A stretch of 40,206 nt of DNA, from positions 1 to 40,206 of the forward strand of contig NZ_ALWB01000017.1 in the NCBI RefSeq assembly GCF_000332215.1. Reading direction: 5' to 3'. Positions within the stretch are counted from its first letter, which is position 1; every line of letters begins with the position of its first letter. Shown here piece by piece: positions 1 through 40,206 of this stretch. This stretch comes from Pseudanabaena biceps PCC 7429 (lineage in GTDB: Bacteria; Cyanobacteriota; Cyanobacteriia; Pseudanabaenales; Pseudanabaenaceae). The notes beneath the pieces are model-generated. The model was not told where the DNA came from and made no database searches. It saw nothing but the letters and a program-made list of their open reading frames with translations. Position numbers and translations under genes: made by a program.

Positions 1-70
1 AAGGCTTTTACTTTTGGGCTTTGAGAAAGGGTTTGCTATGCAAACCCTTTCTCAAAGCCCGTTTCATATA
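1..70. repeat. Type D double-hairpin repeat, truncated by the window edge
   Basis: Positions 16-36 and 40-60 are perfect 21-bp inverted arms with a 3-base loop. Positions 1-15 are the right half of a second hairpin whose left half lies outside the window. The same two hairpins, in the same order relative to the flank GTTTCA, recur at 12910-13049 and, inverted, at 10903-11041. No coding role is seen. Confidence 0.8.
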
Positions 71-83
71 CATAGCAAAGTAA

Positions 84-150
84 GGGTTGCTTAGGACATA
101 AAGCCCCAAAGATGAATGGCGGCACCAAGCGCCGCCATTCATCTTTGGGG
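84..150. repeat. Type B hairpin repeat at the aspS 3' end
   Basis: Arms 104-123 and 131-150 are 20-bp perfect complements around a 7-base loop. The left flank (TTGCTTAGGACATAAAGCCC, 88-106) recurs as the complement next to the hairpin at 6209-6265. The stem ends 7 bases from the aspS stop codon, so it could also end or protect the aspS transcript, although no T-run follows it. Confidence 0.75.
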
Positions 151-157
151 AATTGGA

Positions 158-1954
158 CTAGCTCTTTGCAGGAGGTAGGGATAACTTGACATGGAGTTCT
201 TTTAACTGCGAGTCATCCACACTTGATGGTGCGTCAGTCATCAGATCACGGGCTTGCTGGGTTTTAGGGAAGGCAATGACATCACGAATGGAATCGGCTC
301 CAGAGATCAACATCACTAAGCGATCGAGTCCGAAGGCTAGTCCCCCGTGGGGAGGCGTGCCATATTCAAAGGCTTCCAATAGGAAACCAAATTTCTCCTT
401 TGCCTGTTCGGGAGTTAGTCCGATCGCGGCAAAAACTTTTTCTTGGACATCGCGTTTGTGAATCCGAATGCTACCGCCACCAATTTCCGTACCATTGAGT
501 ACCAAGTCATAGGCTAGGGCGATCGTATTTACATCAATGGGTTGACCGTTCTCAATGTCTTGAGGGCGGGGTGAGGTGAAGGGGTGATGCAGGGCTTCTA
601 GTCTCTTCTCATCCGCATTCCACTCGAACATGGGGAAATCGGTTATCCACACGAAATTGAGTTTTTGATCGTCAATTAAACCTAATTCCCGACCGAGGGC
701 TAGCCGCAAACGATAGAGGGATTCGTTCACAATCGCTTTTTCTCCAGCCCCAAATAACAGAATCGTGCCTGCGGTTGCTCCAGTGCGCTCTAGCAATTCC
801 TGTTTGACTTCTTCGGTGAGACTATCCTTAAGTGCGCCGATCGTGTCGATTACACCACCTTCACGAACACGGATAAAGGCTAATCCCTTTGCCCCATATT
901 GAGCAACCAAATTCGCAAGATCGCCGCCTGGTTTGATGCGTGTATTAGAAATCGCCGCATCGCCACCGAGTACGGGTAAAACTTTGATAATGCCGCCATT
1001 GGCAACTGTGTTAGCAAAGACCTTGAAGCCAGAATTGACAAATAAATCGGATACATTGACTAATTCCATACCAAAGCGCGTATCGGGGCGATCGCACCCA
1101 TAGCGATCCATCGATTCGGCATAGGTGAGACGGGGGAAGGAGCCTAATTCCACTCCTTTAACGGTCTGGAAAATATAGCGAATTAGGTTCTCATTGAGTT
1201 CGATGATTTCTTCCTGAGACATGAAACTCATTTCCATGTCCAGTTGGGTAAATTCGGGTTGACGATCAGCACGTAGATCCTCATCGCGGAAACATCGAGC
1301 GATTTGATAATAGCGATCGCATCCACCCACCATCAACAACTGCTTAAATAATTGTGGAGACTGAGGCAAGGCGTACCATTGTCCCGCATTAACGCGGCTG
1401 GGGACGAGGTAGTCTCGCGCTCCCTCAGGAGTAGAGCGGCAAAGAATTGGCGTTTCCACTTCCATAAATCCATACTCATCTTCAAGGAAGCGGCGAATGG
1501 ATTTTACAACTTCAAATCTCAGTTTGAGATTGCTCGATAGGCGATCGCCACGCATATCGAGATAGCGATATTTAAAGCGCAGCTCTTCTTTAATCGTGTC
1601 CGCTTCAGAAATTAGGAAGGGTAATGGCTTGCTGACGGCATTGAGCAATTCAATGGATTCGGCATAAATTTCTACTTCCCCTGTGGCGAGTTTGGGATTG
1701 AGGGATTCTTCAGGACGCTGAGAAACTTTGCCAATAATTCTGACTACATACTCGTTTCGCATTTCCCCCGCAAGGTCATAGGACGCTGGAGTTCTTTGGG
1801 GATCGCTAACGATCTGGACGATTCCCGTGCGATCGCGCAGATCTAAAAAGATCACTCCACCATGATCCCGTCTGCGATCGATCCAACCGCACAAGCTAAC
1901 TGTTTGTCCGAGATGTTCGGCATTGAGGTGACCGCAATAGTTGCTACGCATCAT
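158..1954 (-). CDS. aspS: Aspartyl-tRNA synthetase (bacterial type)
   Basis: Class II aminoacyl-tRNA synthetase that charges tRNA with aspartate in the cytoplasm. The 598-aa length fits the long bacterial form with the GAD insertion domain. Visible parts are an N-terminal OB-fold anticodon-binding domain (about 1-110, with [12 protein letters not shown]), motif 2 with [18 protein letters not shown] at about 220-240, and motif 3 with GLAFGLDRL near 540, followed by [11 protein letters not shown]. The start is an ATG-ATG pair; either could be used and the difference is one residue. The gene stands alone, with a 450-base spacer to a divergent ABC ATPase gene. Whether it is discriminating or also charges tRNA-Asn cannot be decided by eye. 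Confidence 0.97.
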
Positions 1955-2084
1955 GATGTTATTGGCGAAACTTTAGAGAAAAAAGTAAAAACTGGAATTT
2001 TGACCATTTACTATAATAACTTGTAAAGCGTTAGCCCCAACATAAGTGTTTGAAGAAGTGTTTCAAGAATTGGTAAGTGGCTAA

Positions 2085-2155
2085 GCACAATTAAATATAA
2101 GTACCCAAAGCCTGTAGTGCACGCTGCGCGTGCGCTACAGGCTTTGGGTACTTAT
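2085..2155. repeat. Type A hairpin repeat (one-ended)
   Basis: Arms 2097-2117 and 2135-2155 are 21-bp perfect complements, with a GC-rich apex that is itself partly palindromic. The left flank (CTAAGCACAATTAAATATAA) is a variant of the type A terminal sequence seen at 9127, 33500 and 40133. The matching right terminus is not seen. Confidence 0.75.
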
Positions 2156-2186
2156 AGCAACAGGTGAGTTACTCACCTGTTGCTAT
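2154..2186. repeat. 15-bp perfect inverted repeat
   Basis: Arms 2154-2168 and 2172-2186 around the loop TTA. It starts on the last two bases of the previous hairpin's right arm, so the two stems compete at the junction. No T-run follows on either strand. Confidence 0.7.
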
Positions 2187-2202
2187 GTATAGTGCCGCAT
2201 AA

Positions 2203-2303
2203 TACCAATTCCCAAAAGTGTGGCTACACTTTTGGGAATTGAAAACCAAACCCAGTAAGGGTTTTAAAATCACAAAATGGCGTAGCCATTTTGTGATTTG
2301 GTA
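2203..2303 (+). repeat. Type C 101-bp two-hairpin element, copy 1
   Basis: Bounded by TACCAA and TTGGTA. It contains two hairpins (15-bp arms with loop GGCT; 14-bp arms with loop GTA) joined by a linker carrying CCAGTAAGGGTTTTAAAAT. Two further copies of exactly the same length lie at 6531-6631 and, inverted, at 17259-17359. The conserved ends and size fit a non-autonomous mobile element (MITE-like). Confidence 0.85.
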
Positions 2304-2407
2304 TAAATCGCATAACTAAAAGATGGACAGTGCAAAGCGCCTATGCGACATCTCTTCACAATTCTCGTTGCTGGGAGTAACATGGCTGTAACTTTCGTGG
2401 CAATCTC

Positions 2408-3364
2408 ATGACAGAAGTACCGACAGTTCGCACGCACCGATTGACCAAGCAGTTTGATAACCATGTGGCGGTCAACCACCTCGATTTGCAAATTGATCGA
2501 GGTGAAGTTTATGGGCTAATTGGCCCCAATGGGGCGGGAAAAACCACCTTAATTCGGATGCTTGCTGCTGCGGAAGAGCCCACCGCAGGTGAAATTTATA
2601 TTAATGGGGCAAGGTTTTTACGGGGACAAAACAATCCCGAACTAAAGAGGCAATTGGGCTACTTACCCGATGACTTTCCACTTTACGATGACCTTACGGT
2701 TTGGGACTATCTCGATTATTTTGCCCGTTTATATTTTTTGCGAGATCCCCAGCGATCGCAGAGATTGCATGAGGTGATCGAACTTGTGGAGCTACAGCAA
2801 AAAAGGAACGAAGCGATCGCTACCCTGTCGCGGGGCATGAAACAGCGACTCAGTCTCGCCAGAAGCATCATTCATAATCCCACTTTGCTATTGCTAGATG
2901 AGCCAGTATCAGGACTCGATCCCCTTGCGAGGGTACAGGTTCGCAATATTATCAAGTCCCTCCAACAGCAAGGAATGACCATTCTCATTTCATCGCATAT
3001 CCTAAGCGACCTTGCCGAAATCTGTACTTCGATTGGGATTATGGAGTTAGGTACTTTGGTTGAAAGTTCACGGCTACAGGCTCTATACGATCGCAGTAAC
3101 CAAGACCGCCAACAGATTCTAATTTCTACTCTCGGTAATATTGAAGACTTACAATCGGCTTTAAAGCGATCGGAATTAATTCAAGAGTTGGAAGTTCTTC
3201 CAGATATGTCAGTGGTAAGGGTTCAATTTGCGGGAACTGTAGAAGACTGTGCGGGATTGCTGAAATCTCTGATTGAATTAGGGATTCCGATCTCCGACTT
3301 TCATCGAACGCAAGAAACCCTAGAAAACATCTTTTTAAAGTTAGGCTATAGGCAAACAAGTTAG
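2408..3364 (+). CDS. ABC transporter ATP-binding protein (ABC-2 / NatA-like)
   Basis: Cytoplasmic ATPase subunit of an ABC exporter; the substrate is unknown. The 318 residues carry Walker A GPNGAGKTT (39-47), the signature LSRGMKQ (about 140-146), Walker B LLLLDEP (159-165), the D-loop SGLD and the switch His in ISSHIL (about 197). About 100 residues follow the nucleotide-binding domain, as in CcmA/NatA-like ATPases. No permease gene lies next to it: the downstream gene is convergent and unrelated. The partner membrane subunit must therefore be elsewhere. The ATG start lies 453 bases from divergent aspS. Confidence 0.9.
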   Translation: MTEVPTVRTHRLTKQFDNHVAVNHLDLQIDRGEVYGLIGPNGAGKTTLIRMLAAAEEPTAGEIYINGARFLRGQNNPELKRQLGYLPDDFPLYDDLTVWDYLDYFARLYFLRDPQRSQRLHEVIELVELQQKRNEAIATLSRGMKQRLSLARSIIHNPTLLLLDEPVSGLDPLARVQVRNIIKSLQQQGMTILISSHILSDLAEICTSIGIMELGTLVESSRLQALYDRSNQDRQQILISTLGNIEDLQSALKRSELIQELEVLPDMSVVRVQFAGTVEDCAGLLKSLIELGIPISDFHRTQETLENIFLKLGYRQTS

Positions 3365-3401
3365 GCTTATCCTGAGCATGATGCCAAGCTTGGGGTATTG
3401 C

Positions 3402-5996
3402 TTATATAACGATCGCTTGGATGCTATTTGCGATCGCCTGCTCGGCGGCAGAAGCCGTCAAGGGATGTGAAAATAAATAACCTTGCCCAAACTCACAACC
3501 TAATTTTTTTAAAATCTCGACCTGTTGTTCCGTTTCGACCCCTTCAGCGACGACACTCATATTTAAGGTATGGGCTAGCATGGTAATTGTCCGCACGATC
3601 TCAATATTTTCACCGCCATCACTCATCTGACTGACAAAAGCTCGATCGATTTTGAGAATATTAATGGGAAAGCGATGTAAATAGCTGAGGGAGGAATAAC
3701 CCTGACCGAAATCATCAATGCTCAGTTGGATATTTCTTGCCCGCAATTGCGCCAGTTTGGCGATCGTCTGTTCTCCCTGATCCATTAAGGTGCTTTCCGT
3801 AATTTCTAAACGGATCGAACTGCCATTGACCCCAGTTTCGGCAAGGATTGCATCGAGCTTATCTAAAAGATCTGGTTCACGAATTTGATGGCTAGCTAAA
3901 TTAATACTCATTTTCAAATTGGCAGCTTCGGGAAACTTCTGGAGCCAGTCCGTCAATTGTTGGCAGGCTTCCCTGAGAACCCAATCCCCAACTGCCACAA
4001 TTAACCCAGTATCCTCAGCCAGAGGAATGAATTCTATAGGCGAAATAAAGCCTCGTTTAGGATTCTTCCAACGGATTAGAGCTTCAAATCCAGCAAGTTG
4101 ATCGGTGGTTAGGGAAACGATGGGTTGATAATAAAGTTCAAATTCTCGATGTTCGAGAGCATAGTGAAGTTCGCTCTCTAATTGCGTTAATCGCAAGGTT
4201 TGTTCGTACATTTCTTGATCAAAGAGCGTATATCGTCCTTTGCCCAGAGATTTAGCCCGATACATGGCAATATCTGCATCCCTCAGGAGATCGATACAAT
4301 TATCATAATCTGGCGTACTAATGACAATGCCAATACTCGCACTAGGAAAAATCGCTTCGCCCCCGATGGTGATGGGAGAGAGAAACCGATGCAGAATACG
4401 ATCAGCAACGGTTAAGGCTTCACTCACATCTTGAATATCATCTACCAGAATTGTAAACTCATCGCCCCCCAGCCGAGCCACGGTATCAATCGAACGCAAG
4501 CAGTCTTGCAATAGTGCGGCGATCGCTTGTAAAAAGCGATCGCCCATATTATGCCCAAGACTATCATTAATCATTTTGAATCGATCTAGATCAATGAAAA
4601 AGATCGCAAATAGATAGTTGGAATTGCGCTTACTGTATTTGATCGCATGATCTACGCGATCCATAAATAGATTGCGGTTGGGTAAACCCGTTAAAGCATC
4701 ATGGGAGGCATCATGGGCAAGCAATTCGATCGAATCAGAAAGGGCCGAATTTAACTCGCGCAGTCTGGAAACATACATATAGCTCTGCATTACCATCATG
4801 GAGCCGATAAAGGTATATAGGGCAGGAGCAAGAGGTATCCACCAACCTCCTAAAAATAGTAAATAGCTGCCACCAATCAGAAAGCCCATGCCGAAAATTA
4901 CCGTCCCCGTTAGCAAGACTAATCTTTTGGTGGAGAAAATCCAAACGATCGCCGCGCCAGCGATCGACCAGATCGCAATCCACATTTCTTCGCCAATATC
5001 TGACCAAACATGAAATAGAGGTCGCTGATCGCTCGCTGCGCCCAAGATTAACTTAACAAGATTGGCTTGAAATTCTACCCCTGACATTTGCGCGGGTGAG
5101 GTAATAAAATTACTGCTATAGGGAGTGTAAAATACGTCATTGAGACTGGAAGCCTGCGCTCCAATCAAGACAATGCGATCGCGCATCAGATCGGGAGCGA
5201 TCCGATTTTCTAAAATATCTTCAAGGGAGACGGAGCGAAACTTTTGTGAGGAGCCGTGGTAATTCATCAAAACTTGATAGCCTCCCGCATCAATACGGAC
5301 ATAGCCGCCATCGGTATTTTCTAAGGGCTTAAAAACAGCTTCCCCAAGTTGTAAATATCCAGATGGTGAGGACTTCGGCTCTATGCCCTTATCTTTGAGG
5401 TATACAAGGGAAACTGCTAGCCCCAAACTAGGTAAACCTTCATTCCCTTTCGGCATTGGATATAACAAAGCCCGACGTAATCTACCATCGGGATCAACAA
5501 TGACATCATTTGCCGATACTTGACCTAGAGCCTTGAGTATAGGGGAAGGACTAATGGCAGTACTAAAGCGATCGTTAATGCTTTTTTCAATACCGATCAG
5601 ATTGGGAGTGGTTTTAAATATTTCCTCAAGTTCTTGGTAGCCATCTCCCACAGGAATATCTCGATAAAGATCTAAGCCAATTACTTTTGGCTTTTGTTCG
5701 CGGATTTTGCGTAAAATTTTAGCGAGGGTGCGATCGGAGGCTGGCCAACTCCCTAAGTAGCGAATATCCGATTCTTGTACGCCAACAATAACGATCCTCT
5801 CGTCTACGGGCTCCATAGGACGCAACTGTACGAATAGATCGAAAGCTGCCCATTCGCTAGGTTGCAACCACCCTAACCAACGCAATCCAAATACTAATAA
5901 GTACACACTTCCGCTAGACAGGAAAAATCCACCCCACTGTTTGAATCTAAGCGGTAAATTTTCCCAGTTTGCTTTTAGAGTTTTAATCGCGATCAT
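3402..5996 (-). CDS. CHASE2 sensor, diguanylate cyclase and c-di-GMP phosphodiesterase (GGDEF-EAL)
   Basis: An 864-aa membrane protein predicted to sense an extracytoplasmic signal and to make and/or break cyclic di-GMP. Order: one N-terminal membrane segment (about 20-42), a CHASE2 domain (about 45-320), a cluster of hydrophobic segments (about 330-420), GGDEF (motif RLGGDEF near 507-512) and EAL (FEALIRW near 636). The GGDEF active site is intact, and an inhibitory I-site RxxD (RSID) lies five residues before it. The EAL residues also look complete: LEITES, DDFGQGYSS, LKIDRAF and AEGVET. Both activities are therefore possible on sequence grounds. It is the second CHASE2 protein of the window; the other (22195) is a kinase. 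It ends convergent to the ABC ATPase gene with a 37-base gap. Confidence 0.95.
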   Translation of the reverse strand: MIAIKTLKANWENLPLRFKQWGGFFLSSGSVYLLVFGLRWLGWLQPSEWAAFDLFVQLRPMEPVDERIVIVGVQESDIRYLGSWPASDRTLAKILRKIREQKPKVIGLDLYRDIPVGDGYQELEEIFKTTPNLIGIEKSINDRFSTAISPSPILKALGQVSANDVIVDPDGRLRRALLYPMPKGNEGLPSLGLAVSLVYLKDKGIEPKSSPSGYLQLGEAVFKPLENTDGGYVRIDAGGYQVLMNYHGSSQKFRSVSLEDILENRIAPDLMRDRIVLIGAQASSLNDVFYTPYSSNFITSPAQMSGVEFQANLVKLILGAASDQRPLFHVWSDIGEEMWIAIWSIAGAAIVWIFSTKRLVLLTGTVIFGMGFLIGGSYLLFLGGWWIPLAPALYTFIGSMMVMQSYMYVSRLRELNSALSDSIELLAHDASHDALTGLPNRNLFMDRVDHAIKYSKRNSNYLFAIFFIDLDRFKMINDSLGHNMGDRFLQAIAALLQDCLRSIDTVARLGGDEFTILVDDIQDVSEALTVADRILHRFLSPITIGGEAIFPSASIGIVISTPDYDNCIDLLRDADIAMYRAKSLGKGRYTLFDQEMYEQTLRLTQLESELHYALEHREFELYYQPIVSLTTDQLAGFEALIRWKNPKRGFISPIEFIPLAEDTGLIVAVGDWVLREACQQLTDWLQKFPEAANLKMSINLASHQIREPDLLDKLDAILAETGVNGSSIRLEITESTLMDQGEQTIAKLAQLRARNIQLSIDDFGQGYSSLSYLHRFPINILKIDRAFVSQMSDGGENIEIVRTITMLAHTLNMSVVAEGVETEQQVEILKKLGCEFGQGYLFSHPLTASAAEQAIANSIQAIVI

Positions 5997-6208
5997 CTAA
6001 GAGAATTTAATGAGAGTAGTAAGCCTAACTTGTTGGAGTAAGTCCTGATAAAGAATCCTCAACTAAGGCGATCTCCACTATGTCTTGGCTCTGCAACTAA
6101 AGTTTCACAATCGTACCAAACTAATGCTTAGATGTATGCAAGCCCTTTGTCGTAATTATCTCAGCATAATTCCATCAGTTCTCGAAACTTTAATCCGACG
6201 GGATGAAC

Positions 6209-6265
6209 AAAGCCCAAAGAGATGAGTGGCGACGCGAAGCGTCGCCACTCATCTCTTTGGGCTTT
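6209..6265. repeat. Type B hairpin (25-bp perfect arms)
   Basis: Arms 6209-6233 and 6241-6265 around a 7-base loop. The right flank TTTATGTCCTAAGCAAACCTTACG is the complement of the left flank of the element at 84-150, so the two are inverted copies of one family with different stems. Confidence 0.8.
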
Positions 6266-6294
6266 ATGTCCTAAGCAAACCTTACGTTGCCTAT

Positions 6295-6405
6295 ATACCT
6301 GCCGCCAGTTTTGTTAGGACAAAATTAAAGCCCAAAAGAGGATTGCCGCGCTCCGCGCGGCAATCCTCTTTTGGACTTGTCCTGATACAGTTGACGGCAA
6401 CTATA
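6295..6405. repeat. Type B element with terminal inverted repeats
   Basis: Outer ends CTGCCGCCAGTTTTGTTAGGACAAA and TTGTCCTGATACAGTTGACGGCAAC are imperfect inverted repeats. Inside, arms 6332-6351 and 6355-6374 form a 20-bp perfect stem with loop TCC. Close relatives lie at 32610-32717 and 38746-38850. Confidence 0.8.
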
Positions 6406-6472
6406 GATGTGAAGATGTGAGGATGTGAAATTTAGCAATTCTATGGCTGTTACCAGCCCTAAGACAAAATCA

Positions 6473-6520
6473 AAAGCCAGAGTAAAGCACCATTGCGAAA
6501 TAGTGCTTTACTCTGGCTTT
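6473..6520. repeat. 18-bp perfect inverted repeat, 12-base loop
   Basis: Arms 6473-6490 and 6503-6520. It is unrelated in sequence to the neighbouring repeat families and not preceded by a gene on either strand, so a terminator role is unlikely. It lies 10 bases before a type C element. Confidence 0.65.
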
Positions 6521-6530
6521 GATGGATTGA

Positions 6531-6631
6531 TACCAATTCCCAAAAGTGTGGCTACACTTTTGGGAATTAAAACCCAAATCCAGTAAGGGTTTTAAAATTA
6601 CAAAATGGCGTAGCCATTTTGTAATTTGGTA
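6531..6631 (+). repeat. Type C 101-bp two-hairpin element, copy 2
   Basis: TACCAA...TTGGTA, with the same two hairpins and linker as 2203-2303 and only a few substitutions. One of these lies in the second hairpin: both arms changed together (GTGATT/AATCAC to GTAATT/AATTAC), so the stem is preserved. Confidence 0.85.
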
Positions 6632-6829
6632 TGATGTAATCGCGATATACATTGCGATCGCCGTAAGATCTAGCGATCTTTGGGTTATCGCAGATAAAAT
6701 GACGATCCATACAAATTTTATAAAGTTTACAAAGATCGAATCACCAAATGCTTAGAATAAAAAGTACGCCCCCCGCGTTTCTTTATTCTTCTTAAATTAG
6801 GAATTTAAATTAAGCATAATGGCGGTTGA

Positions 6830-7036
6830 TTAGTAATTACAGGATGGACTATATTCTATGAGTGGATGAAATCGAGATCCGCCGCCTTGAGTGCGTTGTG
6901 GTTGAGGACGATCCGTTGGAGTATACCCAGTTTGGTCATTTGCGAAAGTTATTTCTGGCTGACCAAGTGTAAGAATCATCCCCCCTATGCAGGCAATAGA
7001 AGCTGGCAGAATATTTCTATAATTTATTAGCAACAT
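6830..7036 (-). CDS. Small secreted protein, possibly a truncated DUF928-like remnant
   Basis: A 68-aa ORF with an ATG start and a hydrophobic N-terminal segment (about 8-32) that looks like a signal peptide. It is followed by a short mature part containing TGYTPTDRPQPQRTQGGGSR. That Pro/Arg/Gly-rich stretch resembles, from memory, the segment just after the signal peptide in cyanobacterial DUF928 proteins, whose folded part would follow but is missing here. It is therefore either a short secreted peptide or a decayed gene start. No operon partner: the neighbours on both sides are repeats and empty sequence. Weak call. Confidence 0.4.
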   Translation of the reverse strand: MLLINYRNILPASIACIGGMILTLGQPEITFANDQTGYTPTDRPQPQRTQGGGSRFHPLIEYSPSCNY

Positions 7037-7251
7037 AGCAATTCTGACTCTTAAGCTACAAAAAAGATTTTACCCTATCTATCGAAAAAATATTACTTTA
7101 TATAACTTTCTGATAACCTTTTATGGTGCAAAAAAGTTTTATAGGATGCTAAAAGGGTTTACATATTGAGATTGGTTTTATACTCATATAATTTCCATTT
7201 GATTTGCTCATTTATTGTCTGGAATCCTTTATAGGGTGGGAATGTGCTATT

Positions 7252-7279
7252 ACTTAGCATCCGATACTTAGCATCCGAT
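7252..7279. repeat. Exact 14-bp tandem duplication
   Basis: ACTTAGCATCCGAT twice, head to tail, in empty AT-rich sequence; probably slippage. Confidence 0.8.
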
Positions 7280-7454
7280 AGTATGGGGGAATACAAAGTA
7301 AAATCGACTACAAAATCAAAATGTCAGTGGCGATTAGTTTGTGTATGTAGGCGAATATTGTGAGAGATGTAGCTACGGGCACAAAATACTAGTCTCTACG
7401 AATAATTTGGAATAATTTGCCTTTTACCCTAATTGCTTGGGATGACATAGAGGT

Positions 7455-7571
7455 TAGGGACTTGCGAGAAAATAAGATGCCAATCCAGATTTACCAGAAT
7501 CAGTGGCGCGGCTCCGCCGCGCCACTGATTCTGGTTTTATATTTGGTACTTCATGAAATCGCAAGTCCCTT
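7455..7571. repeat. Type F MITE-like element with 12-bp ends
   Basis: Ends AGGGACTTGCGA (7456-7467) and TCGCAAGTCCCT (7559-7570) are a perfect 12-bp terminal inverted repeat. A 19-bp perfect stem (7494-7512 / 7516-7534, loop TCC) sits in the centre. It lies 30 bases past the stop codon of the TldE-like gene, on its downstream side. No transposase is encoded. Confidence 0.8.
7494..7534. repeat. Core hairpin of the type F element
   Basis: 19-bp perfect arms 7494-7512 and 7516-7534, loop TCC. The apex GTGGCGCGGC resembles the type B apices although the element's ends differ. Confidence 0.8.
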
Positions 7572-7601
7572 AATGTCAAGTTAACCTTTATGTAACGAAA
7601 G

Positions 7602-8984
7602 CTATAGAGTAAATGTAAAATCCTTTACAAGCATTCCTGGAACGAGAATACCTCCAAGCGATCGCTTTTCATAGGTACTTACGTTAGGAATAAATTCGCG
7701 AAAATCAGTTAATTCCTCTAGGTTTTTGCCCAAAAAATTATAGATGCTATCGTCAAAGCGTAGATTCTCAATGGGGGCGATCAACTCGCCTTGATCTACC
7801 CAAAAGCAGGCATAGCGCGTCATGCCTGTGATCCTGCCACCCGTGCGATCGCTCCAGTTTAGGTAATGGAGGTTTGACAAGTAAAGTCCAGTATCCAATT
7901 GTTTGAGAATATTGGCTGCTGCTAAGCTTCCTGCCGAAACTTCAGGAGATCGCATTGATTCACCCACGCTCGCACCATTGGCTTCTTTGTTATATTCCTT
8001 CGCACTGCGTGAACTAATTAAAGTATTGACGAGATTGCCATGGGCAATAACGGGCAAAAATTCAGGAGCGACTTCTCCGATACTGTTGAAGCGAGGTACA
8101 TTCCCGTAGGTGAAATTTTCACTAAGAGATAGTAACGGGGAGAGTTTTTTTTCTTGATTCTTTAATTTCAAAAGAGCGCTGCTACTCTGTTGCAAGCTCG
8201 ATTCGCCCACGCTGTTTGCAATAAAGCCTAATAGATCCGACGCTGCCGCAGGGGCAAAGTAGGTGTGATATTGTCCGCGCTCTAGAGTTTTGCTTGGTCT
8301 TTGTAGGGCTGCTAATTGTTCTTTGGAGCGGTTAATCTGGAAGTGATAATTCTCTGGTTGCCATTCTTTCCCAGCATAAATTCCCTTGACTGCTTTTTCG
8401 CCAGAATTCGTTTGGACGAACATGGAATAATCGACAAAAAAAGAATCCGTAGCAAACCAATGTCTCTGGCCTGCGGAGTTAGCATTGGCGCGGATGATTA
8501 AGCCAGATGCGTATAATCCCGCGAAATCTACGGTGCTATGTGCAGGAGTGATGACTGGTGTGAGAATTGCGGCGATCGCCTCTTCGGTGTCTAACAAACT
8601 GCCCTGATAAACTTCACGGCTTGAACCTTGGTTTTCGGGAATCACCAGATAGGGATTTTCGGGGATTTGGGCAACTTCTTGCCGCAAATAATCGAGACTG
8701 GCGATCGCGCAAGTCGTATCATGATCGAGATTGCCTGTAAATGGGAACTCAGCATAGGCTTCCCTCTGATTGCTGATTAACGAAATTGTGATATTTCCAT
8801 CGGCAACAAATCCTGATTGGCGAACCTTAGCCTTGTTAAATCTAGTAAATTGGCTGCGCTCGCTCTCTAGGCTAATAGTTAAATATTCACTACTATACAG
8901 ACTCGTAATTAGGCGATCGGTTAATCGATCGAAAACATCTTCTAGTGACTGTTCTTCCAGATGTCTGCCCATTAATTTGTCCAT
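7602..8984 (-). CDS. TldD/PmbA family protein, TldE/PmbA-like subunit
   Basis: A 460-aa protein of the TldD/TldE (PmbA) modulator-of-gyrase family. In other bacteria these act as a heterodimeric metalloprotease on unfolded or modified peptides. The family N-terminal pattern is visible in LESERSQFTRFNKAKVRQSG, and the C-terminal half ends in PGMLVKDFTF. I do not see the HExxxH zinc motif of the TldD subunit, so this looks like the non-catalytic TldE/PmbA partner. No tldD lies beside it in the window. Three tandem 14-mers lie just upstream of the start. The ATG was accepted as given; a second Met follows at residue 5. Confidence 0.85.
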   Translation of the reverse strand: MDKLMGRHLEEQSLEDVFDRLTDRLITSLYSSEYLTISLESERSQFTRFNKAKVRQSGFVADGNITISLISNQREAYAEFPFTGNLDHDTTCAIASLDYLRQEVAQIPENPYLVIPENQGSSREVYQGSLLDTEEAIAAILTPVITPAHSTVDFAGLYASGLIIRANANSAGQRHWFATDSFFVDYSMFVQTNSGEKAVKGIYAGKEWQPENYHFQINRSKEQLAALQRPSKTLERGQYHTYFAPAAASDLLGFIANSVGESSLQQSSSALLKLKNQEKKLSPLLSLSENFTYGNVPRFNSIGEVAPEFLPVIAHGNLVNTLISSRSAKEYNKEANGASVGESMRSPEVSAGSLAAANILKQLDTGLYLSNLHYLNWSDRTGGRITGMTRYACFWVDQGELIAPIENLRFDDSIYNFLGKNLEELTDFREFIPNVSTYEKRSLGGILVPGMLVKDFTFTL

Positions 8985-9002
8985 TAAAAATTAGCTCCCA
9001 GC

Positions 9003-9043
9003 AAAAGTTTGTATTAAAAAGTTTGTATTAAAAAGTTTGTATT
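9003..9043. repeat. Three tandem copies of AAAAAGTTTGTATT
   Basis: The unit is 14 bases (the first copy lacks one A) and lies 19 bases upstream of the TldE-like start codon, so it is in its 5' leader or promoter. Copies are identical apart from the missing A, which points to recent slippage expansion. Confidence 0.8.
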
Positions 9044-9126
9044 AAGTAGTTCAGCTAGTTCGGCATAGTCCAAACTACTTTAAACATACCATTTACAGAA
9101 AATATCAGGAATGCATTGGTTGTGGG

Positions 9127-9235
9127 TAGGTAGCTAGACGGAATTAAATATAAAACCTGCGGCGCACGCTGTACGTGCGCCGCAGGTTTTAGGGTTTTAT
9201 ATCTTTTTATATATCTAATTGCGCCTAGCTACTTA
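9127..9235. repeat. Type A element, complete copy
   Basis: Ends TAGGTAGCTAG...GAATTAAATATAAAACC and AATTGCGCCTAGCTACTTA are inverted repeats. The core stem is 9152-9168 / 9174-9190 (17 bp). Both the core and the ends closely match the copies at 12446, 33500 and 40133. Confidence 0.8.
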
Positions 9236-9368
9236 TAGTTGGGAATAGTTGGGGAAAAATTAGCTATAAAATAGGTTTCCTCCTAAACTATTTATATTTG
9301 CGATATCTAGGTGCAACTCTCTTGAGGAGCTTTTCCTTACGAAATTAACAGATGCCATAATCCCCACC

Positions 9369-9416
9369 AATCAGTAAACCAATCAATAAACCGATCAATA
9401 AACTGATCAATAAAAT
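9369..9416. repeat. Four 12-bp iterons related to ATCAATAAACCG
   Basis: Units at 9369, 9381, 9393 and 9405 (AATCAGTAAACC, AATCAATAAACC, GATCAATAAACT, GATCAATAAAAT). They differ at two to four positions, unlike a fresh slippage product. They lie about 200 bases upstream of the PATAN-REC gene and could be a protein-binding array or a degraded repeat. Confidence 0.7.
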
Positions 9417-9620
9417 TGATTAAATGCTAGGAATTGCTAGCCGAAAACTCAAAAAACGATTTGATAATGGGAATTGCTGTATTCTTTATGAGTATAAGTT
9501 TGTCAGAGGTAAGCTTTTAATAGCCAGCCCATCTTGCATATCTTTAAAATAAAGTCAAAAAGTAAATTTTTCCGTCTTTGAAACAATAAAGCTCTATCTC
9601 ATAGGACGTGTAGACGACGC

Positions 9621-10838
9621 ATGGATACAGATAATCTAGCTGTTTATAGCCTTGTTGAACAGTTACGTGGCTATGGTCGCAAGCAGTTTACGGGCAAGCT
9701 GGAACTGCATAGTGTCAAAGATTACAAATGGAGTATCTACTATTGTCATGGTAGGTTAGTGTGGGCTACGGGTGGAGCTCATAGTCACCGTCGTTGGCGT
9801 AGACTGATGGGGCAGTATAAGCTACAGATAGACTTTAATAAAATTTCCTTTCGCACCGTTGAAGAGTTGAGACTCTGGGATTATCACGTACTAGTCATCT
9901 TAATGAAAAGGATGGTGATTACCCGTGAACAAATCACGCCAATTATTGAAGGTTTTGTTCAAGAAGTACTATTTGATATCATCCAATGTGCAGCGAACGA
10001 TAAGATTACCTACTATTGTGATTTTGAAGATGAGCTCACTCCTGTAATCTCCCTCATCCATGCCGAACATGCGATCGAATATGCCCGACAAGAGTGGCTG
10101 ACATGGCGTAAAGCGGGAGTTGCCGATTTCTCCCCAAATCTTGCCCCTTGGATCAAAAGACCTGGACAGCTTAAGGAAGAAGCCTCGGATTTGACCTATA
10201 AAACCTTGATTACCATTCTTGATGGTAGGCGATCGCTAAGGGAGTTATCGACATGGATGAAAAAGGATTTACTGACCCTCGTGCAGTCGTTAATGGCTTA
10301 TTATCACCGTGGTATGGTCGGGCTAGTGGAAGTTAGTGATATTCAATCGCCCATTGCTTCGCTTTCCCTAAATGAAGTAAACGAACCTGCCCAATTGCCT
10401 GATAAGAGCCATAGTAAACCAAAAAGAATAGAAATGATGTCAAGACCGCTGATCGCCTGTGTCGATGATAGCAACCAAGTATGTGCGACTATCGAACAGA
10501 TTGTGAGAGGCTTCGGTTTTGGCTTCCTAGGAATTCGCGATTCTATTAACGTATTGCCTTTACTTGTGGAATATAAACCAGAGATGATTATTTTGGATTT
10601 GGTCATGCCAATCGTTGGTGGCTATGAACTCTGCGCTCAAATTCGGCGAATTCCAGATTTTAAGGACACGCCAATTCTCATTTTGACGAGTAATGATTCG
10701 TTAATCGATCGCTTTAGAGCGAAGCTGGTGGGAGCCACTTCATTTATCTCTAAAACTGCGGGTAACGATAAAATTGGCGAAGAAGTGAATAAGTATCTGC
10801 TAACTTCCAATCAAGAAATGAAGCAACTTGAGGAATAA
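9621..10838 (+). CDS. PATAN (DUF4388) response regulator, PatA/PixG-like
   Basis: A 405-aa cytoplasmic regulator. The N-terminal part (about 1-200) matches the PATAN/DUF4388 type seen in cyanobacterial PatA, PixG and TaxP1/PilG-type proteins (FTGKLELHSVKDYKW, IYYCHGRLVWATGG). The C-terminal receiver (about 275-395) has the acidic pair in CVDDSN, phospho-acceptor Asp326 in IILDLVMP, the Thr in LILTSND and the Lys in ISKTAG. Such proteins work with pilus-motility or phototaxis chemotaxis-like operons (CheY, CheW, MCP, CheA), but none of those genes adjoins this one, so it is an orphan. A strong terminator follows 10 bases after the stop. Confidence 0.9.
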   Translation: MDTDNLAVYSLVEQLRGYGRKQFTGKLELHSVKDYKWSIYYCHGRLVWATGGAHSHRRWRRLMGQYKLQIDFNKISFRTVEELRLWDYHVLVILMKRMVITREQITPIIEGFVQEVLFDIIQCAANDKITYYCDFEDELTPVISLIHAEHAIEYARQEWLTWRKAGVADFSPNLAPWIKRPGQLKEEASDLTYKTLITILDGRRSLRELSTWMKKDLLTLVQSLMAYYHRGMVGLVEVSDIQSPIASLSLNEVNEPAQLPDKSHSKPKRIEMMSRPLIACVDDSNQVCATIEQIVRGFGFGFLGIRDSINVLPLLVEYKPEMIILDLVMPIVGGYELCAQIRRIPDFKDTPILILTSNDSLIDRFRAKLVGATSFISKTAGNDKIGEEVNKYLLTSNQEMKQLEE

Positions 10839-10848
10839 ACTTCAAAGT

Positions 10849-10891
10849 AGAGGGTATGCCGCACGCTGTGCGGCATACCCTCTGTTTTTTT
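10849..10891 (+). terminator. Rho-independent terminator of the PATAN-REC gene
   Basis: Perfect 16-bp stem 10849-10864 / 10868-10883, loop GCT, then G and seven T. It is correctly placed for the + strand gene. Confidence 0.9.
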
Positions 10892-10902
10892 GTGAGTTTG
10901 GG

Positions 10903-11041
10903 ATAATTTGAAACGGACTTTGAGAAAGGGTTTGCGTAGCAAACCCTTTCTCAAATCCCAAAAGTAAAAGCCTTGCTACGCAAGGCTTTTACTTTTGGGA
11001 TTTTAAAATTTGCCAGCTTAACCCGAACTGATGTTACTTAG
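10903..11041 (-). repeat. Type D double-hairpin element
   Basis: Inverted copy of 12910-13049. Stems 10919-10935 / 10939-10955 (17 bp, loop GTA) and 10954-10976 / 10980-11002 (23 bp, loop TAC), then TTAAAATTTGCCAGCTTAAC. Left end ATAATTTGAAACGG, right end about CGAACTGATGTTACTTA. Confidence 0.85.
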
Positions 11042-11046
11042 CTATC

Positions 11047-11103
11047 AAATCCCGAGCAAACAAGTGGCGGCGCGTAGCGCCACCACTTGTTTGTTCGGGA
11101 TTT
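11047..11103. repeat. Type B-like hairpin (27-bp arms, two mismatches)
   Basis: Arms 11047-11073 and 11077-11103, loop GTA. It is followed by GATTTGTC, as in other type B copies, and lies 24 bases past the Mrp stop codon. Confidence 0.75.
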
Positions 11104-11126
11104 GATTTGTCTTAAATTGATGAAGT

Positions 11127-12206
11127 TTAAGGATTTTGGATTTTAGCGGCGATCGCCTTGGCAATTTCCCTTAAAGCTTTCGCTGATGCAGATTCTGGAT
11201 GACCTAAGACAATAGGCACACCGCGATCGCCGCCTTCGCGCAGACTGATTTCTAGGGGCACACAACCGAGCAGATCTACACCCAGCTCATCCGAAGCTTT
11301 CTTGCCACCACCAGAGCCAAAAATATCGTACTGTTTGTCGGGCATATCGGGGGGAATGAAATAGCTCATATTCTCGACAATCCCTAAGACAGGAATACCC
11401 ATATTTTGAAACATCTTCAAGCCCTTACGCGAATCCAAAAGGGATACAGTCTGGGGAGTAGTCACGATGACGGCTCCTGCAAGGGGAACAGACTGCGTAA
11501 GCGTTAACTGTGCATCCCCAGTTCCAGGAGGCATATCCACAATTAAATAATCTAGTTCGCCCCAGTTAGCTTGATAGAGAAACTGTCGAATCACGCCATT
11601 AAGCATTGGTCCGCGCCAAACTACAGGCTGATCCTTAGCGATTAAAAACGCCATCGAAATCATTTTTACACCATAGTTAAAGGCTGGCTCCACCACATCC
11701 GCGCCATTTTCCGCCTTAACTACCTTGACCTGTGCTGCTTCCATCCCCAGCATTACGGGAACATTGGGACCATAGATATCTGCGTCGAGAATGCCCACCT
11801 TAGCACCCATATCTGCTAGAGCAACCGCCACATTAACCGCTACTGATGTTTTACCGACACCCCCTTTTCCACTGGAAATTGCTAGAACATACTTGACTCC
11901 TTCAATGCCTTGCAAAGCATTGGTTGGCGAGGCTGGGGTAGCGATCGTAGGACTATTCGCGATTACTTTTACCCAGACATCGGTAACCGAAGCGATCGCC
12001 TTAATAGCTGCCTTACATTCTTGAATCAAAGGATCGCGTTTGGGACTGTTGGGATCGTTCAACAATAGGGTGAAACTAACTACCCCATTGGACTTAATCG
12101 CAATATCGCGCACCATATTCAGATCGATAATACTTTTTTGGCGATCGGGATCGACTATGGGGGTTAGCGCTTGTTGGATCGCCTGAATATCAAGTAGATC
12201 GGTCAT
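11127..12206 (-). CDS. mrp: Mrp/ApbC (NBP35-family) iron-sulfur carrier P-loop ATPase
   Basis: A 359-aa cytoplasmic scaffold/carrier for iron-sulfur clusters. The N-terminal DUF59/MIP18-like domain (about 1-85) is followed by the deviant Walker A SGKGGVGKTS (112-121), DADIYGPNVPVMLG, VVWRGPMLNG and DYLIVDMPPGTGD. The CxxC that holds the cluster in enterobacterial ApbC is absent after NMSYFIPPD. From memory this is the usual state in cyanobacterial Mrp and related HCF101-type sequences, so it is not a sign of decay. Monocistronic, with repeats downstream and about 390 bases to divergent STAS. Confidence 0.93.
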   Translation of the reverse strand: MTDLLDIQAIQQALTPIVDPDRQKSIIDLNMVRDIAIKSNGVVSFTLLLNDPNSPKRDPLIQECKAAIKAIASVTDVWVKVIANSPTIATPASPTNALQGIEGVKYVLAISSGKGGVGKTSVAVNVAVALADMGAKVGILDADIYGPNVPVMLGMEAAQVKVVKAENGADVVEPAFNYGVKMISMAFLIAKDQPVVWRGPMLNGVIRQFLYQANWGELDYLIVDMPPGTGDAQLTLTQSVPLAGAVIVTTPQTVSLLDSRKGLKMFQNMGIPVLGIVENMSYFIPPDMPDKQYDIFGSGGGKKASDELGVDLLGCVPLEISLREGGDRGVPIVLGHPESASAKALREIAKAIAAKIQNP

Positions 12207-12595
12207 AGATTTTAGAGATTAAAAAATAAAAAATTTTACTTACAGGATTTTATAGAGTTGCTAGGATGACAAAATGCAGTCAAAACATTGGCTAGCATGG
12301 CTTTTACTGCATTTTTAGATTTGTTGTCATCACAGGATGCTATTACCTTGCCAAGATTTCATTAAAACCTAAATAAGAGCCAAAATAATCGATAAAGACT
12401 TATGCTTATGGGGAAACATCCTAGAGTGTTGTTAAATTATTACTCTAAGTACCTCAGCATAATTAAAATCCAGATATAAAACCTGCGGCGCACGCTGCGT
12501 GTGCCGCAGGTTTTAGGGTTTTATATTTAATTAAGCCCACTTACTTATATCCCTGCAATTACCAAAATCAGTAGCTCTTTAAGATCAAAAACACT
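12207..12595. other. Divergent intergenic region mrp / STAS
   Basis: No gene seen. It contains one complete type A element (12446-12547); the remaining roughly 240 bases next to mrp are AT-rich and presumably hold its promoter. Confidence 0.55.
12446..12547. repeat. Type A element, complete copy
   Basis: TAAGTACCTCAGCATAATTAAAATCC at the left and AATTAAGCCCACTTACTTA at the right are inverted. The core CCTGCGG...CCGCAGG stem is shared with 9127-9235 and 33500-33594. Confidence 0.8.
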
Positions 12596-12919
12596 ATGAG
12601 CAATCAAGTAAAAATTATGCAGCCTTCAGGAAGACTGGATGTCACAACGGCGGCTGATTTTCGACGACAAGTCAACGATATCGCCTCGGCTCCAACTCCA
12701 CCTCAATACTTATTAGTCGATCTTCATGAAATCACTTTTATGGATAGTTCGGGTTTGGGGGCATTGGTTTCCGCGTTAAAATCAATTCGTAACAGCAATG
12801 GGGATATGGTCATTTGCGGTGCTAATGATCAAGTGCAGATGCTTTTTGAACTCACAAGTATGACTAAGATTTTCAAAATCTATACAACCATTGACGAATT
12901 TAACGCCACCTTAAGTTAA
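12596..12919 (+). CDS. STAS-domain anti-sigma factor antagonist
   Basis: A 107-aa single STAS domain of the SpoIIAA/RsbV type. In partner switching, the unphosphorylated form binds an anti-sigma or related kinase, and a kinase inactivates it by phosphorylating a Ser. The site is in FMDSSGLGAL, most likely Ser51. Two SpoIIE-type phosphatases able to reverse such phosphorylation are encoded at 13165 and 30162. The nearest one is convergent with this gene, so they are not one operon. No HATPase kinase gene is in the window. The stop codon lies inside the left end of a type D repeat. Confidence 0.92.
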   Translation: MSNQVKIMQPSGRLDVTTAADFRRQVNDIASAPTPPQYLLVDLHEITFMDSSGLGALVSALKSIRNSNGDMVICGANDQVQMLFELTSMTKIFKIYTTIDEFNATLS

Positions 12920-13049
12920 CGTCAGTTCAGGTTAAGCTGGCAAATTTTAAAATCCCAAAAGTAAAAGCCTTGCTAAGCAAGGCTTTTACTTTTGGGATTT
13001 GAGGAAGGGTTTGCGTAGCAAACCCTTCCTCAAATCCCGTTTCAAATTA
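12910..13049 (+). repeat. Type D double-hairpin element overlapping the STAS stop
   Basis: Starts TTAAGTTAACGTCAGTTCAG, matching the inverted end of the 10903-11041 copy. Stem 1 is 12951-12973 / 12977-12999 (23 bp, loop TAA); stem 2 is 12994-13014 / 13018-13038 (21 bp, loop GTA). The stems share 12994-12999, so they cannot both close fully. It ends CCCGTTTCAAATTAT. Confidence 0.85.
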
Positions 13050-13120
13050 TTTACAAACTAAAACCCGTAAAATTGCGTCCCTACGGGGCGCAACTTTACG
13101 GGTTTTAGTAATTTTTTGTA
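13047..13120. repeat. Hairpin repeat related to 29890-29990
   Basis: Arms 13058-13081 and 13085-13108 (24 bp, two mismatches, loop TAC). Core and flanks (TTACAAACT..., ...AGTAATTTTTTGTACAAGCAACT) match the inner part of the type A copy next to ftsY, but the left terminal repeat is missing. Confidence 0.75.
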
Positions 13121-13130
13121 CAAGCAACTA

Positions 13131-13167
13131 TAAAGAAAAAGAGCCGCAAAACGACTCTTTTTCTTTA
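13131..13167 (-). terminator. Terminator of the REC-SpoIIE gene, overlapping its stop codon
   Basis: Stem 13131-13143 / 13155-13167 with a C/A-rich loop. On the minus strand, the gene's TAA (13165-13167) forms the base of the stem, and the A-rich/T-rich arms give a U-rich 3' side. It may work in both directions. Confidence 0.65.
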
Positions 13168-14319
13168 AATATGAAACTCAACCTCTAGGAGTGATAAATC
13201 ATCTTCAAAAGGACGATTATGGGCAGCTTCTTTAACACAGGCTAATATATGGTCGATTCTTGAGGAACGATCGCTAGGAGTGCGGATAAAAGTATCGATG
13301 AGGGCATTAAATCCCCAGATGCTATCGTCTTCTTGGGGAATTTCGTAGACACCATCGCTAAATAAATACAACCTGCTACTCGTATCAATCTCGCATACCT
13401 GTTCTTGGTAATTAATATCAGGCATCATGCCGATGGGTAGTCCCGCCGTTTTTAATAATTTAATTTTAGGAATTTCCTGATTAGAAATTAATACGGCTGG
13501 AGGATGTCCTCCACTGGCATAGATTAATTTGCGTTCTTGCTTGTCATACACCCCATACCAGATCGTGAAATACATCTCATTATGTACAGACATCTGAAAA
13601 GTATTATTGAGATCCTGTAACACCTCACTGGGACTGTAGAAATTAGTTGTGTCCTGAGATGTCCTGCTCCGTCTGAGGCTGCGCGTCCGCATTAAATTTA
13701 ACACGGAAACCGAAAGCAACGCTGAGCCAACCCCATGACCTGATACATCGAGTAAGTACAGGGCTAAATGATTTTTATCAAGCCAGAAATAATCAAAACT
13801 GTCACCACCAAGCTGGGTAGATGGGAGGAAACTCGACTGAATCGAAATACTGCCTTCGATCGGCGCAGGTAAAAGCGATCGCACATACTGTGAGGCTTGG
13901 GACAACTCTTGCTCGATTAAGCGCTTTTGCCTTTGGATTTCTTCAGTTGCTTGATAGAGTCTTAGCCCCGCTCTAACCCTTGCGCGTAACTCATTGATCC
14001 GAGGCGGTTTACTCAAAAAGTCATCGGCTCCCATTTCCAACCCACGCACCAAGTCTCCCTCTTGGTCTCTCGCTGTCAATAAAATGAGATAGATATGGGA
14101 CAGTTCGACGCTGCTTTTAATTTGGCGACATACCTCTAGCCCGTCAAGGATGGGCATCATCCAATCACAAATAATTAAAGACGGATTTAGCTCTCTAGCT
14201 TTGATTAATCCTTCCTCGCCATCCTTTGCTATAACCACGTCATAACCTTGACTCTTGAGAAATCTCTGAAGGGTCATTCTGATCGTTGGATCATCATCAA
14301 TGATGAGAATTTGCGGCAT
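13165..14319 (-). CDS. Response regulator with PP2C-type (SpoIIE) phosphatase output
   Basis: Receiver domain (about 1-120; LIIDDDPTIR, phospho-acceptor Asp52 in IICDWMMP, Thr in LLTARD, Lys in SKPPR), a short helical linker rich in Gln/Glu (about 125-150) and a SpoIIE-like PP2C domain (DSFDYFWLD, LLDVSGHGVGSAL, LFSDGVYE, EDDLSLLEV). It would dephosphorylate a STAS protein in response to a two-component signal; the STAS gene at 12596 is the obvious candidate, by inference. I chose the ATG at 14319 because the protein then begins MPQILIIDDD; an upstream TTG would add four residues. No partner histidine kinase is nearby. The PsbP-like gene lies directly upstream on the same strand, 33 bases away, so they may be co-transcribed. 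Confidence 0.92.
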   Translation of the reverse strand: MPQILIIDDDPTIRMTLQRFLKSQGYDVVIAKDGEEGLIKARELNPSLIICDWMMPILDGLEVCRQIKSSVELSHIYLILLTARDQEGDLVRGLEMGADDFLSKPPRINELRARVRAGLRLYQATEEIQRQKRLIEQELSQASQYVRSLLPAPIEGSISIQSSFLPSTQLGGDSFDYFWLDKNHLALYLLDVSGHGVGSALLSVSVLNLMRTRSLRRSRTSQDTTNFYSPSEVLQDLNNTFQMSVHNEMYFTIWYGVYDKQERKLIYASGGHPPAVLISNQEIPKIKLLKTAGLPIGMMPDINYQEQVCEIDTSSRLYLFSDGVYEIPQEDDSIWGFNALIDTFIRTPSDRSSRIDHILACVKEAAHNRPFEDDLSLLEVEFHI

Positions 14320-14352
14320 ATTGCTGTACAAAGCTTACAAAGCTATCTGTTG

Positions 14353-14901
14353 CTATTCGTCGATGGTGAAAGATTTGGCAACTCTAGCAAATAAATCTTT
14401 GACTTTATCCCAACGTCTTTCAGAGCTAGAAATGCTGAGAGTGTAGAGGTTACCACGATTGGTGGATACAGTCACGAGATCGTGACGGGGAGCACCCTGT
14501 AACCGTTCAACTGCATATTCAAACGTGTAATAGTTGCGATCGCCAGATTCTTTCTGAGTTGCGCTGAGAAGTTTGGCTTGACGACCAGAACCTTCAGGGG
14601 CAACTACGCGCTCTTTTAAGCGCAAACCAATTGCTTCAGGATTACCAATTTCTTCAAGGCTTTTGACGGTTTCTAGTTTGCTAATGGCAACAGATACGTT
14701 TTCTGAGGGTTCAATGATGTCGTGGAACAGGATATCAATGGCGGAGTTGCCTTTAGTTTCTGTCCAACCATTGGGATATAAAAAGCGGTAGCCATCTTTG
14801 CTATCGGCAAATGGTACTAGACCACTTGTAGGAGTACTAGCACAACTGGTCAGAAATAAAGCAAATACTACAAGTAAGGTAGAGACAGCGCGTTTGAGCA
14901 T
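14353..14901 (-). CDS. PsbP-like (CyanoP-type) lipoprotein
   Basis: A 182-aa lipoprotein with signal MLKRAVSTLLVVFALFLTSC, lipobox LTSC (Cys20), then a PsbP fold with DGYRFLYPNGW near the start and DLVTVSTNRGNLYTLSISSSE near the end. In cyanobacteria such proteins are anchored to the lumenal side of thylakoids and associate with photosystem II assembly or the oxygen-evolving side; the exact paralogue is not resolved here. I prefer the ATG at 14901, since an upstream TTG would put ten extra residues before a normal signal peptide. Same strand as the downstream REC-SpoIIE gene. Confidence 0.9.
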   Translation of the reverse strand: MLKRAVSTLLVVFALFLTSCASTPTSGLVPFADSKDGYRFLYPNGWTETKGNSAIDILFHDIIEPSENVSVAISKLETVKSLEEIGNPEAIGLRLKERVVAPEGSGRQAKLLSATQKESGDRNYYTFEYAVERLQGAPRHDLVTVSTNRGNLYTLSISSSERRWDKVKDLFARVAKSFTIDE

Positions 14902-15056
14902 GATTAAAGAATTTAGTGAAATAAATAGCAAAAATACTAGAGAATCTTATCAAAAAACAATCAAGCCTATTGGGTGCTAACTACTTTGTAAGACTTGCCA
15001 ATACTAGAATACAGTACCTTAGACTCCTCGGTGAGCCTGAGATACTCTAAGCTAGG

Positions 15057-15079
15057 AAAATAGCGCTTTGCGCTATTTT
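15057..15079 (-). terminator. Terminator downstream of thiG
   Basis: 10-bp perfect stem 15057-15066 / 15070-15079 (AAAATAGCGC, loop TTT), starting one base past the thiG stop. On the minus strand the 3' arm ends in four T. Short but well placed. Confidence 0.7.
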
Positions 15080-15080
15080 T

Positions 15081-15959
15081 CTAGCTCTTGACTAGTCCTG
15101 TGAGGGGGGAACTAGCACTAGCATAGGGTTTGACAGGGATACGACCAGACAGATAAGCTGCACGACCTGCTTCAGTTGCCATCCCCATTGCCCGTCCCAT
15201 CGCGACAGGATTGCTAGCACAGGCGATCGCCGTATTTACCAATAAAGCTGAGGCTCCTAACTCCATGGCTGCGGCTGCTTCACTGGGTACACCGATACCA
15301 GCATCAACCACCACAGGAACCTTAGCTTCCTCAATGATGATGGAAATATTGGCAGCATTATTTAGCCCTTGCCCTGAACCAATGGGAGAACCTAGGGGCA
15401 TCACCGTAACGCAACCTATTTCTTCAAGGGTTTTCGCCAAGCGTGGATCGGCATTGATATAGGGCAATACAGCAAACCCTTCTTTGACTAATTGCTCTGC
15501 TGCTTTGCAAGTGCCAAGAGGATCGGGCAGCAAATATTTCAGATCGGGAATTACTTCAAGCTTGACAAAATTATTATCTTCTTGCCCCAAGATTTTAGCC
15601 ATCTCGCGCCCCAGTCTAGCCACGCGCACCGCTTCATCGGCGGTCTGGCAACCAGCCGTATTCGGTAAAAGCCAATATTTGCTCCAGTCAATAGCCTCAG
15701 CAAGTCCTTCATGTCCTGCGGCATTGGTCTGGACACGCCGCACTGCCACGGTGATAATTTCACAACCACTTGCCGCGATCGCCTGACGCATGACTTCAAA
15801 GTTAGAATACTTGCCCGAACCAGTCATGAGCCGTGATCGGAACTTACGTCCCGCAATTTCAAGTATATCTGCCGATCCTTCGTCAAAATTAGCATCGGCA
15901 TCAGATATTTGGTTGTTTATCGTAAAAATTGGGTTAAAAGAAGGGGAGGAGGCGATCAT
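15081..15959 (-). CDS. thiG: Thiazole synthase
   Basis: Makes the thiazole phosphate moiety of thiamine from deoxyxylulose phosphate, dehydroglycine and ThiS thiocarboxylate, in the cytoplasm. The Schiff-base lysine is in FVKLEVIPD (Lys133), with the family blocks [31 protein letters not shown] and [13 protein letters not shown]. At 292 aa it carries an N-terminal extension of roughly 30 residues before [10 protein letters not shown], compared with the compact form of other bacteria; the extension is Asp/Asn-rich and not a targeting signal. It stands alone: no thiS, thiO or thiE adjoins it. Confidence 0.95.
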
Positions 15960-15990
15960 ATCGAGGAGTTAAAAGTTGGCTTCTAGATTT

Positions 15991-16026
15991 GTAGGAGTAA
16001 ATGCACTTAAGTGCATTTACTCCTAC
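15991..16026. repeat. 36-bp perfect palindrome between thiG and atpC
   Basis: GTAGGAGTAAATGCACTT followed directly by its exact reverse complement, no loop. It lies 32 bases upstream of thiG and 139 upstream of the gamma-subunit gene, which are divergent. A cruciform or a dimeric regulator site is possible; it does not match the repeat families of the window. Confidence 0.8.
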
Positions 16027-16164
16027 GATAATCAATTTCAAGGATATATATTAGTTTGCGGTTTGAAGGCGCAATTTTTTATTAAGATACTTAGGATACT
16101 TACGTGTCTTCTGTGATATTCCAAATTTTCCATAGTATTCAATAGCAAGTAGCAATTTAGTTTC

Positions 16165-17112
16165 ATGGCTAACCTCAAATCTATCCGCGATCGCATCGGC
16201 ACTGTTAAGAATACTCGCAAGATTACTGAAGCAATGCGTCTTGTCGCCGCCGCAAAGGTCAGACGCGCCCAGCAACAAGTTCTTGCCACCCGTCCCTTTG
16301 CCGACCGTCTCGCTCAAGTTCTATATCGTCTCCAGCAGCGCATCGCTTTTGAGGATGTTAGTCTGCCCCTACTGGATAAGCGTCCTGTTAAAACTGTTGG
16401 TCTTCTAGTAATTTCTGGCGATCGCGGTCTTTGTGGTGGCTATAACTCAACTATTATCCGCCGTGCTGAAGCCCGTGCTAGAGAACTAAAAGAACAAGGG
16501 TTAAATTACACCTTTATTTTAGTTGGTCGTAAAGCGGTGCAGTATTTTTCCCGCCGCGATCAACCGATCGCCGCCAAATTTGCTAACTTAAATCAAATCC
16601 CTAACGCAGCGGAAGCCAATGCGATCGGCGATGAAATTACCTCAGCATTTTTAGCAGGCGTAATTGACCGTGTAGAGTTGATTTACACCCGCTTTGTGTC
16701 TTTAATTAGCTCGCGCCCAGTAGTCCAAACCCTATTGCCCCTTGAGCCTCAAGGTTTAGAACCTCAAGATGACGAAATTTTCCGCCTAATTACCCGTGGC
16801 GGTAAATTCCAAGTCGAACGCGAAAAGCGGGAGATCACTGTTAAGGAATTGCCCAAAGAGTTAATTTTTGAACAAGATCCCGAACAAATTCTCGATGCCC
16901 TATTACCTCTTTATCTCAGCAATCAGATTCTCCGTGCTTTGCAAGAATCCGTAGCTAGCGAACTAGCCGCAAGGATGACCGCGATGAATAATGCTAGTGA
17001 GAATGCAGGAGACTTGATCAAGGCTCTAACCTTGCAGTACAACAAGGCTCGTCAAGCGGCTATTACTCAAGAAATTTTGGAAGTTGTTGGTGGCGCTGCC
17101 GCGTTGACATAA
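16165..17112 (+). CDS. atpC: F1Fo ATP synthase gamma subunit
   Basis: Central rotor-shaft subunit of the thylakoid/plasma membrane ATP synthase, 315 aa. It starts [36 protein letters not shown] and ends [33 protein letters not shown], both typical. An extra segment near 198-230 ([22 protein letters not shown]) is the insertion found in cyanobacterial and plastid gamma; no pair of cysteines is present there, as in cyanobacteria and unlike the redox-regulated plant form. In cyanobacteria this gene is commonly apart from the main atp operon and named atpC, as here. A strong terminator follows. Confidence 0.97.
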
Positions 17113-17120
17113 TACCAGCA

Positions 17121-17156
17121 AATAAAAAAGCGGCTTTTGAAAGCCGCTTTTTTATT
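17121..17156 (+). terminator. Terminator of atpC
   Basis: Stem of AATAAAAAAGCGGCTTT against AAAGCCGCTTTTTTATT across 17121-17156 with a very short loop. The 3' arm contains six T after the GC-rich part. It is symmetric and could act on both strands. Confidence 0.9.
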
Positions 17157-17158
17157 TC

Positions 17159-17258
17159 TAAGTAGTTCAGCATAATTAAAAACCAAAACCAGAGAGCATA
17201 CCGCCCGCGTAGCGGACGGTATGCTCTTTTAGGTTTTAAGTTTACTTATGCCTAGTTA
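17159..17258. repeat. Type A element abutting a type C element
   Basis: TAAGTAGTTCAGCATAATTAAAA at the left and TTTACTTATGCCTAGTTA at the right. Core stem 17193-17208 / 17212-17227 (16 bp, one mismatch, loop GTA) with a sequence unlike other type A cores. It ends exactly where the type C copy begins. Confidence 0.8.
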
Positions 17259-17359
17259 TACCAAATCACAAAATGGCTACGCCATTTTGTGATTTTAAAA
17301 CCCTTACTGGATTTGGTTTTTAATTTCCAAAAGTGTAGCCACACTTTTGGAAATTGGTA
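17259..17359 (-). repeat. Type C 101-bp two-hairpin element, copy 3 (inverted)
   Basis: Same length and ends as 2203-2303, in reverse orientation. It ends four bases before the stop codon of the LapA-like gene. Confidence 0.85.
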
Positions 17360-17363
17360 TTAC

Positions 17364-17930
17364 TTACTTGATAAATTTGGCATCAAGGGGCGGGCGATCG
17401 CGTTTTGGTCGATCCGATTTCCTTGATTTTATATTTAGGCGATCGCCATAGGGAACGGTGTCGGGATCGTCATCTTCCTCCTCTTCATCGTCTTCTTCAT
17501 ATTCATCCTCTTCCTCCTCATACTCGTCCCCTTCTTCCTCATACTCATCATAGGCGCGATTATCGGCACTAAATTCTTGTTTAGTAAACTCAGCCCTGCC
17601 CTGTTCTTGAGGTGCTTTGTCATATCCAGCCGCAACTACAGCGCGACGAAGGAGGAGATTATGCCTCCAAGAGGCGATCGCATTGATTACTAGGGCAAGA
17701 ATACCGCCACCGATGAAAGCCACAAGCATGGCTACGCTCAAAGGGATAGCGATCGTTTTTTGTCCCAAAAAGAAAATCTGTACCGCAGTTGGGAAGTTTT
17801 GGACAAAGATCGCCGCCCCCAAGGTAATGCAAGCGCATAGAATGACTAGCTGGACGATCGCGATCGTACCTAGCGAGCCTTGATTGGAGGGCTTAGTATT
17901 GGGTTTGGAGGTAAATGGCGATCGCGTCAT
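17364..17930 (-). CDS. LapA-like (DUF1049) two-helix membrane protein with acidic tail
   Basis: A 188-aa inner-membrane protein with two hydrophobic segments (about 20-44 and 60-88), spaced and ordered as in LapA/DUF1049 proteins (VQNFPTAVQIFFLGQKTIAIPLSVAML). The C-terminal cytoplasmic part has an almost uninterrupted Glu/Asp/Tyr tract (about 125-155) and then a basic end (KSRKSDRPKRDRPP). LapA helps lipopolysaccharide assembly control in enterobacteria; the role in cyanobacteria is not known to me. The start codon overlaps the stop of ubiX by four bases (ATGA), indicating translational coupling. Confidence 0.8.
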   Translation of the reverse strand: MTRSPFTSKPNTKPSNQGSLGTIAIVQLVILCACITLGAAIFVQNFPTAVQIFFLGQKTIAIPLSVAMLVAFIGGGILALVINAIASWRHNLLLRRAVVAAGYDKAPQEQGRAEFTKQEFSADNRAYDEYEEEGDEYEEEEDEYEEDDEEEEDDDPDTVPYGDRLNIKSRKSDRPKRDRPPLDAKFIK

Positions 17931-18586
17931 AATCCTGATTCTCCTAGGGCAATACCCGAAACAATACCAGAGGGCATTTTACCCTGCCAGCGTTGGATTA
18001 AATCGGCATCAATATCCAGTTGATCGAGCGCTCTTACGATCACAAAATCAACCAAGTCCTCGATCGTTTGGGGATTGTGATACCAAGCGGGGATGGCAGG
18101 TACGATCCTTGCCCCTGCTTCGGCTAGGGTGGTGAGATTGCGTAGGTGGATCAAACTTAAGGGCGTTTCACGAGGAACGATTACCAATCTTCTTCCTTCC
18201 TTGAGATGTACATCGGCGGCGCGTTCCAACAAATCGGAACTCAGCCCATGGGCAATTTTGGCAACCGTAGCCATACTGCAAGGAATCACCAACATTCCTA
18301 AAGTCCTAAAGGAACCACTGGCAATCGTTGCCCCCACATCCGCCCATTGATGACAAATTAGCCTGCCACCGTCTGCCTCACTGCGATCGCGCCAAAATTG
18401 TTCCTGCGATCGCAAATTGCTGGGCATGGCAACATTAGTCTCGGACTGCCAAACCATCATTGCTGCCTTAGAAGCCACCAGATCGACATTGTAGTTATTA
18501 TTTAGCAAAAATTTGAGCGATCGCACGGCATAAATCATGCCTGATGCCCCAGAAACCCCTAATACAATCGCCTTTTGATCTTGCAT
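17927..18586 (-). CDS. ubiX: Flavin prenyltransferase
   Basis: Joins a dimethylallyl group to FMN, giving the prenyl-FMN cofactor of UbiD-type decarboxylases. In cyanobacteria the likely user is the decarboxylase of plastoquinone synthesis. The 219-aa flavoprotein fold is shown by GVSGASGMIYAVRSL near the N-terminus, the middle SGSFRTLGMLVIPCSMATVAKIAHGLSSDL and the basic block EGRRLVIVPRETPLSLIHL. No ubiD is in the window. It is first of a two-gene unit with the LapA-like gene. Confidence 0.95.
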   Translation of the reverse strand: MQDQKAIVLGVSGASGMIYAVRSLKFLLNNNYNVDLVASKAAMMVWQSETNVAMPSNLRSQEQFWRDRSEADGGRLICHQWADVGATIASGSFRTLGMLVIPCSMATVAKIAHGLSSDLLERAADVHLKEGRRLVIVPRETPLSLIHLRNLTTLAEAGARIVPAIPAWYHNPQTIEDLVDFVIVRALDQLDIDADLIQRWQGKMPSGIVSGIALGESGL

Positions 18587-18799
18587 CTGATGTTGTTGAT
18601 TTTGCGCTAGATTTTGCGCTGAATTTTAGACATTATCTCCATCATATCCCTGTTTGCTAAGCTTATAGCTGTCGCTAGGTATATTAGGGCAAGCCCCAAA
18701 GAGACTTGCAGGGGGAAGCTCCACCCATAAAAATTGTGGTGGAGATTTTGTCCAAACCTATCTGGCGATGGTTATACAATATGCTCAATCCCTAAAAAC

Positions 18800-19138
18800 A
18801 TGACCAATAACTGGATCGAAAATCTCAAATATGACACGCAAGGGCTAATTCCTGCGATCGCTCAAGACTGGCAAGATGGCACGATTTTGATGATGGCTTG
18901 GATGAATCGTCAAGCCTTGGAATGCACAGTTGCTACGGGTGAAGTTCATTATTGGAGCCGATCGCGCCAAGAGTTATGGCACAAGGGTGCGACCTCAGGA
19001 CATATCCAAAAACTAAAGCACCTCTATTACGATTGCGATCGCGATGTAATTTTAGTCAAGATCGAGCAAATTGGGGCGATCGCCTGTCATACAGGTGCAA
19101 GAAGTTGTTTCTTTACCGAGGTTCCACTCAATTTATAG
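18800..19138 (+). CDS. hisI: Phosphoribosyl-AMP cyclohydrolase
   Basis: Third step of histidine synthesis, ring opening of phosphoribosyl-AMP. The 112-aa single-domain form is not fused to the HisE pyrophosphohydrolase. Family blocks are WQDGTILMMAWMN, EVHYWSRSRQELWHKG, YYDCDRDVILVKIEQ and ACHTGARSCFF, with the Asp/Cys metal ligands present. I start at the ATG at 18800; a longer frame open to a TTG at 18734 would add 22 residues that do not look like the family. No other his genes adjoin it, as usual in cyanobacteria. Confidence 0.93.
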   Translation: MTNNWIENLKYDTQGLIPAIAQDWQDGTILMMAWMNRQALECTVATGEVHYWSRSRQELWHKGATSGHIQKLKHLYYDCDRDVILVKIEQIGAIACHTGARSCFFTEVPLNL

Positions 19139-19149
19139 CAACGAAAGAG

Positions 19150-19233
19150 ATAGATAGGACATAACCCGCAAGAGACAAGTGGCAGCGCAAAGCGCTGCCA
19201 CTTGTCTCTTGTGGTTTGATTTGTCCTATCTAT
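19150..19233. repeat. Type B-like element with 12-bp ends
   Basis: Ends ATAGATAGGACA and TGTCCTATCTAT are perfect inverted repeats. The inner stem 19169-19188 / 19192-19211 is 20 bp and perfect, loop AAA. It starts 12 bases past the hisI stop. Confidence 0.85.
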
Positions 19234-19490
19234 TTTTCTTACTGAAGCATAGGCTCTGACAAGTAAATATATCTTACTTTTCACAGGATCTTTGAAATGT
19301 AAACCAGAAGGGCTTTTCAGGTAGAGGGAGTATTGGTCAGCCAATGGGGGATGGATTCTGAAATGCCCATTTTATACCAACAAAAAAGGCGCAAATATGT
19401 CGATCACTCTTGAGATGACCATCGCCCCTATTTATGGAATAAAAATGGGCGGAGCAAAGTTCCGCTTATTCTTGATTTTTTTAGCAATAC

Positions 19491-19528
19491 AAAAAGAGAA
19501 AGATGACAAACCCATCTTTCTCTTTTTT
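19491..19528 (-). terminator. Terminator-like hairpin, possibly bidirectional
   Basis: Stem AAAAAGAGAAAGATG (19491-19505) against CATCTTTCTCTTTTT (19513 on). It lies 35 bases downstream of the minus-strand hypothetical gene ending at 19563; A/T tails on both sides. Confidence 0.75.
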
Positions 19529-19562
19529 AGTTGTTACAACGGAGGAAGCATACAATCTCAGT

Positions 19563-19856
19563 TTATCCGCATTGATTGAGTCCTTCCTTGACAATCGCAC
19601 ATTGCGATCGCACTTCCTCTTGAAGCCACCCAAGCAAGCCAAGGCGATCGCTATCGGCAGATACCTGTACACCCAGCAGTAAGTCAGCAAGGGAGATATG
19701 TGATCGACCACATAAACGCCAAAGCTTATCAGTATCAGGAGAAGATGGATCTCCATCACCAATCAGGGAAATGTCCATCAAACCCTGTTGACTTGCTAAT
19801 CTATTTTCCTGTGGTGAAAGAATCACCTTAATTATCGCATCACATTGAACATCCAT
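19563..19856 (-). CDS. Hypothetical protein, 97 aa
   Basis: Not recognised. A soluble, acidic-to-neutral protein without signal peptide or membrane segment. It contains ILSPQENRLASQQGLMDIS and a Leu-rich C-terminal half (LADLLLGVQVSADSDRLGLLGWLQEEV) likely to be helical. The ATG lies three bases after the stop codon of the upstream secreted-protein gene, and a terminator follows, so the two look like one transcription unit. Codon use is like the neighbours. Confidence 0.65.
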   Translation of the reverse strand: MDVQCDAIIKVILSPQENRLASQQGLMDISLIGDGDPSSPDTDKLWRLCGRSHISLADLLLGVQVSADSDRLGLLGWLQEEVRSQCAIVKEGLNQCG

Positions 19857-19859
19857 TCT

Positions 19860-20327
19860 TCAAGCTGGGCAAATAGGTTTACCTTTTGCATTGAGTCTGA
19901 TTGTACCGTGCTCACCATTGAATTTTAATGGAATTCCCAATGTTTTAATTTCGCCCGTAGATACATTTTTGACTTTTGCCAATGTATACAATTGTGGACG
20001 AGATTTCAAACAATCTCGAATTCTCTCAATGGATGCAATAGAAGACTCATTGGAATCAGAAGTTTGGAGAATATAACTACCAGAGCCTTGTACAACGTCT
20101 TCAACTTTGTATCGGCTATCAGAAATAGACATGATTTCTGATACCAATTGACCATTATCAGCCTGAGAAGTATTGATAAAAACCTCATCAATAACTTCAA
20201 TCTGCTTGCCGCCAATTAGTGAGACAGCTCTATTTTCTGCATTAGCAGGCAGAGACGAATATACCAAGCTCAAAATTGCTGGGAAAATAGTAGTTGCTGC
20301 AAATCTTCCAACTAGTTTTAGATTCAT
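19860..20327 (-). CDS. Hypothetical secreted protein, 155 aa
   Basis: Not recognised. The N-terminus MNLKLVGRFAATTIFPAILS followed by a hydrophobic run and SLPANAEN is a clear type I signal peptide (cleavage after about residue 30), so the mature part is periplasmic or exported. Two cysteines (in RDCLKSR and near the C-terminus, PICPA) could pair. It is first in a two-gene unit with the 97-aa ORF and divergent from the STAND gene at 20677. The spacer has a 22-bp perfect hairpin. Confidence 0.7.
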   Translation of the reverse strand: MNLKLVGRFAATTIFPAILSLVYSSLPANAENRAVSLIGGKQIEVIDEVFINTSQADNGQLVSEIMSISDSRYKVEDVVQGSGSYILQTSDSNESSIASIERIRDCLKSRPQLYTLAKVKNVSTGEIKTLGIPLKFNGEHGTIRLNAKGKPICPA

Positions 20328-20676
20328 ATTCGTAATTATCCAGTTTCAAAAAGAATGAAGATTAGAATTAATCTCTGCTCAACAAATAGCATGTCATTCT
20401 TTACATTTTCAACAATTTTTTTAACTATTTCCTGAAAGAAATCAAGCAATTTCTTTCAGGAAATAGTTAATCATCAAATCTCTTATGGGAAATATTCGGT
20501 GCTAATCAGCCAAGGGAAGATAGACAAGTTTACGCATTTTTATCAATATAAAGCGTATATTTTAGTCCCCACTCTCAATTATCTAAACAGGTCTATATCG
20601 ATAAAGATTGCATTATCGCTAGTAAAAAGTTATGATTTAATCCAAATACAAATTTTTGATAAGAATTCAATTTTAT
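20328..20676. other. Divergent intergenic region with a strong hairpin
   Basis: Very AT-rich; must contain promoters for the secreted-protein gene (minus) and the STAND gene (plus). It holds the 22-bp perfect inverted repeat at 20421-20470. A 69-aa ORF overlapping the STAND start was rejected. Confidence 0.55.
20421..20470. repeat. 22-bp perfect inverted repeat, 6-base loop
   Basis: Arms 20421-20442 and 20449-20470, loop CAAGCA. Neither strand has a gene ending just before it, so a terminator role is unlikely. Its place in a divergent promoter region suggests a leader structure or an operator. Confidence 0.75.
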
Positions 20677-22032
20677 ATGGCTGGAAGGAATCAACTTCAA
20701 AAGCTTAGTGACTATCTTAAAGATCAACTCCAAAAAAAAGGGATAGATCGATTTGAGTTAGCTAGGCTATCAGGAGTTAGTGACTCGCAAGTATGGAGAT
20801 TACTAAATAAACTAGTGCGTAATCCTAAAGTGGAAACACTTGAAAAAATTGCCAACGCTCTTAAGATAGATTCTGGAACCCTAACGGAAATTGTTTATCC
20901 AAATTGGAAGAATAAATCCAATAGTTCTGTTGGACAACCTATTATCGATCATTTCCCTTCCGTGGAAAGCCTATTAGGTCGTCAGGAGGAATTACGCAGG
21001 CTTTCTGAATATAGCGATCGCAATCAACTAGTCTTTGTTGTAGGCTTTGTGGGCATAGGTAAAAGCTCTCTTATTAGATCATTTGTCCGTCACATATCTG
21101 AGAAGTTTGAAGACGTGCTTCTAAATCCCGAAATGTCGATCGCACAAATAATTAATCTTCTAAAAGAGGACAAAAGATACCTAGTCATATTAGACAATCT
21201 TGATACAGCAAGTGAAGAATATATTCCATTCTTAAATGAACTAGTCAAAGCTAAGTATAAGAGTTGCGTAATTGTCACTAGTCAAGAGCGCCCTAAAGAA
21301 TATCTTAATTGGGATCCTCGTCCTCGCCTTCTAGAATTACAGGGACTAGAGGAATCTGCGGCGATCGCTCTTTTACAGGGTGAAGGGCTATCTCCACAAA
21401 CAGATGAACGACTAGTAAAATTGCTGATTCAAAAATATGAAGGTAATCCTTGGGGATTAAAATTAGCATTACAGGATATTTTAGAATTATATGATGGAGA
21501 TCTAGCAAGCTATTTAGGAAAGAACTCTACATTTACTGGTAAATTTAGCCAAGAGATTAAGATCATTATCGAACGATTAACGCCTTTAGAATCAGAGGTT
21601 TTGTATTGGCTAGCATTACGAAAGGTAGCTATTCCCTATCCCGATATTCGGGATGCCTTTACCGAACGTAATACCATACTAATTGATGGTAATGCGGTGA
21701 GTGAAGCAGTTCAAGAGCTGAATCGCCGAGTACTTTTACGAAAAGATGGAAGTAAAATTAGTCTCAGGACTACAGTGCAAATATGCGCCGAAAAAAAGTT
21801 GCAAGAAGAACTTTTTCGTGAAATCAGGGCAATCGCTGCGAATAGTTTGAATCAAATACTTTGGTTATACTATCTCGATCTAACCAATGAACAAATTAAA
21901 TTACGAGCTCGTTTTTCTCGCTATGAAAATATTCTCATGCAGGCATTAAATCAACTGCAATCTAAGACCAAAGAGCAAAATATAGAGATCAACAATGCGA
22001 TCGCTAATCTACAATATTTATTAGGGAAGTAA
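20677..22032 (+). CDS. HTH-STAND NTPase (NB-ARC-like) regulator
   Basis: A 451-aa protein with an N-terminal XRE-type helix-turn-helix (about 24-72; RFELARLSGVSDSQVWRLLN, then VETLEKIANALKI) and a STAND/NB-ARC-like P-loop ATPase: Walker A GFVGIGKSS (123-131), Walker B YLVILDNLD (168-176), sensor-like VIVTSQERP (198-206), and GNPWGLKLA (256-264) in the place of the GLPL motif. A winged-helix-like tail follows. There are no WD40 or TPR sensor repeats at the C-terminus, so the ligand-sensing part is short or supplied by another protein. The ATG at 20677 is preferred to an upstream ATT/TTG-type start. It opens a + strand run with kinase-CHASE2, DUF928, TPR and CHAT genes, 162 bases before the kinase. 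A role as the run's regulator is inference. Confidence 0.85.
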   Translation: MAGRNQLQKLSDYLKDQLQKKGIDRFELARLSGVSDSQVWRLLNKLVRNPKVETLEKIANALKIDSGTLTEIVYPNWKNKSNSSVGQPIIDHFPSVESLLGRQEELRRLSEYSDRNQLVFVVGFVGIGKSSLIRSFVRHISEKFEDVLLNPEMSIAQIINLLKEDKRYLVILDNLDTASEEYIPFLNELVKAKYKSCVIVTSQERPKEYLNWDPRPRLLELQGLEESAAIALLQGEGLSPQTDERLVKLLIQKYEGNPWGLKLALQDILELYDGDLASYLGKNSTFTGKFSQEIKIIIERLTPLESEVLYWLALRKVAIPYPDIRDAFTERNTILIDGNAVSEAVQELNRRVLLRKDGSKISLRTTVQICAEKKLQEELFREIRAIAANSLNQILWLYYLDLTNEQIKLRARFSRYENILMQALNQLQSKTKEQNIEINNAIANLQYLLGK

Positions 22033-22063
22033 TAGTTTTTGTATTGCCCATGAATAATACTAC

Positions 22064-22156
22064 TCCCTTCTCACCAAAGAAATATACATCGAAAATCCAA
22101 AATTATACGTTGCGGCGCTTCGCGCCGCAACGTATAATCCCTCACTGGGAAGGGAA
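22064..22156. repeat. Hairpin repeat between the STAND and kinase genes
   Basis: Core stem 22102-22118 / 22122-22138, 17 bp perfect, loop TTC. The outer parts TCCCTTCTCAC and CACTGGGAAGGGA are imperfect inverted repeats, so this looks like another small MITE-like element. Confidence 0.7.
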
Positions 22157-22194
22157 TAAGCATAAACAATACTAAGTATTTTTACCCAAATAAT

Positions 22195-24381
22195 ATGATG
22201 GAAGATCTCTATGAAAAAAAGGTTCTCGAAAATCGCTATAAATTAATTAAGCAGTTGGGTAAGGGTCGTTTTGCTGAGGTATGGGAGGTTACTGATTCGC
22301 TAGCTAAGGGGAAAACAAAAGCAATCAAAGTCCTTAATAGCCAAGATACTGAACATATAAAACTATTTCGCAAAGAATTTTTGAATCTCTGGGATCTGAA
22401 TGATCTAAACTGCGATCTCATTGTTAGAGTAGAAGCCATTTATCCCAAAGAGATGCTAGAGGAAGATAGTTTTATCGATCACCATTTTTTTGTAATGGAA
22501 AAAGTGGAGGGAATTAGCTTAGAGAATCTGATTACCAAGTCATTTACAGAAATCGATCAAACTAATAATCGAAAACTATCTTTTGGGAAATCCCTTTGGC
22601 AATTTCTATTTTGTCGCTATCCACCTTTGCGATCGCAGATCACTTATAGGGAAGTTGCCGATTGGCTAGAACAACTTACCAAAGCATTGCAACATATACA
22701 TAAACAAAAAATTATTCATTGTGATATTAAACCAGCAAATATCATGATTACTCCCAATGGGAATATTAAGCTAATTGACTTCGGAGCATCAATGCTCACT
22801 GACAGTAGATATCCTGTTGAATTTGATACTCAGTCCCTAACTCGGCAATATACCTTTGGTTATGTTGCTCCCGAACAACAAAACGGTCAGGCTCTATTTG
22901 CTTCCGATTTCTATAGCCTAGGTCAAACTATACTATCAACAATAACAGGACAAATTCCTCCCCAGCTTGCTAACAATTGGCGATCGCAATTTCCAACCGA
23001 ACTTACCGATTTTCTCCTCAAAGCAACTAATCCCGATCATACCAAACGTCATCTCAATGCTAGGAACTTACACAAAGAGGCTAAATTATTAGCGCAATCA
23101 CTACGGCAAAAATATGCGCAGTGGAATGGTTTGACCCAAGTTACGGCTGTCCTAATTATTGCGGCGATCGCCACATTTGGGACATTATTTGTGCGATCAA
23201 CAGGCTCATTACAAAATCTAGAACTGAAAGCCTATGATCAAATGATTCAGAGGCGACCAGATTTAGGAGCAGATCCTCGCATATTAATAATAGATGTCCC
23301 CCGTGATATTAAAGCAATCTCCGATCAAGACTTAGTGGATATATTATCAAAGCTCGTGGATGAGCATCCAAGGGTAATTGGCATTCCATTAATTCGTGAT
23401 GAAGAGAGAAAGTCTAACCCTGAGAGCCTCGCGAAGCTAAAAAAAATTTATCAACAACATGCGAACATATTTGGCTTATGCGAACATGCTGACAGCGATG
23501 GCAAAAAATTAAGTTATCCTTTTTCGCCAAAACCAAATACAGATCTAGGTTTTGGGAATACTCCCCTAGATCAGGATGATACCCTCCGTCGTCATTTGTT
23601 AATTTATCGCAATTCACCAATGGACGAATGTAAAGCAACCGCATCATTTAGTCTATTAATTGCGCATCATTATTTGCGAAGCGATTTACAAAGCGACTAT
23701 AAATCCATAAATCCGATGACGGATAAAAACTATACTTTAGGAAAAGCAACATTTCAAAGCTTGGAAATAGGGCAGGGTGCTTATCAGGATAGCAAGATGG
23801 AAGAATTTAACAACCTATTCCAGATTATGCTCGATTATCGCTCACCCCATATCGCTCAAACTATTTCTATAAAACAGTTTCTATCTGCAAAAAAAACCTC
23901 TAACTTAATAAAAGATCGCATTATTTTAATTGGTCGAGCTAGTATTGATCGCGGTGCAATCAATATTACACCTTACGGCAATCTAGTAGAGGTTTCCAAC
24001 GTGGAATTAACGGCACATAGGATCAGCCAATTGATTAGTATAGCTAAAGGAGAACGTCCAATCTTAAGTCCGGCCAGCTTTATAGTAGATTTCCTATGGA
24101 CGCTCGGTGTTGCTTGTATTAGTGGATTTCTTGGATGGCGCATCAATTCAAGAATGGGACAAGTTATTACGATTTCAATCTTAATAATTTCTTTATCCAA
24201 TATCTGTTCTTTTATTCTCATAACACAAGGGATATGGTTAGGATATGTCCCAATTATTATTGTAGCGATCATTGCAAATTTTGGTGGATTTATCTATACT
24301 CGATATCAGTATAAATTTACAAATCTATGGGGAATATGTGAGCACTTTAAATCATCTAATAACTCATCTAATAAATTCTAA
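22195..24381 (+). CDS. Membrane Ser/Thr protein kinase with CHASE2 sensor
   Basis: A 728-aa protein. The N-terminal Hanks-type kinase has its Gly loop GKGRFAEVW (22-30), Lys45 in KAIKV, the catalytic loop HCDIKPANI (175-183, Asp177), DFG (195-197) and APEQ (225-228). Cys precedes the catalytic Asp, making it a non-RD kinase. A membrane segment (about 314-334) leads to a CHASE2 domain (about 335-620) that should face the periplasm, and then three closely spaced membrane segments (about 628-705). This is a kinase-in, sensor-out layout: an extracytoplasmic signal controls phosphorylation in the cytoplasm. All key kinase residues are present. It overlaps the next gene, so it is probably co-translated with the DUF928-type gene. 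Confidence 0.95.
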   Translation: MMEDLYEKKVLENRYKLIKQLGKGRFAEVWEVTDSLAKGKTKAIKVLNSQDTEHIKLFRKEFLNLWDLNDLNCDLIVRVEAIYPKEMLEEDSFIDHHFFVMEKVEGISLENLITKSFTEIDQTNNRKLSFGKSLWQFLFCRYPPLRSQITYREVADWLEQLTKALQHIHKQKIIHCDIKPANIMITPNGNIKLIDFGASMLTDSRYPVEFDTQSLTRQYTFGYVAPEQQNGQALFASDFYSLGQTILSTITGQIPPQLANNWRSQFPTELTDFLLKATNPDHTKRHLNARNLHKEAKLLAQSLRQKYAQWNGLTQVTAVLIIAAIATFGTLFVRSTGSLQNLELKAYDQMIQRRPDLGADPRILIIDVPRDIKAISDQDLVDILSKLVDEHPRVIGIPLIRDEERKSNPESLAKLKKIYQQHANIFGLCEHADSDGKKLSYPFSPKPNTDLGFGNTPLDQDDTLRRHLLIYRNSPMDECKATASFSLLIAHHYLRSDLQSDYKSINPMTDKNYTLGKATFQSLEIGQGAYQDSKMEEFNNLFQIMLDYRSPHIAQTISIKQFLSAKKTSNLIKDRIILIGRASIDRGAINITPYGNLVEVSNVELTAHRISQLISIAKGERPILSPASFIVDFLWTLGVACISGFLGWRINSRMGQVITISILIISLSNICSFILITQGIWLGYVPIIIVAIIANFGGFIYTRYQYKFTNLWGICEHFKSSNNSSNKF

Positions 24382-25120
24382 AATCAAATCTACGTTCACT
24401 TTTAGTACTTTGATGAGCATCTTTTTTTATGCCTTATTTGCAGTGCTTGAATCTAGTAATGCTCAACCAATTTCTCCATCAATTATTATTGCTCAACAGT
24501 CTACAAATTCAACGACCTCAACAACCTCAACGGGAAAAACTCATCCAACTGGCGATCGCGGAGATTGCCCTATTTTGGTTGCTGGCGTACCACAATTGAC
24601 CGCCTTAACTGCTAAAAACGGACAAACAGCTACTCTCTCTCAAAGTCCAGTTTTTCGATTTTATACTCCCTATGCTAAAGGGAACTACCAGTTCCGATTG
24701 AGCAAGTCTCGCAAATCCAATACCCTTATCTACAGTCAAAATATAGCTAGAACCGATCAAGCAGGAATTTTCACGGTCTCTTTACCTGTAATCGATGAGA
24801 TCAAACCTCGTGTCAACTATTTTTGGGAATTAGAATATTTCTGTTCCAATAAGCCCAATCCTGATAGTCGTATCGTTAATGGTTGGGTTTATCAGGATCG
24901 ACTCACTCCAGAACAGATGCTAGAGCTAAATAATGCTACTACCACAAGCGATCGCATTATTTTTTATCAAAAATACGGCATCTGGTTAGAATTACTAGAT
25001 GAAATTGCCAAATCTTTACCTCAAAACCAAAGCCTTTGGCAGCAAGTCCTTACCAATGAAGGTTTAGGAAGCATCATCAATCAGCCAATTTTTAAGCCCC
25101 AATCACTTGTTAAGCCATAA
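24338..25120 (+). CDS. DUF928-type secreted protein
   Basis: I start at GTG 24338, which gives a basic n-region (SKIKS), a hydrophobic core (about 20-38) and a plausible cleavage after SSNAQ. It overlaps the kinase gene by 44 bases and has a GGGGA-like ribosome site before it. The ATG at 24413 is an alternative, but leaves no positive charge before the hydrophobic core. The mature part has a Thr/Ser-rich linker, then GDRGDCPILVAG, SPVFRFYTPY, YQFRLSK, PRVNYFWELEYFC and NGWVYQ. These are features of DUF928 proteins, a cyanobacterial family of unknown function with a beta-sandwich-like pattern and two conserved cysteines. The gene sits between kinase-CHASE2 and TPR/CHAT, an arrangement I recall from other cyanobacteria. 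Confidence 0.82.
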   Translation: MSTLNHLITHLINSKIKSTFTFSTLMSIFFYALFAVLESSNAQPISPSIIIAQQSTNSTTSTTSTGKTHPTGDRGDCPILVAGVPQLTALTAKNGQTATLSQSPVFRFYTPYAKGNYQFRLSKSRKSNTLIYSQNIARTDQAGIFTVSLPVIDEIKPRVNYFWELEYFCSNKPNPDSRIVNGWVYQDRLTPEQMLELNNATTTSDRIIFYQKYGIWLELLDEIAKSLPQNQSLWQQVLTNEGLGSIINQPIFKPQSLVKP

Positions 25121-25123
25121 ACC

Positions 25124-26383
25124 ATGAAATCTTTGCATATTCTAGTTGCTCTAGCTTTAACCTCTATATATCTTTTCGGAAAGGTGCCAAAAGTGATCGC
25201 CAAATCAAATCCTCAGGCAAATCACTCATCTAGTTCTCAGGCAAAGTTGTTGATCACACAAGCTAACTTCGCATACCAGAGCGAGCTTAATAGTCTAGTA
25301 CAAGCAGGGGACGAGAAATTAAACCAGAAAAAATTCCAAGAAGCAATTTCTATCTACCAGAAAGCTCTACAACTAGCAAATCAAAACCAAGATCAGGAAT
25401 CTCAAGTGGCTGTACTTGTCGGTATTGGTAGAATTTACGACCAAAGTGGGAAATATCTAGATGCAGAACGCTCATTTAATTCAGGACTACAAATACTCTC
25501 CCAACTTGCTGGAGAGCCGGCATCTGTAGAAAAAAGAGTAATGCAATCTCGTTTACGAGTTCTTTCGCTAACAGGATCAGGGATTGTATATACCAATCTA
25601 GGAAATTACGATAAAGCTTCTAAACAGTTAGAATTAGCAGTAGCTATTTCTAATGAGGGGATTAACAGCCCTTCTTTACTTGTTCAGTTTGAACCTAGGT
25701 TTAAACTAGCAGAACTCTATGAAAAACAAAACAAATATAGTGAGGCAATTGGTGTATTGCAATATTGTCGAATTATTGCCACTCAAATAGGTGATCGACA
25801 GGCAGAAGCAATGACTCTAACGGCGATCGGCAACAACCTTACTAAACTGGGAAACCTTAGTGTCGCAAAACAATATTACGATCAGGCGAAAACATTAGGA
25901 AATTTTCCTCAAGAGCCAGAAATCGCCAACGCACCCAGTAGATTAGAGGCAGTATCAGGAGATTTAGTAGGGCTTACTAACTTACTTGATAGATTTGCGC
26001 CAATCTTGCAAAAAGCGAGTGTTAGTATCAGAAAGATAGAACGAATCCTATCAATCGATCCTAGCTTTGCTATAGTCGGTAAAGCTGCTAACAACCTAGA
26101 TCAAGTAATTCAGAACTTGGCTAATGCTACACCAAAGCTCAGAAGTGGAGACCTTATAGGTGCTTATCCATCGTTGCAAAAAATAAATGGTGGTATGTCA
26201 GAAATGCTCCAAAATCTTAAGGAACTCCAAGGATTAATGGAAGATGTACAGCAAAACCCTAAGAAATTCCCTGTCTTGCAACGTTTAAGCCCCCAAGATT
26301 TGATGGATTTGAACAACATCAACGTAGAAATGCGAGATATTACTAATTCCATTGGTGGAAAGTCTAAATCAAAAAAAAACTAG
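25124..26383 (+). CDS. Secreted TPR protein; N-terminal half of a split TPR-CHAT gene
   Basis: A 419-aa ORF with a signal peptide (MKSLHILVALALTSIYLFG, cleavage probably near residue 28). TPR units run through about 55-265 (AGDEKLNQKKFQEAISIYQK, VGIGRIYDQSGKYLDAERSF, LAELYEKQNKYSEAIGVLQY, TAIGNNLTKLGNLSVAKQYY), then a helical region (about 280-410). It starts three bases after the DUF928 stop, so it is in the same operon. The ORF ends KSKSKKN-stop exactly at a run of nine A (26371-26379). One extra A, or a -1 slip, would continue it into the CHAT frame as ...KSKKKLASIEA..., giving a 954-aa TPR-CHAT protein. Alone it lacks any catalytic domain. Confidence 0.85.
   Translation: MKSLHILVALALTSIYLFGKVPKVIAKSNPQANHSSSSQAKLLITQANFAYQSELNSLVQAGDEKLNQKKFQEAISIYQKALQLANQNQDQESQVAVLVGIGRIYDQSGKYLDAERSFNSGLQILSQLAGEPASVEKRVMQSRLRVLSLTGSGIVYTNLGNYDKASKQLELAVAISNEGINSPSLLVQFEPRFKLAELYEKQNKYSEAIGVLQYCRIIATQIGDRQAEAMTLTAIGNNLTKLGNLSVAKQYYDQAKTLGNFPQEPEIANAPSRLEAVSGDLVGLTNLLDRFAPILQKASVSIRKIERILSIDPSFAIVGKAANNLDQVIQNLANATPKLRSGDLIGAYPSLQKINGGMSEMLQNLKELQGLMEDVQQNPKKFPVLQRLSPQDLMDLNNINVEMRDITNSIGGKSKSKKN
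26371..26379 (+). other. A9 run: slippage or -1 frameshift site joining the TPR and CHAT frames
   Basis: The 0-frame codons are TCA AAA AAA AAC TAG, and both A-AAA-AAA and A-AAA-AAC fit the X-XXY-YYZ slippery heptamer. The -1 frame is open from 26368 through the whole CHAT ORF and has no ATG, GTG or TTG before 26581. A run of nine A is also a known type of site for RNA polymerase slippage and for replication or sequencing errors. Confidence 0.7.
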
Positions 26384-26580
26384 CTAGTATCGAAGCCATT
26401 CCAAATTTAAATTCACTCTTTCATAAATTCAAGCAGTCCAAGCCTCGATCTATTGGTGAAGAGTTAAACGATCTCATCAGAGAGTCATCATTTCGTTTTG
26501 GGAGATTCTCTGTAGATGGTGCAAAGACCCAAGTCGAAGTTGCTAGGAGTTCGGGAGATCCTTTAGCCTATGGTCGTGCT

Positions 26581-27987
26581 TTGCATAATTTAGGGCTTTC
26601 CTACAAATACAGTTCAGAATATGTTCAAGCTGAAAATACCTTGATAGAGGCGATCGCTGTTTGGGAAAAACTGAGAGTAGGACTAGAGGATCGGGAATCC
26701 TATCGCATTTCACTATTTGAAACTCAAAATATCACCTATCAAGCTTTGCAACAAGTAAGAGTTGCGATACAGAAGTATCCTGAAGCGCTAGAAGCGGCAG
26801 AACAGGGACGCGCAAGGGCTTTTGTTGCTTTATTGTCAAGTAAATTGTCCAGAGACTCCCTCCAAATCAACCCAAAACTTAGAGAGCCATCGGTTAAAGT
26901 TCAAGATCTCCAAAATATCGCTCGCAACCAAAATATTACGATTGTTTCCTATTCCTTTATCAAACAAGAAACCATTGGCTCCAATCAGCTTGCCCTTAGC
27001 AGTGGCGATATCTATGTTTGGGTGATCTCGCCCAAAGGGCTAATCACTTTCCGCAAACTCGATGTGTATAGATGGGAACTTGAGCATAAAAAACTGCTCT
27101 TATCCATAATTGAGGAGCTGCAAAGGAATCTCTCAAAACCAAATGGTCGCATACCAAACCCTCCACCAACCTTATCTCCTGAGCAATTGGATAATATACC
27201 AGATGAATTAAAGTCACTCTACGATTTGCTCATCAAACCAATTGAAGAATTTTTACCATCCGATCCCAATGCTCAGGTTGTTTTTGTTCCCCATAACGCG
27301 CTTTTCTTGATTCCATTTGCCGCTCTTAGAGATCAATCTGGTCGATACTTAATCGAGAAGCATACTATTTCCTACGCACCATCAATCCAAATTTTAGAAT
27401 ATACCGAGCGGCTGCGCCTTGCTCCTAAAGGTAAAAACTTTTTGATTGTGGGGAACCCCACTGAAGATTTAAGCCAAGCAGAGCAGGAAGCAAGAGACAT
27501 TTCTAACCTACAAAAAACTGAAGCAATTATTGGTAAGGAGGCGACCAAACAAGCAATCCTTGCTAAAATAGCCGATGCCCAAATTATCCACCTTGCAGCC
27601 CATGGAACCTTTGATTCTGAGCATGGACTAGATAGCGCGATCGCTTTAGCTAACAACAAACTCACCGCCACCGATATATTACAACTGAACCTCAAAGCAA
27701 AATCAGTTGTACTAAGCGCTTGTAATACAGCTAAGGGCAAAGTTACAAGTGACGGTGTGATTGGTTTGTCGAGAGCCTTTATCTTAGCTGGGACTCCCAG
27801 TATTGTCGTGTCGCTATGGTCTGTGCCCGATGCGGAAACGTCGCAACTAATGGTGAACTTTTATCAAAATATGCAAAGTAGTAGCGATCGCGCTAAGGCT
27901 TTGCGAAATGCCATGCTAGCGACAATGAAATCATATCCCCATCCACGCAATTGGGCAGCATTTACCCTTATTGGCTCTAGAGATTAG
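26581..27987 (+). CDS. CHAT-domain protease-like ORF; C-terminal half of the split TPR-CHAT gene
   Basis: The frame is open from 26368, but the first possible start is the TTG at 26581, inside a TPR (ALHNLGLSYKYSSEYVQAENTLIEAI). The ORF therefore looks like the continuation of the upstream gene, not a separate one. The last TPRs are followed by a CHAT domain (about 220-465) of the caspase/separase-like cysteine protease fold: VVFVPHNALFLIPFAAL, the catalytic His in IIHLAAHGTF (codon 27601-27603) and the catalytic Cys in VVLSACNTAKGK (codon 27721-27723). Both residues of the dyad are intact, so there is no sign of long decay. With the upstream signal peptide the product would be exported; read alone it would stay in the cytoplasm. 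No terminator is evident in the 270 bases that follow. Confidence 0.82.
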   Translation: MHNLGLSYKYSSEYVQAENTLIEAIAVWEKLRVGLEDRESYRISLFETQNITYQALQQVRVAIQKYPEALEAAEQGRARAFVALLSSKLSRDSLQINPKLREPSVKVQDLQNIARNQNITIVSYSFIKQETIGSNQLALSSGDIYVWVISPKGLITFRKLDVYRWELEHKKLLLSIIEELQRNLSKPNGRIPNPPPTLSPEQLDNIPDELKSLYDLLIKPIEEFLPSDPNAQVVFVPHNALFLIPFAALRDQSGRYLIEKHTISYAPSIQILEYTERLRLAPKGKNFLIVGNPTEDLSQAEQEARDISNLQKTEAIIGKEATKQAILAKIADAQIIHLAAHGTFDSEHGLDSAIALANNKLTATDILQLNLKAKSVVLSACNTAKGKVTSDGVIGLSRAFILAGTPSIVVSLWSVPDAETSQLMVNFYQNMQSSSDRAKALRNAMLATMKSYPHPRNWAAFTLIGSRD

Positions 27988-28257
27988 AATTGACGTATTT
28001 CGGGAAACCGTCTAGATCGGACTTAGTGCTAGTAACCCATACACCGTAAACTAGCTTAGTAGGCTGATAATAAATTCAATAGTAGGATTTAATTAGCTAA
28101 GTGCAATTAGATATAAAACCCAAAGCCTTCGTGTACGCTGCGCTTGCACCACAGATTTTGAATTTGTTTTTTAATTATGCCTAGCTACTTAAATGGCACT
28201 TACTATCTGCAACTATTGGACTGATTATAGATTGAGGCATTGCGCGAGGTTATTAGT
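27988..28257. other. Spacer between the CHAT ORF and ftsY with a degenerate type A element
   Basis: At about 28091-28191 the right end TTAATTATGCCTAGCTACTTAA matches the type A terminus well. The left end (GCTAAGTGCAATTAGATATAAAACCC) and the core (no longer a good palindrome) have decayed. The ftsY promoter should lie in the remainder. Confidence 0.6.
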
Positions 28258-29892
28258 ATGGTGTTTAACTGGTTTCGGCGAAAGTTTGATGACGACAAAG
28301 ATGCAAATAGTCAACCTGTAGAGCCAGTCCAAACTGAAGCAAAAGCACCAGAATCGGAAGCTGTCGATTCTGGCTCTACCGTATCGCCTGCCTCTCAAGA
28401 TTTATTGAACTGGGCAAAAGCAGCCTATGCAAATGTCCAGCAGCAAGCAGATGTAATCGAAGCACAGCCCGCTCCAGAAATTGCTGAATCTGCTGAATCT
28501 GAAGAGCGATCTGTTGTGCCAGAAGATCCTAACAAGTTAGAAATTACAGAGCCACCGATCGCCGAACCCGCAATTGCAACGGTAGAAATTGCCCCACAAG
28601 AAGTTGCGCCAATTTCAGCAACCGAGCCTGAACTCATTCCCACAGAGTCACCAGAAAATTCTGTAGTTATATCTCAAGAACTCGCGACAGCGGAATCTGC
28701 ACCGATCGCCACTGACATAGAAAAGATAGAAAAGATAGAAACGATCGCTGAAACCGCACCTGTCCCCTTTTGGCTGCAATCCGAAAGCGATCGCCTAGCT
28801 CGCATTGCAGCCCTTGAAGCCACGGCCATTATCGAACCAGAGCCAGAAGTTAAACCCGCACCTCGCCGCCGAGCCACCATCAAGTTTGATGATGACTTTA
28901 TTTGGTCGGCGGAAGTACTTGCCTCTCAGGGTCGTCGTCCTGAAGAAATTTCCGTCGAGGAAATCACATGGCTCAATCGACTGCGCCAAGGTTTAGACAA
29001 AACTCGCCTCTCTCTAGTCAATCAACTCAAGGCGATCGTCGGACAAGGACCGCTTAGTGCCGATTCCGTTGATGACATTGAGGCTTTGTTATTACAGGCT
29101 GATGTAGGCGTGAAGGCAACGGATCTAATTATTGCCAAGTTACAGGAAAAACTGCGTAAGGAAGTTTTGCCTCCTGAAGAAGCGATCGCCTATCTCAAAC
29201 AAATTTTGCGCGAAATGCTGGATGTCAACAATAAAGGAGAATCTCCCCTACCCATGCTGATCCCAGAAAAAAGCCAATTAAATATCTGGTTGATCACGGG
29301 TGTGAATGGGGCAGGTAAGACCACAACTATCGGTAAACTTTCGCACCTAAGCGTAAAGTCGGGTTACAAAACCCTAATTGCCGCAGCCGACACCTTCCGA
29401 GCCGCCGCCGTTGAACAGGTCAAGAGTTGGGGACAAAGATCGAATGTAGATGTGATCTGCAATCCCGCCCAAAATGCCGATCCTGCCGCTGTTGTCTTTG
29501 ATGCCATCAGTGCCGCCCAAGCCAGAGGTACGGAGTTATTACTCGTCGATACCGCAGGTAGACTGCAAAACAAAAAAAATCTGATGGAGGAACTCAGCAA
29601 GATTCGCCGTATCGTTGATAAAAAGTCTGCCGAGGCAAAGATCGAATCCCTGCTAGTACTCGACTCAACCCTAGGACAAAATGGACTCAAGCAAGCAGAA
29701 GTATTTGCCCAATCCGCAGGAATTACAGGTGTGATCCTTACTAAACTCGATGGCACGGCAAAGGGTGGCGTAGCGATCGCGGTAGTACAGCAACTAGGGC
29801 TACCCATCAGATTTATCGGCGCTGGCGAAGGGATCGAAGATCTGCGCCCATTCTCCAGCTATGAATTTGTAGAAGCCCTATTGAGTAACTAA
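28258..29892 (+). CDS. ftsY: Signal recognition particle receptor
   Basis: SRP-dependent targeting GTPase at the membrane, 544 aa. An acidic, Ala/Glu/Pro-rich N-terminal A domain (about 1-200) begins with the amphipathic MVFNWFRRKFDDD. The NG domain follows: P-loop GVNGAGKTTT, DTFRAAAVEQ, DTAGRLQNKKNLMEEL and the guanine-specificity motif TKLDGTAKGG. I start at ATG 28258 because a GAGG ribosome site sits eight bases upstream; an upstream TTG adds six residues. The TAA stop (29890-29892) is at the same time the first bases of the terminal repeat of a type A element. Confidence 0.96.
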   Translation: MVFNWFRRKFDDDKDANSQPVEPVQTEAKAPESEAVDSGSTVSPASQDLLNWAKAAYANVQQQADVIEAQPAPEIAESAESEERSVVPEDPNKLEITEPPIAEPAIATVEIAPQEVAPISATEPELIPTESPENSVVISQELATAESAPIATDIEKIEKIETIAETAPVPFWLQSESDRLARIAALEATAIIEPEPEVKPAPRRRATIKFDDDFIWSAEVLASQGRRPEEISVEEITWLNRLRQGLDKTRLSLVNQLKAIVGQGPLSADSVDDIEALLLQADVGVKATDLIIAKLQEKLRKEVLPPEEAIAYLKQILREMLDVNNKGESPLPMLIPEKSQLNIWLITGVNGAGKTTTIGKLSHLSVKSGYKTLIAAADTFRAAAVEQVKSWGQRSNVDVICNPAQNADPAAVVFDAISAAQARGTELLLVDTAGRLQNKKNLMEELSKIRRIVDKKSAEAKIESLLVLDSTLGQNGLKQAEVFAQSAGITGVILTKLDGTAKGGVAIAVVQQLGLPIRFIGAGEGIEDLRPFSSYEFVEALLSN

Positions 29893-29990
29893 GTAGCTGG
29901 GCATAATTAATTACAAACTCAAACCGTAAAGTTGCGCCCCTACGGGGCGCAACTTTACGGTTTTGGTAATTTATTTTGCACAAGCACTTA
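29890..29990. repeat. Type A element beginning at the ftsY stop codon
   Basis: TAAGTAGCTGGGCATAATTAATTAC starts on the ftsY TAA. Core stem 29921-29940 / 29944-29963, 20 bp perfect, loop TAC. The right end is a diverged TTGCACAAGCACTTA. The core is shared with 13047-13120. Confidence 0.8.
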
Positions 29991-30161
29991 GTAATTTGCG
30001 TAATTTGCGTACGGAATTGACCAAATCGATATCGTGAGATAAGTCTTCTGAAATAACTTTTAGCAAATTACTGAAATCGCCTGTTAATTTTTGTCCAACT
30101 AAGGCTACACTATTGGACTAAATTAGCTTTCATACTAACCACCTAGCGTTGCAGCATTGGT

Positions 30162-31568
30162 ATGTCCCTATCATTGCCACCTAGAAATAGATCCCTCCCA
30201 CCACAGCCAGATCCAGACAATGCCTCTGTAATGGTGATGAAGGATCTCAAAGATCTGCTCAGACGCATGAGTCAAGATCAAAACAAAATCCATGAGCTAC
30301 TTAGCTTTTTGGGTTACGCTCTCCGCAGCTTTAGTAACCTCAACCAATTTTTAGAATTAATTCCCCTAATTGCCAGTCGTGTAACTGACTCCGATGGTGG
30401 CGCACTAATTTTATTTAAAGCAAGCGGACAAATCCGTCTAGAGTCACTGCATTGCCCCGAACGTAATCAAGGTGGCATGAAAGCCCAGCAGGTCAGAACG
30501 GCGATCGAGCGAGCCATTCAGCAGGTTTTAACTGGCAGCCCAACTGCTCTCGATGAGATGGTCAGTCGGTATCTAGGCGCTGATGTCCATTTGTTTGGCA
30601 CATCCGTATTAGTCAAAAATTCTGTGCGTGGTCGCCTCTATATATTTAGTCGCAAGCCTGATTATGTATGGACAGACAATAAGCGCACTTTGATGCGCCT
30701 CGTTGCCGATCAAACTTCGGTAGGGCTAGAAAATCACGAACTCACAACCGAATTAATCAAAAAAGAGCGCCAAGATCGCGAGATGGAGATCGGCGCAGAA
30801 ATCCAACGCCAACTCTTGCCACGCAACTGTCCCAAGATTCAAGGGATTGAGATCTCGGCACGTTGCTCGACGGCTAGTCGAGTTGGCGGTGACTACTATG
30901 ACTTTATCCCCATTCAAAAAGGCGATCGCTGGAGCTTTGTCGTTGGCGATGTCATGGGCAAGGGCGTACCCGCAGGCTTAATCATGACCATGACTAGAGG
31001 AATGTTGCGTGCTGAGGTATTAAATAACCATTCCCCCAGCAAAATTCTGGAACACCTCAATGAAGTGATGTATGAAGATTTGGAAAAATCCCATCGCTTC
31101 GTAACCATGTTTTATTCGGAGTACGATCCCGAAACCCAGATTCTTTCCTTTAGTAATGCTGCCCATACCCCTGCCTTGCACTGGCGCGCCAAGACTCGAT
31201 CTGTCCATGCCCTCGACACGATGGGCGCTTTGATTGGTTTGGAAGCTGGTTCCAAATATGAAGAGCGTAGTACCAATTTAAATTCGGGAGATGTAGTTAT
31301 TTACTATACGGATGGGTTTACGGAGGCTGCAAGCCCTGAAGGCGATCGCTTTGATGAAGAAAATCTTCGTAAAGCCTTAGACTGGGCTTGCCAAAATTGT
31401 TTTCCGCTTTCCGATGATGTAACCCGCCCCCAAATGATTCTTGACTACATCTTCCAAGAAGTACAAAACTTTATTGGAGAAGGGCATACTCATACTGATG
31501 ACATGACTCTGGTAGTTTTGCACATAAACGACAAAACCTTAGAGCAAAGCTCTAGTAAATTACTCTAG
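30162..31568 (+). CDS. GAF-domain PP2C (SpoIIE/RsbU-type) phosphatase
   Basis: A 468-aa cytoplasmic protein. A short helical lead (about 25-50) is followed by a GAF-like domain (about 55-200; LIPLIASRVTDSDGGALILF, LRLVADQTSVGLENHELT), a coiled linker (KKERQDREMEIGAEIQRQLLPR) and a SpoIIE PP2C domain with Asp metal ligands in GGDYYDFI, VVGDVMGKGVPAG, YYTDGFTEA and HTDDMTLVVL. It would dephosphorylate a STAS-type antagonist in a partner-switching pathway. It is the second such phosphatase of the window, with a GAF instead of a receiver as input. A small membrane protein gene follows after 51 bases and may be co-transcribed. Confidence 0.92.
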   Translation: MSLSLPPRNRSLPPQPDPDNASVMVMKDLKDLLRRMSQDQNKIHELLSFLGYALRSFSNLNQFLELIPLIASRVTDSDGGALILFKASGQIRLESLHCPERNQGGMKAQQVRTAIERAIQQVLTGSPTALDEMVSRYLGADVHLFGTSVLVKNSVRGRLYIFSRKPDYVWTDNKRTLMRLVADQTSVGLENHELTTELIKKERQDREMEIGAEIQRQLLPRNCPKIQGIEISARCSTASRVGGDYYDFIPIQKGDRWSFVVGDVMGKGVPAGLIMTMTRGMLRAEVLNNHSPSKILEHLNEVMYEDLEKSHRFVTMFYSEYDPETQILSFSNAAHTPALHWRAKTRSVHALDTMGALIGLEAGSKYEERSTNLNSGDVVIYYTDGFTEAASPEGDRFDEENLRKALDWACQNCFPLSDDVTRPQMILDYIFQEVQNFIGEGHTHTDDMTLVVLHINDKTLEQSSSKLL

Positions 31569-31619
31569 TAAATTACTAGAGTAATTTAAATTAATCCTGA
31601 AAACACATCCTCGAAAACT

Positions 31620-31880
31620 ATGCTTGATTTTGCTCAACATTTAGTAGTCAGTACCGACCTATCGGCTCTTAACCCAACTCATATCAATCTCGCTAGCAAC
31701 CTCCCCGTTGCTGATATTCAAGCCCATATAAACATGGATTTACTGGCTCAACAATTTAAACAAGATGTCATGGGAGATGTTGGGAGAGGTTGGGATAACT
31801 TTGTCAAAACTGGACAAATATGGGCTCTCATTATTGGTGTGATAGTTGGGTATCTATTTAGAAGCATTACCAACTCATAA
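31620..31880 (+). CDS. Small single-helix membrane protein, 86 aa
   Basis: The soluble N-terminal part (about 1-62) ends in GRGWDNFVKTGQIWALIIGVIV, which leads into one hydrophobic segment (about 65-81) and a short RSITNS tail. From memory, similar small proteins with a (W)xxFVKTGQ(I/V)WAL-like segment occur across cyanobacteria; their function is unknown to me. The ATG lies 51 bases after the SpoIIE phosphatase stop. A repeat cluster starts 25 bases after the stop. Confidence 0.65.
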   Translation: MLDFAQHLVVSTDLSALNPTHINLASNLPVADIQAHINMDLLAQQFKQDVMGDVGRGWDNFVKTGQIWALIIGVIVGYLFRSITNS

Positions 31881-31904
31881 GCAGCTAAATATACTCATAC
31901 CCTA

Positions 31905-32046
31905 TACCAATTCAATGAAGTGAAGCCAACACTTCATTGAATTAAAAAACAAACCCAATAAGGTTTTGAAATTCACCCTCAAAAAAAGATGAGTAGCGGC
32001 GCTACTCATCTTTTTTTTGAGGGTATAACAAGACTGGCGGCAGCTA
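31905..32046. repeat. Composite repeat: type C-like left half, type B-like right end
   Basis: Starts TACCAATTC with a 12-bp hairpin (31911-31922 / 31930-31941) and a linker resembling type C (AAACCCAATAAGGTTTTGAAAT). It continues into a long hairpin (31975-31997 / 32001-32024, one bulge) that ends in a type B terminus (TAACAAGACTGGCGGCAGCTATA). It reads as two families recombined or nested. Confidence 0.65.
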
Positions 32047-32065
32047 TATATAAAACAGTTAAAAG

Positions 32066-32097
32066 AACAGAACCCCTGCCAATGCAGGGGTTCTGTT
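32066..32097 (-). terminator. Terminator of the initiator tRNA gene
   Basis: 14-bp perfect stem 32066-32079 / 32084-32097, loop CAAT. On the minus strand it follows the tRNA by six bases and is followed by CTTTTAACTG, a short T-run. Confidence 0.8.
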
Positions 32098-32103
32098 GTT
32101 AAA

Positions 32104-32177
<74 letters not shown>

Positions 32178-32250
32178 TTGTTTCGCTTAGCTAATATAAC
32201 ATGGTTTTATAGAATTGCAAGCACTTTTAAAAATTTTATTTGATATTGGC

Positions 32251-32281
32251 TTGAAACCCTATAACTTTCACATTATATAAT
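32251..32281 (+). promoter_or_regulatory. Sigma70-type promoter with no downstream ORF
   Basis: TTGAAA (32251-32256) with TATATA at 32274 (17-base spacing) or TATAAT at 32276-32281 (19-base spacing). It points away from the tRNA into sequence with no protein gene on the + strand for more than 1.5 kb. Confidence 0.55.
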
Positions 32282-32286
32282 CCCCG

Positions 32287-32480
32287 CATTACCAAGTTAA
32301 ATGATAGTGCCATAGGTTGGGTCACCCCTCCGCAACGCCGTCTTACCTCAGTTGTTTGACCCGGTAAAACCAGGTGGAGCCAAGGCGCTTAACCTAACTT
32401 AAGTTCCCAGATGCAAGTCTGGTTTACTGCGGCGAAGACTGCTAAGACTCCTAGAAAACAATTATCGATCAAGACACATT
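32287..32480 (+). ncRNA. Candidate structured non-coding RNA, family not identified
   Basis: GC content is clearly higher than the surrounding spacer, a promoter lies just upstream, and there is no ORF. Possible pairings: TAGGTT with AACCTA enclosing CGCC with GGCG; GGGTCA with TGACCC; a hairpin CCAGA-TGCAAG-TCTGG at about 32408-32423; and GTCTTA with TAAGAC spanning much of the segment. I tested it by eye against SRP RNA (no CCGGAAGG tip), tmRNA, RNase P RNA and tRNA and it fits none. The 3' part CTGCGGCG is loosely reminiscent of 6S RNA, but that is weak. The ends are uncertain and no terminator is obvious. Confidence 0.4.
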
Positions 32481-32609
32481 ATCGGTAGTCACGCACGCCA
32501 CAGAGGAGCTTAAGTAATTTATAGCATAAATAACATCAATGTAAGATTTGGGCTCAAAACCCCAAGCTCTCTGGCGAACGCTATACATGCGCCAGAGATT
32601 AGCTACTTC

Positions 32610-32717
32610 TAGCTACCGCCAGTCTTGTTAAAAAAATTTAAACCCTAAGAGAGGGTTGCCACGCGGAGCGTGGCAACCCTCTCTTGGGGTTTGTCCTGAA
32701 GCAGTTGACGGCAGCTA
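32610..32717. repeat. Type B element with terminal inverted repeats
   Basis: Ends TAGCTACCGCCAGTCTTG and CAGTTGACGGCAGCTA are inverted. Core stem 32647-32664 / 32668-32685, 18 bp, loop GGA. It ends six bases from the DUF554 stop codon. The core is nearly that of 38746-38850. Confidence 0.85.
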
Positions 32718-32723
32718 TAAATA

Positions 32724-33464
32724 CTATTTCAGGCTATCTGCTAGCCAATAGACTAGGGGGGCGATCGCTAAAGCAGGTAGAAAAGAGGCAACCCTCACTT
32801 TAGCTAGTTCTAAAAGATTTAGCCCCAAGCCTAACAACATTAATCCGCCCACTCCCGTAATAATTAACACTGACGGAGCATTAGCGGGATCAGGCAGACT
32901 TTGAGCTAAATTCCCCGCAAGCAGAGACATAAAACCTTGATATATCGCAACGGGCAAAGTGGAAAAACCCACCCCCACACCGTAGGTACTCGCAAACACA
33001 ATGGAAATAAATCCATCTAGAGCCGACTTGAGCACTAGAAGATTATCGTCACCCCTAAGCCCATTATTGAGACTGCCAATAATTGCCATTGGTCCAATAC
33101 AAAACAATAGACTAGCCGCCACAAACCCTTCGGTAAATTTACCCTTGCCCTTAAATTTCGCTTTCAACCAGTCACCGATCGCTTCTAATCGCTTTTCAAT
33201 TTGTCCTAGCTCGCCAATCGTGCCACCAAGAATTAACGAAATCAGCGAAAGGATGACACCATCCAAAACACCAGCTTTAATCTTCAGCAAACTATTTGCC
33301 ATATTAAAGCTTACAAATATCGTAATTAGCCCGATCGCCTGCTTAAGGATAGGTAAAATTTGGGAGAGGAACCGACCGCGTAGGATTAATCCTAAACCCG
33401 TACCAATAGCGATCGCCAAGACATTGATCCAAGTTCCACTGGTTTTTGTCCAAAAATCTAGCAT
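32724..33464 (-). CDS. DUF554 family membrane protein
   Basis: A 246-aa integral membrane protein with about seven hydrophobic segments spread over its length. It matches the DUF554 (YdfK/YqgA-like) pattern: TWINVLAIAIGTGLGLILRG at the N-terminus, IGLITIFVSFNMA, ASLLFCIGPMAIIGSLNNGLRGD in the middle and GVGGLMLLGLGLNLLE near the end. Function is unknown; a transport role is often presumed. It is alone, with a type B repeat just after the stop and a type A repeat about 36 bases upstream of the start. Confidence 0.88.
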   Translation of the reverse strand: MLDFWTKTSGTWINVLAIAIGTGLGLILRGRFLSQILPILKQAIGLITIFVSFNMANSLLKIKAGVLDGVILSLISLILGGTIGELGQIEKRLEAIGDWLKAKFKGKGKFTEGFVAASLLFCIGPMAIIGSLNNGLRGDDNLLVLKSALDGFISIVFASTYGVGVGFSTLPVAIYQGFMSLLAGNLAQSLPDPANAPSVLIITGVGGLMLLGLGLNLLELAKVRVASFLPALAIAPLVYWLADSLK

Positions 33465-33499
33465 TTAGTTATAATTAATCTGCAATGAACACGAATGAA

Positions 33500-33594
33500 T
33501 AAGTAGCTTGACATAATTAAATATAAAACCCTAAAACCTGCGGCGCGTGCGCCGCAGGTTTTAGATCGGGATTTTAATTATGCTGAGGTACTTA
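33500..33594. repeat. Type A element, complete copy
   Basis: Ends TAAGTAGCTTGACATAATTAAA and TTTAATTATGCTGAGGTACTTA are inverted. Core stem 33531-33546 / 33549-33564, 16 bp perfect with a 2-base centre. Confidence 0.85.
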
Positions 33595-33598
33595 GATT

Positions 33599-33648
33599 CT
33601 TTCATGTGAGCCTTTCATGTGAGCGAATTTCACTAGCGAATTTCACTA
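33599..33648. repeat. Two different 13-bp tandem duplications in series
   Basis: CTTTCATGTGAGC at 33599 and 33612, then GCGAATTTCACTA at 33623 and 33636, sharing two bases. Both are exact, suggesting recent slippage. Confidence 0.8.
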
Positions 33649-33721
33649 TTGAAATAAGGAATTTATATCCTATAACCATCTCTCATCCTTCGAGTACAAA
33701 TGATTTTTTCATCTATTCTTT

Positions 33722-33787
33722 TAGTAGTGCTAAAAAGGATGGGCGACGCTCCGCGTCGCCCATCCTTTTTAGCACTACTATTTTTTT
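33722..33787 (+). repeat. 28-bp perfect hairpin followed by seven T
   Basis: Arms 33722-33749 and 33753-33780, loop TCC, then TTTTTTT. It has the form of a strong + strand terminator, but no + strand gene lies upstream, so it would shield chlN from read-through or end an unannotated transcript such as the candidate RNA from 32287. Confidence 0.75.
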
Positions 33788-33913
33788 CATTAATCTGTAT
33801 TTTATCCATTCGATGGATCTATAAACGAGCATATATACTTACGATCCCCATAAAACATTTGTAGATCCTTATACTCCTGTAAACCTTTGCAACTTTTTGA
33901 CCAGTCTCTTGGT

Positions 33914-33931
33914 TTTACTAAATATAGTAAA
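33914..33931. promoter_or_regulatory. Candidate operator dyad upstream of chlN
   Basis: TTTACTA-AATA-TAGTAAA, 130 bases before the chlN start. A short AT-rich symmetric site of this kind suits a dimeric regulator; which one is not known. Confidence 0.4.
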
Positions 33932-34012
33932 GAGGATTAATTTATTGATTACCTTTAAATCACTGGCTTTTGCCATAAGACAGGGACTAACCCTTTAAGA
34001 ATGAAGGCTTAG

Positions 34013-35341
<1,329 letters not shown>

Positions 35342-35469
35342 TGATTAATTTTTGGTTATTCTTTAGTTTTGTAACTAGATCTAAAGAACTAAAAATTCAG
35401 ACTCCCCAAAAACAATTCATAAACTAACAACTACTCGCTAACAGCCAACTACCCAATAAAAAACAATCT

Positions 35470-37158
35470 ATGGAATTAACCCTCTGGACTTATGAAGGTC
35501 CTCCCCATGTGGGAGCAATGCGAATTGCAACTAGTATGGAAGGCGTGCATTATGTACTTCATGCACCTCAGGGCGATACTTACGCCGATCTCCTATTTAC
35601 GATGATCGAACGGCGCGATCGCCGTCCACCTGTTACTTATACAACTTTTCAAGCTCGCGATCTCGGCGGAGATACTGCGGAAATGGTAAAAACATCCGTC
35701 CGCGATGCCTACGAGAGATTTAAACCTCAAGTCATGTTAGTTGGGGAAAGCTGCACAGCGGAATTAATTCAGGATCAACCAGGCTCCCTAGCCAAAGGGA
35801 TGAGTTTGCCAATCCCGATCGTGAGTTTAGAATTGCCCGCCTATTCTAAAAAAGAAAATTGGGGAGCTAGCGAAACCCTCTATCATTTAGTACGGACTTT
35901 GCTCTTGCCCTTTGTGCTACCACCCAATACCCAAAGACCTAAACGCGATCCCCATGTTCGTCCTAAAGCGAATATCATTGGTCCTACGGCTCTGGGCTTC
36001 CGATGTCGCGATGATATTCGTGAAGTAGTTAAGTTACTGGCCGAAATCGGCGTTGATGTGAATGTAATTGCCCCAATGGGAGCAACGCCCGATGACTTGA
36101 TGCGCATCCCCGATGCGGATTTTAATATTTGCCTCTATCCTGAAATTGCTCTCACCACCTGCACTTGGCTGACGCGCAGTTTTGCCCAACCTGTTATCAA
36201 GACCGTACCAATCGGTGTGGGTGCAACCCGTGATTTTATTGCCGAAATTGGAAGGGTGATGGATATTGATGTGAGTGAAGCGTTGCAGCGATCGCAGTCT
36301 GATACGTTGGGGAATTGGGATGCCTCGCGTATTTCATCGCCAGCCAATCCTCAGGCCTCCCGTTTACCTTGGTATTCGCGATCAGTTGACTCCACCTATC
36401 TGACTGGCAAGAGAGTTTTTATCTTTGGTGATGCGACTCACGCCCTTGCTGCCGCGCGAATCGCCACTGAAGAACTAGGATTTACCCTCGTCGGTATTGG
36501 AACCTATAGCCGTGAATTTGCGCGGGAAGTGCGAGAAGTAGCGAAGAAACACGGACTGGAAGCCGTCATTAGCGATGATTATCTTGCCGTAGAAGCCAAG
36601 GTTACCGAAGCCGCTCCAGAACTAGTACTTGGTACTCAGATGGAACGACATATTGCCAAGCGATTGGGTATTCCCTGCGCGGTAATTTCTGCGCCCATCC
36701 ATGTTCAGGATGTGCCCGCTCGTTATTCACCTCAAATGGGCTGGGAAGGCGCAAATGTAATTTTTGATAGCTGGGTACATCCTTTGATGATGGGGCTAGA
36801 GGAGCATTTGATTGGTATGTTCCGCGAAGACTTCGAGTTTGCCGAGGGACATATGAGCCATCTGCACGCTGCACCATCACAAGAGATTCGTCGCGATTTA
36901 CCTCACGAAATGGGAGTTAGCGAACAGGCGATCGCCTCCGCAGGGGGCTCCAATCAAGCCGTTCTCACTCCCATACAAGTAGCTCAAGATTTGTCAGGAA
37001 TTACTTGGAGTGCCGATGGTGAAGCTGAGTTAAAGAAGATCCCCTTCTTCGTACGCGGCAAAATCAAACGCAATACTGAGAAGTTTGCCAGCGATCGCGG
37101 CATCACTTCGATTACCGTAGAAACTCTCTACGAGGCAAAAGCGGCGATCGGCAAGTAA
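35470..37158 (+). CDS. chlB: Light-independent protochlorophyllide reductase subunit B (BchB-like type)
   Basis: Partner of ChlN in the NB component, 562 aa. It supplies Asp36 ([10 protein letters not shown]), the known fourth ligand of the NB cluster in this enzyme. Further blocks are [75 protein letters not shown] and, near the C-terminus, [20 protein letters not shown]. The sequence again follows the BchB/marine picocyanobacterial type ([20 protein letters not shown]) and not the usual cyanobacterial ChlB ([20 protein letters not shown]). The gap after chlN is 128 bases without a clear terminator, so one transcript is likely. No strong ribosome site is seen. Confidence 0.96.
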
Positions 37159-37210
37159 TGGATTTGGGCGCTTTGCGCCCAAGAGAAATTTACCAATACA
37201 GTTGTTTTAT

Positions 37211-38124
<914 letters not shown>

Positions 38125-38131
38125 GCATCAC

Positions 38132-38164
38132 AACAAGCCCTCGCTAAGCGAGGGCTTGTTTTTT
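38132..38164. terminator. Bidirectional terminator between chlL and the GNAT gene
   Basis: 13-bp perfect stem 38132-38144 / 38148-38160, loop TAA. The 3' T-run on the + strand reaches 38164. The two flanking genes converge on it. Confidence 0.9.
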
Positions 38165-38732
38165 AGAATATCGGCGATCGCGTAATTGCATACATCTTGA
38201 CATCCCAAGACTGGGCTTTAGTAAAAACATAATTATGCAAAATCCCTTCAAACTGCATTCCTGACTTCTCTAAAACCCTAGCCGAACCAATATTCTCTAG
38301 GGCACAAAAGGCTTGAATTCTGAGTAATTGCATCACATGAAAACCAAAAGCGATCGCTGCCCTCACTGCTTCTGACATCAAGCCCTGTCCCCAATAATCC
38401 CTTGCTAGAGCATATCCAATTTCCGCGCGTCGATGCATTGGTGTGGTGTATAACCCGCAAGTTCCAATTAGTCTATTACTCTTCCTATCGACAATTCCCC
38501 AGTCTATTCCTTGTCCAGAACGATATAATTCCAAGGCAATATCGTTTAAATACCGATAGGTATCATCCAACGAATGATGCGTATCCCATAGAGTATAGGC
38601 AGAAACCAATGGATCGCTTGCATAGGCAAAAATATCTTCGGCATCACTGAGTAGTAGTTTGCGAAGAATAAGCCTTGGTGTTTGCAAAGTGAGAAATTGA
38701 TCTGTTAGTTCTTGCATATTAGGGATATTCAT
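38163..38732 (-). CDS. GNAT acetyltransferase (RimJ/RimL-like)
   Basis: A 189-aa acetyl-CoA-dependent N-acetyltransferase. It begins with the usual TPRLILRKLLLSDAEDIFAY and has GTCGLYTTPMHRRAEIGYAL, the acetyl-CoA loop RDYWGQGLMSEAVRAAIAFGF (Q/RxxGxG/A form) and ENIGSARVLEKSGMQFEGIL. It could act on a ribosomal protein or on a small molecule; the substrate cannot be read. I start at ATG 38732 (MNIPNMQELTD). The frame is open further upstream, but that part lies in a type B repeat and gives a junk sequence. Convergent with chlL; not clearly tied to tetrapyrrole synthesis. Confidence 0.88.
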   Translation of the reverse strand: MNIPNMQELTDQFLTLQTPRLILRKLLLSDAEDIFAYASDPLVSAYTLWDTHHSLDDTYRYLNDIALELYRSGQGIDWGIVDRKSNRLIGTCGLYTTPMHRRAEIGYALARDYWGQGLMSEAVRAAIAFGFHVMQLLRIQAFCALENIGSARVLEKSGMQFEGILHNYVFTKAQSWDVKMYAITRSPIF

Positions 38733-38745
38733 AAAACCATGAATT

Positions 38746-38850
38746 ATAGCTGTCGTCAAATGTATCAGGACATAAAGCCCAAGAGAGGGTTGCCGCGCTC
38801 CGCGCGGCAACCCTCTCTTGGGCTTTGATTTTGTCCTAACAAGAGCTACA
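38746..38850. repeat. Type B element with terminal inverted repeats
   Basis: Left end ATAGCTGTCGTCAAATGTATC, right end TTGTCCTAACAAGAGCTAC. Core stem 38774-38798 / 38802-38826, 25 bp perfect, loop TCC. It begins 13 bases upstream of the GNAT start codon, in its leader. Confidence 0.8.
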
Positions 38851-38864
38851 ACAAAGTAGAGACT

Positions 38865-38905
38865 GCTAGACGAGTGGCGGCGCTAAGCGCCGCCACTCGT
38901 CTAGC
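38865..38905. repeat. 19-bp perfect hairpin
   Basis: Arms 38865-38883 and 38887-38905, loop TAA. The apex GTGGCGGCGC is the same as at 11047-11103 and similar to several other hairpins of the window. Confidence 0.8.
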
Positions 38906-38938
38906 AATCCAAATTACGCCACAATTTACTACACAATG

Positions 38939-38977
38939 CTTTACATTTCACCTAGGTATCCCAGAGTGAATGTAAAG
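38939..38977. promoter_or_regulatory. Inverted repeat upstream of hemF
   Basis: CTTTACATTTCAC and GTGAATGTAAAG, separated by 14 bases, about 130 bases before the hemF start. One base differs in arm length. It could be an operator or a leader hairpin. Confidence 0.45.
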
Positions 38978-39109
38978 TATTTAACAGTGATATATCAATC
39001 CTTAATCTGTTTATTGGGGCTTGACTTTTTGGTTAGGGCTCCCAGTAGAAAAATTTTATAAAAATCCTCAGTCGCATATTCACATATTAGTAAGTAGTAA
39101 GAAACGATT

Positions 39110-40132
39110 ATGACTATCGCCCCTATCGCCCCTAGTAGGGTTTTACCTAAGGTTCCCGTTGATTCTAAAATCCGAGTAAAACAGTTCATGCAGAGTCTGC
39201 AAGATAGCATTTGCCAAGGCTTAGAAGAACTCGATGGTAAAGCTAAGTTTCAACAGGATCAGTGGGAACGAGCTGAGGGTGGCGGTGGGCGATCGCGGGT
39301 AATTACCGACGGCGACTATTTTGATAAAGGTGGCGTTAACTTTTCTGAAGTCTATGGCTCTCAGTTACCTCCAGCTATTTTGCGCCATCATCCCGAAGTA
39401 GCAGGTGAGACTTTTTATGCAACGGGTACTTCGATGGTATTGCACCCTAAGAATCCCTACGCTCCTACCGTACATCTTAACTACCGCTATTTTGAAGCAG
39501 GTCCAATCTGGTGGTTTGGTGGTGGGCTCGACCTCACTCCCTACTATGGCTTTGGCGAAGATGCCAAACATTTGCATAGCACGCTTAAAGATGCTTGCGA
39601 TCGCCACAATCCCCATTACTATCCCGTATTTAAGCAATGGTGTGATGATTACTTTTTCCTCAAGCATCGCGGCGAAACCCGTGGCGTAGGTGGCATCTTC
39701 TTTGACTATCAAAATGGAGAAGATGGGCTTTACAAAAACAGTAGCGACTCTACAACCGCTCAAGTTATGAGTGACGAGATCGGTGATGTGCCTCGCACTT
39801 GGGAAGAGATTTTTTCCTTTGTGAATAGCTGCGGCAATGCATTTCTCCCTGCCTACACCCCGATCGCTAATCGTCGTCGCCATATGGAATTTGGCGATCG
39901 CGAAAAGCAATGGCAGCTATACCGTCGTGGACGCTATGTAGAATTTAACCTCGTTTACGATCGCGGCACGATCTTCGGTCTGCAAACCAATGGTCGGACT
40001 GAATCGATCCTGATGTCACTACCACCGCTCGTACGTTGGGATTACGACTACCATCCCGAACCCAACACTCCCGAAGCTGAGCTGCATGAAACATTCTTGA
40101 AACCGCAAGACTGGATTAACTGGCAAGCCTAG
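39110..40132 (+). CDS. hemF: Oxygen-dependent coproporphyrinogen III oxidase
   Basis: Converts coproporphyrinogen III to protoporphyrinogen IX with O2, on the shared heme/chlorophyll pathway; 340 aa, soluble dimer. Typical blocks are [70 protein letters not shown], and [20 protein letters not shown] near the C-terminus. It sits close to chlNBL, an oxygen-sensitive system, so an O2-requiring step and a dark/low-oxygen step of the same pathway are neighbours but in separate transcription units. A type A repeat begins on the base after the TAG stop. Confidence 0.97.
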
Positions 40133-40206
40133 TAAGTAGCTAGGTGCAATTAAATATAAAACCCAAAAACCTGTGGCGCACGCTGCGCATGCGCCACAGG
40201 TTTTTG
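40133..40206. repeat. Type A element, cut by the window edge, abutting the hemF stop
   Basis: TAAGTAGCTAGGTGCAATTAAATATAAAACC begins right after the stop codon. Core stem 40164-40180 / 40190-40206 (17 bp). The right terminus lies outside the window. Confidence 0.8.

Follow-up and report, generated by a model that had tools for sequence, protein, structure and literature searches.

The stretch of DNA analysed here, a window of 40,206 nucleotides from Pseudanabaena biceps PCC 7429 (contig NZ_ALWB01000017.1), carries a gene for a TPR-CHAT protease that is divided between two reading frames at a run of nine adenines (A9). Comparison with related genomes indicates that this run is very probably a programmed recoding site in an intact gene, whichever machine does the slipping. 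The upstream open reading frame (25124..26383, + strand) encodes a TPR region followed by a helical bundle, 419 residues in all, which is the product expected when the message is not recoded. It reads TCA AAA AAA AAC TAG at its end, with the TAG at 26381-26383 lying one base 3' of the run (26371..26379, + strand), which is exactly nine A long. The CHAT half continues in the -1 frame, which is open for 539 codons (26368..27987, + strand) and would be reached by recoding. In that frame the earliest ATG, GTG or TTG is the TTG at 26581, 202 bases beyond the run, and no start codon lies between the opening of the frame and the run. One extra A would join the halves into a protein of 954 residues, a length that follows by arithmetic. 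An initial annotation, made from the letters of the window, had described the ending of the TPR frame, the opening of the -1 frame, the lack of an early start codon and the length of the joined protein in the same terms, and all of these readings held. It had also called the joined protein secreted, a putative assignment that goes by the appearance of the N-terminus.

The -1 frame encodes an intact CHAT domain, as that annotation had also stated. Its match (E 5.5e-72 to 1.7e-71; 241.5 bits to PF12770, for which the cut-off is 24) is the best of the genome's nine CHAT matches; for the remaining eight, the surrounding open frames measure 663 to 1373 codons. The His codon at 27601..27603 and the Cys codon at 27721..27723 (both + strand) fall in invariant columns, H412 and C452, within aligned HG and SAC motifs that are present in 20 of 20 relatives; these two residues correspond to the dyad that is catalytic in the CHAT family. 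The upstream half matches TPR_12 of Pfam (E 1.8e-20). An AlphaFold2 model of this half, built from a four-row alignment (mean pLDDT 75.5) and nearly all helical, places TPRs at approximately residues 49-257 and a long helical bundle at 271-417, and Foldseek retrieved ordinary TPR proteins for it, LGN and kinesin light chain among them. Since the break falls in a low-confidence tail of the model directly after the bundle (residues 413-419), the short product might fold as a complete unit by itself. The initial annotation had the TPR pattern running directly across the break. A TPR-like stretch does occur in the CHAT half (residues 52-86, a weak match to PINS TPRs, E 0.003; Pfam listed no TPR in this half at E<=0.001), but the break itself is not in mid-TPR and lies behind the helical bundle. 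A structure model of the CHAT half had a mean pLDDT of 53 and was set aside.

A DNA search over 26 genomes of the genus identified three further genomes with long matches to the split gene (65-74% identity in aligned pieces): Pseudanabaena cinerea FACHB-1277, Pseudanabaena sp. UBA1465 and the metagenome-assembled genome (MAG) Oscillatoriales cyanobacterium CG2_30_44_21. The homologues thus form a small sample, four genomes from one genus. When a profile of the TPR half was run against 388 genomes of the class, only the same four genomes and one tandem paralogue were returned at E<=1e-25. Viral contigs yielded no homologue of the TPR half, and a wider search of genome contigs gave no close match beyond the same three relatives, together with three weak matches in distant bacteria. 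In all four genomes found to have the gene, A9 is present at the identical site, and neither its phase (NNA AAA AAA AAY) nor the -1 offset varies. In each the run begins at the third codon position, while the flanking bases differ and the spacer from run to stop measures 1 base in the window, 31 in the MAG, 22 in UBA1465 and 1 in P. cinerea. The loci of two of the three relatives (9.2 and 13.2 kb) contain no other run of A or T that reaches eight bases, and that of UBA1465 (13.2 kb) contains three more. With the encoded residues and each gene's codon usage taken as given, the four genes would all show A9 with a probability of about 0.002 if they are independent. Because all four genomes retain the A9 out of frame, slippage at the run to give two products is much the best reading, as the initial annotation had proposed; that annotation had also raised the conservation of the run out of frame in close relatives, which is what the other three genomes display, in the same phase.

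Relatives that encode the protein in one frame were also found within the genus. P. cinerea carries a tandem pair of TPR-CHAT genes at 3009-8816 of its locus, of which one is split at A9 and the other, upstream, is a single frame of 967 residues whose longest A run is 5. A CHAT-half profile (E<=1e-60) identified 15 further in-genus relatives, all single-frame, with a longest A run of 6 or 7. In a tree of 20 relatives, for which the tool gave a long-branch warning, the P. cinerea in-frame copy joined the four split genes in one group (100/100), within which its neighbor was the split copy from the same genome (96/96). Because the in-frame copy falls within the split clade, the A9 site appears to be one that can be lost, and the simplest history suggested by this tree would be one gain and one loss. 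The CHAT halves of the P. cinerea pair cluster, whereas the TPR profile gives the in-frame copy a far lower score for its TPR half; gene conversion or an exchange of domains may lie behind this pattern. Among the CHAT matches listed for the class, five with short frames were examined for further splits: four of these loci were cut by or near contig ends, and the fifth had an ordinary stop in frame, next to masked bases.

Both halves of the split gene are under purifying selection, with the His and Cys kept. In pairwise comparisons among the four homologues, pS was 0.74-0.78 and pN 0.23-0.42 for the TPR half, and pS was 0.68-0.73 and pN 0.16-0.28 for the CHAT half, these values being such that synonymous sites are near saturation between the four genomes. 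The pN of the CHAT half was lower than or equal to that of the TPR half in 6 of 6 pairs. Constraint is also seen in the stretch from the run to the first start codon of the window's CHAT frame, where, over 49-65 codons, each of the 6 pairs had a pN smaller than its pS. Because the MAG and UBA1465 each have a start codon within this stretch, the pair that bears out the argument most cleanly is that of the window with P. cinerea (pN 0.40, pS 0.59). These data bear on the possibility that the locus consists of two genes and that the CHAT half is translated alone, through reinitiation or from a promoter of its own. Start-like codons do occur 64 to 247 bases beyond the run, but they lie at non-matching places within the conserved protein (+202, +76, +64 and +247 from the run in the four homologues), so that the CHAT half has, by this comparison, no conserved start of its own. 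The constrained post-run stretch and the non-matching start positions together make a separate CHAT gene unlikely. The absence of a start between the frame opening and the run, the single frame kept in 16 in-genus relatives, and the lack of any + strand promoter-like match at 24993-27960 (a consensus scan for the sigma-70 type only) also count against two genes, an arrangement that we regard as improbable.

Two further explanations were considered. The genome of the window is a draft assembly of 464 contigs, a circumstance that could favor a sequencing or assembly error, or else the run could mark a recent null mutation. The initial annotation had offered this as its alternative, and it is contradicted by the agreement of four separate assemblies and by the purifying selection on both halves, the CHAT half being strongly constrained. 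A9 runs elsewhere in this genome (5.47 Mb) point the same way: 22 are listed, and the run studied here is the only one that splits a gene by the rule of our census, whereas 12 of the other 21 lie within through-running open frames and 9 in neither class. As the sole gene-splitter among these 22, and with no A run of nine or more found in 170 kb of loci picked independently of A runs, the A9 split appears to be more than chance. An error or a null mutation is therefore scarcely credible. Slightly less remote, and still very improbable, is phase variation, also suggested initially, in which a change in the length of the run in the DNA would turn the protease on or off between cells. Poly-A and poly-T runs are indeed known to change length by replication slippage (PMC3711429), but the run has the same length and is out of frame in 4 of 4 genomes that are near saturation at synonymous sites, and none of the four is in the ON state. 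Programmed recoding is the reading that we retain.

Extending the census to all four genomes gave 116 listed A9 runs (22, 32, 19 and 43), or 112 distinct ones once repeated flanks were removed. Seven of the distinct runs split a gene, all in -1, namely four in TPR-CHAT and three in larC; 35 lay in through-running open frames, for which the rule asks that a frame on either strand stay open over the run for 450 bases or more and which are not proven genes, and 70 fell in neither class. The larC copy of UBA1465 was counted as split, though its second frame opens far upstream. With the splits confined to TPR-CHAT and larC, the four assemblies do not break genes at A9 at random. In P. cinerea, five of ten A9 loci examined, including two that sit at contig ends, have identical flanks and probably represent a repeated mobile element.

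The larC family (PF01969, Ni_insertion) was matched in 25 of the 26 genomes of the genus, the window's genome being the only one without a match. Every one of these 25 has larC split in -1, at an A9 in 21 and an A10 in 4, and the run always begins at codon position 1. All three of the TPR-CHAT-split genomes that carry larC have it split at A9; in UBA1465 its first half gave two matches, and this copy may be broken elsewhere too. On these counts the A run of larC is a genus-wide recoding site. Recoding of larC is reportedly known in Lactobacillus, and the DUF111 cluster of GeneTack is presumably the same family.

Two machines could produce the shift. Transcriptional slippage, in which RNA polymerase adds an A on the run, is our preferred mechanism, at somewhat better than an even chance, and we lean toward it over a ribosomal -1 shift on the features of the run. 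The site has the form by which such slippage is recognized, a homopolymer of at least nine at which a one-base insertion joins the frames (A9, -1 offset). A run of 9-10 A is kept at 29 of 29 sites, TPR-CHAT and larC taken together, whereas a slippery heptamer needs seven; the phase of the run differs between the two families; and no downstream structure was found beyond that of shuffled sequences (z -1.12 to +1.61 in five windows of each of the four sequences, pseudoknot-free folding), nor an inverted repeat near the window's A9. It is the retention of at least nine A where seven suffice, the differing phases and the lack of downstream structure that favor the polymerase. Programmed ribosomal frameshifting, by a slip back on A_AAA_AAA (or A_AAA_AAC/T), would give the same two proteins and is a serious though less probable competitor. 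The heptamer A_AAA_AAA is in phase in all four homologues. Moreover, the shift is in the -1 direction only, in 4 of 4 TPR-CHAT and 25 of 25 larC genes, though these are just two gene families; according to the rule given in PMC3711429, both directions among orthologues indicate slippage and a single direction points to ribosomal frameshifting, a rule that serves as an indicator and does not define slippage. Three of the four homologues also have a weak Shine-Dalgarno-like match 6-22 bases upstream of the run, a possible stimulator (-4.8 to -5.3 kcal/mol, equalled by 9.7 to 10.3% of windows in the gene; 38.5% for the fourth). However, 0 of 25 larC sites have such a match in the best 5% of windows, no 3' structure is found in any of the four sequences, and runs longer than a heptamer have been retained. 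A downstream structure and an upstream Shine-Dalgarno-like element commonly accompany -1 ribosomal frameshifting but are not required for it. Nine as a run length raises frameshifting in E. coli, with the slipping machine left unstated (PMC3711429).

If polymerase slippage operates here, plain reading of the nine-A message would give the 419-residue TPR and helical protein only. On a share of transcripts the polymerase would slip on the run and add an extra A, which would bring the -1 frame into register and yield the 954-residue TPR-CHAT protease, and the run would fix the ratio of TPR-only protein to protease. The short form might then matter as a partner, a decoy or a brake of the protease. 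Three points here are inferences, namely the occurrence of recoding, its attribution to the polymerase in preference to the ribosome, and the importance of the short form; the last is suggested by analogy with tssM1 of Citrobacter, after which the TPR-only form may be functional.

The genomic context of the split gene includes a gene directly upstream with a DUF928 domain (24272..25120, + strand; E 1.4e-31; start codon uncertain), whose stop is separated by 3 bases from the TPR start. A Ser/Thr kinase-CHASE2 gene (22195..24381, + strand) lies upstream in the same array, and a gene for an HTH and STAND-like ATPase protein (20656..22032, + strand) is a probable neighbor, a similar gene being located upstream in the MAG and UBA1465. 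These two genomes have the same gene order as the window, with a Uma2 gene added, whereas in P. cinerea the order differs, with a response-regulator gene and the in-frame TPR-CHAT copy upstream. A DUF928 match lies within approximately 1 kb or less on the same contig in at least 11 of the 13 single-frame relatives of 808-893 codons. Any involvement in stress or in signalling at the envelope would be a guess; our literature search returned nothing linking CHAT with CHASE2 or with DUF928. We tentatively offer, as a proposal that is more apt to fail than to hold in full, that the nine-A run is an expression device shared within the genus, by which polymerase slippage would set the ratio and the TPR-only form would restrain or aim the scarcer protease beside a kinase-CHASE2 sensor. 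Were this so, the dose of a protease would be set by the fidelity of transcription, perhaps with a ratio that depends on conditions. The locus would offer a simple system for asking whether the TPR-only form is a partner or a brake of a CHAT protease; the TPR-CHAT site is an unusually clean comparative case, and larC supplies a second one in the genus for testing the mechanism. Automatic annotation tends to call such genes two genes or broken ones, and others may consequently be overlooked.

The architecture resembles that of the Craspase protein TPR-CHAT/Csx29 (PDB 8d9g, 7x8a, 7y9x), which likewise combines TPRs with a CHAT protease; the CHAT half matches these structures at E about 2e-6 (8d9g, 7x8a) and 0.011 (7y9x). 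Craspase differs in that its TPR-CHAT is a single protein in type III-E CRISPR, whereas the gene described here lies in a kinase-CHASE2/DUF928 array, and no adjacent gRAMP/Cas7-11 or other Cas family was found when five neighboring ORFs in 20656-31568 were scanned. Programmed recoding in bacteria is known from transposases, dnaX, prfB, secretion-system genes and some enzymes (PMC5009743, PMC3711429). The main text of PMC3711429 makes no mention of CHAT, TPR, tetratricopeptide or caspase, and our literature search found no paper on a recoded CHAT protease; recoding at A runs is thus already known, and a caspase-like CHAT protease as its user appears, to us, to be new. Two GeneTack clusters likewise frameshift at A-rich sites: in E. 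coli the DUF111 cluster gave at most 39%, and magnesium chelatase cassettes with 11, 9 and 7 A gave 63, 40 and 10% (PMC3711429). These two clusters differ from the present case in being metabolic genes; the 9-A magnesium chelatase cassette, A_AAA_AAA_AA (-1, 40%), agrees with it in both length and phase (PMC3711429). Runs of nine A or T are established sites of slippage, and dnaX of Thermus uses a run of 9 to make a short and a long protein in this way (PMC5009743). In Citrobacter rodentium, slippage at an A11 in tssM1 gives approximately 20-25% frameshifting, and both forms and their ratio are needed (PMC4256274). The likeness to dnaX and tssM1 lies in a poly-A or poly-T run that yields a short and a long protein; the genes are different ones, and mRNA heterogeneity was measured there, whereas here it is predicted from sequence alone. 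The tssM1 study describes sites of this kind as uncommon across tssM genes (PMC4256274), whereas here the run is present in 4 of the 4 orthologues found.
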